Origin: a virus
Virus record (IMG/VR): IMGVR_UViG_3300043468_001827
Span: 1 to 53,543 of that record
Reading direction: 5' to 3' (one strand)
Length of the DNA stretch: 53,543 nt
Shown here: in pieces, positions 1 through 53,543 of the stretch
Layout of the letters: every line of letters begins with the position of its first letter
Position numbering within the stretch: the stretch's first letter is position 1
The notes under the pieces: model-generated
The model's input: the letters and a program-made list of their open reading frames with translations, nothing else
Database searches by the model: none
Told to the model about the DNA's origin: nothing
Translations under genes and position numbers: made by a program

Positions 1-1023
1 GCCACCCCAAACAGACAATGAATCTACCGATGGGTAGTTTTTCTTGATGTATGATTCATAATCTTTAAATGTAACCAAACGATTCTGTGTGGTAAATTGT
101 GCAGGTGCACCAAATTTAATTTCATCAACACTTTCTCTTAATGAACCACCAGAGGCGGCAGAGATGGGAGAAATTACATAATTGTTGATACCTTCATTTA
201 AAGAATCTACCAATGCGGATGTCGCAACAAAGTTATTGGCTTTATCTGCAGCAGTTCCATTTGTAACCAAGTATGTTACAGAAACAACCGCACCATCGGG
301 TAATTTTTTACCAACTACATCATTACCAAAATAAATTTGGAATTTACCACCTTTGTTTTCTTGCACATAAAAAACTTCGGATGATGAAGTCACATCCAAA
401 ACATCGGTAACTTTATTGTAAACAGTTAATTGTGTATTGCCTGCGGCAGGAATTGAAGTTATTTTAATTGTGGTTGTGTCAATATTTGTATCTGGTAAAT
501 TGAATACTTGTTTTGGATTTGATGCTTGGTCATAGTTGAAAACATAAGTGACTAACTGACCTTCGTAAATATCAAGGTTCTCAAAATAATATTGATTGTT
601 CGCTTTTAATACAGTAATTTCATCCAAGACAACAAAGTTATATGATGTGTTGTCAATTTGGTTTGACAAAAATGCAAACCCAGAGGGAATTGTTAAACTA
701 CCTGAATTACTTGTTGCGGACTGTGCAGTAAAATTAATTGTTGCAATTGGTGCTCTTTGAGAATATGGAACATATCCTAAAGTTTTAGCATGTGAAACTA
801 CCGAATCACGAAGCAATGCACTATCTAAAAAGGACTCATTCGCAACCATGTTTAGATAGTATGCGTTATAATGGGTATTGTAGGCTAAAAGGTCAAGTAA
901 AATACTTAAACTAGAACCTTCAAAATCATAGTCTGTAAATTCAGATTGTTGATTTAAAAAGTTCTTTAAATTTTGCTTGATTGTATCAAAATCAAGTTCG
1001 GTAACTCTTAAACGGTCTGCCAT
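1..1023 (-). CDS. 6: Baseplate wedge protein gp6-like (3' part missing)
   Basis: Begins at the ATG complementary to 1021-1023 and runs off the left edge, so only the first 341 codons are present. The N-terminus (MADRLRVTELDFDTIKQNL) and the following stretch with LLDLLAYNTHYNAYYLNMV are typical of gp6-like wedge proteins of T4-type marine phages. In T4, gp6 dimers build the inner ring of the baseplate around the hub. It lies 2 nt downstream of gp25, and the two genes are partners in the wedge, which supports the call. The C-terminal dimerisation region is outside the window. Confidence 0.85.
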   Translation of the reverse strand, partial: MADRLRVTELDFDTIKQNLKNFLNQQSEFTDYDFEGSSLSILLDLLAYNTHYNAYYLNMVANESFLDSALLRDSVVSHAKTLGYVPYSQRAPIATINFTAQSATSNSGSLTIPSGFAFLSNQIDNTSYNFVVLDEITVLKANNQYYFENLDIYEGQLVTYVFNYDQASNPKQVFNLPDTNIDTTTIKITSIPAAGNTQLTVYNKVTDVLDVTSSSEVFYVQENKGGKFQIYFGNDVVGKKLPDGAVVSVTYLVTNGTAADKANNFVATSALVDSLNEGINNYVISPISAASGGSLRESVDEIKFGAPAQFTTQNRLVTFKDYESYIKKNYPSVDSLSVWGG

Positions 1024-1025
1024 TT

Positions 1026-1436
1026 TTATCTAATCCGTTCTAGGAAAAAATTAATTGTAATTGGGCTTGGGTTGTTAATTACGAAAAACTCAAGCACAAC
1101 TGAGTATTTGTTTTCGTCTGGCGTTGCAGTCGCAGTAACTTTTGAAACACGAGCTCTTGGCTCAAAGTTATTGATTGTTTCTTCAACTTCTCGCTCAATT
1201 TGTGCGGCCATAACCGAGTCAACATTTTCAAACAAAAGTCTGCGAATGTTACTTCCCAATTCAGGTTGAAATGGGCGCTCATAGTGATTTGTTAGAACAA
1301 GATTTTTAATGGAGTTAATGACGGCATATTCACCTTTATAAACATTGACATCCTTTCTTACAGGATGAATGGTGAACGCCAAGTCCAAGTCTCGAAATGT
1401 TCTTGTTGTATTATCGATTGTCGTTACTGTTGTCAT
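1026..1436 (-). CDS. 25: Baseplate wedge protein gp25-like
   Basis: 136 residues, the usual length for gp25/TssE-type sheath initiators. The sequence holds the family's RLLFENVDS and EREVEETINNFEPRA-like segments, where the central arginine/acidic pattern recurs in T4 gp25. Known role: a wedge component that nucleates tail sheath polymerisation. It sits between the PAAR spike gene and gp6 in a compact leftward operon. An AATAAATA sequence lies only a few bases upstream of the ATG, resembling a T4 late promoter core but too close for a usual leader. Confidence 0.88.
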   Translation of the reverse strand: MTTVTTIDNTTRTFRDLDLAFTIHPVRKDVNVYKGEYAVINSIKNLVLTNHYERPFQPELGSNIRRLLFENVDSVMAAQIEREVEETINNFEPRARVSKVTATATPDENKYSVVLEFFVINNPSPITINFFLERIR

Positions 1437-1447
1437 CTTCTATTTAT

Positions 1448-1738
1448 TCAACCTCCGGCAAAAACATTTGAAGAACCTGCGGCCACAGAAGTGCATCCTG
1501 ACAAAGCATCTCCAACTCTTCCTGCACCTTTTCCGTTCACAAAAACTTTTGAAGAACCTGCGGCAATCGGAGCATTATGTGCGGGACAAGGAGAGCCTGG
1601 GAGTAAATGAACTGTGTTCACATCGCCTTGCCGAGACCAAGGAATACCATTGACAAAAACATTGCCAGAACCTACTGCTCTAACCATTCCTGAGCAATGT
1701 GCGGAATCTGCATCTCCAACTCTTGTTGCTGCCGGCAT
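1448..1738 (-). CDS. PAAR-motif spike tip protein
   Basis: 96 residues with three repeats of the form A-x-GSSxVFVNG plus MPAATRVGDAD and CPAHNAPIAAGSS, the hallmark of PAAR proteins. PAAR domains fold into a small cone capping the gp5/VgrG-type spike and often bind a metal through His/Cys residues; here H20, C21 and the CPAH motif are candidate ligands. It is encoded between the gp5-like spike and gp25, as expected for a tail tip component. It replaces or parallels T4 gp5.4. Confidence 0.85.
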   Translation of the reverse strand: MPAATRVGDADSAHCSGMVRAVGSGNVFVNGIPWSRQGDVNTVHLLPGSPCPAHNAPIAAGSSKVFVNGKGAGRVGDALSGCTSVAAGSSNVFAGG

Positions 1739-1746
1739 CTTATATC

Positions 1747-2238
1747 CTAATCGTAGTAAGTATCCATAAATGAACGAATGCCCTCTAAATCATTCATTAT
1801 TTTTTGTGTTACTGTAAATGTTTCTGTGCCTGGAACTAAAAACTCATCATCATAATTAACAGTAATTTGATATGTTTTAAGTTCAAATAATCTTGTATCT
1901 TGGTTTAAATCATATAGTTCTTTTTTTAAAGGCATCTTCTGCACACCAACAATTATTGTGGGAGTTTCTATTTTATCACTACTGCCTTTACTTACATATT
2001 TAAAAGTATCTAAAAAAGGATCCGCATATTTACCAATAATAGTGGCTAAAATTGGACCAGAAGTTATAACTACACCAGGTTCAGAGACTCCAGTTGAACT
2101 TGCACCCACAACAATATTTGATTCCATTTCATCACCTGAAGCGGTAATTGTTGCATTTACAGTTCTTATGGACCTGGCGGTTGACTGTATTTCTGTTGGA
2201 GAATCTCCCGCAGGTGAGACAACAATACTAATGGCCAT
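1747..2238 (-). CDS. Structural protein of unknown function, baseplate operon
   Basis: 163 residues, Ser/Thr/Val-rich and beta-strand-like, ending in a Tyr/Asp-rich tail (RSFMDTYYD). I do not recognise a family. It overlaps the 67-aa gene upstream by 11 nt and sits 8 nt before the PAAR gene, inside an operon made only of baseplate genes, so a small baseplate or spike-associated role is likely. No signal peptide or membrane segment. Confidence 0.6.
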   Translation of the reverse strand: MAISIVVSPAGDSPTEIQSTARSIRTVNATITASGDEMESNIVVGASSTGVSEPGVVITSGPILATIIGKYADPFLDTFKYVSKGSSDKIETPTIIVGVQKMPLKKELYDLNQDTRLFELKTYQITVNYDDEFLVPGTETFTVTQKIMNDLEGIRSFMDTYYD

Positions 2239-2431
2239 TCGTTTCTCTTTTCATTAATTCCTGCAATCTTTCATTCCAAGAATCCATTTCTTCGTGTTGT
2301 TCATGTGTATGTGGTGGTTCAGGTATTTCAGGTATAAACCGAATGACATTATCAAATCTTTCGGGTATATCTTCATACTTCGTATATGTCTTTAACTCAC
2401 CATTCAACAAAACAACAAACTCATGCGCCAT
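2228..2431 (-). CDS. Small conserved protein between spike gene and structural gene
   Basis: 67 residues with a His-rich centre (PPHTHEQHEEMD) and a charged amphipathic C-terminus. Starts one base after the gp5-like stop codon and overlaps the next gene by 11 nt, so it is translationally coupled in the baseplate operon. No family recognised; possibly a chaperone or small spike accessory, by position only. Confidence 0.55.
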   Translation of the reverse strand: MAHEFVVLLNGELKTYTKYEDIPERFDNVIRFIPEIPEPPHTHEQHEEMDSWNERLQELMKRETNGH

Positions 2432-2432
2432 A

Positions 2433-3410
2433 TTAATTCAAATCAATTCTTGGTGCATTAACACTATAATTTCCGGCAGAGTTCCAAGAAGTTGTTCCAC
2501 CAACATCAGCCGCAAAATTTCTTCCAACAGTCATATTCATATTGCCATCTACTTTCATATCAGCATTACCTTGCACATAAACTTGTGCATTTCCTTGAAC
2601 AGTAATATTACAGTCTCCCATAATATAAACATTATCGTCTTTCATAACGATAGAGTATTTGTCTTTTGTAATTTTCTCTACTCTGTCACCATTAGGATAC
2701 CATTCGGTAAAACTACCATTTCGGTGTGCAATATGAATTCGTTCTTTACCTGGTGTATCGTCATATTCGACAATGTGACCAGATTCAGTTTCCATTACTT
2801 TATTGTATGGGTAAACTGTATCATATTTTGTTTCAGGTTCGTTCCATGTAGATGTTACAGTTGAAACTCCAGTTACTTTATTCTCTTTTCGTTCCTGAAT
2901 ATAAGTTTTTATAATTGTATCTGAATCATTTCGTGCAAGCCTTGATGTAGTTGGTTCATCTAAGTTTAATGGATAATTATTTGCTTGTGTTTTTTCAACA
3001 ATCTCAATACCTGTTCCATCAGTATTGTATGTTTTTGATTCTGGTGTTCTTGGTGATTTCGCAAGTTCAGCAGATGTTCTTGGGTCACTATACGCCTCTT
3101 GTATGTTTGCAGGTTTTAATGGAATACTAGGAAAAACACCAAGAACTATCGGTTCTTGTGCCATTTCTCCATCTGTAAAAAACCCAAACACCATTTCACC
3201 TTCTTTTGGTGCATATGGGTTTATATTATTTGTTGGTAAAGAAACTTGAGCCCAAGGAAGTGCATCGGTTGAAAGTTGCATCTTATTATCAGCATGCCAA
3301 CCAACGCAACGAACTTTAACACGACCTAACTTTAATGGGTCTTGTCTGCTTTCAACAAAGCCAATCCACCAAACGAATTGACCTGCACCTGCAAAATCAT
3401 TTTGTGCCAT
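2433..3410 (-). CDS. 5: Baseplate hub spike protein gp5-like, without lysozyme domain
   Basis: 325 residues. Residues ~12-100 match the gp5/VgrG OB-fold region (FVWWIGFVESRQDP, LGRVKVRCVGWH, EMVFGFFTDGEMAQEPIVLG). The C-terminal ~80 residues carry repeats such as DCNITVQGNAQVYVQGNAD, the short beta-repeats of a trimeric beta-helix needle. T4 gp5 (575 aa) has a lysozyme domain between these parts; it is absent here. Peptidoglycan cleavage may instead come from the GH19- and M23-bearing tail proteins at 11130-15560. Followed by the PAAR tip gene two genes later. Confidence 0.82.
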   Translation of the reverse strand: MAQNDFAGAGQFVWWIGFVESRQDPLKLGRVKVRCVGWHADNKMQLSTDALPWAQVSLPTNNINPYAPKEGEMVFGFFTDGEMAQEPIVLGVFPSIPLKPANIQEAYSDPRTSAELAKSPRTPESKTYNTDGTGIEIVEKTQANNYPLNLDEPTTSRLARNDSDTIIKTYIQERKENKVTGVSTVTSTWNEPETKYDTVYPYNKVMETESGHIVEYDDTPGKERIHIAHRNGSFTEWYPNGDRVEKITKDKYSIVMKDDNVYIMGDCNITVQGNAQVYVQGNADMKVDGNMNMTVGRNFAADVGGTTSWNSAGNYSVNAPRIDLN

Positions 3411-3411
3411 A

Positions 3412-4749
3412 TTAATAATTCAATAGTTGTGTTAATTGTTCTGGATTGCTTACAGTCACATACTCATTGTTTGTAGTTGTGGAAGCAACCTCAATAATTG
3501 TTTCGTGTTTGTCGTATTTAATAATCTGTCTGGAAGCAACAATCATATACTTACCACTCACACTCACATCTTCATTATCTTCACCTTTTATTTTTCTACC
3601 AAAATTAGGTGCGTTAAGATTAATATTGAAACCTGATGTTAATTGAAAGTTACCTGGCATCGCCAATTTAACTCTTTTGTTCATTAAATGTGCCATAATG
3701 GCAGTTCTTTGAAACAACCAGTTTTCAATACTTTCTTCCTTTGAAAGAGAAGTCGGGTCGTTTTTCTTAATATAACTGCTCAATTGTTTTGCGGCATTAA
3801 AAGATGCCATAGAAATCTTTGATGCAAATGCTTCAACGCTTTTAACACCACCTCTGTTTTCAAATACAGACTGATTGGGTGTTTCACTACCATGTTCCAT
3901 ATTATAAAACATATCACCAAACCCAATGTTCTTTTTTGCAGTTGTTCGTGTAATTGGGTCAAAACCAATAAACTGTCCTGCATTAACACCAGACTTAATT
4001 TTCTCAAGCATATCAGTTTGTGATATAACTTCTAATCCACGAGCCGCACCAATTTCTTCAATTGCATTTACTTGTGTTTGATTTTTGAGTTCAAATCTAA
4101 CATCAAGCAATTCTGGTTGTGTCAGTAGTTTAGAGAGAGAAACAAAGTTGTAACCAGTTGTGTTTTGATAGAACAAATAGTTTGGAGATTGTTTCGCATC
4201 CAAAGACCTTTTTGTTACCCATTCAATTGCTTCAATAGGTTTTAAATTAGGTATAACAATTTTTCGAATACCTGAAGTCGATTCAAAGAAACCACCAGAC
4301 TGATTTTCAGGTATCTTTAAATAATCTGTAAGAATTTTTTCAACAACTTTTGAATATGTTCCTTCGTAAGACTGATTAATTCTTTGTTGATTGGAATAAA
4401 TCATTTCATCGGAACAAAAATGCAATACAAAAAATTCACTATTCAGACCACTATTAATTCGGTCTGATTGTTTGTAGATTCTAAACGATTTTTTAAAATT
4501 GGCAATATCAGGGTCTTGTTCACTTTTAGAAATGTCGATAAGCAAAGTTTCAGAACCATCAAAAATTAAAGAACCAGAAAGACCAATTGCATCTCTTACC
4601 ATAATATGCCCGCTCATTACAGGCATAAAAACAGAATCAAAGATATTGATTTCTTCGTAAATGGAAGAAATATCAATTGGTCCTGCTTTTGTCATCACCA
4701 CAAGTTCATTAATTTTGAACTGTGTTGACTTTTTTACCGAAAAACTCAT
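3412..4749 (-). CDS. 27: Baseplate hub protein, gp27-like
   Basis: 445 residues. N-terminal MSFSVKKSTQFKINELVVM, the EEINIFDSVFMPVMSGHIMV segment and the later PNLKPIEAIEWVTKRSLDA motif are characteristic of hub proteins of T4-like marine phages (gp27/GpD-type tube-like domains). Role: trimeric adaptor between the gp5 spike and the tail tube. It overlaps gp53 by 4 nt (ATGA) and precedes the gp5 homologue by 1 nt, matching the hub assembly. Assignment to gp27 is by motif pattern and context. Confidence 0.75.
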   Translation of the reverse strand: MSFSVKKSTQFKINELVVMTKAGPIDISSIYEEINIFDSVFMPVMSGHIMVRDAIGLSGSLIFDGSETLLIDISKSEQDPDIANFKKSFRIYKQSDRINSGLNSEFFVLHFCSDEMIYSNQQRINQSYEGTYSKVVEKILTDYLKIPENQSGGFFESTSGIRKIVIPNLKPIEAIEWVTKRSLDAKQSPNYLFYQNTTGYNFVSLSKLLTQPELLDVRFELKNQTQVNAIEEIGAARGLEVISQTDMLEKIKSGVNAGQFIGFDPITRTTAKKNIGFGDMFYNMEHGSETPNQSVFENRGGVKSVEAFASKISMASFNAAKQLSSYIKKNDPTSLSKEESIENWLFQRTAIMAHLMNKRVKLAMPGNFQLTSGFNINLNAPNFGRKIKGEDNEDVSVSGKYMIVASRQIIKYDKHETIIEVASTTTNNEYVTVSNPEQLTQLLNY

Positions 4750-5402
4750 TGTTTAATAACTTTCTTAAATTCTTTTTCGACCGCAGATACAAACTCTGGT
4801 TTTAAAAGTTTAATACTTCTTTTATTTTCATTCAATTCGTTTTCATAATCATAATATGATTGTTTTTCTTTAGTGATGGCTTGTGTAATTGTAGAACTGT
4901 CTTGTAGGGTATAACTTGTGGTTGTAGGTGCCACATTAGCCCAAGTATTAGCATCAACTTCTAATTTTTCGATGATTGAAATGTTATCGAAATTTGTTCT
5001 TGTTACGACTTTGTAATATGCATGAACATTGGTTACATTCATTGCCCACGAAAGACCAGTAACACTTGTATTTGCGGTATCCGCATAATTGTTTGCAGAG
5101 TATTTTTTATCAACATATTCAATGAATGTAGAATATTGCAAAGGCCAATCATATTGTGGGTCGTAAATGTCATTAAACATTAAAACGATCCAATGTCTTT
5201 CAGGACTATCGTAAAATTTAGCCGCAACAATTTCAGGTGTGTCACCTTCTTGCAAATCGTATTTGTAAAATGCCGATGAGTTTTCTTTTAGTGATTGTTC
5301 AAAACCAAACCTTGCAGTAATGTTCGTAATCTCATCAAGGCCTGATGTTCTAGTATTTGAACTGTATAATGCTTTTGGAAAATAATTAAAATATTTTGCC
5401 AT
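4746..5402 (-). CDS. 53: Baseplate wedge protein gp53-like
   Basis: 218 residues. The N-terminal half holds the gp53 signature (YFPKALY, YDLQEGDTPEIVAAKFY, RHWIVLMFNDIYDPQYDWPL). Residues ~45-90 resemble a LysM-like fold found in gp53 homologues. In T4, gp53 joins wedges around the hub. The C-terminus is Lys/Glu-rich and probably helical. The start overlaps the stop of gp48 (TAATG) and its own stop overlaps the hub gene. Confidence 0.85.
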   Translation of the reverse strand: MAKYFNYFPKALYSSNTRTSGLDEITNITARFGFEQSLKENSSAFYKYDLQEGDTPEIVAAKFYDSPERHWIVLMFNDIYDPQYDWPLQYSTFIEYVDKKYSANNYADTANTSVTGLSWAMNVTNVHAYYKVVTRTNFDNISIIEKLEVDANTWANVAPTTTSYTLQDSSTITQAITKEKQSYYDYENELNENKRSIKLLKPEFVSAVEKEFKKVIKQ

Positions 5403-6655
5403 TATTTTCTCGCAGAACTTAGGGTTGCAGATGTTGCTAAATCTTCCCTAAAGTCCTCTTTCGTTAGATATGTTGTTTCTTGGAATTGTAATGTGGCTTG
5501 AATTGCAACGGGCATACCAGTTCTACCGAGAGAAGGTTTGTTTTCACCAGGTACCTCATATGCAGAGAACCCGTTTGGTGCGTAATTGATATCAATTGTA
5601 GTCAAAACACAAGTTGCAATTTGTGGAATGTTTGGGTTTTCTCCACCTGCATAATAAAACTTAATATCGAACTCAGAGGGAGGTACTAAAAATCCTGAAG
5701 TTTCAGAACCTTTATCGCCTTTTAAAATTTCTGGCGCTTGATGAAAACGAAGTCTTTCTAATATTTTCTGAACTTCTAATGCTTCTCGTTCATCTCTTGG
5801 GTAAAAAGTAAAATCGAATTGAAATGTTCTAAAATTGGGCGACTTGTAAATCATTTCAAGCATTGGGTTTACAACACGACCAGTTCTTGCCAAAAATGCT
5901 GCGGCTGTTTGTTGACTATTCAATAAACTACCAAGTCCTTCTCCAAGTATTTGTTTTACATTTTCACCACCTGATTTTTGAAGTGATGCTCCTAATTTAC
6001 CTAAATCGCCAGTTTTTTTATAATCTTCATAAGCAGATTGGCCTGCGGCAAAAACTTGACCCGCAAATTCACTACCTAAAGATAACTGGTCATAAGATTG
6101 TGAATAACTGTAATTCAAAGTATCTGGCATGTAAAGTGCAATTGCATCAGTTGTTAATGCTGTGGTTTTAAAATTTATATTCAAACCTTTTTCGGTAATT
6201 CTCTTAATCGAGGTATCAATTAACTTCTGTGATTCTTCGGCATTAGGTGTGAAACCTCCACCTTTTTGTGCAAACAGATTATTAATACCACCAGTAATAC
6301 CAGATGTTATTTTTCCAATAAAACCTGAAGCTGCATTTATCGCACCATTTTTAACTGCGTTTAATGCTTTACTTGGAATGTCTCCACCTGCTTTAATCGC
6401 ATCAATTACACCTGCAGCGCCCACATTTGTAACATCACTTGTAAATTTTTCACTACCAACGAATCTTTTTGTTAATGAAGTTGTTTTTTGTTGGCGAACA
6501 TAAAAAACAACATAGTGTGCTTTGTCATAATTACCAACATCAAGTGGATATCTTAATGTTGTTCTTTCAAATTCGCTTCCAACAAGTTTAGCTAAAGGTC
6601 CTCGTTTAGTTTGACCTTTGTCGAAAGAGATATCAGAGAATCCAAAAAGTGCCAT
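5402..6655 (-). CDS. 48: Baseplate tail-tube cap protein gp48-like
   Basis: Start set at MALFGFSDISFD (6655), 32 codons inside the longest open frame. An AGGA sequence lies just upstream, and the longer version would run into the divergent gp4 gene. 417 residues. The C-terminal half (NFRTFQFDFTFYPRDEREALEV, RFHQAPEI, CVLTTIDINYAPNGFSAYE) matches tube-cap proteins of T4-like cyanophages. The middle carries an extra Gly/Ala-rich segment (~95-150). Known role: caps the baseplate and, with gp54, starts tube polymerisation. First gene of the leftward tail operon. Confidence 0.8.
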   Translation of the reverse strand: MALFGFSDISFDKGQTKRGPLAKLVGSEFERTTLRYPLDVGNYDKAHYVVFYVRQQKTTSLTKRFVGSEKFTSDVTNVGAAGVIDAIKAGGDIPSKALNAVKNGAINAASGFIGKITSGITGGINNLFAQKGGGFTPNAEESQKLIDTSIKRITEKGLNINFKTTALTTDAIALYMPDTLNYSYSQSYDQLSLGSEFAGQVFAAGQSAYEDYKKTGDLGKLGASLQKSGGENVKQILGEGLGSLLNSQQTAAAFLARTGRVVNPMLEMIYKSPNFRTFQFDFTFYPRDEREALEVQKILERLRFHQAPEILKGDKGSETSGFLVPPSEFDIKFYYAGGENPNIPQIATCVLTTIDINYAPNGFSAYEVPGENKPSLGRTGMPVAIQATLQFQETTYLTKEDFREDLATSATLSSARK

Positions 6656-6680
6656 ATTTGTCCTGTAGGTTAGATAGATA

Positions 6681-6689
6681 ATATTTATG
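6681..6689 (-). promoter_or_regulatory. Candidate late promoter core CATAAATAT
   Basis: On the minus strand the sequence CATAAATATTATC lies about 25 nt upstream of the gp48 start. It resembles the T4 late promoter core TATAAATA with one change. It would drive the leftward baseplate operon and overlaps the gp4 start codon on the other strand. No experiment supports it. Confidence 0.4.
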
Positions 6690-7118
6690 TCATACAAAGG
6701 ATGGTTTCGACCAAAAAACCCAAACAAATACAAAGGTAATGCGACCAACATTATCTACCGTTCCAATTGGGAACTGAGAGTAATGAAGTACCTAGATGAT
6801 AATCCGGCAGTTATATGGTGGGCATCGGAAGAATTGCCGATACCTTATGTTTCGCCAGTTGATAACAGAGTGCATCGATATTTTCCAGATTTCATTGTCA
6901 GGACCAAACGGAAAGATGGCTCCGAGCAGACTTCGATAATAGAGGTGAAGCCGTATAAACAAACGATGATGCCAACGCAAAAACGCAAGACCCAACGATA
7001 CCTGGCAGAAGTTGCCACCTATGCCGTAAATCAAGCAAAATGGAAAGCTGCCGATTTATTTTGCAAAGAACATGGATGGCATTTTCAGTTAGTCACCGAA
7101 AAAGAGTTGGGACTTTGA
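6687..7118 (+). CDS. 4: Head completion nuclease-like protein gp4
   Basis: 143 residues. The opening (YKGWFRPKNPNKYKG) and RSNWELRVMKYLD are nearly the T4 gp4 pattern. E-x-n-PYVSPVDNRVHRYFPDFIV and SIIEVKPYKQ form a PD-(D/E)XK-type core (P-D-F then E-V-K), as in TnsA-like endonucleases. In T4, gp4 completes DNA-filled heads before tail joining. Divergent from gp48, with only 31 bp between the two starts. Confidence 0.85.
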   Translation: MSYKGWFRPKNPNKYKGNATNIIYRSNWELRVMKYLDDNPAVIWWASEELPIPYVSPVDNRVHRYFPDFIVRTKRKDGSEQTSIIEVKPYKQTMMPTQKRKTQRYLAEVATYAVNQAKWKAADLFCKEHGWHFQLVTEKELGL

Positions 7119-7131
7119 GATAAATAACCTA

Positions 7132-7710
7132 ATGGCGACACTAATTGACAGAATTCAAGCATCATTGGCGAAAGAAGGACTTACGCCAAGGACAAATGCA
7201 GCCAGAGATTGGCTAAAAAAGAAAGTAAATGATTTGAGACCTTCACCAGCATCAATAATGAGGGACAAAGAAAGACTTCGTGATAAGTCATTTATTGGTC
7301 GCATGTATTTTTATTTGTATGATCCAAAGCACAAAGATACGCTGCCATACTACGACAGGTTCCCATTGGTTATTCCAATAGAACGCTACCCAGACGGTTT
7401 TTTAGGGTTGAACTTGCATTACATTCACCCAAAGCATCGTATCATCCTTTTGGACAAATTAAGTGAAGCGGCAAACAATTCTAAATTTGATGAAACAACT
7501 AGATTAAAAATTAGTTATCATTATTTACAGAGAGCATCAAAAATATTTGAGGCACAACCTTGCATTAAAAGATATCTGTTCAACCACATTGATTCTCGGT
7601 TCTTAGAAATTACAGCCGATGAGTGGGATATTGCCGCATTGTTGCCCGCAGAAAACTTTGTTGGTGCAAACACAAGTAAAGTTTACTACGATTCACGGAA
7701 AAAATTCTAA
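7132..7710 (+). CDS. Conserved virion structural protein of unknown role
   Basis: 192 residues; resembles a protein often found beside gp4/gp54 in T4-like marine phages (FYLYDPKHKDTLPYYD, PIERYPDGFLGLNLHYI). By T4 synteny gp2 (DNA end protector) would be near gp4, but I see no clear gp2 motif, so I leave it unnamed. The last residue codon overlaps the next start by one base (TAATG), showing coupling to the tube-initiator gene. Confidence 0.65.
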   Translation: MATLIDRIQASLAKEGLTPRTNAARDWLKKKVNDLRPSPASIMRDKERLRDKSFIGRMYFYLYDPKHKDTLPYYDRFPLVIPIERYPDGFLGLNLHYIHPKHRIILLDKLSEAANNSKFDETTRLKISYHYLQRASKIFEAQPCIKRYLFNHIDSRFLEITADEWDIAALLPAENFVGANTSKVYYDSRKKF

Positions 7711-8459
7711 TGTCATTTTCACCAAACTTATTCTTATCTAATGTAAGAGCAAAAGATGGTTTAGCTAAGCCTTCTCGTTTTGAAGTTATCTTGCCTATTC
7801 CACCTTATATCAATCAATTTGTAGGAAATTCAATTATTGAAAAGATTTTGAATTTTCCAAACTCTGTGTTTACAGATGTTTCAAATGCAATTGGTTCTGC
7901 ATTTGGTCGAACTGGAGGAAGTGACGAACAATCTACAAGTGCCAATTCAGGTATGAGCCGTTATTTAGCACTTCAATGTGAAAGTGCGGAACTACCAGGC
8001 AAAACATTACAAACTGCTGATGTTAAAATTTATGGTCCTATTTTTAAAGTGCCATACAATGTGCAATATGCAGATACTACTTTGACATTTATATGCACAA
8101 ACGAATTCTATGAAAGAAAACTGTTTGACCGTTGGATGGAAGCAATCATACCTTCTGACACAAATAATTTAAGATTTCCAAAAGGTGTCCAATCAAGATA
8201 CCTTACAAATATTAAAATTATTCAGTATGATGATTTTATCAAACAAATTTATGCAGTAGAATTGATGGATGCATTTCCAATTGGAATTGCACCGCAATCT
8301 TTGAGTTGGAGTGAAGATGGTTTTCATCGTCTTTCGATTCAGTTTGCCTATCAAAGATACAGACCAATCTATCAGGGAACTTACGACCTTGCAGCTGCTG
8401 CAACTGCGCTCTTTGGTTCTGGTCTGTCGAGAATTTTACCATTAGGTCGTGCTCTTTAA
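7710..8459 (+). CDS. 54: Tail tube initiator gp54-like (tube fold)
   Basis: 249 residues. N-terminal SPNLFLSNVRAKDGLAKPSRFEV and the pattern around CESAELPGKTL, YADTTLTFICTNEFYERKLFDRW match the T4 gp19/gp54 tube-like fold family. Next to gp48, gp4 and the gp26-like gene this best fits gp54, which starts tube growth on the gp48 cap, rather than the major tube protein gp19. The two-Gly/Ser insertion around residues 65-85 is probably a surface loop. Confidence 0.7.
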   Translation: MSFSPNLFLSNVRAKDGLAKPSRFEVILPIPPYINQFVGNSIIEKILNFPNSVFTDVSNAIGSAFGRTGGSDEQSTSANSGMSRYLALQCESAELPGKTLQTADVKIYGPIFKVPYNVQYADTTLTFICTNEFYERKLFDRWMEAIIPSDTNNLRFPKGVQSRYLTNIKIIQYDDFIKQIYAVELMDAFPIGIAPQSLSWSEDGFHRLSIQFAYQRYRPIYQGTYDLAAAATALFGSGLSRILPLGRAL

Positions 8460-8478
8460 TTAATTAAGCGAGGTTATT

Positions 8479-9210
8479 ATGTTACCAAAAATCGATGTAC
8501 CAATCTATTCTGTCAATTTGATTTCGACAGGCAAACCTGTTCGTTTTCGCCCATTCTTGGTGAAAGAACAGAAACTATTTCTAATGGCTGCCGAATCGGA
8601 AGACCAAAAAGAAACTATTGAAGTTATTCGTCAAGTTTTAAAGAATTGTATTCTTGATGAAATTGACATTAACAATATTCCTACTTTTGACCTTGAGTTT
8701 CTTTTTATGAATCTCAGAGCAAGGTCTGTTGAAGAAGTAGTTGAACTCAAATACAAATGTAACAACACCGTAAAAGATGAAAAGGGTGAAGATAAAGTTT
8801 GTGGAACATCTGTTGATTTTAAATTAAATTTGTTAGAAATTCATCCTACAAAATCAGAAAGTCACACAAACAAAATTCAACTTAATGAAAATCTAGGTGT
8901 TTGTCTGAAATATCCAACTTTTGAAATGATTCAGAAGTATGAAACAATGGATGAAAAAGACATTATGATGACAATTCTTATTGACTGTATCGATTACATT
9001 TACGATAAAGATAGTGTCTATTATGCAAAAGATACAACCAGACAAGAGTTGGAAGAATTCGTGGACAGTTTACAACAATCGCATTTAGAAAAAATCAAAG
9101 TGTTCTTTGATACAATGCCCGAAGTTAAGAAAGATGTGCATTTCAAATGTCCAAAATGTGCATATGAAGAAGATATTGCGATTAGAGGACTACAAAGTTT
9201 TTTCGGTTAA
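8479..9210 (+). CDS. 26: Baseplate hub/tail assembly protein gp26-like (zero frame)
   Basis: 243 residues, preceded by a good ribosome site (GCGAGG then ATG). The sequence PKIDVPIYSVNLISTGK and VRFRPFLVKEQKLFLMA is typical of the T4 gp26 baseplate family. A cysteine pair in the middle (YKCNN, KVCG) and a C-terminal CPKC form a likely zinc site. The frame ends at TAA 9208-9210 directly after a perfect slippery heptamer, T TTT TTC (9198-9204), so it also serves as the first part of a frameshift product (separate entry). Confidence 0.8.
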   Translation: MLPKIDVPIYSVNLISTGKPVRFRPFLVKEQKLFLMAAESEDQKETIEVIRQVLKNCILDEIDINNIPTFDLEFLFMNLRARSVEEVVELKYKCNNTVKDEKGEDKVCGTSVDFKLNLLEIHPTKSESHTNKIQLNENLGVCLKYPTFEMIQKYETMDEKDIMMTILIDCIDYIYDKDSVYYAKDTTRQELEEFVDSLQQSHLEKIKVFFDTMPEVKKDVHFKCPKCAYEEDIAIRGLQSFFG

Positions 9211-9401
9211 CATTTCGTTATGATACCTTGAGCAATTACTATCAGACAAACTTTGCTTTAATGCAGTACCACAAGTATAGTTTGACTGAACTTGAAAACA
9301 TGTTGCCTTGGGAGAGAAACATCTACTTGGCATTATTGATTAAACACCTTGAAGAAGAAAAACAAAGAATAGAATTACAGAAACAAACGAGAAAAAGATA
9401 A
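8479..9401 (+). CDS. 51: gp26-gp51 fusion by predicted -1 ribosomal frameshift
   Basis: At 9198-9204 the zero frame reads A-GTT-TTT-TC as AGT TTT TTC: the heptamer T TTT TTC fits the X XXY YYZ rule. A -1 slip gives CGG TTA ACA and continues open for 65 codons to TAA 9399-9401. The following gene starts at 9402. The extension contains NFALMQYHKYSLTELENMLPW then RNIYLALLIKHLEEE, like small T4 gp51-type hub assembly factors. The total product would be 307 residues. This is the layout of gpG/gpGT tail chaperones that precede tape-measure genes. An internal ATG at 9261 could also make a 46-aa gp51 alone. Confidence 0.7.
9198..9204 (+). promoter_or_regulatory. -1 frameshift slippery heptamer T TTT TTC
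   Basis: Perfect X XXY YYZ heptamer in the zero frame of the gp26-like gene, one codon before its stop. The -1 frame downstream is open and has gp51-like protein sequence. A possible stimulatory structure downstream was not resolved by eye. Confidence 0.7.
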
Positions 9402-11123
9402 ATGGCCTTAAAAGATTACTTTAGTAAAACTAAAAAAACAAAAGACGAAAGTGATTTGAGAGAAAAAACTATTCGAAGTTTTTTTGGTGGGAAAGATATT
9501 TTTTCCACATTTGTTCGTTCTAAAGTTTCTAAAAAAGATTCTTCTACAAAATCTTCTAAAGAAAGCCAAGGTGAATCAGCATCAATAAACCAAGATAGTT
9601 TAGGATTTCTTAAAATTATCGCTCAAAATTCCATTTCATTACCTGGAATGGCGAGAGATGTGAATGTGCTTCGTCAGAATGTTGTTAAGTTGGTAAAGTT
9701 AAAAGCAAAAGAAACTTCAACAAAAGCCGACAAATTCTTTAAGACAGAAGAACAAAGAGAAGCAGAATTAGAAGCTACTAGAAAAAAACAAGAAGCAAAA
9801 GCGGTTGCAGTTGACAAAGATGGTAAACCTAAAACCGCAATGAAGGCGGCCGCAGGTGATGAGGGTGGTGGCATTTTAAGTGCCATTTGGGGTGCAATTA
9901 AAAAATTAGGTACACTCATCTTTTTTGGATTGATGGCCGCTATTGGTTCAGCAATTACATTTGGTTCTGATATTGCAACTTGGTTCGAAAAAAGTTTCAA
10001 ACCTATGGAATGGGTTGAGAGTTTTTTTAATTCAATCAAAGAAGGTTGGAAAAAGATTACTGAAACGGATATTGTAAAAGAGACTTTAATTAAAGGTGTT
10101 GGCAGTTTCTTAGATTTTATTACTGGTGGTCTATTTGGTGAAAAAGAACTGAGAGAAAGTTTAAACAAATTATCCGAAGAATTAAAACCAATCATAACAT
10201 TCTTTACGGAAATGTTTGATAGAGTAGTAAACTGGATGTCAGATAATATTGGTTGGGATAAGTTTACTATTCCACTTTCAAAGGCATCTTTCGATATAAA
10301 AGTTCCTGATTGGGTACCTGGTCTTGGTGGTAAAACACAAAAAATAGGTTTATCAGATATTACGATTCCTGGTTTTAGACCTTTCAAAAAGAGAGCAAGA
10401 CCTGATGCAACTACACCTCCATCTGCACCAAGTTCTTCACCTACACCCGAAACTCCGCCCGCACCCGTAACATCTGGTTTAAGTAACGAACAGGCACAAG
10501 CGGCTCGTCAAAGTTTTGCGGAAAATGACCCACGAAGAAATGATAGACAGGAACAAGTAGAACCGGTAAATACAAAAACAGATGCAATCAAATTACTTGA
10601 AAAGTTTGGTGTAAAACCAGACCCTAAATCCATGTCTGGATTCTCCGACATGAAAGGTAATCCAATTGAAGAACCCAATCTTCGTGCCGAATTAAATGCA
10701 AGAGGTGTTGATGGTGATAGAATTATTAATTTGATTAAAAGTTCACCCACACAAGAATCAAAAGACCCAATAGCACGCCAATTAGGATTAAATATTTCTG
10801 GTAAAGAACCAGAATCTTCTCCTAGTGCGCCATCATTACCTCCTGCAAAAGATTTATCTTCAGGTACACAACCATCAAGCTCAGCTGGTCCTGTTAGTCC
10901 AAGTCCAGAAGATGGTGTACCACCAAGAACATCGGGTTCTTCTTTAGGACAATTATCATCGGATGTTGCAGAGGGTCAAAGAATGGATTCTGGACCTGAT
11001 ATGGGAAATATTGTCAACTCATCTACTGTAAACAACAATAAAGGTACACTTGCTGGCGGTGATTCTAAAATTGCTGATGCATATAATTCTTCCTTTATTG
11101 ATTCTTATTTCAAAACCGCTTAA
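9402..11123 (+). CDS. Tape-measure/hub-like tail protein 1
   Basis: 573 residues. Lys-rich N-terminus, helical segment ~85-140, a hydrophobic Gly/Ala stretch ~150-190 (IWGAIKKLGTLIFFGLMAAI), a second helical region, then a long Pro/Ser-rich C-terminal half (~325-540). Starts immediately after the gp51-like frame, the position of tape-measure genes in other tailed phages. It shares its layout (basic N-terminus, central hydrophobic segment, low-complexity linker) with the two following genes. I infer a tape-measure or hub function; T4 gp29 is the positional analogue. Confidence 0.5.
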   Translation: MALKDYFSKTKKTKDESDLREKTIRSFFGGKDIFSTFVRSKVSKKDSSTKSSKESQGESASINQDSLGFLKIIAQNSISLPGMARDVNVLRQNVVKLVKLKAKETSTKADKFFKTEEQREAELEATRKKQEAKAVAVDKDGKPKTAMKAAAGDEGGGILSAIWGAIKKLGTLIFFGLMAAIGSAITFGSDIATWFEKSFKPMEWVESFFNSIKEGWKKITETDIVKETLIKGVGSFLDFITGGLFGEKELRESLNKLSEELKPIITFFTEMFDRVVNWMSDNIGWDKFTIPLSKASFDIKVPDWVPGLGGKTQKIGLSDITIPGFRPFKKRARPDATTPPSAPSSSPTPETPPAPVTSGLSNEQAQAARQSFAENDPRRNDRQEQVEPVNTKTDAIKLLEKFGVKPDPKSMSGFSDMKGNPIEEPNLRAELNARGVDGDRIINLIKSSPTQESKDPIARQLGLNISGKEPESSPSAPSLPPAKDLSSGTQPSSSAGPVSPSPEDGVPPRTSGSSLGQLSSDVAEGQRMDSGPDMGNIVNSSTVNNNKGTLAGGDSKIADAYNSSFIDSYFKTA

Positions 11124-11129
11124 TAAAAA

Positions 11130-13556
11130 ATGAACTCCAGCGAACTTGGCTTAGATATCAAGAAAACACTTACATCTAAAGTAAGTTTGGGTAAAGTTTC
11201 TGGTGTCGATAAAACATTACAGAAAGCCGCCAAGAATTATCTTTTATTAGGTAAAATCTCCCACAATTTAAATTTAATTAACCAAAACATCATCAATTTG
11301 GTGAGAGCGTTTGGTATTGAAGCAAGAGAAAAAGAAGATGCTCACTTTTTAAAAGAAGATGAGAGAGCAATTAATTTTCGTGTTCGTAAAGAAAAATACA
11401 TTGAATCAAAAGTAAGAAAGTCCGACCCTGATGGCGATTCATCTGGAGGTATTTTAGGTTTCTTTATTCGAAAAAGATTAAAACAAGTCTTTAAAAAACT
11501 TGCAACAAAAGTAATGTTACGGTTAAGAAAAAATGAAATTTTTAAAAAACTCGTTAAAACAATTAACAGGTTTAAAAGAGAAATTAAAAACTTTTTTAAA
11601 AAATTAGACTTTAAAAAAATTATTGTTGAATGGTGGAGAGAAAAAGGAAAACCATTTGTCAAAGGTTTATTAAAAAAAGGATTTGAATTACTTAAAAAGT
11701 TAGGACCACTTTTTAAACGAGCACTTCCCCGTTTAACTGCCCGTTTAGCAACAATCATGGCCAGTTCGGCCGCAACAGGACCTTTTGCTCCTATAGTTGC
11801 AATTGTTGTTACTGCGGGATTTGTTTTATATGATGGTATTATGGGAGCGATTGATGAAATTGCCGATGGAGGCAATGGGTTTGTTGGATTCTTTTCAGGT
11901 ATAATTGAAGGTATTACTTTTGGTATTTTCGATAGAAAATTGATTGCCAATAAAATGTATGGCGCAGGAGGTTTCATTTCAAACTTTTTTAAAACTGTAT
12001 ATGAAAAAATAAAAAATGTAGTGAAGATATCTTATAACTTTATTTCCGAAAAGTTAGACAATATTATCACACCTATATTTGAAAAAAGTAAAAAAGATTT
12101 TGATATTGATGGTAAAGAAAAAGAATATGAGAAAATTGTTGAAGAGGCTTTAGAAGAAGATAGAAAACAAAAAGAAAATGCAAGAAAATCTGCTGAAAAA
12201 GAATCTGAATATATTACAGGTCTTGCAAATAGTAACCGAGAAAAATTTGAAAAAAAACGCCGTCTTGTTGATAAAATTAATACACTAGAAAAAGAAGAAT
12301 ATGAAGCGGAGAGAAGAATTGCTCAGGCAGAAAATAAAATGCCTCCTAAAAAACCGACTGAAATTCCTCCACCTAAACGCCAAGAAGTAAAAAGAGAAGA
12401 ACCTGCACCGGCTCCAGCACCAACAAAGCCGGCTCCTGCTCCAGCACCGGCTCCAGCACCAACAAAGCCGGCTCCTGCTCCAGCACCGGCTCCAGCACCA
12501 AAACCAGAAGATAAGAAAAAAACAAAACAACAAAAATTAAATGATGATGAAAAAGATACCTTTGAGAGAGCAAAAACTCTCGTTAAAGAATTAATTAGTC
12601 TTGGACTTACAAACAAACATGCTTTAAAAGCAATTCTTCAAACATCAGCAAAAGAATCGGGTATCAGTCCATCTGCAAAAGAAATGGGAGCAGGAAGTTA
12701 TATAAAACAAGTAAAAGATAAGTCTAGGACTTATGAATACGGCACAAAAAAGAATTTAACTGGTCCAGAAAGAGTCAGAGAAGTTTTTCCACAACTTAAA
12801 ACTATGGATGGTGGAAAATATATGGATGATGACGAACTTTTAAAAATTTTCTATGATAACGAAAAATTTTATGATATAGCATACGGTCTTTATTCTCCAA
12901 GAGGCTTTAAAATGGGTAATACGGAACCAGGAGATGGATACAAATACCGTGGGCGTGGTTACATACAAATAACATTTAAAAACACTTATAAAATGGTTGG
13001 AAATTTAATTAACCAACCTCTTGAAAGTAATCCAGACTTGATATCATCAAATCCAAAAATTGCGGCCGAAGCCGCTTTAATGTATCTTGCAAGTTCCATT
13101 GGCGGAAAAAAAGTAAAATTGGGTATTGAAAGAATGAATAAATTTGAAAGTGATGAAGAAGCTTTAAAATTTATCATTTTAAATGTGGCCAGAGGTGGTG
13201 CAGGTCTCAATGCAAGTCATTCTTATTTTAAAGATGAAAACTATGCAGAACAAATTAAACATGCAAAAGAAAAAGGAACCAAATATGCTGAAGCCGCAGT
13301 AGCTTCTATTGGTACTGGTGGTCCCGATACCTCCACACTTTCTAATGCATTTACTGTTGTTGAACCTGCAACTGGTAAAAAAATAATTTATGATTCAAAA
13401 GAAATGTTTTTGGGTCATCGTCAACAAAAGAAACCTGTTGAATATGATGTTGTAAACATTAAACATACCGATAATACAAAGTTGGCGAAAAATCTTCCTA
13501 AAAAAGATGTTGAAAAAGTTGATAATGCTTCAATCCTGTTGAGTAGAGTTGTGTAA
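11130..13556 (+). CDS. Tail protein 2 with GH19-like glycosidase domain
   Basis: 808 residues. Residues 1-150 are helical and basic; 195-260 hydrophobic (TARLATIMASSAATGPFAPI); 330-400 strongly charged coiled coil; ~426-456 a Pro-Ala linker. From ~470 to 730 there is a domain with the GH19 chitinase/muramidase pattern: KESG (catalytic Glu region, ~508), then YKYRGRGYIQITFKNTY (~603-619) and a following NP-x-I-A-A-E-A-A-L segment. Likely cuts peptidoglycan glycan strands during DNA injection. Part of a three-gene set with neighbours of similar layout. Confidence 0.72.
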   Translation: MNSSELGLDIKKTLTSKVSLGKVSGVDKTLQKAAKNYLLLGKISHNLNLINQNIINLVRAFGIEAREKEDAHFLKEDERAINFRVRKEKYIESKVRKSDPDGDSSGGILGFFIRKRLKQVFKKLATKVMLRLRKNEIFKKLVKTINRFKREIKNFFKKLDFKKIIVEWWREKGKPFVKGLLKKGFELLKKLGPLFKRALPRLTARLATIMASSAATGPFAPIVAIVVTAGFVLYDGIMGAIDEIADGGNGFVGFFSGIIEGITFGIFDRKLIANKMYGAGGFISNFFKTVYEKIKNVVKISYNFISEKLDNIITPIFEKSKKDFDIDGKEKEYEKIVEEALEEDRKQKENARKSAEKESEYITGLANSNREKFEKKRRLVDKINTLEKEEYEAERRIAQAENKMPPKKPTEIPPPKRQEVKREEPAPAPAPTKPAPAPAPAPAPTKPAPAPAPAPAPKPEDKKKTKQQKLNDDEKDTFERAKTLVKELISLGLTNKHALKAILQTSAKESGISPSAKEMGAGSYIKQVKDKSRTYEYGTKKNLTGPERVREVFPQLKTMDGGKYMDDDELLKIFYDNEKFYDIAYGLYSPRGFKMGNTEPGDGYKYRGRGYIQITFKNTYKMVGNLINQPLESNPDLISSNPKIAAEAALMYLASSIGGKKVKLGIERMNKFESDEEALKFIILNVARGGAGLNASHSYFKDENYAEQIKHAKEKGTKYAEAAVASIGTGGPDTSTLSNAFTVVEPATGKKIIYDSKEMFLGHRQQKKPVEYDVVNIKHTDNTKLAKNLPKKDVEKVDNASILLSRVV
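12408..12500 (+). repeat. 39-bp tandem repeat encoding a Pro-Ala-Lys linker
   Basis: Two exact 39-bp copies (12408-12446, 12447-12485) and a 15-bp partial third copy. They encode PAPAPTKPAPAPA-type units between the coiled coil and the GH19-like domain. Such repeats expand and shrink by recombination and form stiff, extended linkers. Confidence 0.9.
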
Positions 13557-15560
13557 ATGGATAATAAAAAATTCAACGAACTTTTAGATTCCAATCAAAT
13601 TGGTTTAATCTTGTCAAATGGTGGGAAAGATTTAACGAAGGAACAATTAAAAAGGGTCAAAGAAAAAGCCAATGAAGAAGCGGCTGATTTGTTGTTGTCA
13701 AAACAAATGAAAGCTGCAACTCAACCTGGTTATTCTGATTTTGTTTTAACACCATTCAGAGAAAAAATTATTCAGGAATTGGTAAAACAATCAGCTACAC
13801 CTCAAACTAAGCAATCGACAACAATCAAATCTCCAGAAGAAAAGAAAAATTCAGAAGAAGAAAAACCAAAAGCCGAACAAGAGAAAACAAAATTAGACTT
13901 TACGGCATCTTTAAAAGTGTTTGCTAAGATGGGTCTTTCTTTTAAAACCATTGCACAAGAATTTAAAAAGATTAATAAAGGTTTCACACAGTTAGTTAAA
14001 TTAGAGGGCGGCCGACCGGCGGAAGGTGGTATTTTAGGTAAAGAAATTTCTGATGCTAGGTCGAATCAACAATTATTTGTTAGACTTCCTAAAAAATCAG
14101 AAAAAACAACAGATGAATCTGAAGGTAGATTCTCTTTTTCTAAAATTATTAATTTATTGGTAAGCGGTTTAATGGTTGCAATTGGCAGTATGGTTATTGC
14201 CGTTTCTGATATTGGAACTTTTATTTCAAATACTTTTGATGGAGTAAAAACTGGTGCGATAAAATTTAAAGATTTTGTTGTAAATTTTGATTGGTATGAA
14301 TGGTTCAGAACAGGCTCTATTGATTTTCTTAATGCAGTTTCTTTTGGTTTGATTAACAAAGAAGAAGCATCAGTAATTTTTAACACCTTAGAAGATGCAA
14401 CAATAAAAACTATTGATGGTATAGGTAGATTTTTATCTTTGGCCAAAAACACTTTGGTTACCGAAGCAGAATCTTTAAAATATTGGCTTGCATTAGATGT
14501 TTTTGGTATTGATGTAAATGAAGTTCGAACAAGAGGTAAAAAAGAAGAACGAGATGCCTATGTTAAACAATTGCAAGATGATGGCACTAAACTTGATGGT
14601 GAAATTTCTGAATTAAATGTGAAAAAAGAGGCATTGGTAAAAAGAAGAAGTATTTGGAAAGAAAAAATAGAGAAATTAAATTGGAAAGAAAAGGATTTGG
14701 ATGAAGAAGTTTATGATCCAATAACCGGTGTTTTAATTTCAGGAAGACAAAAAGAAATTAAAAAACAAGAAGAAAAAGTATCTAAACTTCCACCACCAAT
14801 AGTTCCTCCTGCGCCGCCTGCACCAGCGCCTACTCCTTCACCAACACCTGCACCTCAACCTCCAAAAAAGACTCCTGTGCAAGAACCTAAAAAAGAAAAG
14901 GAAAAAACTTCTGGTGATGAAAATGTAACATATCCAACTACTAAAGGCCAGGCGGTAGTAACATCAAAATATGGAATGAGACAATTTAAAAATAAAGATG
15001 GAACTTTAGCGCCACCTCAATTTCACTATGGAGTTGATTATGCGGGAATTCCTCGTGGATCACCCATTCAAATTTTAACTTATGCAAAAGTAACTAATGC
15101 AGGTATGGTGAATGGTTATGGTAATATGATTACCTTGGCAATAAACAATGAGTTCCTTCGTTTTGGTCATTTGGATGAAATCAATGTTAAAAAGGGTCAA
15201 GAACTTGACCCCGGAACAATAATTGGTCTCATGGGTAATACAGGACAGAGTAAAGGTCCACATTTACATTTTGAACATCGAAATAAAGATAACTATAACC
15301 AACATAAAGAAAGCACATGGGATCCTTTAAAAACCGCAGCACCAACACTTATTGCAATGGGTGATAAGCCGGTGAGAATGATTGCGGACCAATATTATGG
15401 AAATTTTTTAAGTGACAAAGATTTACAAACTGGAGAAGTTTTAGGATTAACTAAAGAATCTTCCAAATTAGCTATGTTACAGAGACAACAAGGTAAAGTT
15501 GGAAATCCTTCTGTTGTGAATATAGAAAGAACAAATAATCTAAGCGTTAACGCCAGTTAA
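13557..15560 (+). CDS. Tail protein 3 with M23 peptidase domain
   Basis: 667 residues, start codon abutting the previous stop. Basic helical N-terminus, a hydrophobic segment near 195-225 (IINLLVSGLMVAIGSMVIAV), a coiled coil ~330-405 and a Pro-rich linker ~410-440. Residues ~465-600 form an M23/LytM endopeptidase: HYGVDYAG supplies the first His and Asp zinc ligands, GPHLHFEHR the catalytic H-x-H motif. Expected to cut peptide cross-links, complementing the glycosidase domain of the preceding protein. The resemblance of segments such as the central hydrophobic patch to the two upstream genes suggests common ancestry. Confidence 0.78.
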   Translation: MDNKKFNELLDSNQIGLILSNGGKDLTKEQLKRVKEKANEEAADLLLSKQMKAATQPGYSDFVLTPFREKIIQELVKQSATPQTKQSTTIKSPEEKKNSEEEKPKAEQEKTKLDFTASLKVFAKMGLSFKTIAQEFKKINKGFTQLVKLEGGRPAEGGILGKEISDARSNQQLFVRLPKKSEKTTDESEGRFSFSKIINLLVSGLMVAIGSMVIAVSDIGTFISNTFDGVKTGAIKFKDFVVNFDWYEWFRTGSIDFLNAVSFGLINKEEASVIFNTLEDATIKTIDGIGRFLSLAKNTLVTEAESLKYWLALDVFGIDVNEVRTRGKKEERDAYVKQLQDDGTKLDGEISELNVKKEALVKRRSIWKEKIEKLNWKEKDLDEEVYDPITGVLISGRQKEIKKQEEKVSKLPPPIVPPAPPAPAPTPSPTPAPQPPKKTPVQEPKKEKEKTSGDENVTYPTTKGQAVVTSKYGMRQFKNKDGTLAPPQFHYGVDYAGIPRGSPIQILTYAKVTNAGMVNGYGNMITLAINNEFLRFGHLDEINVKKGQELDPGTIIGLMGNTGQSKGPHLHFEHRNKDNYNQHKESTWDPLKTAAPTLIAMGDKPVRMIADQYYGNFLSDKDLQTGEVLGLTKESSKLAMLQRQQGKVGNPSVVNIERTNNLSVNAS

Positions 15561-15561
15561 A

Positions 15562-15582
15562 AACCCGGCGCAAGGCCGGGTT
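15562..15582 (-). terminator. Rho-independent terminator of gp32
   Basis: Perfect 8-bp stem AACCCGGC/GCCGGGTT with 5-nt loop. On the minus strand the stem is followed by TTTTT, so it ends transcription of gp32. It lies between the convergent stops of the tail operon (15560) and gp32 (15603) and may also slow rightward transcripts. Confidence 0.85.
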
Positions 15583-15602
15583 GGAAGAAAGAGATTAATT
15601 AC

Positions 15603-16496
15603 TTAATCTTGTTCTGCAAGAGATTTGAAATAGTCCAAATCTTCATCATCACCAATCGATTTATCAATCATGGACACATCTTCATCTTTAATTGAAGAAA
15701 CAACTGAATCAACTGCTTTGGTCTTTGTTGCAGAGGCAGTACCATCAAAACCAAGAACTTTGTCGAGGCGTGATTTCAACTGTTCATAAGGTTTAAATTG
15801 TTTCTTTTCAGCAAACTCTTTAATACCATGTTCTGATTTCCAAAGTGCTTCAAGTTTTTCATCATTACCATCAAAAAGTGCAGATACTTCCGCAAACTCT
15901 GATTTATCATAATTACGATAACCTTCAACATTACGAATCTTCAACTTGAAGTTGGCACCTTCCCACATATCAAATGGGTTGACTGCTTTCTCATCTTCAA
16001 AATCTGGATTCATTGCTTCAGTAATCTTATCAAAGATTTTCTTACCAAATTTGAAAAGACGGACTTGTCCTTCATTTTCTTTATTGGCAGGGTCAGAAAC
16101 TACCAAGATGTTCGCAATATAAGATAGTTTTCGTTTTTGTTTACGAGCAATATCTTTATTTGCTTCAATGCCAGAATTCCATAATGTATTGTTGTGTTCA
16201 CAAACTGGACATTTCTCATTAATAGTTGTCAAACAATTATCAATGAACCAACCGCCAGGACCTTGAAATCCATGAGAGAACACACGAACCCAAGGTAGAG
16301 CATCATCACCATCAGCGGCAGGTGCGGGTAGAAAACGAATAACAGCCATGCCGTTACCTGCTTTATCTACTTCAGGTTGCCAGAATCGGGTATCTTCTTT
16401 GGATCCGCTTTCAGCGGTTTGGGTTGTGGCTTCAATAGCCTTTGTGAGTTTAGCGAAGTCATTGCGACCACGCTTTAAATTTGCAAAACTACTCAT
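15603..16496 (-). CDS. 32: Single-stranded DNA-binding protein gp32
   Basis: 297 residues, the T4 gp32 size. The basic N-terminus (ANLKRGRNDFAKL) serves cooperativity. The core has RFLPAP, PWVRVFSHGFQG and a zinc site formed by H-x(n)-C then CPVC (CLTTINEKCPVCEHN). The C-terminus is acidic (SIGDDEDLDYFKSLAEQD), the usual protein interaction tail. Coats ssDNA during replication, recombination and repair. Stands alone between a terminator and a repeat-containing leader; in T4 gp32 controls its own translation through the leader. Confidence 0.93.
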   Translation of the reverse strand: MSSFANLKRGRNDFAKLTKAIEATTQTAESGSKEDTRFWQPEVDKAGNGMAVIRFLPAPAADGDDALPWVRVFSHGFQGPGGWFIDNCLTTINEKCPVCEHNNTLWNSGIEANKDIARKQKRKLSYIANILVVSDPANKENEGQVRLFKFGKKIFDKITEAMNPDFEDEKAVNPFDMWEGANFKLKIRNVEGYRNYDKSEFAEVSALFDGNDEKLEALWKSEHGIKEFAEKKQFKPYEQLKSRLDKVLGFDGTASATKTKAVDSVVSSIKDEDVSMIDKSIGDDEDLDYFKSLAEQD

Positions 16497-16510
16497 TGTA
16501 TTTCCTTTCG

Positions 16511-16541
16511 TATAAACGGAGTATTAACGGTATATAAACGA
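16511..16541 (-). promoter_or_regulatory. Triple 11-bp-phased repeat in gp32 leader
   Basis: Three 9-mers, on the plus strand TATAAACGG, TATTAACGG and TATAAACGA, start at 16511, 16522 and 16533, exactly 11 bp apart, ending about 15 nt before the gp32 start. This is one helical turn per copy, or a run of AU-rich units in RNA. By analogy with T4, where gp32 binds an unstructured AU-rich leader to repress itself, this may be an autoregulatory operator. Confidence 0.5.
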
Positions 16542-16566
16542 CTTATTCACATAAACATAATGTATC

Positions 16567-16577
16567 TTATATTTAGT
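16567..16577 (-). promoter_or_regulatory. Candidate late promoter ACTAAATATAA upstream of gp32
   Basis: Minus-strand ACTAAATATAA lies ~75 nt before the gp32 start. The identical 11-mer occurs upstream of the gene at 19438-19716, and a one-mismatch copy precedes the gene at 40343-40861. It resembles the CTAAATA/TATAAATA late promoter cores of T4-like phages. The function is inferred from recurrence. Confidence 0.4.
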
Positions 16578-16579
16578 GT

Positions 16580-17071
16580 TCATGCAAGCAGGGTTTTTAT
16601 TTTTTCAATAGTATCGCCCAAATCTTTGTGATGTATGCCGATACCGCCTGCTTTATTAAATGCTTGAATAACATCTAAGGTATCATCAACTAAAACAATG
16701 CCAGGTCCTGCATAATCTCTCTTATGTTTACGACCAGGCACAACATTCGGTTTAAATGCAATACCATTTTTCTTTAACCAAGCAATCTTCTGCTCTTTCA
16801 CCTCATTGTGATATTTTTCACCACCAGATGAAGTCAGAATTTCTACTTCAATCCCTTTCTTGGCAAGTTCTTTTGCAAACTTGACCATTTCTTGGCCACC
16901 TGGCCACCAAGGAAGAGATTCGAATCCTTTTTTCTCTAAAATGAAATTAGGCCATTCTTCTGTCCATAACTTTTTTTCTCGGTTCTTTAAGGTGTCAGGT
17001 CCATAATGACCAGAAAATGCACCCTCAAAATCAGAGAGAACGCCATCCATATCAAGGTATAATTTTTTCAT
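16580..17071 (-). CDS. HAD-family phosphatase, 5'(3')-deoxyribonucleotidase-like
   Basis: 163 residues. Opens with LYLDMDGVLSDFEG, the HAD DxDG motif I (Asp nucleophile and acid/base). EILTSSGG fits motif II (Ser/Thr), K in the central part motif III, and GIVLVDDTLD motif IV (DD). Such small phage HAD enzymes hydrolyse nucleoside monophosphates or act as kinase/phosphatase partners. Overlaps gp59 by 4 nt and lies between gp59 and gp32, which breaks the strict T4 adjacency of 59 and 32. Confidence 0.75.
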   Translation of the reverse strand: MKKLYLDMDGVLSDFEGAFSGHYGPDTLKNREKKLWTEEWPNFILEKKGFESLPWWPGGQEMVKFAKELAKKGIEVEILTSSGGEKYHNEVKEQKIAWLKKNGIAFKPNVVPGRKHKRDYAGPGIVLVDDTLDVIQAFNKAGGIGIHHKDLGDTIEKIKTLLA

Positions 17072-17658
17072 TCCAAAACCTTTTTCAATATCAACTTGAA
17101 TTTTACAACATCTTGTGGTAAAAATGAGGCATACTTTTCACATTTACGCCTAAAATCAGGCCAACGAATTGTATCGGTGATTTTTTTATCCCACATCGGA
17201 AAGAAATTTAGAATTTTATTCAGTATCACCAAAGTTTCAATTGTAATCTCTTTGCGTAATGCCTTTGTCAATAATACCGGGTAATCGCCATCCGTTTTGA
17301 TGACCTCATTTGGATCACTTAGATTCTCAAAGACTGTTCTACAATCATTCTCAAACGCATAGGAAAGACTTTGGACGACTTTTTGACGATTACGATATCT
17401 TATATCAGCATCTTCTTCTAAAAGTTTACCAACCCATGTTTTATCGTCTTCCAGAAAGTTGGCAACCAAGAAATCTATTAAGGCATCCTTGTTGGTATAC
17501 TTTCGGGAAAGTTTATAGAAATGATACTTGTCTTTACGATTTTCAAAGGACTGAACCGAATGGTTTGTTTTACCATTGTATTTGAAAAAATCGTATGTGT
17601 CCTTTGAGAAATGTAGTTTTAAAGATTCGTATATTCCAAATGTTTCATAACCAGTCAT
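17068..17658 (-). CDS. 59: Helicase loader gp59
   Basis: 196 residues (T4 gp59 is 217). The region ENRKDKYHFYKLSRKYTNK aligns with the T4 gp59 segment RRDKYFFQKLSEKYKLK, and LIDFLVANFLEDDKTWVG matches its LIFISNLVANQDAWIG. gp59 loads gp41 helicase onto gp32-coated forks. Overlaps gp33 by 4 nt; the order 59-33-x-dsbA is that of T4, which strongly supports the call. Confidence 0.88.
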   Translation of the reverse strand: MTGYETFGIYESLKLHFSKDTYDFFKYNGKTNHSVQSFENRKDKYHFYKLSRKYTNKDALIDFLVANFLEDDKTWVGKLLEEDADIRYRNRQKVVQSLSYAFENDCRTVFENLSDPNEVIKTDGDYPVLLTKALRKEITIETLVILNKILNFFPMWDKKITDTIRWPDFRRKCEKYASFLPQDVVKFKLILKKVLE

Positions 17659-17879
17659 AAAGGTAAACGAGAACTTTTCTCTTTCAACATGTTATTATCC
17701 ATAGCATCACCTTCCAACTTAGATTTTAAATTGGCGTTTACTAATGTTGCCGCCACTTCTATTTCAAGTCCAGTTTGTTTACAGTATTCTACAATCGCTT
17801 CTATGTGATTGTAATCAGTTTTGGAAACAAGAGCGTCAATGGCTTTGGCAAACTTCGCCATTTCATCTTTTGTTGGCAT
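17655..17879 (-). CDS. 33: Late transcription coactivator gp33
   Basis: 74 residues, size of cyanophage-type gp33. KDEMAKFAKAID and IVEYCKQTGLEIEVAATLV match the RNA polymerase beta-flap-binding core. The short C-terminus ends in RLPL, compatible with the sliding-clamp binding tail. In T4, gp33 links polymerase carrying gp55 to the gp45 clamp to fire late promoters. Position between gp59 and dsbA matches T4. Confidence 0.82.
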   Translation of the reverse strand: MPTKDEMAKFAKAIDALVSKTDYNHIEAIVEYCKQTGLEIEVAATLVNANLKSKLEGDAMDNNMLKEKSSRLPL

Positions 17880-18277
17880 TATTCTTCACTTTTACATACT
17901 GATTGTGGTGCGTGAACAGGACAATTATCGTCATAACAATGATGTGTTGCCATCATTTCTTTGTTCAATCCGCACACTTCGCAAGTGGTTGCATTGGCAC
18001 GAAATTTAGGAGGATTCATCAATGAATGAACTGTGGCATTCCATCTTTGTTTTGATTCTTCGAGGTCATCTTCTTCATTTTCAAATTGAATAAAATCATC
18101 TTCATTTACGAAATCCAAATGACCCTCAAAATGAAATCCTGCACCACGCAAGAACATTTCAAACTCATTCAAAATATCATCCAATGTTTCTGCATTGAAC
18201 TCAACGGTTCTTTTAGATTGAATGCTATGCACAAAAGGCATAGATTCTTCCTGACAAACAAAAGTAAATTTAGACAT
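17879..18277 (-). CDS. Conserved phage protein with Cys/His cluster
   Basis: 132 residues. N-terminal beta-rich part with FNAETLDDILNEFEMFLRGAGF, an acidic middle (~60-75), and a C-terminal zinc-ribbon-like CEVCGLNKE then CYDDNCPVH. Similar proteins occur beside dsbA/gp33 in marine T4-like phages. Function unknown; the cluster suggests metal binding. Coupled on both sides by overlapping start/stop codons. Confidence 0.6.
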   Translation of the reverse strand: MSKFTFVCQEESMPFVHSIQSKRTVEFNAETLDDILNEFEMFLRGAGFHFEGHLDFVNEDDFIQFENEEDDLEESKQRWNATVHSLMNPPKFRANATTCEVCGLNKEMMATHHCYDDNCPVHAPQSVCKSEE

Positions 18278-18546
18278 TATTTCACCACACTTTCATATAG
18301 ATTTTCAAATTGTTCATTCACAGCAACTTCTTCATCAAAGTTTTGCTTGTGATAAACTCTCACCAACTTCGCAACCAGTTTTTTAGGTAATTGCATTTGT
18401 TTTGCGGTCTCTGCAATACTCTCCCGAATAAAATCGTTTTCACCTTCGATTCGTGTCATTGAATCGGAACATTCTTTTACGATTTTAAACAACTTTTCAC
18501 GGTCTGGTTGCGATAGTTGATTAATGCTCAACTGTTGAACTGCCAT
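18277..18546 (-). CDS. dsbA: DsbA, dsDNA-binding late transcription regulator
   Basis: 89 residues, exactly the length of T4 DsbA. Shared pattern: F-K-I-V/I-K-E-x-S-D, IEGENDFIRESI, then LVAKLVRVYHKQNFDEE (T4 has LLALYHKDNRDVFEAE). T4 DsbA binds dsDNA near late promoters and enhances their transcription. Gene order with gp33 and gp59 agrees. Confidence 0.83.
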   Translation of the reverse strand: MAVQQLSINQLSQPDREKLFKIVKECSDSMTRIEGENDFIRESIAETAKQMQLPKKLVAKLVRVYHKQNFDEEVAVNEQFENLYESVVK

Positions 18547-18562
18547 AACAAAAACTCCTTTT

Positions 18563-18829
18563 TTATTTTTTAGCGGACGATGCTACATTATGAGATTGTG
18601 CTGAAGCCGCAAATGCAACACAAATTAAATCATCACTCTTGGCATACGAACAACGGACAGATAGTGGGTCAATTCCCTTTGCTATCGCACCATCAATATT
18701 TCCTGCCATCAATGTTCTATCTTTAATGAAATAATACGACATACTTCCAACTGTGGTTAAAAGAATTAATGTCAAACAAATAACAAATGTCGAATCTAAC
18801 TTAATTAAATCTGATACCTTTGCGTTCAT
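18563..18829 (-). CDS. Small single-TM protein coupled to lysin (possible lysis partner)
   Basis: 88 residues from the ATG at 18829, chosen over a longer frame because it overlaps the lysin stop as ATGA and has AAAGGA upstream. One N-terminal membrane segment (~14-34, TFVICLTLILLTTVGSMSYYF), then a ~50-residue soluble part with two Cys. Topology and coupling to the SleB-like lysin suggest a holin, pinholin or inner spanin-like role, but I see no family motif. Confidence 0.55.
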   Translation of the reverse strand: MNAKVSDLIKLDSTFVICLTLILLTTVGSMSYYFIKDRTLMAGNIDGAIAKGIDPLSVRCSYAKSDDLICVAFAASAQSHNVASSAKK

Positions 18830-19380
18830 AGTTGTTTTAAGTCCTTTCTGTTGTAAAAAATGTGTCTGCCTATTACTGCTGTTTTTTCCATGTTTTTCCA
18901 TTTTGGACTCACATAATCTGCATGATAGAATAGAGCGCCGTGTGTTGGGTCCTCAATTCTTTCATAGTTAGCATAAACATATATCGCCAAATTTCTAATG
19001 TCATTATACAATGAATTGTTACTATTTGTCAAGACCTTACCTTGCGACATTGCCTTAGGTCTTTCTTCGCAGTACCATGAAAATTGGCAAACACCTGCCA
19101 TTTTTTGTTTTACGACACTACAAATATCGGATTCAAAGCGACTACTTTTTACACGATTGATGGTGACAAATGCTACGGCAACTTTACCTATATCAGGCTC
19201 GTGACCTGCTTCAAAGTAAATATTTTCCGCTAAACATTCAATTTCTTTTTTTGTATCTTCTGTTAAGTTGTTGTAATATGCTTTGTATGGCATACTTGGT
19301 CTTTCAAAATTTGCCATAGCAACACTAAAACTCAAAATCATAAATGCAACAACAGAGGTAATTAATATGCGAACCTGCAT
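18826..19380 (-). CDS. SleB-type cell wall hydrolase (endolysin)
   Basis: 184 residues. N-terminal signal sequence or signal anchor (~4-22, ILITSVVAFMILSFSVAMA). The mature part has the Hydrolase_2/SleB pattern: CLAENIYFEAGHEPDIGKVAV (Glu in ENIYFEA is the expected catalytic acid), VTINRVKS, then KMAGVCQFSWYCE and HGALFYHADYVSPKW. SleB enzymes are lytic transglycosylase-like glycan cleavers. Followed by a coupled single-TM gene; likely the lysis cassette. A signal-arrest-release mode is possible given the N-terminus. Confidence 0.85.
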   Translation of the reverse strand: MQVRILITSVVAFMILSFSVAMANFERPSMPYKAYYNNLTEDTKKEIECLAENIYFEAGHEPDIGKVAVAFVTINRVKSSRFESDICSVVKQKMAGVCQFSWYCEERPKAMSQGKVLTNSNNSLYNDIRNLAIYVYANYERIEDPTHGALFYHADYVSPKWKNMEKTAVIGRHIFYNRKDLKQL

Positions 19381-19400
19381 AATTCTCCTTAATTAGTTAA

Positions 19401-19428
19401 GGACCGCAGATGCTAAAATCCGCGGTCC
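19401..19428 (-). terminator. Intergenic hairpin upstream of the lysin gene
   Basis: 7-bp perfect stem GGACCGC/GCGGTCC, extended by GAT/ATC-type pairs, between the stop at 19438 and the lysin start at 19380. There is no U-run after it on the minus strand (TTAACTAATTAAGG follows), so it may be an mRNA processing or attenuation structure rather than a full terminator. Confidence 0.5.
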
Positions 19429-19437
19429 AATCCCGTA

Positions 19438-19716
19438 TCAGGTGGACTTTTTGCTAGTCTTTTCTTGTGTAGTATTGGGGATTTGTGAAACGAAGCCGTT
19501 TAGAATTTGCGCTTTGGCAATAATATCAGCTTCACTAGGATATGGAGGGAATCCTGGATGGGCCAGTATTTCACTTCCATGTATTTTCGCAACCTCACAC
19601 TTTGTAGCGTATTCGTTTGCGATTTGCTCACGCTTGCCGTAATAATCGGTTTCAAGCATACTCTGAGCCATTTTCAATAAATCCAGACGGATTTCAAAAG
19701 GTGTCATGTTTGACAT
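19438..19716 (-). CDS. Conserved marine-phage protein, unknown function
   Basis: 92 residues. Starts MSNMTPFEIRLDLLKMAQSML and contains KREQIANEYATK; this pattern (MTPFEIRLxLLKMA) is widespread in T4-like phages of marine bacteria. Mostly helical, with a Pro-rich HPGFPPYPSEADI centre. AGGAG lies 8 nt upstream of the ATG. First gene after the late-type promoter at 19763-19773 and a stem-loop leader. Confidence 0.7.
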   Translation of the reverse strand: MSNMTPFEIRLDLLKMAQSMLETDYYGKREQIANEYATKCEVAKIHGSEILAHPGFPPYPSEADIIAKAQILNGFVSQIPNTTQEKTSKKST

Positions 19717-19736
19717 AGTTTTCTCCTGTGTGTGTT

Positions 19737-19763
19737 ATACTGGCGAGTGTGTGGTGCCAGTAT
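19737..19763 (-). promoter_or_regulatory. Leader stem-loop
   Basis: Perfect 8-bp stem ATACTGGC/GCCAGTAT with an 11-nt loop, between the late-type promoter and the ribosome site of the gene starting at 19716. T4 late mRNAs often carry stabilising 5' hairpins; this may be one. Confidence 0.45.
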
Positions 19764-19773
19764 TATATTTAGT
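19763..19773 (-). promoter_or_regulatory. Candidate late promoter ACTAAATATAA
   Basis: Same 11-mer as upstream of gp32. It lies 47 nt before the start at 19716 and would serve the gene at 19438-19716 and, through it, the lysin genes. It partly overlaps the end of the leader stem. Confidence 0.4.
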
Positions 19774-19775
19774 AA

Positions 19776-20345
19776 TTACCAAGCCCAAGAAACACAAGAA
19801 TATCTTATTCCTGTCGTCACTGGTTCAACTCTATGTGGATATAAAAAACAAGACGGAAATATAACTGCGGTTCCTTCTCCCATTGGAATTACTTCATCAC
19901 CCCACATTACAAGTTCGCCACCGGTGTATTCATCATTTAGTCCCGCTAAAAAAGTCATTGTTGGAATGCCTTTTCTTTCACCATCAAACATGGAATGAAT
20001 ATGGTCACAATGTTCGGCCATAACTCTAGTTTCTTTATACATGTTAAATCGAACTTCTGAGTATCCTTTCCAACTATCAAACCAAGGAAAATTTAAATGT
20101 GTCAAATATTCTTTATATGCTTCCCATATTCTCTGCATGATATAAGGTTGTGTTGACAAATTTTTCCCCCAAGCAACATCCAACTCTTTACTTCCGCTTC
20201 TTGTATTATTTGTTCCGGTATGCACATCATAAAACACATGCTGTTGCCAATTGGCATTTTCCATTTCACGAATAGTTTGTTTACAATTTTCTTTGTCCAA
20301 CCAATTCTCTAAAACTAAAACATACGAACTTAAATCTCTATCCAT
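19776..20345 (-). CDS. 2OG-Fe(II) oxygenase (prolyl hydroxylase-like)
   Basis: 189 residues from MDRDLSSYVLVLEN (20345), placed 1 nt after the upstream stop; the longer open frame overlaps the upstream gene and is rejected. MAEHCDHIHSMFD gives the first iron ligands (H-x-D type). GGELVMWGDEVIPMGEGTAVIFPS and YPHRVEPVTTGIRYS supply the distal His and the 2-oxoglutarate-binding Arg. T4-like phages often encode such oxygenases. Substrate unknown: protein, nucleobase or tail fibre modification are all possible. Confidence 0.8.
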   Translation of the reverse strand: MDRDLSSYVLVLENWLDKENCKQTIREMENANWQQHVFYDVHTGTNNTRSGSKELDVAWGKNLSTQPYIMQRIWEAYKEYLTHLNFPWFDSWKGYSEVRFNMYKETRVMAEHCDHIHSMFDGERKGIPTMTFLAGLNDEYTGGELVMWGDEVIPMGEGTAVIFPSCFLYPHRVEPVTTGIRYSCVSWAW

Positions 20346-20346
20346 T

Positions 20347-21072
20347 TTAATCCCACAATCCTTGATAATATTTGCCAAACAAACGGAAACCATTTTGCAT
20401 ACGGTCATGGACCTTTTGCATACCATCATAATCACATTTGAATGTGTTCTTTGGTCCATCGGCCATCTGGTAAAACTTGTGTTCACCCTTTGGTACTTCG
20501 TTGCCATCTTTGTCAACAGGCACCCATTTAATATCAATATCACCTTCTCGGTAAGCTTCTTCCCAAGAATCATCGACCTTGTGTTCAAATGCAAAAATCA
20601 TTTCATCGAGGACATAATCCCATCTTTTGAAATGATTGTCATCCGTATCATATTCGTTTTCTTTTGGTGGTGCGGATGTAGATTTTAATTCATCTGGTAC
20701 ATCTTTATCGTCAACATGAGGTGCACCATGTTTGGTGTCTCGCAATTGTTTCAACATCGGAAGAATGATGTATGAAAGGGTGTGGTCCATTGACCAAGTA
20801 TCCCACTTATCAATCTTCACATAATTAATTTTGCGGTCAATTTTATCCCAGACCCATTGAATTGCTTTACTGATAGGTGTTAAACGGTCGGACCATTTTT
20901 CAACCCATTCAGGATGCTCAATGTATTTGTATTTACCATCCAATTCATCCAATGCAGATTGAATGTTACTATTGCGGCTGCATTTTGACCAGTCTGTCCA
21001 AAAGAACATGTAGTCTAAAATTGTATATGGACTAATCCAATGGTCTTTATACTTATTGATGTAAATCTTCAT
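20347..21072 (-). CDS. Conserved phage protein of unknown function
   Basis: 241 residues with many Trp/Tyr/Asp (YKDHWISPYTILDYMFFW, RKINYVKIDKWDTWSMD, FRLFGKYYQGLWD). The pattern DTWSMDHTLSYIILPMLKQL is familiar from many phage genomes of marine and enteric bacteria, but no function is known to me. Its start overlaps the 50-aa gene upstream by 20 nt. Confidence 0.65.
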   Translation of the reverse strand: MKIYINKYKDHWISPYTILDYMFFWTDWSKCSRNSNIQSALDELDGKYKYIEHPEWVEKWSDRLTPISKAIQWVWDKIDRKINYVKIDKWDTWSMDHTLSYIILPMLKQLRDTKHGAPHVDDKDVPDELKSTSAPPKENEYDTDDNHFKRWDYVLDEMIFAFEHKVDDSWEEAYREGDIDIKWVPVDKDGNEVPKGEHKFYQMADGPKNTFKCDYDGMQKVHDRMQNGFRLFGKYYQGLWD

Positions 21073-21205
21073 AACTTTTCACTTTATCAATATTACGAAT
21101 ATCAGAGATTCTTTTTCTTTGTAACGAATTACCTAACCAACGAAATTTGGTACACAAGGTACACTTACAAACTCGTTTTGATTTTTTTCTTTTGTAATTT
21201 GCCAT
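21053..21205 (-). CDS. Small basic Cys-containing protein
   Basis: 50 residues from MANYKRKKSKRVCKCTLCTK (21205). The longer frame to 21256 would extend into the tmRNA gene and is rejected. KRVCKCTLCTKFRW could bind a metal. Very basic and probably nucleic-acid binding. Lies directly after the tmRNA coding piece. Confidence 0.55.
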   Translation of the reverse strand: MANYKRKKSKRVCKCTLCTKFRWLGNSLQRKRISDIRNIDKVKSYEDLHQ

Positions 21206-21209
21206 AGAA

Positions 21210-21582
21210 TTCTTGCAGAGTGATTGGGTAATAAGGTACACTCTGCGAAACCTCATCTATCCTTAAGCGGCTAGAGCAAATCTTTCGTCATTTGCGTTTA
21301 CTTTGTTTTGATTTTTACGCCTTGTCTGACGATTCTCCAGTTTTCTACTCATTGCCCTGTCGAGACCAGGTCACCCCCATCAAAAAAAGACATGAACCAA
21401 AATCAAAATTGTTAATAGTGTGATTACTATTACTTCATATGGTTTCAATCATATCTCCTTTTGGTGGAGGTGTCGGGAATCGAACCCGAGTCCAGAACAC
21501 CTTTCAATTACCTTCAACGAATTAGGTGTGATGGTCAGCTTTCGCTTTTGCTACCGAATACTCGGTTCGTACCACCACATAA
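21210..21582 (-). ncRNA. ssrA: Circularly permuted two-piece tmRNA
   Basis: On the minus strand the 3' tRNA half comes first and the 5' half second. Acceptor piece ~21578-21462: it opens with an 8-bp helix GTGGTGGT/ACCATCAC and ends with a T arm TCGGG-TTCGATT-CCCGA, then CACCTCC, A73 and CCA (21462). An 83-nt intervening segment follows. The coding piece starts at 21378 with GGGGGTG, which pairs with CACCTCC and includes a G3-U70 wobble, the alanine identity element. The D-like region is GACCTGGTCTCGACAGG. The tag frame 21295-21263 encodes ANDERFALAA then TAA. Rescues stalled ribosomes. The exact 3' end of the coding piece is uncertain. Confidence 0.9.
21263..21295 (-). other. tmRNA proteolysis tag reading frame (ANDERFALAA)
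   Basis: Ten codons GCA AAT GAC GAA AGA TTT and so on, then TAA, within the tmRNA coding piece. It ends in ALAA, the ClpXP/ClpAP degron. From memory this tag matches those of betaproteobacterial tmRNAs such as Bordetella/Ralstonia. It is not a free-standing protein gene. Confidence 0.85.
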
Positions 21583-21588
21583 AACAAT

Positions 21589-21617
21589 ATTGTATCAGAT
21601 ATTATGATACTTGTCAA
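21589..21617 (-). promoter_or_regulatory. Sigma70-like promoter of the tmRNA
   Basis: Minus strand TTGACA (21617-21612), 17-bp spacer, TACAAT (21594-21589). Transcription would begin near 21582, a few bases before the first helix of the acceptor piece. It overlaps the 3' end of the exonuclease gene. Confidence 0.8.
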
Positions 21618-22263
21618 TATATTTATTCAATCCTGCCAGGTAATGTTTTTTGTCCTCTATGAATATCTGAGGTTGTTGATTTTCTACGGCAATTGCAATT
21701 ACGATTTGGTTAATGGAAATGCCTGTTCGTTCTCCAAACATTTCTGCGTAGGCTGAGGCTTGCATAAAATAATTGGCAATTTGGTCTTTCTCTTTGGAGT
21801 AATTTGCGGTCTTCCAGTCAATGATGGAGATTTCTCCGTTCCATTCTCCAATGCAGTCACATCTTCCTGCAAGGCGTAATTCATCACTAAACAAGGGTTG
21901 TTCGATGCCATAAATGTTATTTACATGCGTATCTAAAAAAGGTTTTAATTTCAAAAATAATTCTTTTGTATCAGGCATTACTGAGTGCATTTGAAGTGGT
22001 GACATTTCATTGAGTAAATACTTTTCAACAGTATTGTGCAATTTGGTGCCACGACCTGATGCTTTGCGAGATATGCGATTTGCCTCTTCTTCACCAACTC
22101 TTTGTCGCCATTCGTAAATAGCTTGTTTGTTATACGATGATAACACCGTAGTAATAGACGGATAAACATTGCCTGTTGGCGTTTTGTATGTTCTACCACT
22201 TTCGGTTGTTACAGATTCTAATTCAAAATTTAAGGCATCTAGTTTTACATGGTTAAAATTCAC
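21595..22263 (-). CDS. PD-(D/E)XK exonuclease (RecB-like)
   Basis: 222 residues. After a YPSITTVLSSYNK segment (substrate recognition start), the core reads RGTKLHNTVEKYL (His/Glu), then RLAGRCDCIGEWNGEISIIDWKTA, where D and D-W-K are the PD-(D/E)XK ligands and lysine. QASAYAEMFGERTG follows as the typical QxxxY motif of the RecB/Cas4 group. Common in T4-like marine phages; probably acts in recombination or host DNA degradation. Confidence 0.85.
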   Translation of the reverse strand: MNFNHVKLDALNFELESVTTESGRTYKTPTGNVYPSITTVLSSYNKQAIYEWRQRVGEEEANRISRKASGRGTKLHNTVEKYLLNEMSPLQMHSVMPDTKELFLKLKPFLDTHVNNIYGIEQPLFSDELRLAGRCDCIGEWNGEISIIDWKTANYSKEKDQIANYFMQASAYAEMFGERTGISINQIVIAIAVENQQPQIFIEDKKHYLAGLNKYIDKYHNI

Positions 22264-22268
22264 TTCGG

Positions 22269-22571
22269 TTATCCTAGATGTTTTTTGACGATTTGTTCCG
22301 TCTTTACTTGTTTGATTGATTTCTTTCCAAATCTTTGTGCAACCTTAGAGGTTGGATGTGCTTCTGCGACCTTAGAAAGAACCTCATTGAATCCAGATGG
22401 AACACGACCACTTCTGGAGTTAGAAGTTGAAACACCTGACACCAAAGCAGGTGCAGTTATAATTGATTGAATGTGTGGATTATTTTTTAGATATTCTTCA
22501 CGCTCTGAAATCTTCATCAAGACTTCAAATTCTTCATCAGTTTGGGTGTTGCGAAATTGATAGGTTGGCAT
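22269..22571 (-). CDS. FmdB-like small regulatory protein lacking the zinc ribbon
   Basis: 100 residues. Starts MPTYQFRNTQTDEEFEVLMK, the FmdB/CxxC-SSSS family opening, but the usual Cys pairs are missing. KISEREEYLKNNPHIQSI and SGFNEVLSKVAEAHP are conserved in the T4-like phage subfamily. Role unknown, probably nucleic-acid or transcription related by family description. Its start overlaps the upstream gene's 3' end by 35 nt. Confidence 0.7.
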   Translation of the reverse strand: MPTYQFRNTQTDEEFEVLMKISEREEYLKNNPHIQSIITAPALVSGVSTSNSRSGRVPSGFNEVLSKVAEAHPTSKVAQRFGKKSIKQVKTEQIVKKHLG

Positions 22572-23118
22572 TATTAGTCACCGCATTTGCGAACCAGTTA
22601 GGTACTGGTCGCTTTGTCCATTTAGCAAAATGTATTTTTCTTTCAATATAATATTTATGATAAGAGGCGAGAGAATCACCGGCAATTTTACATTCATCAG
22701 GCATCGCAGGCGTGGGAGGATAAAAATCACCACCAGGTATTTTATTTGGTGTCACATTCAAACAATCCAATAAACGGCTACAGGCATGTTGTTTACCATA
22801 ACGAAAAGTATATTCTTTGCACAAGAATTCCCACATTGTAAACAACCACCCGTAGTTTGCTACATTGGCACGAACCCACACACCTGATGGGTGATTAACA
22901 TGTGATGCTTTCATCAAACGACCTTCACGGTCATCATGTAAACGCCAACGCTTAATTTTTCGACCATTTGCGGTCTTATCAAAATATTCTTCACCATCAA
23001 GAACACGATGAGCCGTGGACATAAGTTGTGCATATTCAATAATCATCTTAACCACATGTTTGTCCAAATGCATTTCTGCACAGGTTTTTGGATGTCGGTC
23101 AAGATAGAATATGTTCAT
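22537..23118 (-). CDS. Conserved phage protein of the MNIFYLD family
   Basis: 193 residues. The opening MNIFYLDRHPKTCAEMHLDK and HVVKMIIEYAQLMSTAHRVLDG is a recurring pattern in phages of many hosts. H18, D19, K20, H21 and later HVNHPSGVWVRAN suggest an enzyme with His/Asp residues. I recall occasional nuclease-like annotations but cannot support one here. Confidence 0.68.
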   Translation of the reverse strand: MNIFYLDRHPKTCAEMHLDKHVVKMIIEYAQLMSTAHRVLDGEEYFDKTANGRKIKRWRLHDDREGRLMKASHVNHPSGVWVRANVANYGWLFTMWEFLCKEYTFRYGKQHACSRLLDCLNVTPNKIPGGDFYPPTPAMPDECKIAGDSLASYHKYYIERKIHFAKWTKRPVPNWFANAVTNNANLSISQHPN

Positions 23119-23399
23119 GGTAGTTCCCTATCGGTCATCATCTTTTTCTTTTTCATACCACCTTTATGTTTTTCTTTTGGTGTATCATCATCACGAACCA
23201 CCTCCCACAATTCATTAAATCGAGCATACAAAGAATCATGGATATCTTCAATCGAACCTTCAATGTACCAAAGTGCATTTCTTACATCCTCATCACTTGA
23301 ATGTTCTGCACCATTAGAAATTACACGCAAGACGCTTGACATTGCATCCAAACGAATGATTTGCGTTTCAATATTTGACAATTCACTATAATACTTCAT
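23115..23399 (-). CDS. Conserved small phage protein
   Basis: 94 residues from the ATG overlapping the upstream stop (TAATG at 23399). Helical N-terminal part with a pattern seen in marine T4-like phages (SDEDVRNALWYIEGSIEDIHDSLYARF reduced here to its core idea), Lys-rich C-terminus (HKGGMKKKKMM). Coupled to the next gene by ATGA. Function unknown. Confidence 0.6.
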   Translation of the reverse strand: MKYYSELSNIETQIIRLDAMSSVLRVISNGAEHSSDEDVRNALWYIEGSIEDIHDSLYARFNELWEVVRDDDTPKEKHKGGMKKKKMMTDRELP

Positions 23400-23581
23400 T
23401 ACCAACTCCCATCATCAATCCAAACTCTAATCGTTAAAAACAGAAATGTAAAACTATATGTTCTTTCATTTTCTGTCGCCCATTCATTGATTTCTTTTCT
23501 GAACCACGGTAAAACTTTCCAATGTAAAGGGTTCAACTGAATTATAACAGAGGCACCGCTATATTTGAGGTAATCATTCAT
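23399..23581 (-). CDS. Small protein, unknown
   Basis: 60 residues, aromatic-rich (FRKEINEW, TYSFTFLFLTIRVWIDDGSW). No recognised family. Kept because of the ATGA/TAATG couplings to both neighbours in a continuous operon. Confidence 0.5.
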   Translation of the reverse strand: MNDYLKYSGASVIIQLNPLHWKVLPWFRKEINEWATENERTYSFTFLFLTIRVWIDDGSW

Positions 23582-23793
23582 CTTAATATGTACCTTGTAA
23601 CAACAATATCACTTTTATTAAAAACATCGCCTGGTTTCCTTTTTCGACATTCAGTTCTCATTTTTGAATCTGCCTGATTTAATGCCTTTGTAACCGTTAC
23701 TTGTTTTTCCATGCACGATTCTTGTGTAGGAAACTTTTCATAAATCGTATAATTATTTGACGAGGCTAACCAAACGACAAGAACCCAATTCAT
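23578..23793 (-). CDS. Small protein with N-terminal hydrophobic segment
   Basis: 71 residues; N-terminus NWVLVVWLASSNNYTIYEKF may be a weak signal sequence. CMEKQVTVTK and CRKRKPGDVF leave two cysteines. Its stop and start overlap neighbours by 4 nt and 1 nt. Possibly a small periplasmic protein, uncertain. Confidence 0.5.
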   Translation of the reverse strand: MNWVLVVWLASSNNYTIYEKFPTQESCMEKQVTVTKALNQADSKMRTECRKRKPGDVFNKSDIVVTRYILR

Positions 23794-24077
23794 TAATGTA
23801 CCTCTTTCTCACCTTCAAAAATATTTGACCATTGTTGAAGCTTTGTTCTTTTTGCTAAAGAAGCATTGTATGTTGCCATTTCTGGAACAATCTTCTTTTC
23901 AATCATCAAATTAATCATGCAAAGTAAATCTCCAACCTCTTCGGTCAATCTTTGATGATTGGTTTTACCATTATATTCAGAATCAAAACCAAATCGAAAA
24001 CACTTGCTAATTGCTTGTGTCACTTCTGCACATTCTTCCTGTGCAATTAACATTATCTCTTTTTCAATTTCATTCAT
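23793..24077 (-). CDS. MazG-like nucleotide pyrophosphohydrolase
   Basis: 94 residues. EECAEVTQAISKCFRFG followed by LTEEVGDLLCMINLMIEKK gives the E-x-x-E ... E-x-x-D magnesium-binding motif of the all-alpha NTP-PPase (MazG) fold. Such phage enzymes hydrolyse dNTPs or alarmones. Short single-domain form. Coupled to both neighbours. Confidence 0.8.
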   Translation of the reverse strand: MNEIEKEIMLIAQEECAEVTQAISKCFRFGFDSEYNGKTNHQRLTEEVGDLLCMINLMIEKKIVPEMATYNASLAKRTKLQQWSNIFEGEKEVH

Positions 24078-24301
24078 CTTAGTGTATTCTTTACTTTGAA
24101 TTCTTTCATTGTATAGTAATCAACCAAACACCGTTCTATGTAAGTGACCAAGTCTGTTTGGCTTGTACCTTCAACCGCAAATCTAACTGGACAATATCCC
24201 CATGTTTTTCTTCTTACAAATTCTGCATAATACTCTCTATGAGCATTATTTGAAGCATCAAACACCGTTAAAGGTCTCATTTTTAAATCTAATACACTCA
24301 T
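24074..24301 (-). CDS. Conserved small phage protein
   Basis: 75 residues. REYYAEFVRRKTWGYCPVRF and LVTYIERCLVDYYTMKEF form a pattern seen in several T4-like phages. Ends four bases into the MazG gene (ATGA coupling). First gene downstream of the GC-rich island at 24302-24494. Unknown function. Confidence 0.58.
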   Translation of the reverse strand: MSVLDLKMRPLTVFDASNNAHREYYAEFVRRKTWGYCPVRFAVEGTSQTDLVTYIERCLVDYYTMKEFKVKNTLR

Positions 24302-24494
24302 AATATTTTCACTTCACTAAATTAAAGATAAGGGGCACGCTGGCTATCTCCCGATAGTCGCTGTTGTTTAAGAATTAGCGGACCTCGCCTCTATGAGACT
24401 TACTGCGGACGATCCATTTTGAAAGTTCATAGAACTCGGCATCTCCGACTGACAGCTCGCCATGAAGTCTCGCAACTCCCCCATCTTTAAAAAA
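24302..24494 (-). other. GC-rich island, possible gene remnant or structured RNA
   Basis: This stretch is clearly richer in G+C than its surroundings. The frame of the gene at 24495-24923 continues after its TAA for 39 open codons to TAA at 24375-24377, with protein-like content (HGELSVGDAEFYELSKWIVR), then resumes after the stop. A stem GGCTATC/GATAGTC sits at ~24342-24359. The 13-mer CGTCCGCAGTAAG is shared, in the same frame, with the island at 43336-43536. No start codon with a good ribosome site is seen in this frame. Confidence 0.4.
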
Positions 24495-24923
24495 TTAAGC
24501 AACTGCTTTTTCAGTAACTTCGGTTACTTCCATAACTTCTTCTGTCACTTCTTCAGCAACAGGTTGTGCTTTCAAATCTTTCAGTTTAGCAACCTTAGGT
24601 GCAGCTGCAGCCTTGGTTTTAGCCTTGACAATCTTTTGTGATTGACCAGGTGTAAACGATGTTGCGCCAACACGCTTCAAATAATCTTTCACATCAGCCA
24701 CATTCATTATTTGATATGCGGTGATTTTACGACCATCTTTGATTGCCTTAACCACAGCATTGGCATTAGTTTTCATCAACCAGATATAGGTTGATAAACG
24801 ATACATATGAATCTCTTTGCCAAGGGTGGCATCGATTTCTTCAATCGTTACTGCTTTGCCAGATACCATAACGGTCATCAATTTTTGAAACGGTGCAAGT
24901 TTATCAGATTTACCACGAGCCAT
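24495..24923 (-). CDS. Basic DNA-binding-like protein with acidic tail
   Basis: 142 residues. Residues ~10-90 look like a winged-helix or wHTH unit (FQKLMTVMVSGKAVTIEEID, YRLSTYIWLMKTNANAVVKA). A Lys/Ala-rich linker (~95-115) follows, then an acidic TEEVMEVTEVTE tail. The layout suggests a nucleoid or transcription-related factor. It has its own sigma70-like promoter at 24958-24986. After its stop the same frame stays open for 39 codons (see island). Confidence 0.55.
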   Translation of the reverse strand: MARGKSDKLAPFQKLMTVMVSGKAVTIEEIDATLGKEIHMYRLSTYIWLMKTNANAVVKAIKDGRKITAYQIMNVADVKDYLKRVGATSFTPGQSQKIVKAKTKAAAAPKVAKLKDLKAQPVAEEVTEEVMEVTEVTEKAVA

Positions 24924-24957
24924 AATATAAAACTCCTTTTATCAATTTAGAAATAAC

Positions 24958-24986
24958 AGTATAACACAACACGGAACAATTGTCAA
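24958..24986 (-). promoter_or_regulatory. Sigma70-like promoter
   Basis: Minus strand TTGACA (24986-24981), 17 bp, TATACT (24963-24958), 35 nt before the start at 24923. Near-consensus. Confidence 0.8.
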
Positions 24987-24991
24987 GTACC

Positions 24992-25225
24992 TTATCGCAA
25001 GTATACCGAAAATGTTACCGCATCTTCTTTTAGGCAACCACTTTGACGGGTAGGTGCCGACCTTCCATACTTTTTTGGTCGAGGTCCCCGAAATTTGAAT
25101 CGCACAGGTTGCCCAATAACATTGCGAATCAACTTCCTGGTTTTCGATGTATATTTCACCATTGGTATACTTTTATACAAAGAACAAAAACCAGGAGAAC
25201 TAAAATCATTCAAATTTAAAATCAT
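24992..25225 (-). CDS. Small basic protein, unknown
   Basis: 77 residues from 25225 (ATGA overlap with the upstream stop); an internal start MVKYTSKTRKLIRNVIGQ would give 56 residues. Basic KFRGPRPKKYGRS centre. No recognised family. Ends just upstream of the promoter at 24958-24986. Confidence 0.5.
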   Translation of the reverse strand: MILNLNDFSSPGFCSLYKSIPMVKYTSKTRKLIRNVIGQPVRFKFRGPRPKKYGRSAPTRQSGCLKEDAVTFSVYLR

Positions 25226-25608
25226 GCTAATTCCTCAGCAGAACAAAATTCATTAAATTCTCTCCATGTGCCAGAAAAAATCACTTCGGTTGGATTCTTC
25301 ACAACCACTTTATTTTCATACACATGGTATTCATATTCTTGTCCACAATCTTTTGCGGTTACAGGATACATGTAAAATCCTCCAACATCAATTTTGAAAT
25401 GTGCAATCAATTGAGCGGCAAGACAACCCATACCATTTGCAATTTTACGGTTATCACCAACAGATATGCCGTTCACAATAGCATCAAACGAATTTAGAAA
25501 TTCTGCTAAATTACTTCCGTGACCTGACGGATAACCATCATATTGGCGATACATATTAATCATAGGTTCTTTACCATCATACACAAAAGTCAAACTACGA
25601 GTTCCCAT
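25222..25608 (-). CDS. Conserved phage protein of the MGTRSLTxVY family
   Basis: 128 residues. MGTRSLTFVYDGKEPMINMY and QYDGYPSGHGSNLAEFL are a common pattern in phages and some bacteria. Contains CGQEYEYHVYENKV. Probably a small alpha/beta fold; no function known to me. Confidence 0.7.
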   Translation of the reverse strand: MGTRSLTFVYDGKEPMINMYRQYDGYPSGHGSNLAEFLNSFDAIVNGISVGDNRKIANGMGCLAAQLIAHFKIDVGGFYMYPVTAKDCGQEYEYHVYENKVVVKNPTEVIFSGTWREFNEFCSAEELA

Positions 25609-25609
25609 C

Positions 25610-25825
25610 TTATCTCTCCAAAATCACATAATTACCAAAATAACTATCAAAAACTTTCACCAAATTTTCATAGTTACCACTTTTCATTTCTTCAATCACT
25701 TTATCGCCATCAAGGTTTAACTGTCGAGCAAATTTTTTAGCATAACCCATCAAACAAAAAGCGTTACCTTCGGGACCTGTCAAATCAATTACAGGCGTTT
25801 CATTTAATTTTTTACGAATTACCAT
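25610..25825 (-). CDS. Conserved small phage protein
   Basis: 71 residues from MVIRKKLNETPVIDLTGPEG (25825), chosen for AGGAG 6 nt upstream; the longer frame lacks a ribosome site. The motif DLTGPEGNAFCLMGYAKKFA recurs in phage genomes. Stop is 1 nt before the next gene. Function unknown. Confidence 0.65.
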   Translation of the reverse strand: MVIRKKLNETPVIDLTGPEGNAFCLMGYAKKFARQLNLDGDKVIEEMKSGNYENLVKVFDSYFGNYVILER

Positions 25826-25961
25826 TATTACACTCCTGATAAAGTTTATCAAAAACAGAATGAATCAAGAGAATTTCTTCCTCATCATCCGAACACATTC
25901 TGCGCTCATCTAAACACTCAAAAATAATATCCAATTCTTTGTCAGTAAAATCAATAATCAT
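25812..25961 (-). CDS. Small acidic protein (49 aa)
   Basis: 49 residues starting MIIDFTDKELDIIFECLDER, then DDEEEILLIHSVFDKLY. Its start overlaps the upstream stop (ATGA at 25958-25961) and its end overlaps the next start by 14 nt, filling what would otherwise be a gap. This coupling and the helical acidic composition support a real gene. Confidence 0.6.
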   Translation of the reverse strand: MIIDFTDKELDIIFECLDERRMCSDDEEEILLIHSVFDKLYQECNNGNS

Positions 25962-26200
25962 CCGAAAATCTCCTCATTCATTCTTTGGACTTGTTTTTCT
26001 TTATCAGTTAATTCAACCGAAAAAACTTGTTCGCCTTTAAAAACTTTTTCAATTTCAAAGGAATAAACCGAACCAATTTCAGTAAAAACACCTTCAATTT
26101 CAGCCAAACGAGACACACCACGACCATTATCTTTCATGGTGCCAAACCAACCATTACGCAATTGAAAACGGTCGCCGTTTTTAATATCTTTAGTCAACAT
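25958..26200 (-). CDS. Small conserved protein with SH3-like beta pattern
   Basis: 80 residues from MLTKDIKNGDRFQLRNGWFG (26200); upstream residues of the open frame overlap the previous gene and are rejected. DIKNGDRFQLRNGWFGTMKD and EIGSVYSFEIEKVF suggest a small beta barrel. C-terminus charged. Part of the coupled early operon. Confidence 0.55.
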   Translation of the reverse strand: MLTKDIKNGDRFQLRNGWFGTMKDNGRGVSRLAEIEGVFTEIGSVYSFEIEKVFKGEQVFSVELTDKEKQVQRMNEEIFG

Positions 26201-26204
26201 AATT

Positions 26205-26441
26205 TTAACCCCAATCTTTCTTATCACCAAACTGTTCATTCCATTCATAACCTGCCATATAATCAGAAATTTCTTTTTCTGTCATTTGGACTTCTTCAAT
26301 TCTAGGAGAGGTTGAAGTACCTTCAACATAATAATGCGGTGTAATACCACGATGATAATAACTATCAGCAGAACCACGGTCAAAAGGACCACCATGGCGG
26401 GTATCATAATTATCACGGTCTCTATAAGTAGCAAATTTCAT
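26205..26441 (-). CDS. Conserved phage protein, Arg/Tyr-rich N-terminus
   Basis: 78 residues. Starts MKFATYRDRDNYDTRHGGPF DRGSADSYYHRG-type sequence, common to many phage genomes, then an acidic helix with MTEKEISDYMAGYEWNEQF. Unknown function; lies 1 nt after the Cys-rich protein gene. Confidence 0.62.
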   Translation of the reverse strand: MKFATYRDRDNYDTRHGGPFDRGSADSYYHRGITPHYYVEGTSTSPRIEEVQMTEKEISDYMAGYEWNEQFGDKKDWG

Positions 26442-26442
26442 A

Positions 26443-27192
26443 TTAAGCTGCCTTCATCATAAAAGTAGGATACTTCACAAAACCAGAGGTGTCTTTTTTC
26501 GCCTTACCTTTGGCATACAAACCAACCACAACACCTTTCGGGTCTAAGAATCTCAAATCAGAATCATCACCATTGAAAACTGGCATACCAACATAATCTT
26601 CAGGCATTGGTAAAGTCTTTTTGATACCAAAAACAACCGCAACATTATAACCTTGTGCAACCGCTTTTGTCACATCGATATCATTACCATCAGCAGCGCT
26701 AAATGTTAAATGATAATTTGAAATTTCACTTACCTTACGACCAAGAATTTTGGTGTAATCATAAAATTGGACTTCAGGGAAAGCGGAGAAAATATTACGG
26801 AATAATTTGCCATTCCGAATCACTTCGTATTTTTCAAAAGAAAGGTCGCTTGTACCATTCAAACGAAAAACAGGAACCAAATCTTTTTTAGCACTTTGCT
26901 TGATACCTAATTCAATATCTTTTACCAATTGAGTAAAAAACTCGGTACGATTTTCGAAAAACATTTTGGTTTTGCGAATTCTCGCTTTTTGAATAGCGTT
27001 AGTATTTTCGCCTTTTTTAAACATACCACCACGACCAGCAGTATTCAAACAGGCAGCGGTACAACCAGCGGTACGCTTTGGACAGGTTTCATAACCAGAA
27101 AGATTTGCTGGTGCAAGGTGCATAATGTAAGTATTGAAACCTTGCTTCAAACCTTTTAGAATTTTTGGATTGCCAGTAGATAATAATTTCAT
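26443..27192 (-). CDS. Conserved Cys-rich phage protein (unknown enzyme)
   Basis: 249 residues. The cluster ETCPKRTAGCTAACLNTAGR holds three cysteines in a C-x6-C-x3-C spacing, followed by RIRKTKMFFENRTEFFTQL and a FRLNGTSDLSFEKY segment. This pattern is common in phages of marine and soil bacteria. The Cys spacing and predicted alternating alpha/beta content hint at an iron-sulfur or metal enzyme, possibly radical-SAM-like, but I cannot show this. Driven by the promoter at 27226-27254. Confidence 0.68.
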   Translation of the reverse strand: MKLLSTGNPKILKGLKQGFNTYIMHLAPANLSGYETCPKRTAGCTAACLNTAGRGGMFKKGENTNAIQKARIRKTKMFFENRTEFFTQLVKDIELGIKQSAKKDLVPVFRLNGTSDLSFEKYEVIRNGKLFRNIFSAFPEVQFYDYTKILGRKVSEISNYHLTFSAADGNDIDVTKAVAQGYNVAVVFGIKKTLPMPEDYVGMPVFNGDDSDLRFLDPKGVVVGLYAKGKAKKDTSGFVKYPTFMMKAA

Positions 27193-27225
27193 AATTTAAG
27201 TGCCTTTTTCATTCTCAACAAGCAT

Positions 27226-27254
27226 AGGATAACATGAAAATGCCGAATTGTCAA
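27226..27254 (-). promoter_or_regulatory. Sigma70-like promoter (module member)
   Basis: Minus TTGACA, 17 bp beginning ATTCGGCA, TATCCT. Shares the CTGGTTGACAATTCGGCA block with three other promoters in the window. Confidence 0.8.
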
Positions 27255-27270
27255 CCAGCTTCGGAACATA

Positions 27271-27308
27271 TGTTGCAAAAAAACAACAAAATGTTAGTGC
27301 CCACTAAC
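27271..27308 (-). repeat. TGTTG-N8-CAACA hairpin plus GTTAGTG dyad
   Basis: Hairpin 27271-27288 (loop CAAAAAAA on plus) and a 16-bp palindrome GTTAGTGCCCACTAAC at 27293-27308. Both lie between the stop of the upstream gene (27309) and the promoter at 27226-27254. The same arrangement recurs near 29018-29063. Confidence 0.75.
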
Positions 27309-27500
27309 TTATTGATTTCCAATGGTTTTTTTGCGTATATAATCAATGACCGCATTAGCTTCTGGAAAACCATCTTTTTCTTTCAAATCCACGGCATCAT
27401 CAACCATTTTTAATTGCATTTCGTGGAGACCTCCAACAAAGGTCATTAATTGATTTTTTGTTAAAACCATTCTTATTCTTTGCATTTTATTCTCATCCAT
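27309..27500 (-). CDS. Small protein, unknown
   Basis: 63 residues, helical (LTKNQLMTFVGGLHEMQLKM, NAVIDYIRKK). Last gene of the operon that starts at 28494; ends exactly at the GTTAGTG dyad. No recognised family. Confidence 0.52.
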   Translation of the reverse strand: MDENKMQRIRMVLTKNQLMTFVGGLHEMQLKMVDDAVDLKEKDGFPEANAVIDYIRKKTIGNQ

Positions 27501-27501
27501 T

Positions 27502-27840
27502 TTATCTTCGCATATTCGCTTGGTCTATTGCTTCTTCATCCGTAAAAATTGGCACAGCATTGGATTTGTGTAAAGTGCCAATACCTTTCATTTTGTCGCC
27601 AGTGTAAACTTTGCCATGAACAGGTTTGGTGCAAGTACCAAGTCCAGAATTCAAACTTGGATATTTTGGTGTCTCTCGCACATATGGTTTTGGCGTAGAA
27701 TACGGTTTTACATTATTTGTCACTTTGACTACTTTTTTGGTTTCGTATTTTTTAAGCATTTCTTCCCAAGAGCGAGACAGCTCACGCTGTTTCGCATTTG
27801 GTTTACGCTTTTTTGATTTTTGATGGGTATAGATAATCAT
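27502..27840 (-). CDS. Conserved phage protein with IGTLHKSNAVPIF motif
   Basis: 112 residues; basic N-terminus (HQKSKKRKPNAKQREL), a variable middle, and the widespread C-terminal block MKGIGTLHKSNAVPIFTDEE plus A-x-D-QANMRR. This end is conserved in many T4-like and other phages of Gram-negatives. Function unknown. Start overlaps upstream gene's stop (ATGA). Confidence 0.7.
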   Translation of the reverse strand: MIIYTHQKSKKRKPNAKQRELSRSWEEMLKKYETKKVVKVTNNVKPYSTPKPYVRETPKYPSLNSGLGTCTKPVHGKVYTGDKMKGIGTLHKSNAVPIFTDEEAIDQANMRR

Positions 27841-27998
27841 TGATTTGCAATTTTTTTGGTACCGAAATACATGAGTACCAATCCTAACACGGCAAAACCG
27901 ATTTGTGAGGCAAACACGGCATTCGAGGCAAGAGGTTGTGCATCCATGCCACCAACTGCACCAAACACCAGTAGAAAACCCAAAACTGTCCTAATCAT
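27837..27998 (-). CDS. Small two-TM membrane protein (53 aa)
   Basis: 53 residues: hydrophobic segments ~4-17 (TVLGFLLVFGAVGG) and ~33-45 (IGFAVLGLVLMYF), then KKIANQ. Both ends couple through ATGA overlaps (27998/27995 and 27837/27840), which makes it a convincing small gene. Likely inner-membrane; role unknown. Confidence 0.65.
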   Translation of the reverse strand: MIRTVLGFLLVFGAVGGMDAQPLASNAVFASQIGFAVLGLVLMYFGTKKIANQ

Positions 27999-28180
27999 AC
28001 AATTTCCGTTTCATTCTCTACCACATTTTTATCAAACAAGGCAAAACCAATTAGGTCTGCCAATTTTTCGCCGTTGGGAAAATTCACCAACAACACCGCA
28101 ACTTCTTGCAAGTCCTTATCGGACATATTTACCAAATTATTCACCACAGAGGTGACCACAAAATCATTCATCTTGCTCAT
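27995..28180 (-). CDS. Small acidic protein, unknown
   Basis: 61 residues. SVVNNLVNMSDKDLQEVAVL and NFPNGEKLADLIGFALFDKN indicate a small helical protein. ATGA couplings on both sides. No family recognised. Confidence 0.55.
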   Translation of the reverse strand: MSKMNDFVVTSVVNNLVNMSDKDLQEVAVLLVNFPNGEKLADLIGFALFDKNVVENETEIV

Positions 28181-28494
28181 ACAAACTCCACATTTTGAAA
28201 ACCGATAGGTGCAACAAATTTTGCAATACCATCTTCACTCACAATTACATCACCAACGGAGACGGAATGCATACGGTCGATTCTTTGAATTTTTTCTTCA
28301 GGACCAATGTTGCCAATTTCGAAAACATCATTAAACGAGGTAGCGTCAATTGTCGCTACTTTTTTATAAAATACTTTTGCTTTTAAAATCGCACTAGCAT
28401 TAGGTTTCATAATCGTGTCCAAGTAGGTTTCACGAATCATCGGAACACTATTTTCCTCATCGGAAAGATTAATTTGAAAAACATCGAATTTCAT
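28177..28494 (-). CDS. Conserved phage protein of unknown function
   Basis: 105 residues. Begins MKFDVFQINLSDEENSVPM; RMHSVSVGDVIVSEDG and FVAPIGFQNVEF are typical of a family found in many phages and in plasmids. Mainly beta. First gene after the promoter at 28524-28552. Confidence 0.68.
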   Translation of the reverse strand: MKFDVFQINLSDEENSVPMIRETYLDTIMKPNASAILKAKVFYKKVATIDATSFNDVFEIGNIGPEEKIQRIDRMHSVSVGDVIVSEDGIAKFVAPIGFQNVEFV

Positions 28495-28523
28495 AACAAC
28501 TCCTTATCAATCATTATGGAACA

Positions 28524-28552
28524 AGTATAACGGATATCTGCCGAATTGTCAA
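28524..28552 (-). promoter_or_regulatory. Sigma70-like promoter (module member)
   Basis: Minus TTGACA, 17 bp beginning ATTCGGCA, TATACT. The -35 overlaps the stop codon of the SWIM protein gene. Confidence 0.82.
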
Positions 28553-28983
28553 CCAGCAGATGCCTGCACGCTCGGAAAGTGTTGCTTTTTAACAACATCA
28601 GCATGTTTGCACTTCCTACGATAACCAAATCCTATACAGGAACAGGTTAATTGGTTTTTTGAGTATCCGACAATATATTCATTTCCTTTAGATTTTACCT
28701 TAAAGGTTCTTTCATAAACGGGTTTAAATTCTTCCCGTTTTTCTTCGGGTATATTTTCGGTATTGTATTTTGAAATTAGTTTGGATAAACCCGAATGTTT
28801 GGTTTCTTCAAACTTGCGGTATCTTTTATTCAATACCATTCGGGATTTTAATTCATCAATTTCATCGCCATGCCATTTTGCAAAAGCGACAATTTGATTT
28901 TTTGAATTCAGGAGATAAGTGTGGTTCGGAGGTCGGTATTCAATACCGTTCCATACCGTGATTTCTTTTAGAATTTTCATCAT
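28549..28983 (-). CDS. SWIM zinc-finger protein
   Basis: 144 residues. C-terminal region TCSCIGFGYRRKCKHADVV has the SWIM pattern C-x-C-x(n)-C-x-H. The N-terminal half is mixed alpha/beta. SWIM fingers bind DNA or proteins; small phage versions are common in T4-like marine phages. Its last 50 bases contain a TGTTG-N8-CAACA hairpin that belongs to the next promoter module. Confidence 0.75.
   Translation of the reverse strand: MMKILKEITVWNGIEYRPPNHTYLLNSKNQIVAFAKWHGDEIDELKSRMVLNKRYRKFEETKHSGLSKLISKYNTENIPEEKREEFKPVYERTFKVKSKGNEYIVGYSKNQLTCSCIGFGYRRKCKHADVVKKQHFPSVQASAG
28580..28597 (-). repeat. TGTTG-N8-CAACA hairpin inside SWIM gene 3' end
   Basis: Same 18-nt format (loop CTTTTTAA on plus), 27 nt upstream of the -35 at 28552-28547. 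It lies within coding sequence. Confidence 0.65.
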
Positions 28984-28989
28984 TCATAC

Positions 28990-29018
28990 ATCCTATCACG
29001 GAAGGATGGAATTGTCAA
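28990..29018 (-). promoter_or_regulatory. Sigma70-like promoter of the SWIM gene
   Basis: Minus TTGACA, 17 bp, TAGGAT, ending 7 nt before the start at 28983, so the mRNA would be nearly leaderless unless initiation lies upstream. Hairpin and GTTAGTG dyad lie just above it. Confidence 0.7.
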
Positions 29019-29022
29019 GTGC

Positions 29023-29063
29023 TGGTGTTGTTTTTTTGCAACACCAAGTTAGTGGGCACTAAC
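29023..29063 (-). repeat. Hairpin TGGTGTTG/CAACACCA plus GTTAGTG dyad
   Basis: Hairpin 29023-29046 with loop TTTTTTTG, and palindrome GTTAGTGGGCACTAAC at 29048-29063. This palindrome is the reverse complement of the one at 27293-27308. The stop codon of the gene at 29059-29232 lies inside the dyad. Confidence 0.75.
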
Positions 29064-29232
29064 CTTTGAGGAGGCGTTGTTCGCTCGATTCTCGCATTTC
29101 TTCCTCAAATTCGGCAATCTGTAAACGGTTTAATTCTTTTTCTAAAACCGCTTTATCGCCTTGTGCTTCCGTTATCTTTAATTCTAATTCACGGATTTGC
29201 TTGAGTAACATTTCTCTATACGACATATTCAT
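29059..29232 (-). CDS. Small coiled-coil protein (57 aa)
   Basis: 57 residues from ATG 29232 (a second ATG at 29226 gives 55). The sequence EMLLKQIRELELKITEAQGD then LEKELNRLQIAEFEEE is a classic heptad coiled coil. Coupled with the upstream basic gene by a 17-nt overlap. Role unknown. Confidence 0.62.
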   Translation of the reverse strand: MNMSYREMLLKQIRELELKITEAQGDKAVLEKELNRLQIAEFEEEMRESSEQRLLKG

Positions 29233-29368
29233 CTTTCTCTTGTTGCTTCAACAACCTATAAGTTGATTTATCATGGTGTTTCTTTTTTTGTTTTGTAATG
29301 AAGAAATTTTCTTCATGTTTTTTAAACTTCGTTTTTGTTGGTTTATAGACTTTCTTTCCGCCTAACAT
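29216..29368 (-). CDS. Small basic protein (50 aa)
   Basis: 50 residues, Lys/His-rich (KKVYKPTKTKFKKHEENFF, KQKKKHHDKSTYR). Lies between clpP and the coiled-coil gene. AGGAGG occurs 15-20 nt before the ATG, somewhat far. Probably nucleic-acid binding if expressed. Confidence 0.52.
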   Translation of the reverse strand: MLGGKKVYKPTKTKFKKHEENFFITKQKKKHHDKSTYRLLKQQEKDEYVV

Positions 29369-29389
29369 TTTGAATTTTTAAAAAACCTC

Positions 29390-29959
29390 CTAGAGGATAT
29401 GGTCTGCAATGCCAAGTTCTACTGCTTCATCCACAGTCAACCAAACATCACTTGGCGGTAAAAGTTTAGTCTTAATAACTCTAGTGGATAAATCGGTACA
29501 TTCTTTGATAAGTTCGACCATACGATTATTCATATTTTCATTTTCACGCAAAGATGCTTTAAGGTCGTGATACTTACCTTCGGTGTTTTCTGAGAATTGG
29601 TGGCAGAGAATGCTTGTGTTTTTTGCAATATATCTACGACCTTTGTCACCTGCTACAAAAATCATAAATGCGGCTGACATTACACTTCCCATTCCAATGG
29701 TTCGAATCGGATATTTAGAACTACGCATGATATCAATCAACGCAAAAGCATCACACAAACTTCCACCCGCTGAATTGATATAGAGTGTAAGTTCTTTATC
29801 TTTATCATCGGTGTTCTCAAAAATAATCCACTTAATTGCTTCTTTGATATTATCTTCATCGATTTCGCCATTGAGAACATGGATGTGATTTTTAAGTAAA
29901 CCAAGACCAATAAGGTCATCGGCGCCAAGCGCCATATCGTGTATTTTAGGTATTGTCAT
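29390..29959 (-). CDS. clpP: ClpP-like serine protease
   Basis: 189 residues, normal ClpP length. LYINSAGGSLCDAFALID matches the ClpP handle region. Catalytic Ser is S95 in IGMGSVMSAAFMIFVAG, His is H120 in CHQF, and the third residue is the Asp in PPSDVW (~167). Usual ClpP has GxASMG around the Ser, so this is a divergent member. Phage ClpP may process virion proteins or redirect host Clp proteolysis; with a phage tmRNA in the same genome, a link to tagged-protein degradation is conceivable. Own promoter at 29998-30026. Confidence 0.85.
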   Translation of the reverse strand: MTIPKIHDMALGADDLIGLGLLKNHIHVLNGEIDEDNIKEAIKWIIFENTDDKDKELTLYINSAGGSLCDAFALIDIMRSSKYPIRTIGMGSVMSAAFMIFVAGDKGRRYIAKNTSILCHQFSENTEGKYHDLKASLRENENMNNRMVELIKECTDLSTRVIKTKLLPPSDVWLTVDEAVELGIADHIL

Positions 29960-30890
29960 GTCTTGTATGCCAGTTATAAGCGGTTTGAATAATAGAGATT
30001 ATATCATGCTTAGGTCGGTAAGTCAAGACCTTTTCGGCTAAAGACACATCGGCAAATAGGAAAGGAGGGTCACCTGCCCGTCTGGATTCATACCTGAATG
30101 TTACATCTTGCCCGGTTACTTTTTTAACCAGGTTAACAATGTCTTGCACCGAATAACCTCTTCCAGTTCCTAAGTTTAAAATTTGAGATTGTTTACCATT
30201 TACTAAATGTTCTGCTGCCAAAACATGTGCATCGGCAACATCACTTACATGAACATAGTCTCTGACGCAAGTTCCATCAGGCGTTTCATAATCATTTCCG
30301 TAAATAGTGAAATTATTTAGATTTTGGAGAATCCTAGGAATCAAATGTGTTTCTGGTTCGTGGCACTCACCCATTTCGTTTTCAGGATCCGCACCAGCGA
30401 GATTGAAATAACGGAAGATAACATGTTCCACACCAGAAAGACGAATCTCCAATTCAGCAGAATATTTACTTGCTGCATAAGGATTGTTCATTGGGTTTAA
30501 TTCATCATCTTCACTTATTCGTGTATCTTTGGATTTGTAAAGACCTGCGGTAGACGAATAAACAATTTTATTCACACCCCAAAACTTCATAACATCTAAA
30601 AGGACATTTGTTCCGTGTGTATTATTAACAAAAAATGTTTGTGGATATTTTACTGATTCACCAACTTCGATTCTTCCTGCCAAATGAAACACCACATCGA
30701 TGTTCACCTTATCAAAAAGTAAATGTAATGATTCACCATCTTTTATGTCACAAGGATGAAACAAATCAACATAACGATTGTCGGTGTGTTTTATATCAAC
30801 ACCTACAACCTTCCATCCTGAGTTTTTAAGGGATTTAGCTAAATGTGATCCAAGGTATCCTGAGACACCCGTAATTAATGCTGTTTTCAT
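29946..30890 (-). CDS. galE: UDP-glucose 4-epimerase (GalE-like)
   Basis: 314 residues from MKTALITGVSGYLGSHLAKS (30890), with ATGA overlap to the glycosyltransferase; the longer open frame is rejected. GVSGYLGSH is the NAD-binding G-x-x-G-x-x-G. Ser/Thr in YSSTAGLY and YAASK (Tyr-x-x-x-Lys) complete the SDR active site. RDYVHVSDVADAHVLAAEH is typical of GalE. Probably supplies sugar for DNA or surface glycosylation together with the GT2 gene. Length is normal, no damage seen. Confidence 0.88.
   Translation of the reverse strand: MKTALITGVSGYLGSHLAKSLKNSGWKVVGVDIKHTDNRYVDLFHPCDIKDGESLHLLFDKVNIDVVFHLAGRIEVGESVKYPQTFFVNNTHGTNVLLDVMKFWGVNKIVYSSTAGLYKSKDTRISEDDELNPMNNPYAASKYSAELEIRLSGVEHVIFRYFNLAGADPENEMGECHEPETHLIPRILQNLNNFTIYGNDYETPDGTCVRDYVHVSDVADAHVLAAEHLVNGKQSQILNLGTGRGYSVQDIVNLVKKVTGQDVTFRYESRRAGDPPFLFADVSLAEKVLTYRPKHDIISIIQTAYNWHTRHDNT
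29998..30026 (-). promoter_or_regulatory. Sigma70-like promoter of clpP
   Basis: Minus TTGACT, 17 bp, TATAAT, inside the 3' end of galE, 39 nt before the clpP start. Confidence 0.75.
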
Positions 30891-31648
30891 ACTAATTGAA
30901 TTCCCGGTCCTATGAAAATAGGTTCGTTTATCTGTATCGGTTTCTTCGTAGAGTTCCACGGAAAGCTTTCACCATATTTCTGTCTTTGAATTTCATTACC
31001 TTCGTCAAAAAATTCTTTGTTGACAGAGTTTTCATTACCATCTAATCGATAACACATGGTGTGAGCACCAGTGCAATCATACTTTGGAAAATGATGGCGG
31101 ATATTCTGAAAGAATTGTCTATCCGCACCCCATTGTCCATACCAAGATTGTCCTATACGGACTGCAACATCACGCTTAACGGCAAAAGATGAGGTGTCCA
31201 CATGAAATACTTCATCATTAAAATAGACAGGCCATTTTCCAAGCGATTCGCAATTGTCCTCACAGAGGAAGTTACCTTGTTTATCATAAATTTTCCTTAG
31301 TGAAAATGCCCAATCATTTCCGTTTTGAATTGTATTAACCAACTTTTTAACATGACAATTATCAAACCAGTTATCTTCATCCAAATAACAAATGATATCT
31401 GCATTGACCAAGAATGAACAGGCGGAATAAACACGATGACCATACCATCCTTTACCAACATTATCTTCTAAACGGATTGTTTTTACTTTGGATGCACCAA
31501 CTAATTGTTCTTCAACCTTATCAAAGTATTGAGACCCATCGATAAAAACATAATGGGTTAAATCTTCGTAAGTTTGTGAATCAACAGATGATAAACATTG
31601 ACTAAGATGGTCACTACCAATTGTTGGTGTAACAACTGCAACTTTCAT
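30887..31648 (-). CDS. Family 2 glycosyltransferase
   Basis: 253 residues. VAVVTPTIGSDHLSQCLSSV is the GT-A opening. IICYLDEDNWFDNCH holds the DxD-type metal-binding motif (D-E-D). GADRQFFQNI may include the catalytic base. Next to galE, it likely transfers a hexose to a phage or host acceptor. ATGA coupling with galE. Confidence 0.82.
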   Translation of the reverse strand: MKVAVVTPTIGSDHLSQCLSSVDSQTYEDLTHYVFIDGSQYFDKVEEQLVGASKVKTIRLEDNVGKGWYGHRVYSACSFLVNADIICYLDEDNWFDNCHVKKLVNTIQNGNDWAFSLRKIYDKQGNFLCEDNCESLGKWPVYFNDEVFHVDTSSFAVKRDVAVRIGQSWYGQWGADRQFFQNIRHHFPKYDCTGAHTMCYRLDGNENSVNKEFFDEGNEIQRQKYGESFPWNSTKKPIQINEPIFIGPGIQLV

Positions 31649-31650
31649 AA

Positions 31651-32082
31651 TTACTTCCCAGATATAGCCTCTTGAATTAACTTCGTTGTTAAACCTTTGA
31701 TACTCAAATTCTTTTTCAGCATCTTCAATAGTAATTCTGATTCGGATGGATGTAATGCTTCTAAGACAACCTTCAATAGTTTCGTTTTCTTGGCATCATC
31801 ATTTGCCAATTCAGAAGGTCGATTTGGATGGTCTTTAATAAATCGGTATAACTTTGGAACTTCGAGGTCCAAATATGTAATGTTTAGACCGGCAGGTTCA
31901 ACTGCGGGTCGCCATTCTTTTGGTGGGATAACATCGAATTTTATATTAGGGTTAAAGGCATATTCCAAAAATTCTTGGAACTTTGGATGCCAATATTTTC
32001 TTAGAATTGCCATTTTATCGGCTTTGGTTTCAGCCTTTTCAAATTCTTCAAAAATTTCTGGAAATAGTTTAGCGTCAATCAT
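31651..32082 (-). CDS. Conserved T4-like phage protein
   Basis: 143 residues. LFPEIFEEFEKAETKADKMA and the C-terminal LLLKMLKKNLSIKGLTTKLI are conserved in marine T4-like phages. The second resembles the helix-hairpin pattern of the DNA ligase N-terminal domain (KDLRIGLT-like), but the adenylation motif is absent. Start overlaps the RNase H stop. Role unknown, perhaps DNA binding. Confidence 0.62.
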   Translation of the reverse strand: MIDAKLFPEIFEEFEKAETKADKMAILRKYWHPKFQEFLEYAFNPNIKFDVIPPKEWRPAVEPAGLNITYLDLEVPKLYRFIKDHPNRPSELANDDAKKTKLLKVVLEALHPSESELLLKMLKKNLSIKGLTTKLIQEAISGK

Positions 32083-32930
32083 TAGAATTCATCAATCACT
32101 TCAATTAGGTTTTTGAGACGGTTCGCAATCATATAATTCATAAACTCTTGCTTCGAATGATTTTTTGCGCTCTCATATGTATCTAGTATAGCGGCCTTGA
32201 GTTTATCAGGAATTTTAGATAAATCAATCAAAGTTTCGTTGCGAGAAAAATTACGCAACATATCTTCATTACAAAATTCTTTTGGTTCTTGATTCATCCA
32301 ACCTATAATCTTCGCTTCTGTTATAGGTTTCTGCCTACCACCAACAACAAAAACATCATCAGGAGAAAGAATGTTAGGAATTCCATCACTCTTATCTCCT
32401 CGAATAATTAATTGTTTTAATTGTAAAGCAGGTAGAGGTTCTTTAATGTGTTTTTTCAAAATCGGTGAATACTGGTCAACATTAGGATACTTCTGCAATT
32501 GTGCAAAGTCTTTATCTGAGGACAGAATCATTATCTTTTGTGTTGCCGAATATTTCATCACCAAAGCTGCAATAATATCATCTGCTTCACAAGTTTCTAC
32601 TGTAACGACTTTGTAAGGAGAGTAATCACGCAACTCATCACGAATTTTATTTAAACAATCAAAAATGGTTGGCCAATCATGGCCAGATGCCTCACGAGCT
32701 TTCTTACGACCCGCTTTGTAATGTGGAAACAATTCACGGCGCCAATAGTTTTTGTTATCGCAAGCAATAACGACCTCAGGACCATGTGATTCTTTAAACT
32801 TCTTTATATAGGTACGAATGGTGTTCAAAATCATATGGCGAACCAAAGATTCATCTACGGCAGTCCGAGACGAACCTATTTGTTCCATCAAATTAGAGAT
32901 TGCTACCTGATTGAAATCAAAAATTATCAT
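32082..32930 (-). CDS. rnh: RNase H / 5'-3' flap exonuclease
   Basis: 282 residues from MIIFDFNQVAISNLMEQIGS (32930); the 14 upstream residues of the open frame are likely non-coding. Motifs of the T4 RNase H/FEN family: D in FDFNQ, VIACDNKNYWRRELFPHYKAG, VETCEADDIIAAL (the E-A-D-D cluster), SSDKDFAQL and IRGDKSDGIPN. Removes RNA primers and flaps. In T4 rnh follows dsbA; here it has moved about 14 kb away. Confidence 0.9.
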   Translation of the reverse strand: MIIFDFNQVAISNLMEQIGSSRTAVDESLVRHMILNTIRTYIKKFKESHGPEVVIACDNKNYWRRELFPHYKAGRKKAREASGHDWPTIFDCLNKIRDELRDYSPYKVVTVETCEADDIIAALVMKYSATQKIMILSSDKDFAQLQKYPNVDQYSPILKKHIKEPLPALQLKQLIIRGDKSDGIPNILSPDDVFVVGGRQKPITEAKIIGWMNQEPKEFCNEDMLRNFSRNETLIDLSKIPDKLKAAILDTYESAKNHSKQEFMNYMIANRLKNLIEVIDEF

Positions 32931-32979
32931 AATATATCTATTATAGTATATGTAGCAATAAAAGTGAGGCAAACATTTA

Positions 32980-33438
32980 TCATTCGCCTCGGTCTCTTTT
33001 GTCTACCTCAAAAATTAATTGGGTAATAAACTGGTGGTCAAGTTCGGTAGAATTATTATCTTCAAACGGAATCACTTGAATTGAATCATCATTTTCATCA
33101 TACCAAACCCAAATACAAACTTCTTCTTTTGGTCGATGTATCAATGCCCATGGTGTTTGGTCATGTTCAGGAAACTCTTTTAGTAATGAATCTTTGTGAA
33201 TGAATACCGCAAAAGAAAGTTGAGTTGTATCGCCCGCTTCTTCATATCGATATTCATTATCTTCGGTGTAATACTCCAAATCTGCATAACCATCAAAAAT
33301 GATTTTCACACCAAATGGTGCTTCACCCGAATCATCACCAGGTCGTAATATGCCTTCATCCATTGTGCAAATGAATTCACGAACCCAACCTTCAATTACT
33401 TCAGAATAATCTCTTTCATCATTCAGATATATCGTCAT
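32980..33438 (-). CDS. Conserved acidic phage protein
   Basis: 152 residues from MTIYLNDERDYSEVIEGW (33438); alternative ATG 6 nt upstream. Acidic, with FDGYADLEYYTEDNEYRYEE and VCIWVWYDENDDS. Overlaps the upstream gene's end by 20 nt. No function known. Confidence 0.58.
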   Translation of the reverse strand: MTIYLNDERDYSEVIEGWVREFICTMDEGILRPGDDSGEAPFGVKIIFDGYADLEYYTEDNEYRYEEAGDTTQLSFAVFIHKDSLLKEFPEHDQTPWALIHRPKEEVCIWVWYDENDDSIQVIPFEDNNSTELDHQFITQLIFEVDKRDRGE

Positions 33439-33943
33439 CTTCATCACCATCGTTAGTGTGTTTATCACAAGCAGTATAATACCAACCACGACCTCTCATT
33501 TTACCAGGTGCGCCACAATCTTCACAAGTAACCGCACTTAGGTTTTCTGCAAAACGAATATAATTATAATGTTCATCAGTACCACGGTCAATATAAAATC
33601 TTAAAGTGCCCAACTTCTCTTTGACCTGAACAACAGTAGGAACTTTTTCTTCCGCTTCTACCATTTTCAATCGTTTTTCTTCAACTTCTTCTGGTGTAAT
33701 TTCTTTACCACCAACCCAAGGCCATTTTTTGTCGGTATCATAATATTCTTTGATACTTTCATATCTTTCTTTTGCCTGATTATATTCAGAACAAAGTAAT
33801 GCCGAAAGTGTATCAATAATATTATACCAACCTTCACCACAACAGAAACCCCAACACATGGCGGTCTCTGTCATAGGTGCATGGCGGTCACGATAAAGTA
33901 GAGGATACTTTTCTACCAATTGTTTATCAAGTTCTTTATGCAT
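33419..33943 (-). CDS. Conserved phage protein with zinc-finger-like C-terminus
   Basis: 174 residues. Begins KELDKQLVEKYPLLYRDRH, with MCWGFCCGEGWYNIIDTLSA, then KLGTLRFYIDRGT and CEDCGAPGKMRGRGWYYTAC. This whole architecture (LLYRDR, WGFCCGDGW, KEKFGTLRFY, CExCG, W-x-x-T-x-C) is common in phage and bacterial proteins without known function. The last Cys pairs probably bind zinc. Confidence 0.7.
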   Translation of the reverse strand: MHKELDKQLVEKYPLLYRDRHAPMTETAMCWGFCCGEGWYNIIDTLSALLCSEYNQAKERYESIKEYYDTDKKWPWVGGKEITPEEVEEKRLKMVEAEEKVPTVVQVKEKLGTLRFYIDRGTDEHYNYIRFAENLSAVTCEDCGAPGKMRGRGWYYTACDKHTNDGDEDDDISE

Positions 33944-34271
33944 AATCTAACTCGATCCAATTAGTTTCTTCTGGTAAAATATCAATCACAACATTCTTTT
34001 GTTTTAAATCTTCAATCATGCGATTCAACACACCAGTACCGTAACCATTGGCACCATATGCGTTTTTATGACAATGATAAACTGAACCAGAACTTCCTTC
34101 AAAAGAATACATATCATCTTCGGAGAATACTTTAGTGATTCCTGAATTTAGTTTCCAAGAATCTGAACCAAGGTATCCACCATACCAACAAGCAAAAACT
34201 TTATGGACAGGTGGATAATCTCCACCTGTAATTTTGACAATTAACCATTTATCGGGTGTATAGTCACTCAC
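33936..34271 (-). CDS. Conserved phage protein, unknown
   Basis: 111 residues. PDKWLIVKITGGDYPPVHKV and VFACWYGGYLGSDSWKLNSG form a recognisable family seen in other phages; SVYHCHKNAYGANGYG follows. Mostly beta. Overlaps the next gene by 8 nt. Confidence 0.62.
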   Translation of the reverse strand: MSDYTPDKWLIVKITGGDYPPVHKVFACWYGGYLGSDSWKLNSGITKVFSEDDMYSFEGSSGSVYHCHKNAYGANGYGTGVLNRMIEDLKQKNVVIDILPEETNWIELDYA

Positions 34272-34272
34272 A

Positions 34273-35217
34273 TTAAACCTCCATATACTTCAATTGGAAA
34301 TTATCAGCTCTTTGTTCGTAATCAATATATCCACGAGGATTACAAACCACTCTGGTTGTTCCAATCATATAATCAAAATCTTCATGTGTATGTCCATGCG
34401 TCCACAATTTGATTTGTCGATGGTCAAGAATGTATTCATCAAGGACAGAATTATAAGCACCATTCATTAGTGTATCATGCTTATATCGAGGATGCTCAGA
34501 ACCCTTACTTGGTGCATGGTGTGTGCAAACAACAAACTTCTCATCAAATCGACCTTCAATTACCGATTTCAAATAACCATACATCTTCTCAAAATCTTCA
34601 ACTGCATCTTCAGGTGAAAAATGTCCAACTTCTTGTTTTTTCTTTTTGCCAATTTCAATAAGTCCGCCACCTTCTTTAGTGACATACTTACTTCCATTTT
34701 TACCATCTTCTGTGTAATTGGGATTTAATTCATAAATTGGAACCGTGCGAGTAACCATGCGATTACTATTCTTAACACATTGAAAGTCATTCATTCTTCT
34801 GCTAACATGATACATTGTCATTGGGTCGCTTTTGTTCATATCAGTCCACAAAGTTCCGCCAATAAATGTTACATCATCAATCTTTTTAGTTTCTTTATCG
34901 AGAAAATAAACATTACTCAACATATTAGATTCTAACATTGATTTGATTTTGTTTCCACTTGTAGCAAAGTCACCGTGATAGTGTTCATGGTTACCCATAA
35001 TATAAATTACATGCGGAAACTGAAAGGAACATCGTTTAAAGAAATCAACAATACGATTACTTTTAGCGCCTTCCATAAAATTGTGTGGGTCTGGTCGACC
35101 AAGGTCAGCCGCCACACAGATATCACCGCTGAGGATTAACACATCAGCACTTTGTTCATTTTTTAAATGCAAGTCACCAAATTCAAGGTGAACATCACTC
35201 GCAAGTGCGATTCTCAT
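34273..35217 (-). CDS. Calcineurin-like metallophosphoesterase
   Basis: 314 residues. The motif series is complete: SDVHLEFG (D-x-H), LILSGDICVA (G-D), IYIMGNHEHYHG (G-N-H-E), VCTHHAPS (H), and LWTHGHTHEDFDY (G-H-x-H). Hydrolyses phosphodiesters or phosphomonoesters with two metals; substrate unknown (nucleic acid, cyclic nucleotide or protein phosphate). Has its own promoter at 35258-35286. Confidence 0.83.
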   Translation of the reverse strand: MRIALASDVHLEFGDLHLKNEQSADVLILSGDICVAADLGRPDPHNFMEGAKSNRIVDFFKRCSFQFPHVIYIMGNHEHYHGDFATSGNKIKSMLESNMLSNVYFLDKETKKIDDVTFIGGTLWTDMNKSDPMTMYHVSRRMNDFQCVKNSNRMVTRTVPIYELNPNYTEDGKNGSKYVTKEGGGLIEIGKKKKQEVGHFSPEDAVEDFEKMYGYLKSVIEGRFDEKFVVCTHHAPSKGSEHPRYKHDTLMNGAYNSVLDEYILDHRQIKLWTHGHTHEDFDYMIGTTRVVCNPRGYIDYEQRADNFQLKYMEV

Positions 35218-35235
35218 TTTTATTACCTTAATAAA

Positions 35236-36318
35236 TTATTTTACAACTCTAACAAGAATTATATCAGCGTTCAGTCTTCCTGTCAAGCCTGATTCAACTG
35301 CCCGAATATCATCTAAGGCATTGCGGAGATAAACTTTGCCGCCTTTGACTATTTCAGGCATTGTTGCCTCAGGTTTTCGAAGTGTCTTTTGTACCGATTT
35401 ACTTTCATTAAAGTTAATAATGGAAGAACCTTTGACTGATAGACCATCGGCATCAATTGCATGATAACAACCAAGTTTTCGGTTCTTTGTATTGAACACC
35501 CACAATTGCATTGCACCGATTATGTCTTTGGCAGGAACAGATTTGAGTTTTAACTCTTTGTGTTCTTCCATGACTTTGATTTTTGCAACCAATTGTTCGG
35601 GTGTTTTTGATTTTCGTTTACGAGGTTTGCGAGATTTAACTGCCTCACCGGCAATCTTACCGCAATCTAAGATGACTTGGTCACACCAAGCAATGATTTT
35701 CTTTAACTGTGGTTTGGAGAAGTTGGAGTAACCTTCCTTGACTTCCGCATCATCAGTATGAAGCACATCATCAAATTCAATCCGCTTCGTCTTAAACCAA
35801 TCGGAAATGTGTTTGGTATGCACACCTTTAATCTCCATGGTATGCATAACGGCATAAGGTGCCGAATTGGCAGAAAAACTTGAGATAATCAGTTCATCCA
35901 ATTGACCTTCTAATTCACCAATACACTCAGATGCCTTCTCACGGATTCGGTCTTGTATATTAGGAACAACAATTTTAGGTTGTGCTTCAACCACCACTTT
36001 TTTGGGTGCATTTAATTCATCTTTAAGTTTTGTTATTATGTTTTCGAGCCAGATTTGGTCTTTGGCAGATAAAGAACCGCCATTCGAAATAATTCGACAA
36101 ATGAAACCGAAAGTGGGAGATTGACTTTTGATTACCGAAGATACATCAAGTTTGTGTTTCTTTTTAAGGAAATCACAAGCCCATTTTTGAGCATCTTTGT
36201 TATCTTTGTTCTGAGAATACCATGATAAAGTTTTTATCAAATCTAGCTGAGACAGTTCAACCGAGAATTTCGGTTCTGTCCCAGCATAGACCATATTCAC
36301 ATCAGTAATTCTTGCCAT
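35236..36318 (-). CDS. Conserved T4-like phage protein, unknown
   Basis: 360 residues. N-terminal ~110 residues helical (LIKTLSWYSQNKDNKDAQKW), then a linker, and a C-terminal ~200 residues with MHTMEIKGVHTKHISDWFKT and VKSRKPRKRKSKTPEQL. Ends GLTGRLNADIILVRVVK. Homologous patterns occur in marine T4-like phages. Basic central part suggests nucleic-acid contact. Controlled by a promoter with a flanking dyad. Confidence 0.6.
   Translation of the reverse strand: MARITDVNMVYAGTEPKFSVELSQLDLIKTLSWYSQNKDNKDAQKWACDFLKKKHKLDVSSVIKSQSPTFGFICRIISNGGSLSAKDQIWLENIITKLKDELNAPKKVVVEAQPKIVVPNIQDRIREKASECIGELEGQLDELIISSFSANSAPYAVMHTMEIKGVHTKHISDWFKTKRIEFDDVLHTDDAEVKEGYSNFSKPQLKKIIAWCDQVILDCGKIAGEAVKSRKPRKRKSKTPEQLVAKIKVMEEHKELKLKSVPAKDIIGAMQLWVFNTKNRKLGCYHAIDADGLSVKGSSIINFNESKSVQKTLRKPEATMPEIVKGGKVYLRNALDDIRAVESGLTGRLNADIILVRVVK
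35258..35286 (-). promoter_or_regulatory. Sigma70-like promoter of the phosphoesterase gene
   Basis: Minus TTGACA, 17 bp, TATAAT, inside the 3' end of the preceding gene, 41 nt before the start at 35217. Confidence 0.8.
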
Positions 36319-36351
36319 TTTGAAATCTCATAATGTTTCAATCAATTTATC

Positions 36352-36380
36352 ATTCTATCTAGTAATTTTCTACCTGTCAA
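36352..36380 (-). promoter_or_regulatory. Sigma70-like promoter with operator-like dyad
   Basis: Minus TTGACA (36380-36375), 17 bp, TAGAAT. A perfect 10-bp inverted repeat, ATTTTCTACC at 36365-36374 and GGTAGAAAAT at 36390-36399, brackets the -35 element. One arm fills the spacer and the other lies just upstream. This is where a dimeric repressor would sit. Confidence 0.75.
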
Positions 36381-36397
36381 GCCATATTAGGTAGAAA

Positions 36398-36445
36398 ATC
36401 TGCCTTAACGGGTTGTATTCTTACTTATAATCTTGTAAGGCAGAT
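36398..36445 (-). promoter_or_regulatory. 9-bp stem ATCTGCCTT/AAGGCAGAT in intergenic region
   Basis: Perfect 9-bp inverted repeat (36398-36406 with 36437-36445) in the 175-bp gap between the membrane-protein operon end (36494) and the promoter at 36352-36380. Loop of 30 nt; possible terminator without U-run, or RNA structure. A 15-codon open frame lies here but lacks support. I see nothing else in this gap. Confidence 0.45.
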
Positions 36446-36493
36446 ACCACATTTCTAGGCAAAATTTAACCCATGAATCAAAAGCGAAGTATA

Positions 36494-36988
36494 TCACAGT
36501 TCTGGCTCAAATGCAGGCGGAGGTGCAGCTTTACCACCGAAACCTGTAACTACTGGTGCAGGTGCCGAAAATGTGGGTGCAGGCGAACCAAACGGACTTG
36601 TCGTTGGTGATACAGGTGTAAATGGTTTAGGTGCAGACACACTTGATGTGGTCGGAGAAGGACTTACAGTTGTAGGTCTTGTTGCCGCTTCAAGTGCTTT
36701 CATTCGTGCATCTTTGTCATTACCTGCTAACATGATACCAGAGAGAGTACCTGTTAAAAATGTGGCGATTGGAATAATCAACTCGAAGAATTTTTGGTCA
36801 ATTGGTGAAATCGCATTAAGAGGTTGTGTAACAAAAATTAGTGAATATAAAACAACAAATACAATGCCAAACAAGGTAAGTGCCAAACAAATACCAATGA
36901 AGAATTTTAGACGAGCCATTAACTGCTCTTCGGTATACATAAAACTCTCAGGTTGTTTTTCTTCTTTATTAAAAATATTTAAGTTCAT
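36494..36988 (-). CDS. Two-TM membrane protein with Pro-rich tail
   Basis: 164 residues from ATG 36988 (ATGA overlap with upstream stop). Membrane segments ~26-50 (KFFIGICLALTLFGIVFVVL) and ~67-88 (FFELIIPIATFLTGTLSGIM), then a soluble helix and ~70 residues rich in Pro/Ser/Thr. Two-TM small proteins with long tails include holins, but this tail is unusual. Last gene of a run of membrane and secreted proteins. Confidence 0.6.
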   Translation of the reverse strand: MNLNIFNKEEKQPESFMYTEEQLMARLKFFIGICLALTLFGIVFVVLYSLIFVTQPLNAISPIDQKFFELIIPIATFLTGTLSGIMLAGNDKDARMKALEAATRPTTVSPSPTTSSVSAPKPFTPVSPTTSPFGSPAPTFSAPAPVVTGFGGKAAPPPAFEPEL

Positions 36989-37263
36989 TTGCAATTCACT
37001 CCTGTTTGTGGTTGTGGTAGTTTTGATGTTGTTATTGGTGTTTCACCTTCTTTTGGAGGTCCAAGTCTTGGGTCTCTTTGACCTTTAAAAATATGTTCTG
37101 GACATGTTCTTGTTACATCACATGTTGGCAGTTTACAAATTTCTTTATCCCAATTTTTAGGGTCTTGGCAAGGATATCTAAATTGGTCTCCTGCAAAACA
37201 AGCTAATAATACAGGTAAAGCCAAAAGCAACGCTAACCATTTTATAAGTTTTTTATCATTCAT
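36985..37263 (-). CDS. Small Cys-rich lipoprotein
   Basis: 92 residues. Signal peptide with lipobox: KWLALLLALPVLLAC, cleavage before C22. The mature part has five more Cys (YPCQDPKNWDKEICKLPTCD, RTCPEHIF, C-terminal NCK) and a Pro-rich end. Outer-membrane or periplasmic lipoprotein; an outer spanin-like role is possible but unsupported. Confidence 0.6.
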   Translation of the reverse strand: MNDKKLIKWLALLLALPVLLACFAGDQFRYPCQDPKNWDKEICKLPTCDVTRTCPEHIFKGQRDPRLGPPKEGETPITTSKLPQPQTGVNCK

Positions 37264-37279
37264 TAATAAACACTCCTTA

Positions 37280-37753
37280 TTATTTTCCGGCTAATGGGTT
37301 GTCAATAGCCTTCTGGATTTTAGTATCAATCTCTTTTCTAAGATTACGAAGGTCTTGGTCGGTTTCACGAGCTAACTGTTTGTTATCTCTTTCGACTTGT
37401 TCAACCACTTTCTCTAAACGGCGAATGTCGTTTTTGAGGTCATTTTTAATATCACGGGTGTAGTCAGTTGTTTTTGTGGAATTTTCCTCAATCACCGCTA
37501 ACCTTTTATCAAATTCTGATAAATCTGGTGCAACATAGGTTGCAATTTTCTTTTGCATATCTTGGTATGATTTATATACCTCAAATGCTCCATACATGGT
37601 ACCAATTACTGATGAAACAATACCTACAGCAATCATTAGTTTGGCAGGAGTAAATTCATAACCACCAATACTGATAACAGTATCTTTGCTGGCATATTGT
37701 TTTACTGCGCCTTCTAATTTATCTACCTGTTTGTTTAGGTCCTTTTCTGACAT
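37280..37753 (-). CDS. Membrane-anchored coiled-coil protein, paralogue A
   Basis: 157 residues. SKDTVISIGGYEFTPAKLMI then a TM (~38-56, LMIAVGIVSSVIGTMYGAFE), followed by a long coiled coil to the C-terminus ending AIDNPLAGK. About half the residues match the gene immediately upstream (37762-38391), including IGGYEFTPAKLM and the terminal KAxDNPLxxx, so the pair arose by tandem duplication. Function unknown; membrane-tethered rod. Confidence 0.65.
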   Translation of the reverse strand: MSEKDLNKQVDKLEGAVKQYASKDTVISIGGYEFTPAKLMIAVGIVSSVIGTMYGAFEVYKSYQDMQKKIATYVAPDLSEFDKRLAVIEENSTKTTDYTRDIKNDLKNDIRRLEKVVEQVERDNKQLARETDQDLRNLRKEIDTKIQKAIDNPLAGK

Positions 37754-37761
37754 ATTTCTCC

Positions 37762-38391
37762 TTACTGATTGGACAACGGATTATCCAATGCCTTTTTAAT
37801 TTTATCATCAACCTCTCTACGCAATGCTCGAACTTCAGCAGTATTTTCTTTTTGATTTCTTACCATTTCAGAATTCATTTCTTTAATTGTCTGGTCGGAG
37901 TATCTACGAACTTCTTTCAAAGTGGCATCAACATCCTTTTTCATTTCTTTCATACTGTTATCAACTTCTTTTTTAATATCTTTTACTGTTGTATCGGTAC
38001 TGCGTTGGTCTGTCTTACTGCTTCTTTCAAGATTTTCAACAACATTTTCAATTCTACGGATATCACCTTTTAAATCATTCTTAATAGATTCAGAATATTC
38101 AGTCATCTTGTTTGAATTTGCCTCAATAACTTCCATCTTTTTATAGAGTTCCGACAAATCTGGACTGACATATTCGGCAATTTTTTGCTTCATACTCTGA
38201 TAGTCTTTGTATATTTCAAATGCTCCATATAAACCACCTAGTGTGGACGAAACAATTGTAAATGCAACCATTAGTTTAGCAGGAGTAAATTCATACCCAC
38301 CAATACTAATAACGGTATCTGCACTAGCATACTTTTTGGCTGCGGACTCTAAATCGTCAACCTTCTTATCTAAATTTTTTTCGTCTGACAT
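37762..38391 (-). CDS. Membrane-anchored coiled-coil protein, paralogue B
   Basis: 209 residues. Same build as its neighbour: SADTVISIGGYEFTPAKLMV, TM ~40-58, then a ~140-residue coiled coil with KDIKKEVDNSMKEMKKDVDA repeats, ending KKALDNPLSNQ. The coil is ~50 residues longer than paralogue A through internal repetition. Possible roles: spanin-like, injection channel or host envelope remodelling; none proven. Confidence 0.65.
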   Translation of the reverse strand: MSDEKNLDKKVDDLESAAKKYASADTVISIGGYEFTPAKLMVAFTIVSSTLGGLYGAFEIYKDYQSMKQKIAEYVSPDLSELYKKMEVIEANSNKMTEYSESIKNDLKGDIRRIENVVENLERSSKTDQRSTDTTVKDIKKEVDNSMKEMKKDVDATLKEVRRYSDQTIKEMNSEMVRNQKENTAEVRALRREVDDKIKKALDNPLSNQ

Positions 38392-38401
38392 TTTTACTTC
38401 C

Positions 38402-38569
38402 TTAGTCCCAATGACCTTTTTTTAATGGTTGTTTTGTTTGTTGTGATGATTGTCTTTTAATCGTAGGTTTTAGTAACCTATTTTTTAATTCAATCACCAA
38501 ATATGCGACATATAATGAAACTGCTAAAGACAATACTGCTATAAAATAAGCAACAAATCCTATATCCAT
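38402..38569 (-). CDS. Small single-TM protein (55 aa)
   Basis: 55 residues: MDIGFVAYFIAVLSLAVSLY starts a TM (~4-26), then a basic tail (KNRLLKPTIKRQSSQQTKQP). Lies 3 nt after the secreted NIDO-like gene and 10 nt before paralogue B. Fits the membrane-protein operon and fills the only gap in it. Confidence 0.62.
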   Translation of the reverse strand: MDIGFVAYFIAVLSLAVSLYVAYLVIELKNRLLKPTIKRQSSQQTKQPLKKGHWD

Positions 38570-38572
38570 TTT

Positions 38573-40339
38573 TTACCTGTTATATTGAGAATTAATCAAC
38601 GCATCATGTCGTTGGTCACTAGGTCCAAACATTCCTCTACCCAAATTTCTATTATCAACATTTACTTGACCTTTATAGATTTGTTCAGTTTTATAAAAAG
38701 GTTTGTCAACCATTATTGTTCTACTGTATGCATCAAAACCGGGAACAAAAGACATTGCCTGAAGAACTACATTTTGAACTGCAATTTGTTGTTCTAATGA
38801 TGCAGACTTACCCATGTTCTCAGCAAGATTTTTTCCATCTTCAACTGCCTTTGATTTAGCGGCCGCTTCTCTTTTCTCTTGCATTTCTTGACGAGCAGTT
38901 TTTGGTTGGTCTTTAGAACCGGATTGTGAAGATGGTTCTTGTGAAGAACCAGATTTAGCATTATCTTGTTTTTCTTGTTTTCTTTCAGAAACGACTGCCG
39001 CTGATTGTTGTGCAGTTTGTTGACTACCACCACTTGGTTGCGTTAATTGAACTGGTGCAGCAGGTGAAGCCGCTGATGTTGTTGCAGTTGTTGGTGATGC
39101 AATTGCTTTATCGACATTACTATCACCTGTTTTTGAAACTGTTCCTTCTGAACTAACACTATTTGTTGGAGCGGTAGAAGCAATGACTCCTGCGGTTGCA
39201 ACTGTCGATGCGATACCTTGTTGTTCTAATACCATTTTCTGTGCATAAGCCTGTGCATAGTTTGGACATTGTTTATCATATAGTCCGTTTAAGTTACATT
39301 GTTGTGTAAAATAAGCGGCCGCATAACCTGGACATTCTGAATTGTATAGAGGATTTGCCGTGCATTGTTGATTGAAATATGCAGTTTGATAACCAGGACA
39401 ATTAACCGAATAAAGAGAATTTAATGAACATTGTTGATTAAAATATGCTTGTTGGTATCCTTCACATGTAGTTGAATAGAGTGGATTAATTGAACATTGG
39501 TATGTGAGATATGTGGCAGCATAACCAGGACAGTTTGGACTGTATAATGAACTAATTGAACATTGTTGAGTAAAGTATGCCGATTGATAACCTGGACAAG
39601 ATACATCATATAAAGAATTTGCTGAACACATAGCCTGAGTGTAACCAGAACATGTTGGTGAAGATAATGGGTTTGAAACACATTGGTCACCAGGCGTATT
39701 ATTAACAGACCAATTATTCAATACACCCGCAGGAATACCTGTGCCAAAATAAAACTTTTGCATTTGGCCAAGTGAAATATCACCACTAATACCTGCGGCA
39801 ACTTGTTGGTTTTGAATATTGATTAAATCATATGTTGCACCAATAAAACCTGTAGGACGAATCTCTAAACTAAAAGTGTTTAGATTATTCATATTACTAA
39901 TTTCTGCAATATTGTTCCAAAAATATTTCTGATATGTTGTGGTACCTTCGGTTCTAAATGTGGAACCTGCAACAGGATATAAATCTGTCCACAATGGTGC
40001 AATCATAAAATTGAACTGTGGTCCTAATTGTGGGTTATTTGGAACCAAATCTAAACCTTGACAACAATACGACCATTGGCCAGGGTTATATGGTTGATTT
40101 GGAATTGGTGCTAACGGGTCTAAAAACGAAACAACTCCATTTGAGTGCATCCAAGAGTTTGTAAATGTCCTACCGTAAAATGGAAAACCAAATTGAAGTG
40201 GAACATGCACATTTGTATCATCATAAAAAGTTGGATTAGTAATTACAGGTGATTGAGCATTAGAGTATGAGAATGAACAAAAGAATAGCACCACCAATGC
40301 CCCAAATTGACTTGCTATCTTTTTCAGGCTTCTGTTCAT
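38573..40339 (-). CDS. Secreted protein with NIDO-like domain and seven Cys repeats
   Basis: 588 residues. Signal peptide ~1-28 (FGALVVLFFCSFSYSNA-Q). Residues ~40-205 resemble the NIDO domain (FGFPFYGRTFTNSWMHSNGV then VSFLDP; APLWTDL). Residues 219-369 contain seven repeats of 22 residues with consensus C-x5-LY-x3-C-PGY-x2-AY-x2-QQ. The last 200 residues are Ser/Gln/Ala-rich with a helical end. NIDO domains are known from extracellular adhesion proteins. The phage makes this in the early/middle region, so it probably acts in the infected cell envelope or is a virion-associated adhesin. No frameshift seen. Confidence 0.7.
   Translation of the reverse strand: MNRSLKKIASQFGALVVLFFCSFSYSNAQSPVITNPTFYDDTNVHVPLQFGFPFYGRTFTNSWMHSNGVVSFLDPLAPIPNQPYNPGQWSYCCQGLDLVPNNPQLGPQFNFMIAPLWTDLYPVAGSTFRTEGTTTYQKYFWNNIAEISNMNNLNTFSLEIRPTGFIGATYDLINIQNQQVAAGISGDISLGQMQKFYFGTGIPAGVLNNWSVNNTPGDQCVSNPLSSPTCSGYTQAMCSANSLYDVSCPGYQSAYFTQQCSISSLYSPNCPGYAATYLTYQCSINPLYSTTCEGYQQAYFNQQCSLNSLYSVNCPGYQTAYFNQQCTANPLYNSECPGYAAAYFTQQCNLNGLYDKQCPNYAQAYAQKMVLEQQGIASTVATAGVIASTAPTNSVSSEGTVSKTGDSNVDKAIASPTTATTSAASPAAPVQLTQPSGGSQQTAQQSAAVVSERKQEKQDNAKSGSSQEPSSQSGSKDQPKTARQEMQEKREAAAKSKAVEDGKNLAENMGKSASLEQQIAVQNVVLQAMSFVPGFDAYSRTIMVDKPFYKTEQIYKGQVNVDNRNLGRGMFGPSDQRHDALINSQYNR
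39233..39685 (-). repeat. 66-bp (22-aa) Cys-rich tandem repeats, seven copies
   Basis: Repeat Cys positions at residues 219, 238, 260, 282, 304, 326 and 348 of the secreted protein; from 238 on the spacing is exactly 22. Each unit has a second Cys ten residues later followed by PGY (EGY, SGY or PNY variants). Copies are diverged at DNA level, so the array is old or under selection. Confidence 0.85.
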
Positions 40340-40342
40340 CTG

Positions 40343-40861
40343 TTACTTTAAAGTTTCGGTTGCTTTATCTAAATTCACAACGGGCGGGATTACTGCATAA
40401 TTGCCAATTGCTTTTTTATCCACATTATCTAAAACACCTCTTTTTCTCCATTCTTCTTTGGCCTGTTCGCCAATTTTACCTTCAACAGGACAAGGTGTTC
40501 CAGCCGCTAACATAGCAGCGAACACTCGTTCATCTTGACATAAGTTTGCAACAGCTGCAACTTTCATGCCCATGTCAAATAAGTTTTTGGAAAGTTTGAT
40601 TCTTTCGCAATTCATATCTCGCATCGTACCACCCATGGAGATACCAAGAATCTGCGTTTGAACTGCACCAGATGCCGCTACTGCACAAACATCGTTATTG
40701 ATGGTCGTAATAGCGGGCGCCACAGCAGTAGGTGGCGGAGACTTGATAGTAGTCTCGGAAGTTGAATTTGTGGTACTTCTACTTGTTGAATCTGTAACGA
40801 TGGGTTGAGCATGCGTTACACCAACCACAACCATTGCAATTGCGGCCAATAGGTATTTCAT
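40343..40861 (-). CDS. Secreted protein, unknown family
   Basis: 172 residues. Signal peptide KYLLAAIAMVVVGVTHA, then a Ser/Thr-rich linker (~20-45), then a domain with four Cys (NDVCAVAA, RDMNCERIK, ANLCQDE, GTPCPVEG) and C-terminal VIPPVVNLDKATETLK. A similar secreted protein is familiar from marine T4-like phages. First gene of the membrane/secreted operon; a late-type element at 40926-40936 and a repeated TATAAACCAC lie upstream. Confidence 0.6.
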   Translation of the reverse strand: MKYLLAAIAMVVVGVTHAQPIVTDSTSRSTTNSTSETTIKSPPPTAVAPAITTINNDVCAVAASGAVQTQILGISMGGTMRDMNCERIKLSKNLFDMGMKVAAVANLCQDERVFAAMLAAGTPCPVEGKIGEQAKEEWRKRGVLDNVDKKAIGNYAVIPPVVNLDKATETLK

Positions 40862-40892
40862 TTTTTTATTTTTCCTAGGTTGTTTTACATAC

Positions 40893-40936
40893 TATAAACC
40901 ACAGAAAAAATATAAACCACTAATATTCTATTTAGT
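40893..40936 (-). promoter_or_regulatory. Repeated GTGGTTTATA and late-type element upstream of secreted operon
   Basis: TATAAACCAC (plus strand) occurs at 40893-40902 and 40911-40920, 18 bp apart. Next to it ACTAAATAGAA (minus, 40936-40926) is one base off the late-type 11-mer seen before gp32. Together these form a plausible regulatory region for the secreted-protein operon. Confidence 0.4.
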
Positions 40937-40965
40937 TGGACTACATTTCATAATGTCAAAAATAT

Positions 40966-41040
40966 TGGTGGGCCAGGTGTGAATTGAACACACACTCAAG
41001 CGATTATGAGTCGCCTGCTTTACCATTAAGCTACTGGCCC
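40966..41040 (-). tRNA. tRNA-Ile (CAT, lysidine type)
   Basis: Cloverleaf with 7-bp acceptor GGGCCAG/CTGGCCC and encoded CCA. Anticodon loop CTCATAA. The anticodon arm AGGCGACTCATAATCGCTTG equals that of E. coli tRNA-Ile2, so C34 is probably modified to lysidine to read AUA. Confidence 0.8.
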
Positions 41041-41058
41041 GAACTTGAATTGATTTGT

Positions 41059-41134
41059 TGGCCCGGCTGGCAGGAATCGAACCCACATCGGACGCTTTAG
41101 AAGAGCGTTGCCTTATCCATTAGACCACAGCCGG
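41059..41134 (-). tRNA. tRNA-Arg (TCT)
   Basis: Acceptor CCGGCTG/CAGCCGG, discriminator G, CCA encoded. Anticodon stem ACGCT/AGCGT with loop CTTCTAA. Reads AGA/AGG, rare in many hosts. Confidence 0.9.
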
Positions 41135-41139
41135 TTATT

Positions 41140-41220
41140 TGGTGCCCCTAATCGGATTCGAACCGATAGTTATGACACTCCTTTTGAGAGAGCCGCCTTT
41201 ACCAATTTGGCCATAGGGGC
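41140..41220 (-). tRNA. tRNA-Leu (CAA)
   Basis: Acceptor GCCCCTA/TAGGGGC. Anticodon loop CTCAAAA; the anticodon stem has two G-U pairs. Variable region is short for a leucine tRNA (~10 nt). Anticodon CAA reads UUG. Confidence 0.8.
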
Positions 41221-41225
41221 ATTAA

Positions 41226-41308
41226 TGGTGCGGATGGACGGAATCGAACCGTCAAGCCGAAGCGAGAGATTTTAAGTCTCTTGTGTTTACCTATTTCACC
41301 ACATCCGC
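41226..41308 (-). tRNA. tRNA-Leu (TAA)
   Basis: Acceptor GCGGATG/CATCCGC. Anticodon arm AGAGA-CTTAAAA-TCTCT, variable arm with a short stem, T loop TTCGATT, CCA encoded. Confidence 0.9.
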
Positions 41309-41318
41309 ATTGTATCGT

Positions 41319-41352
41319 ATTATATACAAAAACTATATGATTTGTATATAAT
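41319..41352. repeat. 12-bp perfect inverted repeat between two tRNA-Leu genes
   Basis: ATTATATACAAA (41319-41330) and TTTGTATATAAT (41341-41352) with a 10-nt loop. AT-only stem between tRNA-Leu(TAA) and tRNA-Leu(TAG). It could be a protein-binding site, a precursor processing structure or part of a promoter (it contains TATAAT on the minus strand). Confidence 0.7.
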
Positions 41353-41361
41353 GTGTTACAT

Positions 41362-41438
41362 TGGTACCCAAGGAGAGATTCGAACTCTCAAACTACGGCT
41401 TCTAAGACCGCCGACTTTACCAATTTGTCCACTCGGGC
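41362..41438 (-). tRNA. tRNA-Leu (TAG)
   Basis: Acceptor GCCCGAG/CTTGGGT with G-U pairs. Anticodon loop CTTAGAA, T loop TTCGAAT, CCA encoded. Reads CUN by extended wobble. Confidence 0.85.
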
Positions 41439-41443
41439 ATATT

Positions 41444-41519
41444 TGGTGCAACCTCCAAGAATCGAACTTGGTTCATCGGTTCTTCAAACCGCTGCTATAA
41501 CCACATCAGCTAAGGTTGC
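41444..41519 (-). tRNA. tRNA-Phe (GAA)
   Basis: Acceptor GCAACCT/AGGTTGC-like pairing, anticodon loop TTGAAGA, CCA encoded. The first anticodon-stem pair (G27-A43) is a mismatch. Confidence 0.85.
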
Positions 41520-41520
41520 A

Positions 41521-41595
41521 TGGTGCATCCTGATGGAATCGAACCACCGGTATCCGTCTTGTAAGGGCGGCGTTTTACCATTAAACTAAGGATGC
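41521..41595 (-). tRNA. tRNA-Val (TAC)
   Basis: Acceptor GCATCCT/AGGATGC, anticodon arm CCGCC-CTTACAA-GACGG with one C-A mismatch, T loop TTCGATT, CCA encoded. Confidence 0.87.
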
Positions 41596-41596
41596 G

Positions 41597-41670
41597 TGGG
41601 TTGAACCGGGGAATCGAACCCTCTCTACCTGTTTCACAGACAGGTGTGCGACCACTACACTAGGAACAAC
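41597..41670 (-). tRNA. tRNA-His (GTG), weakly paired
   Basis: Anticodon arm CCTGT-CTGTGAA-ACAGG is perfect. The acceptor (GTTGTTCC with GGTTCAAC, including the extra G-1:C73 pair typical of histidine) has two U-U mismatches, and the T stem has only three good pairs. CCA encoded. Either a tolerant phage tRNA or one in decay. Confidence 0.75.
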
Positions 41671-41676
41671 ATTGAT

Positions 41677-41750
41677 TGGAGCGGCTACTGAGAATCGAAC
41701 TCAGGACAGGAGATTGGAAATCTCCAGTTTTACCACTAAACTACAGCCGC
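41677..41750 (-). tRNA. tRNA-Gly (TCC)
   Basis: Acceptor GCGGCTG/TAGCCGC, discriminator U, anticodon arm GGAGA-TTTCCAA-TCTCC, CCA encoded. Confidence 0.9.
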
Positions 41751-41754
41751 AATT

Positions 41755-41828
41755 TGGAGCGGAATGTGAGAATCGAACTCACGACTAAACCTTGGCAAGG
41801 TTTCGTTTTACCATTAAACTAATCCCGC
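41755..41828 (-). tRNA. tRNA-Gly (GCC)
   Basis: Acceptor GCGGGAT with ATTCCGC, discriminator U, anticodon arm AAACC-TTGCCAA-GGTTT, CCA encoded. Its first ten bases overlap the 3' end of the protein gene at 41819-41983. Confidence 0.9.
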
Positions 41829-41983
41829 TTATTTTTTTCCTTAACTAAAGGGTTATCTTCAATACTCATATCATACAAACCGTGTTCTTGTGCAAAGTCT
41901 GTAAGTTTTTGCAAGGCATCAAGAACACAATCTTCGGTGGATAAAAAGTCCTGATAATCTGTTTTTTCTTTTTCTAGTTTCAT
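41819..41983 (-). CDS. Small acidic protein overlapping a tRNA (54 aa)
   Basis: 54 residues: KLEKEKTDYQDFLSTEDCVL, DALQKLTDFAQEHGLYDM, ending KEKNKRD. Start couples to the preceding gene by ATGA (41980-41983). The stop codon lies inside tRNA-Gly(GCC), so the last three codons and the tRNA 5' end share DNA. Role unknown. Confidence 0.6.
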   Translation of the reverse strand: MKLEKEKTDYQDFLSTEDCVLDALQKLTDFAQEHGLYDMSIEDNPLVKEKNKRD

Positions 41984-42450
41984 GCTACTTTTAATCCTTT
42001 CAATCTGTCTGCTGCATACGATGCCGCAAACGCTTCTGGTTTAACTAAAGGTATTACATTACATGTTCCACGAATGTAACCAATTGCTTCTTGAATCACA
42101 CAATTTGAACCATGCATTTCACTTGGGTTAATATCCAAATGAACTTCCACATATCTATTATCCAAAACATCCGCAAGTTTTAAATATAATTCGGAAACTT
42201 TGTAAACTTCATTCATTAATCTATATCTAGGTTTATTTTGTTTTTGGTCGTAGTCTCTTTCACGGACAACTTCACCAAATAATTTACAACCATTGTTACC
42301 ATTTATATGAACAACAATAGCGGTGATGTAATCTGCATACCAAACTTTATTTACCTTAATACGCTCTGAATCACAACCAATATAAATTTTGGTTTCAGGT
42401 GTTTGTGCTTCGATGAAAGATTTAACTTCCTCTAAGTCTAACTTACGCAT
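41980..42450 (-). CDS. RNase H-fold phage protein
   Basis: 156 residues. KIYIGCDSERIK and GEVVRERDYDQKQNKPRYRL, followed by EVHLDINPSEMHGSNCVIQE, match the RNase H-like family seen in phages and Bacillus (DUF458-type) with D/E/D ligands in the expected strands. Nuclease activity is plausible but unproven. Placed inside the tRNA array. Confidence 0.7.
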   Translation of the reverse strand: MRKLDLEEVKSFIEAQTPETKIYIGCDSERIKVNKVWYADYITAIVVHINGNNGCKLFGEVVRERDYDQKQNKPRYRLMNEVYKVSELYLKLADVLDNRYVEVHLDINPSEMHGSNCVIQEAIGYIRGTCNVIPLVKPEAFAASYAADRLKGLKVA

Positions 42451-42474
42451 GATTACTCACTTTCTTTTTAAAAT

Positions 42475-42548
42475 TGGCACCCCGCTAGGGACTCGAACCC
42501 CAACCAACGGTTTTGGAGACCGCTATGCTGCCATTACACCAGCGAGAT
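42475..42548 (-). tRNA. tRNA-Trp (CCA)
   Basis: Acceptor ATCTCGC/GCGGGGT, discriminator G, anticodon arm GCGGT-CTCCAAA-ACCGT, T loop TTCGAGT, CCA encoded. Confidence 0.88.
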
Positions 42549-42553
42549 ATGAA

Positions 42554-43012
42554 CTACTTTATTTCATTTACTTTTTTCTGTATTTCAGAATGTGGGACTT
42601 TTAAAAAAAATCCAGGACTTTTATTTCCTATGCCACTATCGTCAAAAAAATTATCAAATGAAATTCGGTATTTTCGAAAATCAACATCTACCGTTTTATA
42701 TGCTCCAATTGTAATTACATATTGTGGCATTTTTAAACCATTCTTTTGTTGATATTCTAAAACTTGTTTAACTGCAACTGCACCTAAACTGTAACCATAC
42801 AATTCATATTCACCTTGAATGTTTCGAATGTGTTTTAACGATTCATTTACTTTTAGTGAACTGAATATAATTGGTTTTAAATTTCTTTGTTTTGCATATT
42901 CTTTAAATGCAACTTCATCAAAAACTTCATTCTTACCACGAAAACCAATAATGTCATTTGCATGACATTGTAACGCATAAAAGAATAAAGATAAAAATAA
43001 AATTTTTTTCAT
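42554..43012 (-). CDS. Secreted alpha/beta-hydrolase-like protein
   Basis: 152 residues from KKILFLSLFFYALQCHA signal peptide (start 43012); upstream codons of the open frame would overlap tRNA-Ile. The centre has YELYGYSLGAVAVKQVLEY, a G-x-S-x-G nucleophile elbow, after a beta strand. No clear His/Asp partners identified, and it is short for a full hydrolase. Likely periplasmic esterase-like or a degenerate member. Confidence 0.6.
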   Translation of the reverse strand: MKKILFLSLFFYALQCHANDIIGFRGKNEVFDEVAFKEYAKQRNLKPIIFSSLKVNESLKHIRNIQGEYELYGYSLGAVAVKQVLEYQQKNGLKMPQYVITIGAYKTVDVDFRKYRISFDNFFDDSGIGNKSPGFFLKVPHSEIQKKVNEIK

Positions 43013-43024
43013 AATAGTAATTTT

Positions 43025-43099
43025 TGGTAGCCATGGACAATTTCGAAATGTCGACCTATCGCTTATCAAGCGATTGCTCTTCCTCTGAGCTACACGGCT
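43025..43099 (-). tRNA. tRNA-Ile (GAT)
   Basis: Acceptor AGCCGTG/CATGGCT, anticodon arm ATCGC-TTGATAA-GCGAT, T loop TTCGAAA, CCA encoded. Confidence 0.9.
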
Positions 43100-43160
43100 A
43101 AAACTTTCTTAAATACAACCACAATAGAAACATAATGAAAATAACTGGAATAATAGCCAT
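43098..43160 (-). CDS. Possible 20-aa membrane peptide
   Basis: MAIIPVIFIMFLLWLYLRKF, preceded by AAAGGAAAAAACATA. It fills the space between tRNA-Arg(ACG) and tRNA-Ile(GAT) and its stop overlaps the tRNA-Ile 5' end by two bases. Very short, could be chance. Confidence 0.3.
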   Translation of the reverse strand: MAIIPVIFIMFLLWLYLRKF

Positions 43161-43178
43161 TATGTTTTTTCCTTTAAT

Positions 43179-43255
43179 TGGCACGCCGTGAAAGATTCAA
43201 ACTCTCAACCTTAGGGTCCGTAGCCCTACGCTCTATTCAATTGAGCTAACGGCGT
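43179..43255 (-). tRNA. tRNA-Arg (ACG)
   Basis: Acceptor ACGCCGT/ACGGCGT, discriminator G, anticodon arm TAGGG-CTACGGA-CCCTA, CCA encoded. Needs host TadA to convert A34 to inosine. Confidence 0.9.
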
Positions 43256-43261
43256 ATTGAT

Positions 43262-43335
43262 TGGTGGAGGATGAGAGAATCGAACTCTCAATCTCGGCTT
43301 GCAAAGCCGATGTTATCCCATTTAACTAATCCCCC
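43262..43335 (-). tRNA. tRNA-Ala (TGC)
   Basis: Acceptor GGGGGAT/ATCCTCC with the G3-U70 alanine identity pair, anticodon arm TCGGC-TTTGCAA-GCCGA, CCA encoded. Confidence 0.92.
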
Positions 43336-43536
43336 AAAAAGTTGTAAGCTACGATTTCCACATCGCCCCTACATGAGTTGCACACCCTGTCACCATGTTT
43401 TGTTTCCTCAGTAGTTATGGTTCTACTCAGCGGTTCGAGCTCCCTATGTTGGTGGGCACCTTTCTTAACGGTTGACCGCCCCCGGTTATTGTCGCATAAC
43501 GAGCGGCAGTAATATCGCTTACTGCGGACGGGATTT

Positions 43537-43539
<3 letters not shown>
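43326..43539 (-). pseudogene. GC-rich spacer with headless reading frame (structured spacer E0)
   Basis: Between the CCA of tRNA-Pro and the 5' end of tRNA-Ala. One minus frame is open throughout and looks like real protein (VRSKRYYCRSLCDNNRG, then RELEPLSRTITTEETKHGDR, VCNSCRGDVEIVAYNFLGD) but has no ATG, GTG or TTG before its C-terminal part. The DNA shares CGTCCGCAGTAAG, same frame, with 24302-24494. It also holds a 7-bp hairpin GCAGTAA/TTACTGC, and its ends pair weakly (CCAAAA/TTTTGG) like the other tRNA spacers. Confidence 0.45.
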
Positions 43540-43613
<74 letters not shown>

Positions 43614-43620
43614 ATGAAAT

Positions 43621-43696
43621 TGGTGCTGGAGAAAGGATTCGAACCCTCGACCGCCTGATTACAAATCAGGAGCTCTACCAACTGAGCTACTCCAGC
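43621..43696 (-). tRNA. tRNA-Thr (TGT)
   Basis: Acceptor GCTGGAG/CTCCAGC, anticodon arm CCTGA-TTTGTAA-TCAGG, T loop TTCGAAT, CCA encoded. Confidence 0.92.
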
Positions 43697-43702
43697 ATTG
43701 AT

Positions 43703-43778
43703 TGGCTGTCTAGGCAGGGCTCGAACCTGCGACCAAATGATTAACAGTCATCTACTCTACCAACTGAGCTACTAGACA
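43703..43778 (-). tRNA. tRNA-Asn (GTT)
   Basis: Acceptor TGTCTAG/CTAGACA, discriminator G, anticodon loop CTGTTAA, T loop TTCGAGC, CCA encoded. Confidence 0.92.
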
Positions 43779-43785
43779 ATAAAAC

Positions 43786-43859
43786 TGGTTGCGGGTGATG
43801 GAATCGAACCACCATCTGAAGCTTATGAGACTTCTGAATTACCGTTACTCTAACCCGCT
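43786..43859 (-). tRNA. tRNA-Met (CAT), initiator-like
   Basis: Anticodon loop CTCATAA. The acceptor pairs only at 2-7 (GCGGGT/ACCCGC); position 1 (A) faces A72, an unpaired end that is the key initiator feature. 5' AGCGGGTTAGAG also resembles initiator tRNA. But the anticodon stem GAAGT/GCTTC lacks the three G-C pairs of classical initiators. Confidence 0.8.
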
Positions 43860-43866
43860 ATAAACT

Positions 43867-43941
43867 TGGCGACCCGTAGGAGAATCGAACTCCTATATTC
43901 CGCTAGACAGGCGGATATAATAACCACTATATGAACGGGCC
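43867..43941 (-). tRNA. tRNA-Asp (GTC)
   Basis: Acceptor GGCCCGT/ACGGGTC, discriminator G, anticodon arm TCCGC-CTGTCTA-GCGGA, CCA encoded. Its first two bases belong to the inverted repeat of spacer E1. Confidence 0.92.
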
Positions 43942-44026
43942 AATATAGAAACACATTCTTGGATTCTCGTAAAAGTAATCCATGACGCCGGCCGTCATTA
44001 TGTGTTTGAATGTGTTTTTATATTGG
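43940..44026 (-). ncRNA. Structured tRNA spacer E1 (three-way junction)
   Basis: Terminal arms 43940-43958 and 44008-44026 pair over 19 bp with one mismatch (plus CCAATATAGAAACACATTC with GAATGTGTTTTTATATTGG). Inside are two hairpins: ATGACG/CGTCAT with a GC-rich loop, and GGATT/AATCC. The outer arms include the CCA of tRNA-Lys and the first bases of tRNA-Asp, so the element joins the two tRNAs in the precursor. A 23-codon open frame lies within it. Confidence 0.65.
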
Positions 44027-44098
44027 TAGGTGCGGAGAATTTCGAAATCTCGACTTACCGGTTAAAAGCCGGTTACTCTGCCTCTGAGTTACACACCT
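44024..44098 (-). tRNA. tRNA-Lys (TTT)
   Basis: Acceptor AGGTGTG/CGCACCT, anticodon arm ACCGG-CTTTTAA-CCGGT, T loop TTCGAAA, CCA encoded and overlapping spacer E1. Confidence 0.92.
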
Positions 44099-44100
44099 TC

Positions 44101-44176
44101 TGGTGGTGATGGAAGGAATCGAGCCTTCGACCTTTTGCGTATGAAGCAACTGTTCTACCGACTGAACTACATCACC
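44101..44176 (-). tRNA. tRNA-Met (CAT), elongator-like
   Basis: Acceptor GGTGATG/CATCACC fully paired, anticodon loop TTCATAC, T loop CTCGATT, CCA encoded. Paired 1:72 suggests elongator. Confidence 0.88.
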
Positions 44177-44348
44177 ATAATTGAGAATACTGCCGTCCGT
44201 TTAAGACTATAAAATCGTCCCTATATTCTCATCCTAAACCCACCACAGGTTTCTTCCTCGGATAATGAGGTGGACTAATACAGGTTGGTACACCCTCGGC
44301 AGTCAGGTAGATGGTTAGTCGTCCTTGCTTTCGGATTCTCAATTATGG
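44175..44348 (-). ncRNA. Structured tRNA spacer E2
   Basis: Perfect 14-bp terminal arms CCATAATTGAGAAT (44175-44188) and ATTCTCAATTATGG (44335-44348) enclose ~146 nt. A second internal helix ACTGCCG/CGGCAGT lies just inside. The arms take in the CCA of tRNA-Tyr and the first bases of tRNA-Met. GC content is higher than neighbouring protein genes. No convincing protein frame. Confidence 0.65.
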
Positions 44349-44431
44349 TGGGTGCCCTAGGATTTGAACCTAGAAGGCCGAAACAACGGATTTACAGTCC
44401 GCCCCCGATACCATTACGGGACTAGACACCC
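44346..44431 (-). tRNA. tRNA-Tyr (GTA)
   Basis: Class II tRNA: acceptor GGGTGTC/GGCACCC, anticodon arm GCGGA-CTGTAAA-TCCGT, long variable arm, T loop TTCAAAT, CCA encoded. Confidence 0.92.
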
Positions 44432-44607
44432 AAAATTCAGAGCACTAAAGCGAAAGACTGCTATTACATGATGCCGAAGCGGTACTAACGCATCAAACCT
44501 TTGCTCAACTCATTTCTGAGACGGTCGTGCATGCCGTTTAGAACGGCCCGTTTTATTATTATGATATAATCTACCAAGCATATTGTGCTTGTATCACAGT
44601 TAGTTAT
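44432..44607 (-). other. Structured spacer E5 between E3 and tRNA-Tyr
   Basis: GC-rich 176 nt without a tRNA. Hairpins: CAAGCA/TGCTTG, TGATGC/GCATCA with an inner CGCTTCGGC-type loop, and a GGCCGTT/AACGGC stem. A 15-codon frame (MHDRLRNELSKGLMR) is present, without a clear ribosome site. No outer inverted repeat abutting tRNA-Tyr was found, unlike E1-E4. Confidence 0.4.
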
Positions 44608-44757
44608 ACCATATCAAAGTGTTATCTACCAATTTGTGAACAATGTAGCTAACACTCACAAGCGAATAGCGGTTATATCAGGACCTTTTCCTCGCACAGT
44701 TAGGCCCGCATAGTCATGGCGTCCCATGACGATACCCTGATAACACTTTGATATGGT
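44608..44757 (-). ncRNA. Structured tRNA spacer E3
   Basis: Perfect 19-bp terminal arms (ACCATATCAAAGTGTTATC at 44608-44626; its complement at 44739-44757). The upper arm begins with the ACCA end of tRNA-Glu. The interior has a GTCATGG/CCATGAC hairpin and GC-rich segments. A 23-codon frame (MGRHDYAGLTVRGKG...) occurs inside. Confidence 0.68.
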
Positions 44758-44829
44758 ACACCTAGGGGGAATCGAACCCGCCGTTTATGCCTTGAAAGGG
44801 CATCGTCCTAACCGTTAGACGATAGGTGC
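44754..44829 (-). tRNA. tRNA-Glu (TTC)
   Basis: Acceptor GCACCTA/TAGGTGT, anticodon arm ATGCC-CTTTCAA-GGCAT, T loop TTCGATT, CCA encoded and overlapping spacer E3. First tRNA after the promoter at 44863-44890. Confidence 0.92.
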
Positions 44830-44834
44830 AAAAT

Positions 44835-44857
44835 CAATTCAAATTTTTAATGAACAA
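44835..44857 (-). promoter_or_regulatory. boxA-like leader element 2
   Basis: Minus TTGTTCATTAAAAATTTGAA then TTG, 21 of 23 bases equal to the element at 45361-45383. It starts right after the expected transcription start and precedes tRNA-Glu. It resembles rRNA boxA (TGCTCTTTAACA type), the NusB/S10 antitermination site. Confidence 0.55.
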
Positions 44858-44862
44858 TACGA

Positions 44863-44890
44863 ATTATACACTAACTGGCCGAACTGTCAA
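44863..44890 (-). promoter_or_regulatory. Sigma70-like promoter of the tRNA group
   Basis: Minus TTGACA, 16 bp beginning GTTCGGCC, TATAAT. Drives tRNA-Glu and downstream tRNAs. Confidence 0.82.
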
Positions 44891-44897
44891 GTCTGTT

Positions 44898-44915
44898 TGT
44901 TGCCAGATTACAACA
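44898..44915 (-). repeat. TGTTG-N8-CAACA hairpin
   Basis: Same 18-nt format as at five other promoters (loop CCAGATTA on plus), 7 nt upstream of the -35. Confidence 0.75.
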
Positions 44916-44941
44916 CTACTTTTGTTTTCAATTTACTAACA

Positions 44942-45018
44942 TGGAGTGGGTGACAGGATTCGAACCTGCATAATACGGATTTGCAATCCGCTACCTCGCC
45001 TTTCAGTTGCACACCCAC
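44942..45018 (-). tRNA. tRNA-Cys (GCA)
   Basis: Acceptor GTGGGTG with CACCCAC, discriminator U, anticodon arm GCGGA-TTGCAAA-TCCGT, T loop TTCGAAT, CCA encoded. Confidence 0.9.
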
Positions 45019-45023
45019 ATATT

Positions 45024-45111
45024 TGGCGGAAGATATCAGAATCGAACTGATCCACCCATTTCTGAATGACGGTTTAGCAAACCGCTGCCTTAACCACTCG
45101 GCCAATCTTCC
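45024..45111 (-). tRNA. tRNA-Ser (GCT)
   Basis: Class II with long variable arm; acceptor GGAAGAT/ATCTTCC, anticodon arm GCGGT-TTGCTAA-ACCGT, CCA encoded. Confidence 0.92.
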
Positions 45112-45190
45112 ATATTAAAACACACTATCTCTCTTTATTGTCGGAGCCCACGGTGAAGAACTCGCTCCTCGATAATGTGTTTTGATATGG
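45110..45190 (-). ncRNA. Structured tRNA spacer E4
   Basis: 15-bp terminal arms with one G-U (CCATATTAAAACACA at 45110-45124; TGTGTTTTGATATGG at 45176-45190), including the CCA of tRNA-Ser(TGA) and the first bases of tRNA-Ser(GCT). Inside is a long hairpin based on GGAGC/GCTCC. Confidence 0.65.
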
Positions 45191-45277
45191 CGGAAGCGGT
45201 GAGATTCGAACTCACGGAACATTTCTGTTCGCTAGTTTTCAAGACTAGTGCCATAAACCGGACTCGGCCACACTTCC
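45188..45277 (-). tRNA. tRNA-Ser (TGA)
   Basis: Class II; acceptor GGAAGTG with CGCTTCC, anticodon arm CTAGT-CTTGAAA-ACTAG, long variable arm, T loop TTCGAAT, CCA encoded. Confidence 0.92.
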
Positions 45278-45280
45278 ATT

Positions 45281-45354
45281 TGGCAGGCGCATCAGGGCTC
45301 GAACCTGAAATAACGGATTCAAAGTCCGCTGTGTTACCATTACACTATGCGCCA
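45281..45354 (-). tRNA. tRNA-Gln (TTG)
   Basis: Anticodon arm GCGGA-CTTTGAA-TCCGT, T loop TTCGAGC, CCA encoded, discriminator G. Acceptor pairs at 2-7 with a U1-U72 mismatch; weak 1:72 pairing is normal for glutamine tRNAs. Confidence 0.9.
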
Positions 45355-45360
45355 ACAAAA

Positions 45361-45383
45361 CAACTCAAATTTTTAAAGAACAA
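45361..45383 (-). promoter_or_regulatory. boxA-like leader element 1
   Basis: Minus TTGTTCTTTAAAAATTTGAG then TTG, directly after the U-run of the hairpin at 45385-45413 and just before tRNA-Gln. Very close to rRNA boxA sequences. It may let Nus factors carry polymerase through the tRNA array. Confidence 0.6.
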
Positions 45384-45384
45384 A

Positions 45385-45413
45385 AAACCCTAGATTTTTT
45401 AGGTCTAGGGTTT
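45385..45413 (-). terminator. Terminator-like hairpin before the tRNA array
   Basis: Perfect 10-bp stem AAACCCTAGA/TCTAGGGTTT, 9-nt loop, followed on the minus strand by a T-run that merges into the boxA-like element. It would end the short transcript from the promoter at 45570-45598, or be read through by antitermination. Confidence 0.8.
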
Positions 45414-45437
45414 GTGATTTTCTACTAAGAAAACTAA

Positions 45438-45560
45438 TTACACAAACCCAACCCGTCCAATAAAGCCTTTATTATCACTTCTTGGTGAGCGATAAGCGGC
45501 CTGCCATGTCTCATGGAGCATGGAACAAAGCGTTGTCGATAAATGTATTAAGTTATTCAT
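45438..45560 (-). CDS. Small protein with own promoter and terminator (40 aa)
   Basis: 40 residues: NNLIHLSTTLCSMLHETWQA, then AYRSPRSDNKGFIGRVGFV. Promoter at 45570-45598 starts transcription about where the ATG lies, so the leader is very short. Isolated as a single-gene unit upstream of the tRNA array. Could instead be an RNA gene. Confidence 0.5.
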   Translation of the reverse strand: MNNLIHLSTTLCSMLHETWQAAYRSPRSDNKGFIGRVGFV

Positions 45561-45569
45561 AATAGTGTT

Positions 45570-45598
45570 ATTGTATCAAAGTATTTAGTAAAAGTCAA
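45570..45598 (-). promoter_or_regulatory. Sigma70-like promoter
   Basis: Minus TTGACT, 17 bp, TACAAT. Reads into the 40-aa gene, the hairpin at 45385 and, if antiterminated, the tRNA array. Confidence 0.75.
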
Positions 45599-45633
45599 GC
45601 TCATTTTTCTTGTTTGCCTAACTTTTTTCATTG

Positions 45634-45936
45634 TTACCTGATGGTTTCTTGTGGCATAGCATGGTTCAGCGTGCCATCCATCTTGCGATAGAGCAACTTG
45701 TCATCTTCAATGGTTGCATAACCATCAAAAAAGTAAGAATCCAAACTTTGTAGTCGTAGCAAATCACTTTCAGCAAACTCGCTGATGTTCGCTACTTGCT
45801 GTCCTAACCACTTTGAAACATTGTAGTCAGAGTTTGCGACAATAAACTTCGCTTCTTCTTCATTTTTTGCTTCAACCAAGTGGATTTCGTAAAATGTGTT
45901 TACGGTTTCGACCACAAATTTCTTTTTTTTGTTCAT
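45634..45936 (-). CDS. Small conserved protein, unknown
   Basis: 100 residues from MNKKKKFVVETVNTFYEIHL (45936); a GTG at 45948 (M-AKKKM...) is an alternative. VVETVNTFYEIHLVEAKNEE looks like a small alpha/beta domain of the type found in many phages. Follows the WYL_2-like gene. Confidence 0.58.
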   Translation of the reverse strand: MNKKKKFVVETVNTFYEIHLVEAKNEEEAKFIVANSDYNVSKWLGQQVANISEFAESDLLRLQSLDSYFFDGYATIEDDKLLYRKMDGTLNHAMPQETIR

Positions 45937-45952
45937 TTTCTTTTTTGCCACA

Positions 45953-46228
45953 TCATTCTCCAAGTGTAAATTCAATATTTTTTACGGAATCAAAACGGAA
46001 ACTTCGCCAATCTTGTTTTTCTAAGTCAAAAACAGCAAGTGCTTCGTCAGATTGTGATTTCCCGGTGTTTTTTGGTGATTTTTCACTTGGGATTTTTGAC
46101 TCCGCAAGTGTGCAAACCATTTTTCGCTCGGTTCCGTCTTTTTTAGTGAAAACAATCGTCACTTTTTCATCACGGAGTAGTCCTCGCAACCACTCACGAC
46201 CCTCTTTTGTATCAACTTCACTTGCCAT
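45953..46228 (-). CDS. WYL_2/SH3-like phage protein
   Basis: 91 residues from MASEVDTKEGREWLRGLLRD (46228), after a GGAA ribosome site; the longer frame overlaps the previous gene and is rejected. KVTIVFTKKDGTERKMVCTL and VFDLEKQDWRSFRFDSVKNI match the Sm/SH3-like WYL_2 (DUF2693) family common in T4-like phages. Possibly a nucleic-acid-binding regulator. Confidence 0.75.
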   Translation of the reverse strand: MASEVDTKEGREWLRGLLRDEKVTIVFTKKDGTERKMVCTLAESKIPSEKSPKNTGKSQSDEALAVFDLEKQDWRSFRFDSVKNIEFTLGE

Positions 46229-46799
46229 TTTCATTTTCCTCATCAATTTCTTCTTCTTCGTCCCATTCAGCACGCTCTTCAAGCATTTCTCTGAGATTCC
46301 ATTCATCAACAATATCTTCAGGAATGTTATCTAACGATTCTAGGTCAGAATATTCATAAGATTCATCAGAACCATACTCATAACGACCAACAAATGCCAT
46401 TCCTTCTTCATGGTAGTTACCAAAAATAGTCATCGAATCATCTTGCGAAATAAATTCATACAATGCAACAGGTGGTCCCCATGGTGAATCAAACCAAAAT
46501 TGAATGCTCAGGTTATCTTCATCATAATCCTCAACACGCCAATCATTTGCATCACAATTCCATTTGCAACCCCAATTATCAACCGACCAAGAATACCAAT
46601 CACCATATCCGTATTTCTCAATCAACTGTTCATTGGTGTGGTCGAATGAAACATTACCAACATCCTTTAATTCTTGTGGACATGGCAAGAAAAAATCAAA
46701 CCAGTCTTTACCATTGTTTGCGTCCAGAAAAGCTTCGAATTCACGAACCTTCTCTTTAGAAGCGACCATTTCAAATGTGTTACTGCACCAATTTGGCAT
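46218..46799 (-). CDS. Api92-like protein (MPNWCxN family)
   Basis: 193 residues. Starts MPNWCSNTFEMVASKEKV, with DWYSWSVDNWGCKWNCDAND and WFDSPWGPPVALYEFIS, the conserved series of the ferredoxin-like Api92/YubB family spread over phages and plasmids. Very acidic C-terminus (EWDEEEEIDEENENG). Function unknown. Confidence 0.8.
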   Translation of the reverse strand: MPNWCSNTFEMVASKEKVREFEAFLDANNGKDWFDFFLPCPQELKDVGNVSFDHTNEQLIEKYGYGDWYSWSVDNWGCKWNCDANDWRVEDYDEDNLSIQFWFDSPWGPPVALYEFISQDDSMTIFGNYHEEGMAFVGRYEYGSDESYEYSDLESLDNIPEDIVDEWNLREMLEERAEWDEEEEIDEENENGK

Positions 46800-46815
46800 A
46801 ATATAATCTCACTTT

Positions 46816-47214
46816 CTATGTGTTTGCAATTGATTCCGCATAGGTCTTTAGTTTTTTAATTGTAACATAAGACAATGCTCTTTTGAGGTACTCTTCCCAC
46901 CATTTGCCTGATTTCTCAGTTTTCTTTAAAACACAACCATACAATCCGGCACCTGTCAACCCTTTAATATAGGTTTCAGGATCACCAAGAATCGCCTCAT
47001 AATGGTCGTCAAATATCGGATTGCCTTCTTCATCTCTACGAAAAAAAGCAATATGATACATGTTACCAATTTTATTTCCTTCAATTGGTGTTGCACCTGC
47101 ATATTCGGTATTTGCTTTAAACTCCCAACAATGAATTACCAATTCATCATCTTCCTCACCTGGTAAAAAATAAATGCCATCATATTCATTTGGCTGCAAT
47201 TTAACATCACCCAT
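46816..47214 (-). CDS. Conserved phage protein, unknown
   Basis: 132 residues from MGDVKLQPNEYDGIYFLPGE (47214), after AAAGGA. The upstream part of the open frame belongs to the 47-aa gene in another frame. ELVIHCWEFKANTEY and AILGDPETYIKGLTGAGLYG are the best segments. Mixed alpha/beta. Confidence 0.6.
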   Translation of the reverse strand: MGDVKLQPNEYDGIYFLPGEEDDELVIHCWEFKANTEYAGATPIEGNKIGNMYHIAFFRRDEEGNPIFDDHYEAILGDPETYIKGLTGAGLYGCVLKKTEKSGKWWEEYLKRALSYVTIKKLKTYAESIANT

Positions 47215-47350
47215 AAGAGAGTTCCTTTCTGATTGCAATAGTTTCCGTTTTGCGGTCGTAAGATTTTTCACTTTGCACAACACGCATACGATATTTAGGA
47301 CTGCGTAGGTCCTTTGCAACCAGATTTCTTGGTTTAATTACTTTTTGCAA
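47207..47350 (-). CDS. Small conserved basic protein with non-ATG start
   Basis: 47 residues if it starts at TTG 47350 (ATT at 47338 also possible): IKPRNLVAKDLRSPKYRMRV, VQSEKSYDRKTETIAIRK. The pattern KPRNLVAKxLRSPKYRxRVVxSxKxYxRK is one I know from small proteins of many phages, which argues for translation despite lacking ATG. It overlaps both neighbours. Confidence 0.6.
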   Translation of the reverse strand: MQKVIKPRNLVAKDLRSPKYRMRVVQSEKSYDRKTETIAIRKELSYG

Positions 47351-47564
47351 ATTCTTCATCCATTTGCCTCTTCATCTTTCCTAACATTTGAACCATGAAG
47401 GTCATTTGTTTATCTATATCCACATTTTGTTTTTGCACACAATATGAATCCATTTTCAACTTTGCGGATACTGCTTGACAATCCTTCAAACTTGAAAATG
47501 TATTCGGTGCCTCTTGGACACCATTTGCGGTTACTATCATTAATGCAAACATCAAACCATTCAT
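47334..47564 (-). CDS. Small probably exported protein
   Basis: 76 residues from MNGLMFALMIVTANGVQEAP (47564; ATG 47576 alternative). N-terminal hydrophobic signal-like stretch, two Cys (KDCQAVSAKL, DSYCVQKQ) and a helical tail. Likely periplasmic. Confidence 0.55.
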   Translation of the reverse strand: MNGLMFALMIVTANGVQEAPNTFSSLKDCQAVSAKLKMDSYCVQKQNVDIDKQMTFMVQMLGKMKRQMDEEFAKSN

Positions 47565-47779
47565 ACTCTCACCCATAATCCAATAATGTAAATTGCCAAC
47601 AATCCAGCATTTACTGTAATCATCGCTTTGTCTTTAATGAGAATACCCCACCATAAGAACAAAGCGGCACCCAAATTGAGTAACCAAATATTCAAAGGGT
47701 CAAACATCAAGGCGGTCGCCAATGCACCACACAAGGTGACCGCTGTTGCAACCCATTTTACTTTACACCGAAACAACAT
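47561..47779 (-). CDS. Small three-TM membrane protein
   Basis: 72 residues from MLFRCKVKWVATAVTLCGAL (47779), chosen to limit overlap with the preceding gene. TM segments ~7-25, ~30-47 and ~53-70 (WLLNLGAALFLWWGI, MITVNAGLLAIYIIGL). Similar membrane proteins occur in marine T4-like phages. Confidence 0.65.
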   Translation of the reverse strand: MLFRCKVKWVATAVTLCGALATALMFDPLNIWLLNLGAALFLWWGILIKDKAMITVNAGLLAIYIIGLWVRV

Positions 47780-48119
47780 ATGGTTTATTCCATTTTCCAA
47801 CATTAATGTGATAATAGTAAGCAGTATTAAAATAATCAGTCATAGCATCCGACTCATCATAATAATCTGCCGCCATCAACGCAGCTTTCAATTCTTTCAA
47901 TGCAACCAATGCCTTAGGGCGGTCGCCATAGTGGTCATCCAACCAGTAAGTATTCACCTGAATTCGGTCACCACCAAAATCGATAGGACCAGATTTTAGG
48001 TTCAGGCTAATGCTACTATGATTATGCACAGACAGCGTACCTTTCAAACCATACTTTTTCAGAATTGGTTTCACTTTAGCGGCAATAACTGCTTTCTTTT
48101 CTTGGTTCATATAAGCCAT
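47763..48119 (-). CDS. Conserved phage/plasmid protein
   Basis: 118 residues. AVIAAKVKPILKKYGLKGTL and SVHNHSSISLNLKSGPIDFG are a recognisable conserved block, then DAMTDYFNTAYYYHINVGKW. I recall this family as part of large polyvalent proteins and phages; no function. Start joins the upstream stop. Confidence 0.68.
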   Translation of the reverse strand: MAYMNQEKKAVIAAKVKPILKKYGLKGTLSVHNHSSISLNLKSGPIDFGGDRIQVNTYWLDDHYGDRPKALVALKELKAALMAADYYDESDAMTDYFNTAYYYHINVGKWNKPYVVSV

Positions 48120-48349
48120 TATGCAATCTCCTTAACTTTGGACAAATTTTTCAATTGACGAATAACATCTTCCGTAGAATCCAACCGGTCAGAAGCCAGA
48201 GCGGTTAACATGGATTCTAAAACACCTGCCATGGCGGGATAAGGCGATTCATAACGCTCACGGCAAGAATTTTCATATTCACGCATAGCTTCACGAATCA
48301 TAGCCGAACGAGCACGGCGAGCATCCATCATTTCTATAAATTTTGACAT
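48119..48349 (-). CDS. Small helical protein, unknown
   Basis: 76 residues from ATG 48349 (TAATG overlap with upstream stop). Arg-rich N-terminus (FIEMMDARRARSAMIREA), then two helices (VLESMLTALASDRLDSTEDV). No family recognised. Confidence 0.55.
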   Translation of the reverse strand: MSKFIEMMDARRARSAMIREAMREYENSCRERYESPYPAMAGVLESMLTALASDRLDSTEDVIRQLKNLSKVKEIA

Positions 48350-48621
48350 TACATACTCCAATAAGATTCAGAGGAAGGAGAGCAATAATACGGAGTATCA
48401 TAGCGCTCTTGAAATTGTTTACCACCAATCAGATTGGTTTTGGTAACATAGGTTTCAAATACTTTTACCATGTAACCATCCTGCATAAATTTTTCCGCAA
48501 CCGTATCAATGAAATCTTTGGTTACAGGTGCAAAATCTTTTTTTTCAATCAAACGATAACCACCTTTTACACGGCGGTCGGATTTGTAAATTTCTAATGT
48601 ATATTCGGTCATAGCAGACAT
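48349..48621 (-). CDS. Small conserved protein, unknown
   Basis: 90 residues starting MSAMTEYTLEIYKSDRRVKG; AGGA 8 nt upstream. Mixed alpha/beta, with FQERYDTPYYCSPSSE at the end. First gene after the promoter at 48650-48678. Confidence 0.58.
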   Translation of the reverse strand: MSAMTEYTLEIYKSDRRVKGGYRLIEKKDFAPVTKDFIDTVAEKFMQDGYMVKVFETYVTKTNLIGGKQFQERYDTPYYCSPSSESYWSM

Positions 48622-48649
48622 ATCGATTCCTTTCTCAGTTTATGGAAAT

Positions 48650-48678
48650 ATTATACATCAGGAATGCCGAATTGTCAA
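48650..48678 (-). promoter_or_regulatory. Sigma70-like promoter (module member)
   Basis: Minus TTGACA, 17 bp beginning ATTCGGCA, TATAAT: perfect consensus hexamers. Confidence 0.88.
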
Positions 48679-48692
48679 CCAGCGTAGGAATC

Positions 48693-48716
48693 GACTGTTG
48701 CAGGAAAACAACAGTC
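48693..48716 (-). repeat. TGTTG-N8-CAACA hairpin (extended)
   Basis: GACTGTTG/CAACAGTC, 8 bp, loop CAGGAAAA on plus. It sits between the stop at 48716 and the promoter; its outer edge touches the stop codon. Confidence 0.78.
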
Positions 48717-49672
48717 TAGGAAGTGCATCCTATCGAAGCGGAAAGAGATTGTATTCCTGACAACTTCCGAGGATCGACCTCAACTGTTATCTCTCTTTTA
48801 ACTTTGTACCAGTCAATTGTGAAAACATTCTTATGCTCAATATTTTCGCAAAGACCTAATTCATGGATTTTGATATAGGTTGGTTGAAACATGTATTCAT
48901 TCAACATTGACCGAAATTTTGGACTGTGTGTGTAAATGTAAACTCGGTTCTCAAAAAGTCCAGTAGGTCCCCATTGAATGTAAACCATACCTTCGGCGGT
49001 TTTCTCATCGCCATCTTTTTCAAGTCTTTCAAGGAATCGAAACAACTCCTTTTTGAATTCTTTATTCCATTTCACTTCGTAATTTATCGCCAAATACACC
49101 TTATCAGAGGTTGATGGCACAACTTTAACTTCCTGAATTTCAACTTCAAGACCAGATTGCCGAATTTGCGAAAGGTAGTATTGTGACACCTTTTCTCTTT
49201 GAATAAGAGTATTTTTTGCCGTTTGATGTTTTGCCAATAAGTCATTACCATTCACCTGTCTCGTTTGTGATTCACCTTGTAGTTTTCTCATAAACTTCAA
49301 AGGCGACACTTTGGCGGTAATCGTGCAACGAATCACTTTATCTTTTTGGCAAGTATCAATCTTATACGAATTGACAACACCTGAAGAATAACTTGCAACC
49401 AGATTCCGAATCACTCGGTCGTTTTGAACAGTTTGGTCAGATATCACTAAGACACCGACCGCCTTTTGTACCGCAGAATTAAGTGCCGTTTCAATTGCAA
49501 TCGTTTGGGTTTCTCCGATACCTTTGGCAGTAACCGTGATTTCTTCAGGCACCGATTCACTCATCGAAAAATAGATGCCTTGAAAAATCAATGAAACATA
49601 ATCAAAAGGTGTAAACGATTGTGCTGATACGGAGGATGTCCATAACAGACATCCAATCAGGAGATTCCTCAT
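48716..49672 (-). CDS. Secreted LPP20/FlgT-like protein
   Basis: 318 residues. Signal peptide RNLLIGCLLWTSSVSA. ITVTAKGIGETQTIAIETAL then NSAVQKAVGVLV is the pattern of LPP20/FlgT-type N-terminal domains, followed by a TITAKV strand. The C-terminal 150 residues are not recognised. Such domains occur in bacterial envelope and flagellar proteins. Last gene of a three-gene envelope operon. Looks acquired from a bacterium. Confidence 0.62.
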   Translation of the reverse strand: MRNLLIGCLLWTSSVSAQSFTPFDYVSLIFQGIYFSMSESVPEEITVTAKGIGETQTIAIETALNSAVQKAVGVLVISDQTVQNDRVIRNLVASYSSGVVNSYKIDTCQKDKVIRCTITAKVSPLKFMRKLQGESQTRQVNGNDLLAKHQTAKNTLIQREKVSQYYLSQIRQSGLEVEIQEVKVVPSTSDKVYLAINYEVKWNKEFKKELFRFLERLEKDGDEKTAEGMVYIQWGPTGLFENRVYIYTHSPKFRSMLNEYMFQPTYIKIHELGLCENIEHKNVFTIDWYKVKREITVEVDPRKLSGIQSLSASIGCTS

Positions 49673-49800
49673 TTAGATTTGGAACTTGATAACTTCTCTT
49701 TTGTCCAATCGGCGGTGCTTGTAATGTCTTTACCCATTCCAGAGATTGTACCACAAGCAGCCAATGACAATGTTAATATGATTGTAATTACAGTTTTCAT
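49669..49800 (-). CDS. Entericidin-like lipoprotein (43 aa)
   Basis: 43 residues. Signal peptide with lipobox VITIILTLSLAAC (cleavage before C16). The mature start CGTISGMGKDITSTADWTKE follows the entericidin A/B pattern (C-N-T-x-x-G-x-G-x-D-I). Entericidins are tiny outer-membrane lipoproteins of Gram-negatives linked to a stationary-phase bacteriolysis system. Coupled to the gene at 48716-49672 by ATGA. An unusual cargo for a phage. Confidence 0.72.
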   Translation of the reverse strand: MKTVITIILTLSLAACGTISGMGKDITSTADWTKEKLSSSKSK

Positions 49801-49801
49801 T

Positions 49802-50344
49802 TTAGTTTCCCATCAAAGCACGAACTTGGTTTGCCGTTGCGATATCTCTTACACTTGTCTTTACGACCACCAGAACCGTTTTGGTTTCTTTGTCAAAAGA
49901 CTTCGAATCGATATACACACCTTTGAGTATTCCTTTTTGCTTGGTACGAATATCTTCTTGCACATTCGACACAATCTTGGAATTCATCTCATTGTTTGAT
50001 TGACCACCGATAGTTTGACCTTCTTGTAGAGAATCAAATACCGTTTTCTTAAATCGTTCTGATTCAAGTTCATTTTTCATAAACTCGACCACTTTTTGTT
50101 GCGCTCGAAGCTTGGCAATGAGAAACGCTTCTTCTTGTCCAGATGGCAGAGTATTGGTCATTCGAGCCGAACCAGATGCGGTCATTGATTCAAATTGTCC
50201 GTCTTTGTTATAGGTGATTTTAATCTCACCACCCATAAACTCGGCGGTTACCGAATCGGCCTTTTCGACACGCTTATCACCAAACGATGAACACGCACTT
50301 AGTAATACTACCGCAGAAACTACTGCAAGTTTTTTTACAAACAT
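49802..50344 (-). CDS. Lipoprotein, LPP20-like
   Basis: 180 residues. Lipobox at LAVVSAVVLLSAC (C18). MTASGSARMTNTLPSGQEEA and FLIAKLRAQQKVVEFM resemble LPP20-like repeats of envelope lipoproteins; the middle continues with NEMNSKIVSNVQEDIRTKQK. Likely outer-membrane anchored. First gene of the operon; promoter at 50380-50408. Confidence 0.65.
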   Translation of the reverse strand: MFVKKLAVVSAVVLLSACSSFGDKRVEKADSVTAEFMGGEIKITYNKDGQFESMTASGSARMTNTLPSGQEEAFLIAKLRAQQKVVEFMKNELESERFKKTVFDSLQEGQTIGGQSNNEMNSKIVSNVQEDIRTKQKGILKGVYIDSKSFDKETKTVLVVVKTSVRDIATANQVRALMGN

Positions 50345-50379
50345 TTCAAACGCTCCATAATATAAAGTTCACAGTTTAC

Positions 50380-50408
50380 ATCCTACTATAATATGGCACA
50401 ATTGTCAA
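50380..50408 (-). promoter_or_regulatory. Sigma70-like promoter of the lipoprotein operon
   Basis: Minus TTGACA, 17 bp, TAGGAT, 35 nt before the start at 50344. Confidence 0.75.
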
Positions 50409-50422
50409 GACTATAACGGCAA

Positions 50423-50767
50423 TTATCGCCATGTTCGATGTTTTTCGGCAATGTGTTCCATGCCGTCATACTCCATTATATCCCAATCTACATCATCGGG
50501 TATTTCCACAATCTTCAAATCAGAATACCGACCATTGGCTTCACTTCCAAGCCGTTCGACAATTTCGACCAGTACCGGGTCGTCCCGCTCAATCTCACGG
50601 TCCGAAAAATAATTATTCTCATCAATTTCATTTACATAGAAATAAGTAAACCCATGGTCATCAGGACCATCTTCGACCAGATTTAATCCTTTTCGCTTAC
50701 CATACTCACGCACGGCTTGATCCGATAATCCATATCCACCAAAATCACGATTAATTACTATTTTCAT
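50423..50767 (-). CDS. Conserved phage protein of the MKIVINRxxGGYGLS family
   Basis: 114 residues. MKIVINRDFGGYGLSDQAVR is the opening of a small family widespread in phages and bacteria. An acidic middle, DPVLVEIVERLG, and C-terminal IPDDVDWDIMEYDGMEHIAE follow. Function unknown. Confidence 0.7.
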   Translation of the reverse strand: MKIVINRDFGGYGLSDQAVREYGKRKGLNLVEDGPDDHGFTYFYVNEIDENNYFSDREIERDDPVLVEIVERLGSEANGRYSDLKIVEIPDDVDWDIMEYDGMEHIAEKHRTWR

Positions 50768-50803
50768 ATTCCTGTCCTTTCTCGCAGACGCAACATATAT
50801 TTC

Positions 50804-51004
50804 CTACCGTTTCCGGCGCTGCCTAACTCTGGCACCCATTACTAACATAATCACCAAAATGGCAAAGATAATCGCTAAAGGTATCCAGAGTGGCGACAAT
50901 ACCCACCACCAAGACCAATCGATATAATTCGTTAGTTTTAAAGTAATAAAAACAATTGTTAAGAGACCGAAAAAACCGATACCACCCGTTCTACTTTCCG
51001 ACAT
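50804..51004 (-). CDS. Small two-TM protein (TMEM185-like fragment)
   Basis: 66 residues. GGIGFFGLLTIVFITLKLTN and WSWWWVLSPLWIPLAIIFAI are typical of small phage and bacterial membrane proteins with the Fragile-X-F transmembrane pattern. Basic C-terminus (RVRQRRKR) indicates a cytoplasmic end. Overlaps the upstream gene's end by 14 nt. Confidence 0.72.
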   Translation of the reverse strand: MSESRTGGIGFFGLLTIVFITLKLTNYIDWSWWWVLSPLWIPLAIIFAILVIMLVMGARVRQRRKR

Positions 51005-51290
51005 ATTTACTCCTTATTGCTTCAATGGCGGCATTTCTTTCTTTGGTTTCTTGTTTCATTTCAGCAACATCTTCCATTACACTACCAATATCGACCATAC
51101 CAACCACTAAGGCCGATACCATCATCGCATGGATTTCTTCCATATGGAGGGAAATAGGCGGCTGACTCTTTTCATCAAAGGCAAAGTCCATACCTTCTCC
51201 ATTCCACCATTCATTAAAATGGAGGCTAATTCTACTCAGTCCTTCGGACTCATAGATTCCACTAATCGAGTTATTTCTAAAATTTTTCAT
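50991..51290 (-). CDS. Small protein, unknown
   Basis: 99 residues. Central HAMMVSALVVGMVDIGSVME and a charged C-terminal helix (EMKQETKERNAAIEAIRSKY). No family recognised. Part of the operon from 51521. Confidence 0.52.
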   Translation of the reverse strand: MKNFRNNSISGIYESEGLSRISLHFNEWWNGEGMDFAFDEKSQPPISLHMEEIHAMMVSALVVGMVDIGSVMEDVAEMKQETKERNAAIEAIRSKYVGK

Positions 51291-51311
51291 ACTTCAATCC
51301 CAAAATGTTTC

Positions 51312-51521
51312 TTATTTTTCCCTTAACATATACTCAGCATGGTCACCATTGATTGGACTGCCTCCTAATACTAGATGGTCATGCATTGCCATCATTGCAT
51401 TAGAAAACCAGCCCAACATCGTTTCATCTGATACATTACAATCAGGATTCAATTCTCTAAAAAATTTGGTCCATGCCATTGCATCCGGATTGGTGTGAAT
51501 GCTTCTATCATAGTCACTCAT
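51312..51521 (-). CDS. Small protein, unknown
   Basis: 69 residues: AWTKFFRELNPDCNVSDETM, AMMAMHDHLVLGGSPINGDH. Begins within the stop of a 13-codon frame (ATGAGTG), giving translational coupling. Driven by the promoter at 51594-51622. Confidence 0.55.
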   Translation of the reverse strand: MSDYDRSIHTNPDAMAWTKFFRELNPDCNVSDETMLGWFSNAMMAMHDHLVLGGSPINGDHAEYMLREK

Positions 51522-51559
51522 TCTTCAACTCCGAAATGTTCTTTAATCCGCTCATTCAT
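51518..51559 (-). CDS. Possible 13-aa leader peptide
   Basis: MNERIKEHFGVEE lies between the promoter at 51594-51622 and the 69-aa gene; its stop overlaps that gene's start. AAGG lies ~10 nt upstream. Could tune translation of the downstream gene. Confidence 0.35.
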   Translation of the reverse strand: MNERIKEHFGVEE

Positions 51560-51593
51560 ACTAGGTAACCTTTTCTTTATATGCGACACCGCA

Positions 51594-51622
51594 ATTATAT
51601 GACATATCCATCGAATCGTCAA
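51594..51622 (-). promoter_or_regulatory. Sigma70-like promoter
   Basis: Minus TTGACG, 17 bp beginning ATTCG, TATAAT. Confidence 0.78.
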
Positions 51623-51626
51623 GCTC

Positions 51627-51782
51627 TTAGAGAACCGTTGCCATAAAAGATGCCGCATTCCATGCCGAGGCAACAATGTAAATCCATCCCATGGAATTGA
51701 GTCCTTTTTCAAAGTTTTCATTGGCCCATTTCCAACAGAGAACCGCAAATACTACATTGAGAATTAATAGTATATCTGCCAT
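51627..51782 (-). CDS. Small two-TM membrane protein (51 aa)
   Basis: 51 residues. MADILLILNVVFAVLCWKWA then NENFEKG, then a second TM GWIYIVASAWNAASFMATVL. The layout (TM - short charged loop - TM with SAWNAAS) is common in small phage membrane proteins. It fills the gap before the promoter at 51594-51622. Confidence 0.65.
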   Translation of the reverse strand: MADILLILNVVFAVLCWKWANENFEKGLNSMGWIYIVASAWNAASFMATVL

Positions 51783-51801
51783 GTAAATATCTTCAATCCT
51801 T

Positions 51802-52227
51802 TCATTGATTATCCTGTTCCAACAGTTTTTCCAAATAATGTTTTCTTTTTTCCATTTGTAGATTTTCTTGTCTTTGCTTTGTTTTTACTCTATGACAATT
51901 TGCACATAATGTTTGAAGATTCTCAGAGTTATTATTATGCCTATCTCCGTCAATATGATCCACATCCAATTGCCATCTAGGCTCAATAATCTTTGCGGTA
52001 CAAATAAACCCTAGACGACCATCTTCATTCTCACAATACGATTTCCTATATTGCTTGTGAACACCACCCATCTTATACTTTCGCTTGTGATGATGTGAAC
52101 AATACCTATGATACCTTCCGTACCCAGCGTTATCTGCAGGATTGTCACAATTACCCATGGCACACTTAGGCGCCGTGTTTATCACTTGTGGTCCATCCCA
52201 TAGAGAGTTTATAATCTCAAATGCCAT
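51802..52227 (-). CDS. HNH endonuclease
   Basis: 141 residues from MAFEIINSLWDGPQVINTAP (52227; TTG 52233 alternative). Cys/His-rich N-terminal part (CAMGNCDNPADNAGYG, YCSHHHKRKY) then the HNH core LDVDHIDGDRHNNNSENLQT LCANCHR: D-H (first H), N, and C-x-x-C-H. Likely a homing or free-standing endonuclease, common in T4-like phages. A structured leader with CCTGGC/GCCAGG arms (52249-52285) precedes it. Confidence 0.85.
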   Translation of the reverse strand: MAFEIINSLWDGPQVINTAPKCAMGNCDNPADNAGYGRYHRYCSHHHKRKYKMGGVHKQYRKSYCENEDGRLGFICTAKIIEPRWQLDVDHIDGDRHNNNSENLQTLCANCHRVKTKQRQENLQMEKRKHYLEKLLEQDNQ

Positions 52228-52248
52228 AATCAACTTTTCCAGTCTTTT

Positions 52249-52357
52249 CCTGGCCGGAAAATTTTTTGGGCTAACCGAAGCCAGGAATTTCGATTTTGCC
52301 TAAGAATATAAACAGCAAATGGATTGTTGAGCAAAAGTAGACCTGCTATAACAATCC
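52249..52357 (-). promoter_or_regulatory. Structured intergenic region before the HNH gene
   Basis: Two stem-loops: CCTGGC/GCCAGG at 52249-52285, and GGATTGTT/AACAATCC at 52321-52357 with an inner AGCA/TGCT pair. The second follows the 50-aa gene and may act as its terminator (no U-run); the first is in the HNH leader. No further gene seen between 52234 and 52392. Confidence 0.45.
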
Positions 52358-52392
52358 TTTTCCGACTGTTCCACCGCTACTTTTCGCCTATA

Positions 52393-52545
52393 CTATACCA
52401 TGCCAAAGGTATCGCTATAATTAGTCAGCACCTCGATGACAGCATCCTCGGTCATCTCAAACCTCTGAGCGACCTCTACAATTGTCAAGCCTTCATAATC
52501 GTAGGCTTCACAAATATCCGTTACTAATTCTTTTACTTTACCCAA
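52393..52545 (-). CDS. Small HTH-like protein with TTG start (50 aa)
   Basis: AAAGGAG then 7 nt then TTG opens a 50-codon frame: GKVKELVTDICEAYDYEG, LTIVEVAQRFEMTEDAVIEV. The part LTIVEVAQRFEMTEDAVIEVL has helix-turn-helix spacing, as in small phage regulators. No ATG upstream. Good ribosome site and coding-like sequence support it. Confidence 0.6.
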   Translation of the reverse strand: MGKVKELVTDICEAYDYEGLTIVEVAQRFEMTEDAVIEVLTNYSDTFGMV

Positions 52546-52623
52546 GGAAAGACTCCTTTAAAATTTCAATATATTGGCCAATTTGATTCAAGAGCGGCCA
52601 TATGCTCATTATTTCTCCAATTA

Positions 52624-52953
52624 TCATGCAAATTCTCCATTGAGCTCAGAGTATTCTATAATAGGTTCTGCACATGTAATCTTCCCATCATACTCTAATT
52701 GGCTCTTTTCGAACCAGGATAGGTAATCATCCGCTTCCATGGACCAATCAAGGATATACTCTCGGCAACCAATATTGTCGGTCTCCACATTCGCCATGGA
52801 GACGACCTCTTGGTAGTCAATATTCAGAGGAACATTGGTAATCTTATACTCGCTACCGCCTTTCATCTTCCAATACTGTGGACATTCACCAGTGCCATCC
52901 CAATCGTGGGCGCCATAGTTCTCCATAAATTGGGTGCGAATAACGAGCATCAT
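52624..52953 (-). CDS. Conserved phage protein (MLVIRTQFMENYGAHDWDG family)
   Basis: 109 residues; opening MLVIRTQFMENYGAHDWDGT then GECPQYWKMKGGSEYKI is highly conserved in phages and some bacterial genomes. Later CREYILDWSMEADDYLSWFE. Either of two adjacent ATGs (52953, 52950) starts it. Function unknown. Confidence 0.72.
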   Translation of the reverse strand: MMLVIRTQFMENYGAHDWDGTGECPQYWKMKGGSEYKITNVPLNIDYQEVVSMANVETDNIGCREYILDWSMEADDYLSWFEKSQLEYDGKITCAEPIIEYSELNGEFA

Positions 52954-52972
52954 AGATTATTTTCCTTTTTAA

Positions 52973-53278
52973 TTAAGCAGCTTTTAAAACAGTAACATTG
53001 GAAGGCTTCTTATTGGCCTTAATTGCTTTAGTACCAACAGGGTTCTTCAGCGAAGCAAGTTTAGCTTCCAACTTAGCGATACGAGCGGCTTTCTTAGCAG
53101 CACGGTCAGCGGCTTTTTGAGCACGCAACTTAGCACGAGCTTCCTTACCAGCAATCTTGGTTGCCTTACGAGCAGCAACTTCAGCTTTGATAGAGGCACG
53201 GAGAGCAATCACGGTTTCACGCTTTTGAGCAAGGGTTAGACCATTCACAGAGGCACAAGCAAAAACAAAGTTCGACAT
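52973..53278 (-). CDS. Ala/Lys/Arg-rich histone H1-like protein
   Basis: 101 residues. After MSNFVFACASVNGLTLAQKR the sequence is dominated by Ala, Lys and Arg (EVAARKATKIAGKEARAKLR, AADRAAKKAARIAKLEAKLA), with a basic C-terminus. Probably binds DNA non-specifically, as small phage nucleoid proteins do. Has the promoter at 53314-53342, near-consensus -35 with ATTCGGCATTCC, so likely strongly expressed early. Confidence 0.7.
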   Translation of the reverse strand: MSNFVFACASVNGLTLAQKRETVIALRASIKAEVAARKATKIAGKEARAKLRAQKAADRAAKKAARIAKLEAKLASLKNPVGTKAIKANKKPSNVTVLKAA

Positions 53279-53313
53279 AATTTTTCCTTTTCAATTAATC
53301 AGTCAGTATGGTA

Positions 53314-53342
53314 ATTATTACATAGGAATGCCGAATTGTCAA
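53314..53342 (-). promoter_or_regulatory. Sigma70-like promoter (module member)
   Basis: Minus TTGACA, ~17 bp beginning ATTCGGCATTCC, then TAATAAT-type -10. The spacer start is identical to that at 48650-48678. Confidence 0.78.
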
Positions 53343-53367
53343 CCAGCAGGAACCACTTATTTTCACT

Positions 53368-53425
53368 TGTTGCAGGAATACAACATTTGTGCATTTCCAT
53401 TGGCATTATGTTAGTTACCACTCAC
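53368..53425 (-). repeat. TGTTG-N8-CAACA hairpin and diverged GTTAGTG dyad
   Basis: Hairpin 53368-53385 (loop CAGGAATA on plus). GTTAGTTACCACTCAC at 53410-53425 is a diverged form of the GTTAGTGNNCACTAAC dyad. Same order as at 27271-27308 and 29023-29063. Confidence 0.65.
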
Positions 53426-53543
53426 TTACTTTAGGTCCCAATAGAATAGTCCGTCACAATCATTGGCGCCTTCGTCAGCATCAGGACCAAATGCTCTGGG
53501 ACCAAGACTTAACATATAATTGTCCAGCTCTTCTTCCTCTACT
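53426..53543 (-). CDS. C-terminal end of an acidic protein (partial)
   Basis: 38 codons plus TAA (53426-53428), running off the right edge. EEEELDNYMLSLGPRAFGPD ADEGANDCDGLFYWDLK-type acidic C-terminus. The frame's 5' part lies outside the window; family not recognised. Confidence 0.55.
   Translation of the reverse strand, partial: VEEEELDNYMLSLGPRAFGPDADEGANDCDGLFYWDLK

Follow-up and report, generated by a model that had tools for sequence, protein, structure and literature searches.

Introduction

Permuted tmRNA genes are known from the Alpha- and Betaproteobacteria and the Cyanobacteria (Rfam families RF01849, RF01850, RF01851 and RF04321), and the permuted precursor is described as being cut into two pieces by tRNA-processing enzymes (PMC11915505). 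The spacer between the pieces has so far been treated as sequence that is missing from the mature RNA. The same source reports that the spacer of one permuted tmRNA contains a tRNA-Ala gene and that of another a repetitive element. These resemble the locus described here in that the spacer hosts extra sequence, but that sequence is an RNA gene or a repeat, and the available text of the source does not mention protein genes in spacers. It also describes group I introns with homing endonuclease genes in tmRNA genes, where a protein gene likewise lies inside a tmRNA gene, but within a self-splicing intron in the T loop rather than in the spacer of a permuted gene. We found no account of protein genes in permuted-tmRNA spacers in the open-access literature searched; a ribosome profiling study of Sinorhizobium meliloti (PMC10117765) reports the tag peptide and, in its available text, does not mention a spacer open reading frame (ORF).

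A two-piece tmRNA in a phage is by itself neither new nor rare, because such genes have been published (PMC9004378) and are common in viral contigs. The published case is that of the Methylophilales phage Melnitz, and the same paper suggests a two-piece form for 53 of 133 unique phage tmRNA structures. The Melnitz ssrA gene is reported to be alpha-like and to carry a glutamine riboswitch, and the third gene upstream of it encodes a PDDEXK nuclease. The available text of the paper makes no mention of an ORF in the spacer and the sequence record annotates none, yet we found one there.

Here we describe a permuted tmRNA gene in the viral contig IMGVR_UViG_3300043468_001827, which was analysed over its whole length (53,543 bases, classed linear; hereafter the window) and has genes resembling those of T4-like myoviruses (gp32-like, T4 RNase H-like, baseplate and tail proteins). 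Two-piece phage tmRNA being already known, what is new is a permuted phage tmRNA in which a small gene very probably occupies the spacer.

A permuted tmRNA gene of betaproteobacterial type

An earlier note on this DNA, made from the sequence alone, had proposed a circularly permuted, two-piece tmRNA with its own promoter on the minus strand. ARAGORN, run on the window, called a permuted gene (tmRNA*) at 21172-21554 with the tag ANDERFALAA, which together with the anatomy of the minus strand bore this proposal out. The covariance-model check that the note had asked for gave 128.6 bits for beta_tmRNA (RF01850; cut-off 84, E 6.1e-39) and 127.1 bits for tmRNA_permuted (RF04321; cut-off 47, E 1.5e-24), with the whole model covered in both cases and both scores far above chance level. 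The betaproteobacterial affinity that the note had given for the tag was matched by Rfam, in that beta_tmRNA was the model retained for the clan at this site, against the alpha and cyanobacterial models. Read 5' to 3' on the minus strand (21617-21210), the locus consists of a promoter, a structured leader, the acceptor piece, an 83-nt spacer and the coding piece, with the following features.

21595-22263, minus strand: upstream neighbour, exonuclease gene (phrog_298), with the -35 box in its 3' end
21589-21617, minus strand: likely sigma-70 type promoter, TTGACA-N17-TACAAT with extended -10 (TG), 11/12 matches, similar in relatives
21521-21580, minus strand: structured 5' precursor leader, containing a motif that recurs inside the spacers of relatives
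21462-21525, minus strand: tmRNA acceptor piece, 5' boundary approximate (ARAGORN, Rfam, parsing)
21489-21473, minus strand: T arm
21472-21466, minus strand: acceptor 3' strand, CACCTCC
21465, minus strand: A73
21464-21462, minus strand: encoded CCA
21379-21461, minus strand: intervening segment (spacer), 83 nt, predicted long hairpin continuous with the acceptor stem
21455-21460, minus strand: AAGGAG, putative Shine-Dalgarno sequence for the nested ORF and at the same time 5' arm of the closing helix
21380-21448, minus strand: nested ORF, TTG start, 22 codons, (M)KPYEVIVITLLTILILVHVFF
21382-21380, minus strand: TGA stop of the nested ORF, with 21379 as the only base between it and G1
21215-21378, minus strand: tmRNA coding piece, 3' boundary approximate, with D-like region and tag frame (ARAGORN, Rfam)
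21378-21372, minus strand: acceptor 5' strand, GGGGGTG, with G1 at 21378
21263-21295, minus strand: proteolysis tag frame ANDERFALAA and TAA (ARAGORN)

The gene order is permuted, with the T arm, acceptor 3' strand and CCA ahead of the acceptor 5' strand and the tag. The seven-pair acceptor stem with G3-U70 that the note had read formed in full, with G3 (21376) opposite U70 (21468), and the tag frame closed with a TAA stop. In the region of helix P2 and the pseudoknots the Rfam alignment, made with a model that contains no pseudoknots, spanned the region with some non-standard pairs. Gene order, Rfam scores, acceptor stem and tag confirmed that the phage encodes a permuted (two-piece) tmRNA of the betaproteobacterial type, its hallmarks intact.

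The proposed promoter was likewise located, and is a likely one. A scan of the region returned no more sites than expected from shuffled sequence (three against a mean of 2.9), but TTGACA-N17-TACAAT was the best of the three. Of 16 relatives with a tmRNA no more than 350 nt from the exonuclease gene, 13 had a similar site where that gene ends (all but L007, L014 and L015; L numbers denote collected loci). A nuclease gene upstream of the tmRNA gene is a feature that the locus shares with Melnitz. Unlike the alpha-like Melnitz gene, the beta-type gene in the window showed no glutamine riboswitch, nor any other known RNA in 21000-21700, that was convincing by Rfam at E values up to 5. Among the bacterial permuted tmRNAs collected, L629 also encodes ANDERFALAA. 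The window gene encodes CCA whereas L629 reads ACCC; CCA was encoded in 33 of the 45 bacterial permuted genes examined. Capture of the window gene from a host is plausible.

Permuted tmRNA genes in other viral contigs

A tag-pattern scan of viral contigs gave at least 119 stretches. We assembled 498 records (the window and viral loci, some overlapping) from searches that listed part of all matches, and ARAGORN called at least 330 permuted and at least 11 standard tmRNA genes in them. Both acceptor strands, the CCA and the spacer were parsed in 326 of the 330 permuted records (L098, L123, L126 and L416 were left out). Some of the 330 are overlapping loci on one contig, and the 326 represent 252 distinct genes with 230 unique spacers, which in some relatives exceed 200 nt. 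G3-U70 was present in all 326, as read by a parser that mildly favours GGG. Named phages with permuted tmRNA genes included Alcaligenes phage vB_Af_QDWS595 (L669 954-1330) and Xanthomonas phage XacN1 (L670 955-1375), in both of which the gene is unannotated, and Brevundimonas phage Bajun, in which it is annotated. Several loci (L182, L255, L166, L175, L263, L726 and others) had predicted tags of about 28-31 residues, e.g. ANADTFDFSAMSFTGNSVSGKSKVALAA; the commonest tag length reported in PMC11915505 is 10.

Spacers were grouped by the way in which they had been obtained. The content-blind sample (68 unique spacers) came from exonuclease, tag and T-arm searches. The pattern-drawn sample (at least 162 unique spacers) was selected for WAAGGA after the CCA and TGATGGG at the end. 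An alpha-type T-arm search gave at least 120 stretches, from which 118 loci were read, yielding 70 permuted genes and 64 unique spacers, 27 of them shorter than 60 nt. No complete tRNA gene was found by ARAGORN in 255 unique spacers of at least 60 nt, no known RNA family other than tmRNA reached the Rfam gathering cut-offs over the spacers of 18 chosen loci, and a DNA-pattern search over the collected loci gave no match. Non-coding spacers of L691, L754, L059 and L038 contained T-arm-like hairpins that resemble tRNA remnants.

A covarying helix closes the spacer

Pairing between the spacer ends was assessed in 66 of the 68 content-blind unique spacers (those of at least 30 nt) and compared with re-dealt arms. 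Position 5 was paired in 66/66 spacers through six different pair types, compared to 29.4 with re-dealt arms (maximum 39), and positions 7 and 8 were paired in 64 and 62 of the 66 (37.8 and 36.7 when re-dealt). Positions 2, 3, 4 and 6 were near-invariant or no better paired than re-dealt arms and thus carried little information. In the pattern-drawn set position 7 was paired in 156/162 spacers (73 when re-dealt). The 3' end read UGAU in 224 of the 230 unique spacers, which can partly pair with the ACCA opposite.

The window spacer begins with AAAGGAGATATGA, next comes TTG AAA CCA TAT GAA ... TTT TTT TGA T, and G1 follows. Its predicted fold was a single long hairpin that includes the acceptor stem and all of the spacer (-48.8 kcal/mol, z -2.77; energy matched by 1/200 shuffles), in which the Shine-Dalgarno sequence and the start region pair with the last codons. 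Among 123 ORF-bearing spacers beginning with WAAGGA, the minimum-energy fold paired the Shine-Dalgarno sequence with the spacer end in 122 and formed the acceptor stem in all 123. A covarying helix therefore joins the Shine-Dalgarno sequence to the last codons and the stop, and the same bases serve as Shine-Dalgarno sequence, last codons, stop and closing helix.

Nested ORFs in the spacers of phage permuted tmRNAs

ORFs that have a Shine-Dalgarno sequence and 15 or more codons were found in 130/162 pattern-drawn unique spacers, a large set chosen by a pattern that itself demands AAGGA and TGATGGG, and in 9/68 content-blind unique spacers, of which some may be due to chance. The same reservation applies to the alpha-type sample, where ORFs with a Shine-Dalgarno sequence extended over at least 60% of the spacer in 12 of 64 (3 of the 12 had also appeared in the pattern scans). 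For comparison with chance, spacers were clustered, their ends were held fixed and the interior was dinucleotide-shuffled 200 times. Among 102 pattern-drawn representatives, 53 contained an ORF whose start lay close to the Shine-Dalgarno position and whose stop was the closing TGA itself (shuffle mean 3.59, maximum 10), and in 69 an ORF covered 60% or more of the spacer (shuffle mean 8.16, maximum 15). The corresponding counts in 44 content-blind representatives were 9 (shuffle mean 2.76, maximum 9), a weak excess, and 12 (shuffle mean 4.41, maximum 10). In the content-blind set, ORFs over at least 60% of the spacer were present in 6/6 spacers starting with WAAGGA and in 6/38 others. Among the 221 unique spacers of at least 60 nt in the content-blind and pattern-drawn samples, 76 (the window included) had an ORF that stopped at the closing TGA, 17 an ORF with an earlier stop and 33 an ORF that read on into the coding piece, while 95 had none by this criterion.

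Selection was examined in 47 pairs of ORFs of equal length, with each ORF used once. Differences at codon positions 1, 2 and 3 numbered 214, 113 and 412, and dN was lower than dS in 40 of the 43 pairs with dS above 0. We attribute the three pairs with dN>dS to incorrect frame assignment in a family whose ORF continues into the coding piece, and 4/47 pairs had no usable dS (in L399/L401 the sole difference was non-synonymous). In a stricter set of 28 pairs in the same register the counts were 91/44/190, and codon changes were synonymous in 145 cases and non-synonymous in 107; nine pairs of ORF-less spacers gave 14/9/13. Pairs within families share ancestry and are thus not independent events. 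By sequence comparison, these results show purifying selection on nested ORFs across phages, with a signal that is thin in the window's own family.

The 126 predicted nested products, of 19-84 codons including read-on parts, fell into 46 loose clusters (E 0.001, single linkage), the largest of which is artificially enlarged in part by tails that derive from the tmRNA sequence. Of the 126, 59 contained a hydrophobic stretch that could form a membrane helix, and the longest product wholly inside a spacer had 73 residues (L725). One product belonged to DUF2061 (72.6 bits, Pfam cut-off 23.1) and another, from L714, to DUF6356 (34.2 bits, cut-off 24.4); the L714 ORF has no clear Shine-Dalgarno sequence and reads on into the coding piece. 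DUF2061 also matched part of a phage record that belongs to no tmRNA and is antisense to the annotated genes, and a homologue of a third nested family is Melnitz gene 85, the immediate upstream neighbour of ssrA. Matches outside tmRNA in named phages were thus obtained for two of the seven nested families searched, and the other five had no match in named phages. The Melnitz spacer itself contained an unannotated ORF with a Shine-Dalgarno sequence, running on into the coding piece, and a homologue 82% identical to it was found in the spacer of L742.

Spacers of bacterial permuted genes

A match over the Rfam cut-off was present in 109 of 299 bacterial genomes, all from the phylum of a Paracoccus genome (Pseudomonadota). 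The 89 strongest matches (at least 96.7 bits) had a median span of 216 nt and a maximum of 332. With a parser slightly different from the one used for viral genes, spacers were obtained for 45 genes from 50 loci, of which 15 had been picked for their long span and the 332-nt L645 was left out. These spacers measured 5-89 nt and 0/45 began with the AAGGA arm. A Shine-Dalgarno ORF was found in 1/45 (L654, 18 codons, GTG ten bases after AAGG), and its frame agrees neither with the closing helix nor with the layout seen in phages. None of 120 bacterial stretches with the AAGGA spacer pattern, among the matches listed, contained a tmRNA by ARAGORN, a result that is uninformative. Bacterial permuted tmRNAs agree with the window in order, T arm, pairing, G3-U70, tag and Rfam score, but the 45 spacers compared, all from this phylum, are short and do not begin with AAGGA, whereas the spacer in the window and in many of its relatives is very probably a protein gene.

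The nested ORF of the window and its lineage

The spacer ORF, which the earlier note had overlooked together with its Shine-Dalgarno sequence, very probably represents a small gene, and this is the more unusual part of the locus. A start codon, a Shine-Dalgarno sequence at a normal spacing of 6 bases and an in-frame stop were all present, and the 22-codon frame would encode a hydrophobic peptide. The spacer was identical in 11 records, which by name are 7 distinct contigs including the window. It differed by one synonymous base in L003, a gene with another tag (ANDEKFALAA). In L198, which also has another tag, ATG stands at the position of the window's TTG and 11/21 following residues are shared (dN 0.38, dS 1.61). 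With one synonymous change and remote homologues on one side, and a short frame with a TTG start on the other, support for the window's own ORF as a gene is moderate.

Among relatives chosen by the exonuclease, those at 99-100% identity had the window's ORF, L007 (89%) and L008 (85%) had other hydrophobic ORFs in the spacer, and L010 to L015, L026 and L034 (68-75%) had spacers without such an ORF; 10 of 34 exonuclease relatives had no permuted tmRNA within the DNA examined. The spacer slot turns over fast in this lineage. L003 and L004 (tag ANDESYALAA) shared the acceptor half with the window and had the same or nearly the same spacer, but differed in the tag and 3' end (window 21300-21215), and the coding piece thus looks mosaic among phages.

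Discussion

The reading that we favour, and consider likely, is that the phage encodes, in the window, a permuted tmRNA of the betaproteobacterial type and that its spacer doubles as a small messenger. Judged from the sequences compared, this spacer very probably contains a small gene, in a pattern common to many phages. One promoter would give a single precursor comprising the leader, the acceptor piece with its CCA, the spacer and the coding piece. The helix of the spacer ends would extend the acceptor stem and join the two halves, and is presumably the structure that the maturation nucleases encounter; their cuts would free two mature pieces for ribosome rescue with host SmpB. Before cutting, or in uncut molecules, ribosomes would start at the spacer Shine-Dalgarno sequence and produce a 22-residue hydrophobic peptide that ends at the TGA one base before G1. 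The sequence of this peptide suggests that it may act at the membrane. As the Shine-Dalgarno sequence and start region are predicted to pair with the last codons, translation and folding should compete. A ribosome on the ORF would prevent the helix from closing, and the helix once closed would mask the Shine-Dalgarno sequence, so translation would be most likely on the nascent precursor, favoured until the 3' arm is transcribed and ceasing once that arm appears.

If this arrangement holds in many phages, a rescue RNA and an mRNA would share one precursor, and the translation start and stop signals would be the helix that joins the tmRNA halves. It would also bring to light a set of easily overlooked small phage proteins (the 46 loose clusters, with the Melnitz one unannotated), and the link between translation and tmRNA production could be tested in a cultured phage such as Melnitz. 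A wider interpretation, which we regard as possible but doubtful, is that the spacer acts as a widespread translation-maturation switch in phages. A translated precursor could then neither fold nor mature, while failure of spacer translation would let the helix close, the acceptor stem form and tmRNA be made, so that output of the rescue RNA would sense initiation in the infected cell. On this interpretation the conserved ends would offer a Shine-Dalgarno sequence (AAGGA) and a stop (UGAU), and the slot would therefore repeatedly capture small genes.

Several alternatives to a spacer that doubles as a small messenger were weighed. The nested frame could be a leader peptide, in which the act of translation rather than the product tunes the helix and tmRNA maturation. 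Ribosomes there should affect folding, since the Shine-Dalgarno sequence and stop (in the window the start codon too) lie within the helix beside G1, and a slot filled by many unrelated sequences, the 46 loose clusters, would suit such a role. We nevertheless consider it unlikely, as the amino-acid sequence is conserved, which a pure leader does not need, and products reach 73 residues, some of them in known families. A function of the nested product and regulation by its translation can hold together.

It is also quite unlikely that the permuted tmRNA of the window is of the ordinary kind and its spacer a non-coding hairpin, the window ORF being chance or the relic of a nested gene while others may be real. 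The 95 of 221 unique segments without such an ORF, the short spacers with which bacterial permuted genes manage, the brevity and TTG start of the window ORF and the approximately 3.5% of shuffled segments that yield such an ORF (3.59/102) are consistent with it. However, the window ORF has a normally spaced Shine-Dalgarno sequence, a strongly hydrophobic product and a stop exactly at the closing TGA, as do 76 unique segments including the window in this last respect; moreover, the L198 homologue starts with ATG in register and the L003 change is synonymous only.

A phage RNA that serves as a decoy, titrating SmpB or the host tmRNA pathway rather than working as a tmRNA, is very improbable. There is precedent in a tag-less phage tmRNA-like RNA (DS6A) reported as a tmRNA inhibitor (PMC11915505, PMC4131195), and no SmpB gene was found in the 53.5-kb fragment, but the window has kept G3-U70, the encoded CCA and a complete tag with the ALAA ending, it matches tmRNA_permuted from end to end, and G3-U70 is retained in every parsed relative. 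That the halves are separate transcription units with a small gene between them by chance, as relatives' spacers of more than 200 nt might allow, is extremely improbable, since covariation between the spacer ends, in one helix that prolongs the acceptor stem, implies a single precursor.

Other features of the window

A cluster of 26 tRNA genes for 19 amino acids, in which no tRNA-Tyr was found, occupies 4.4 kb at 40966-45354. A small ORF with close-set cysteines (CKCTLC), noticed by eye, begins at the 3' end of the tmRNA gene and runs on the same strand (21205-21053). The leader-type RNA motif (around CGAACCGAGUAnnCGGUAGCrAA; window 21580-21521) had no convincing Rfam match in the window. With overlapping loci counted, it gave 16 hits in tmRNA leaders, 10 inside tmRNA spacers (those of L011, L012, L014, L026, L034, L132 and L135) and 1 further hit in L268, which has no parsed tmRNA. 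This motif may be a relocated RNA module.

Follow-up and report, generated by a model that had tools for sequence, protein, structure and literature searches.

The window analyzed here comprises a 53,543-nucleotide stretch of viral DNA (IMG/VR record IMGVR_UViG_3300043468_001827, positions 1 to 53,543). At its center of interest lies an intact, single open reading frame (ORF) with an ATG start, designated gene B, which is flanked on the same strand by gene A and by two C-type genes (Table 1). Iterated profiles of the adjoining genes showed that B does not occur by itself, and it is thus no isolated adhesin. Downstream of B, the two C genes are followed by a small Cys-rich protein of the 'RYPCQDPKNW' family and then by a hydrophobic membrane protein.

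Table 1. Features of the A-B-C operon and its surroundings, in window coordinates.
Feature	Position	Strand	Basis or remark
CTAAATA, late-promoter-like variant upstream of gene A	40929..40935	-	at -74
Gene A, 172 aa, exported, S/T/N-rich segment and four-Cys helical domain, phrog_20531	40343..40861	-	
Gene B, reported ORF, 588 aa	38573..40339	-	signal peptide, head, Cys-repeat stalk, disordered linker, conserved C-terminus
B signal peptide, residues 1-29, AxA-type site between SNA and QS	40253..40339	-	by eye, hydropathy, helix 3-22 in model
B beta-sandwich head, residues 30-212, NIDO-like motif order	39704..40252	-	pLDDT mostly >90; no Pfam or PDB family
B seven Cys repeats, residues 220-369, predicted helix-plus-loop solenoid	39233..39682	-	model and repeat count
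B disordered Ser/Thr/Lys-rich linker, residues 376-480	38900..39214	-	pLDDT <50
B conserved C-terminal segment, residues 515-588 (VPGFDAY...FYK..IY..Q.NVDN.R...SQY)	38576..38797	-	relatives and profile comparison
Small single-TM ORF, 55 aa, between B and C1	38402..38569	-	hydropathy
Gene C1, 209 aa, one TM, coiled coil, C-terminal DNPLSNQ	37762..38391	-	
Gene C2, 157 aa, paralogue of C1, C-terminal DNPLAGK	37280..37753	-	
Small membrane-anchored or exported Cys-rich protein, 'RYPCQDPKNW' family	36985..37263	-	LLAC lipobox not conserved
Hydrophobic membrane protein, phrog_25359, overlaps preceding gene	36494..36994	-	holin-like by hydropathy only

The product of gene B is an exported head-stalk-tail protein that matches no Pfam, PHROG or PDB family. 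Judged by eye and by hydropathy, its N-terminus, MNRSLKKIASQFGALVVLFFCSFSYSNA followed by QS, looks like a Sec signal peptide whose site is S-N-A, in agreement with a preliminary description of this DNA. An AlphaFold2 model built on a 29-sequence family alignment shows a confident beta-sandwich head (residues 30–212, pLDDT mostly >90) and a confident repeat solenoid (219–373), followed by a disordered linker (376–480), helices (482–540) and a low-confidence end. The signal, the Cys repeats and this model together support the view, already put forward in that description, of an exported, disulfide-rich protein with a beta-rich head.

The head had also been called NIDO-like, and less of this assignment could be retained. 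The order of its motifs (FG..F..S...SNG.V.F ... P.WTDL ...) and its beta-sandwich fold do recall nidogen-type proteins; however, none of 29 family members matches NIDO in Pfam at E<=1, and PDB profile and fold searches with B (Foldseek, VIA) returned no convincing relative among the matches listed. Structure prediction thus bears out a beta-sandwich and a solenoid but leads to no convincing PDB fold match, and NIDO remains a resemblance of motif order only, as read from the sequence. When BFVD was searched with B, two proteins from uncultured phages aligned over most of their length, and we take both to be members of the B family; matches confined to the head were an S-SRM01 protein (286 aa) and a TerB_like protein (793 aa).

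Between residues 220 and 369, B contains seven units of the form C-x4-[LIMVF]-[YSFH]-x3-C-x2-[YFW], whereas 5000 shuffles of the protein each gave at most one. The expectation of seven exact 22-residue repeats held for the number of units and, in six of them, for the length; the first spans only 18 residues, and the copies are not identical. The motif itself had been given as C-x5-LY but reads C-x4-LY-x3-CPGY-x2-AY-x2-QQ, with one residue fewer before LY. Mean identity between units is 50% at the amino acid level and 55% at the nucleotide level, a divergence indicating that the repeat array is old and has been kept by selection. Across relatives, 408 units were counted, and 328 of 348 spacings are exactly 22 residues.

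A single scan of IMG/VR for metagenomic relatives of B recovered 62 loci, in which the repeats are retained at 3–14 per protein. The proteins share a fixed chassis consisting of a signal, a head, the repeats, a low-complexity linker and a conserved C-terminus (VPGFDAY...D..FYKP..IY..Q.NVDN.R...LFG..D.LH.EMV.SQY). The head, on the other hand, varies: among 63 ORFs it is NIDO-like (N) in 25, jelly-roll-like (J) in 21, a double jelly-roll-like type (JJ) in eight and a JN tandem in three, while the other six have no head call and were apparently truncated where a contig or assembly ends. A tree built from the C-terminal segment shows six changes of head type (6–8 in bootstraps), of which the strongly supported branches require just one; heads thus appear to have been swapped on an unchanging base. 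Neither the Cys repeat of 22 residues nor the pair of interchangeable heads belongs to a protein family named in Pfam or PHROGs.

Wherever all three genes are present, they occur in the order A-B-C on one strand (49 of 49 loci), with a median gap of -4 between A and B, where overlap is common, and of 1 between B and C; where A or C is missing, the locus appears to be truncated at a contig end. Across the family, A is exported and combines an S/T/N-rich stretch with a domain containing four invariant Cys residues; its structural model is of low confidence (mean pLDDT 55.9). C has one transmembrane (TM) helix near the N-terminus, a coiled coil, and NP[LM] at the extreme C-terminus in 67 of 71 copies, the other four being truncated by contig ends. 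No enzymatic domain was found in A, B or C. The operon had been described as one of membrane-anchored coiled coils and lipoproteins; the coiled coils are borne out by these 49 loci, but the lipoproteins are not, as the LLAC box of the small Cys-rich protein is absent from most of its homologues. With its lipobox Cys not conserved, this protein was also dropped as a candidate lipoprotein of the o-spanin type.

Direct searches of deposited phage and plasmid collections with B returned nothing, and a GTDB scan yielded only two contigs, both probably phage; the bridge from the window to deposited phages came instead through gene A. By this route, the cassette was located in HTVC115P, HTVC023P, HTVC202P, HTVC033P, Mosig and Baldr, phages of SAR11, a bacterium abundant in the ocean, in the Roseobacter phages CRP-207 and CRP-810, and in three uncultured phages (ctXG6705, ct7L0027 and AP013540). 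In each, A is followed by an exported protein and then by a C-type protein ending in NPL or NPM, with one small gene between A and B in Baldr and three between B and C in HTVC115P. Pelagiphage B proteins match the window family in the C-terminal segment (hhalign E 6e-6), and their heads match the family's jelly-roll heads by profile (E 6e-11). The middle proteins of the Roseobacter type are shorter and were counted by their position in the cassette, not by homology to B. Gene B thus stands in the middle of a hitherto unnamed cassette of three genes that very different aquatic phages have in common. The entry OQ414636.1, named Baldr EXVC032P, bears the locus tags of another phage (EXVC031PHodr).

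Several of these cassettes lie among lysis or packaging genes. In Mosig, the next gene upstream of A encodes a PF11351 holin scoring above the cut-off; in HTVC023P, a peptidase M15 gene directly follows C; in HTVC033P, an amidase-like 'lysozyme' lies upstream; and in ctXG6705, a hydrophobic holin-like ORF and a lysozyme come after the cassette. The cassette stands just before the terminase genes in HTVC202P, Baldr and AP013540, in the last of these between the tail-fibre genes and TerL. In T7, the spanin genes 18.5/18.7 map just before the TerL gene 19. A hydropathy and lipobox scan of the annotated proteins of three complete genomes (HTVC202P, AP013540 and ctXG6705) found no lipoprotein. Besides A-B-C, HTVC115P carries a TM-coil gene and a small exported gene (8842–9409) in the terminase/lysis gene region, resembling the pair that HTVC019P, which has no A-B-C, carries at this locus (18974–19548); this pair is a candidate for another spanin-like system.

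Evidence on timing comes from the DNA upstream of A. The core of the T4-type late promoter, ATAAATA, is the top enriched heptamer there, occurring in 25 of 48 regions where 5.2 were expected. Among unique loci it precedes A in 21 of 41, compared with 17 of 145 control ORFs, namely those with free upstream DNA in the same loci (Fisher p 3e-7). The window itself has the CTAAATA variant upstream of A, and because this variant also precedes the ssb gene, the timing evidence for the window alone is weak. The window does not contain the exact T4 late motif TATAAATA (0 versus 4.2 expected) and has 5 copies of ATAAATA where 20 would be expected, as though the core of the late promoter were being avoided; the claim of late expression therefore rests on the relatives. 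Superinfection blocking, suggested in the preliminary description, found no specific support, and the late-promoter motif upstream of the operon argues for late expression; if the operon is indeed late, the contrast drawn there with T4-like early genes is beside the point.

Of the known systems, two-component spanins (lambda Rz/Rz1, T4 PseT.3/PseT.2 and T7 18.5/18.7) are similar in several respects: judged by sequence, which leaves the orientation (N-in or N-out) aside, C has the i-spanin layout, and the A-B-C genes overlap and lie near a holin, endolysin or terminase gene in several phages. They differ in that the exported A and B are not lipoproteins, the proteins number three rather than two, and B, a very large protein, carries a folded head and a Cys-repeat rod. 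Nor is there a convincing match in sequence: against spanin PHROGs, C reached only marginal values, with coiled-coil matches at E 0.0028 (the best) and 0.0067, from one member in each case. A lipoprotein partner was looked for and not found: the B signal ends in SNA before QS, A of the window has no lipobox, and LLAC in the product of 36985–37263 is not conserved. For this reason, A-B-C falls outside the definition of two-component spanins, and what follows draws on spanins by analogy.

Jelly-roll carbohydrate-binding heads are annotated in pelagiphages (HTVC033P gp45 and AP013540); these proteins share the operon position, the J-type head and a homologous C-terminus, whereas B of the window has a NIDO-like head, and its Cys-repeat stalk replaces a long acidic linker. 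Phage curli/type VIII secretion genes likewise concern the envelope in phages of the same hosts, and A has S/T/N-rich stretches; the pelagiphage curli module is reported to comprise HK, CsgF, CsgG, CsgA/B, FecR and AC (PMC9599517). A-B-C is nevertheless a separate cassette, and A, B and C of the window have no Pfam or PHROG match to CsgG, CsgF or CsgA. The DUF2730 releasin (Mu gp25, PMC9239132) resembles C in having one N-terminal TM helix, a helical tail and a lysis neighborhood, and C of AP013540 is annotated as DUF2730; the invariant terminal NPL of C and the fixed gene order set A-B-C apart. The DUF2730 assignment was dropped, given that C of AP013540 matched no Pfam family at E<=0.1 and DUF2730 was not among the families listed for A4.

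The cassette probably works on the host envelope at a late stage of infection, most likely when the cell bursts. More specifically, we tentatively propose, with somewhat less than even confidence, that A, B and C form a late, lysis-associated, spanin-like bridge that joins the layers of the host envelope and helps to open the cell. Of the readings that unite late timing, export, the coiled coil and fixed end of C, the conserved end of B and the lysis neighbors, it is the simplest. What it builds on has been observed: the architecture, the order of the genes, the exchange of heads, the late-promoter motif and the conserved ends of B and C. C would be anchored through its one TM helix in the inner membrane, its coiled coil reaching into the periplasm and ending in the invariant NPL motif. 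B would be exported, fold with disulfides, and dock through its conserved C-terminus on C and/or A, the latter serving as an exported four-Cys partner. The disordered linker and Cys-repeat rod of B would span the periplasm, and its exchangeable head may take the place of the lipid anchor found in a classical o-spanin by binding a host-specific ligand in the outer layer, be it peptidoglycan, LPS or an outer-membrane protein.

We infer this topology, along with the contacts, the ligand and the role in lysis. An i-spanin consists of an N-terminal TM helix, a coiled coil and a C-terminal interaction end, and it is at the C-termini that spanin subunits interact (PMC6139136); in B and C, too, the conserved end is the C-terminal one. 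Several findings speak against a bridge. No member is known to function in lysis, and the marginal spanin matches of C and the window's own CTAAATA, shared with the ssb gene, also weigh against it. B and most A proteins have no lipobox, T4-like loci show no endolysin as a recurrent neighbor, and the endolysin-like gene of the window (18826–19380) sits 20 kb away. The large, swappable head exceeds what a spanin needs, and the extra pair in HTVC115P implies that A-B-C need not be the sole spanin-like system.

B may instead be exported and presented on the surface of the infected cell, tethered by A and C, where the head binds or masks a surface ligand. Such display might block superinfection, stop progeny from re-adsorbing to debris, or aggregate cells, and we regard it as possible though on the unlikely side. 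Exchangeable heads on a constant chassis (N 25, J 21, JJ 8, JN 3) do resemble the outcome of ligand-specific selection, deposited relatives are annotated as carbohydrate-binding, and pelagiphage curli secretion genes, for which roles in aggregation or against superinfection have been proposed, offer a precedent (PMC9599517). The well-supported branches, however, force one head change only; the cassette encodes neither an outer-membrane pore nor a lipid anchor, leaving the route to the surface unexplained, as are the lysis neighbors, and the late-promoter motif fits early exclusion poorly. A late motif would suit a virion component, and a variable head over a conserved end also resembles receptor-binding proteins, with the head of a fibre or decoration protein contacting the receptor and the conserved C-terminus attaching to the particle; in CRP-810 and AP013540, moreover, the cassette lies near structural genes. 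Yet A and B carry N-terminal signal peptides throughout, including in HTVC115P once its start is corrected, and their partner C is membrane-anchored. Assembly of tailed-phage virions takes place in the cytoplasm, and repeats with two Cys per 22 residues would form no disulfides there; this option is quite improbable. Export and disulfides would suit a non-lytic modifier of the cell wall or periplasm which, over a long infection, would preserve the envelope or change uptake, and exported disulfide-rich proteins do occur here beside other envelope proteins of the window (an exported protein at 48716–49672 and a lipoprotein at 49802–50344). Such remodelling is nonetheless improbable, as A, B and C have no enzymatic domain and the motif upstream of A is of the late type.

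The spanin-like bridge can be extended to a broader, more speculative proposal, which we hold to be unlikely as it stands: that A-B-C is an envelope-bridging machine of three parts, so far unrecognized yet widespread among aquatic phages, whose head, specific for a host envelope ligand and set on a disulfide-stacked rod, replaces the spanin lipid anchor. If true, outer-membrane disruption would be tuned to the host. In a survey of 677 phages, 91 yielded no spanin (PMC6139136), and no description of how SAR11 phages open their unusual hosts was found in the literature searched.

Other features of the window were recorded alongside the operon. A possible second lysis spot lies at 18563–19380 (-), where an exported endolysin-like protein (phrog_938) is overlapped by a small single-TM ORF. 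At 48716–50344 (-), an exported protein (318 aa) adjoins a lipoprotein (180 aa, LSAC box); by eye this is possibly CsgG/LPP20-like, but there is no Pfam match. Immediately upstream of the operon, 40966–45354 (-) contains 26 tRNA genes that together serve most amino acids. Finally, a permuted tmRNA is encoded at 21172–21572 (-), with the tag ANDERFALAA according to ARAGORN and Rfam scores above gathering for both beta_tmRNA (128.6 bits) and tmRNA_permuted (127.1 bits), suggesting a betaproteobacterial host.
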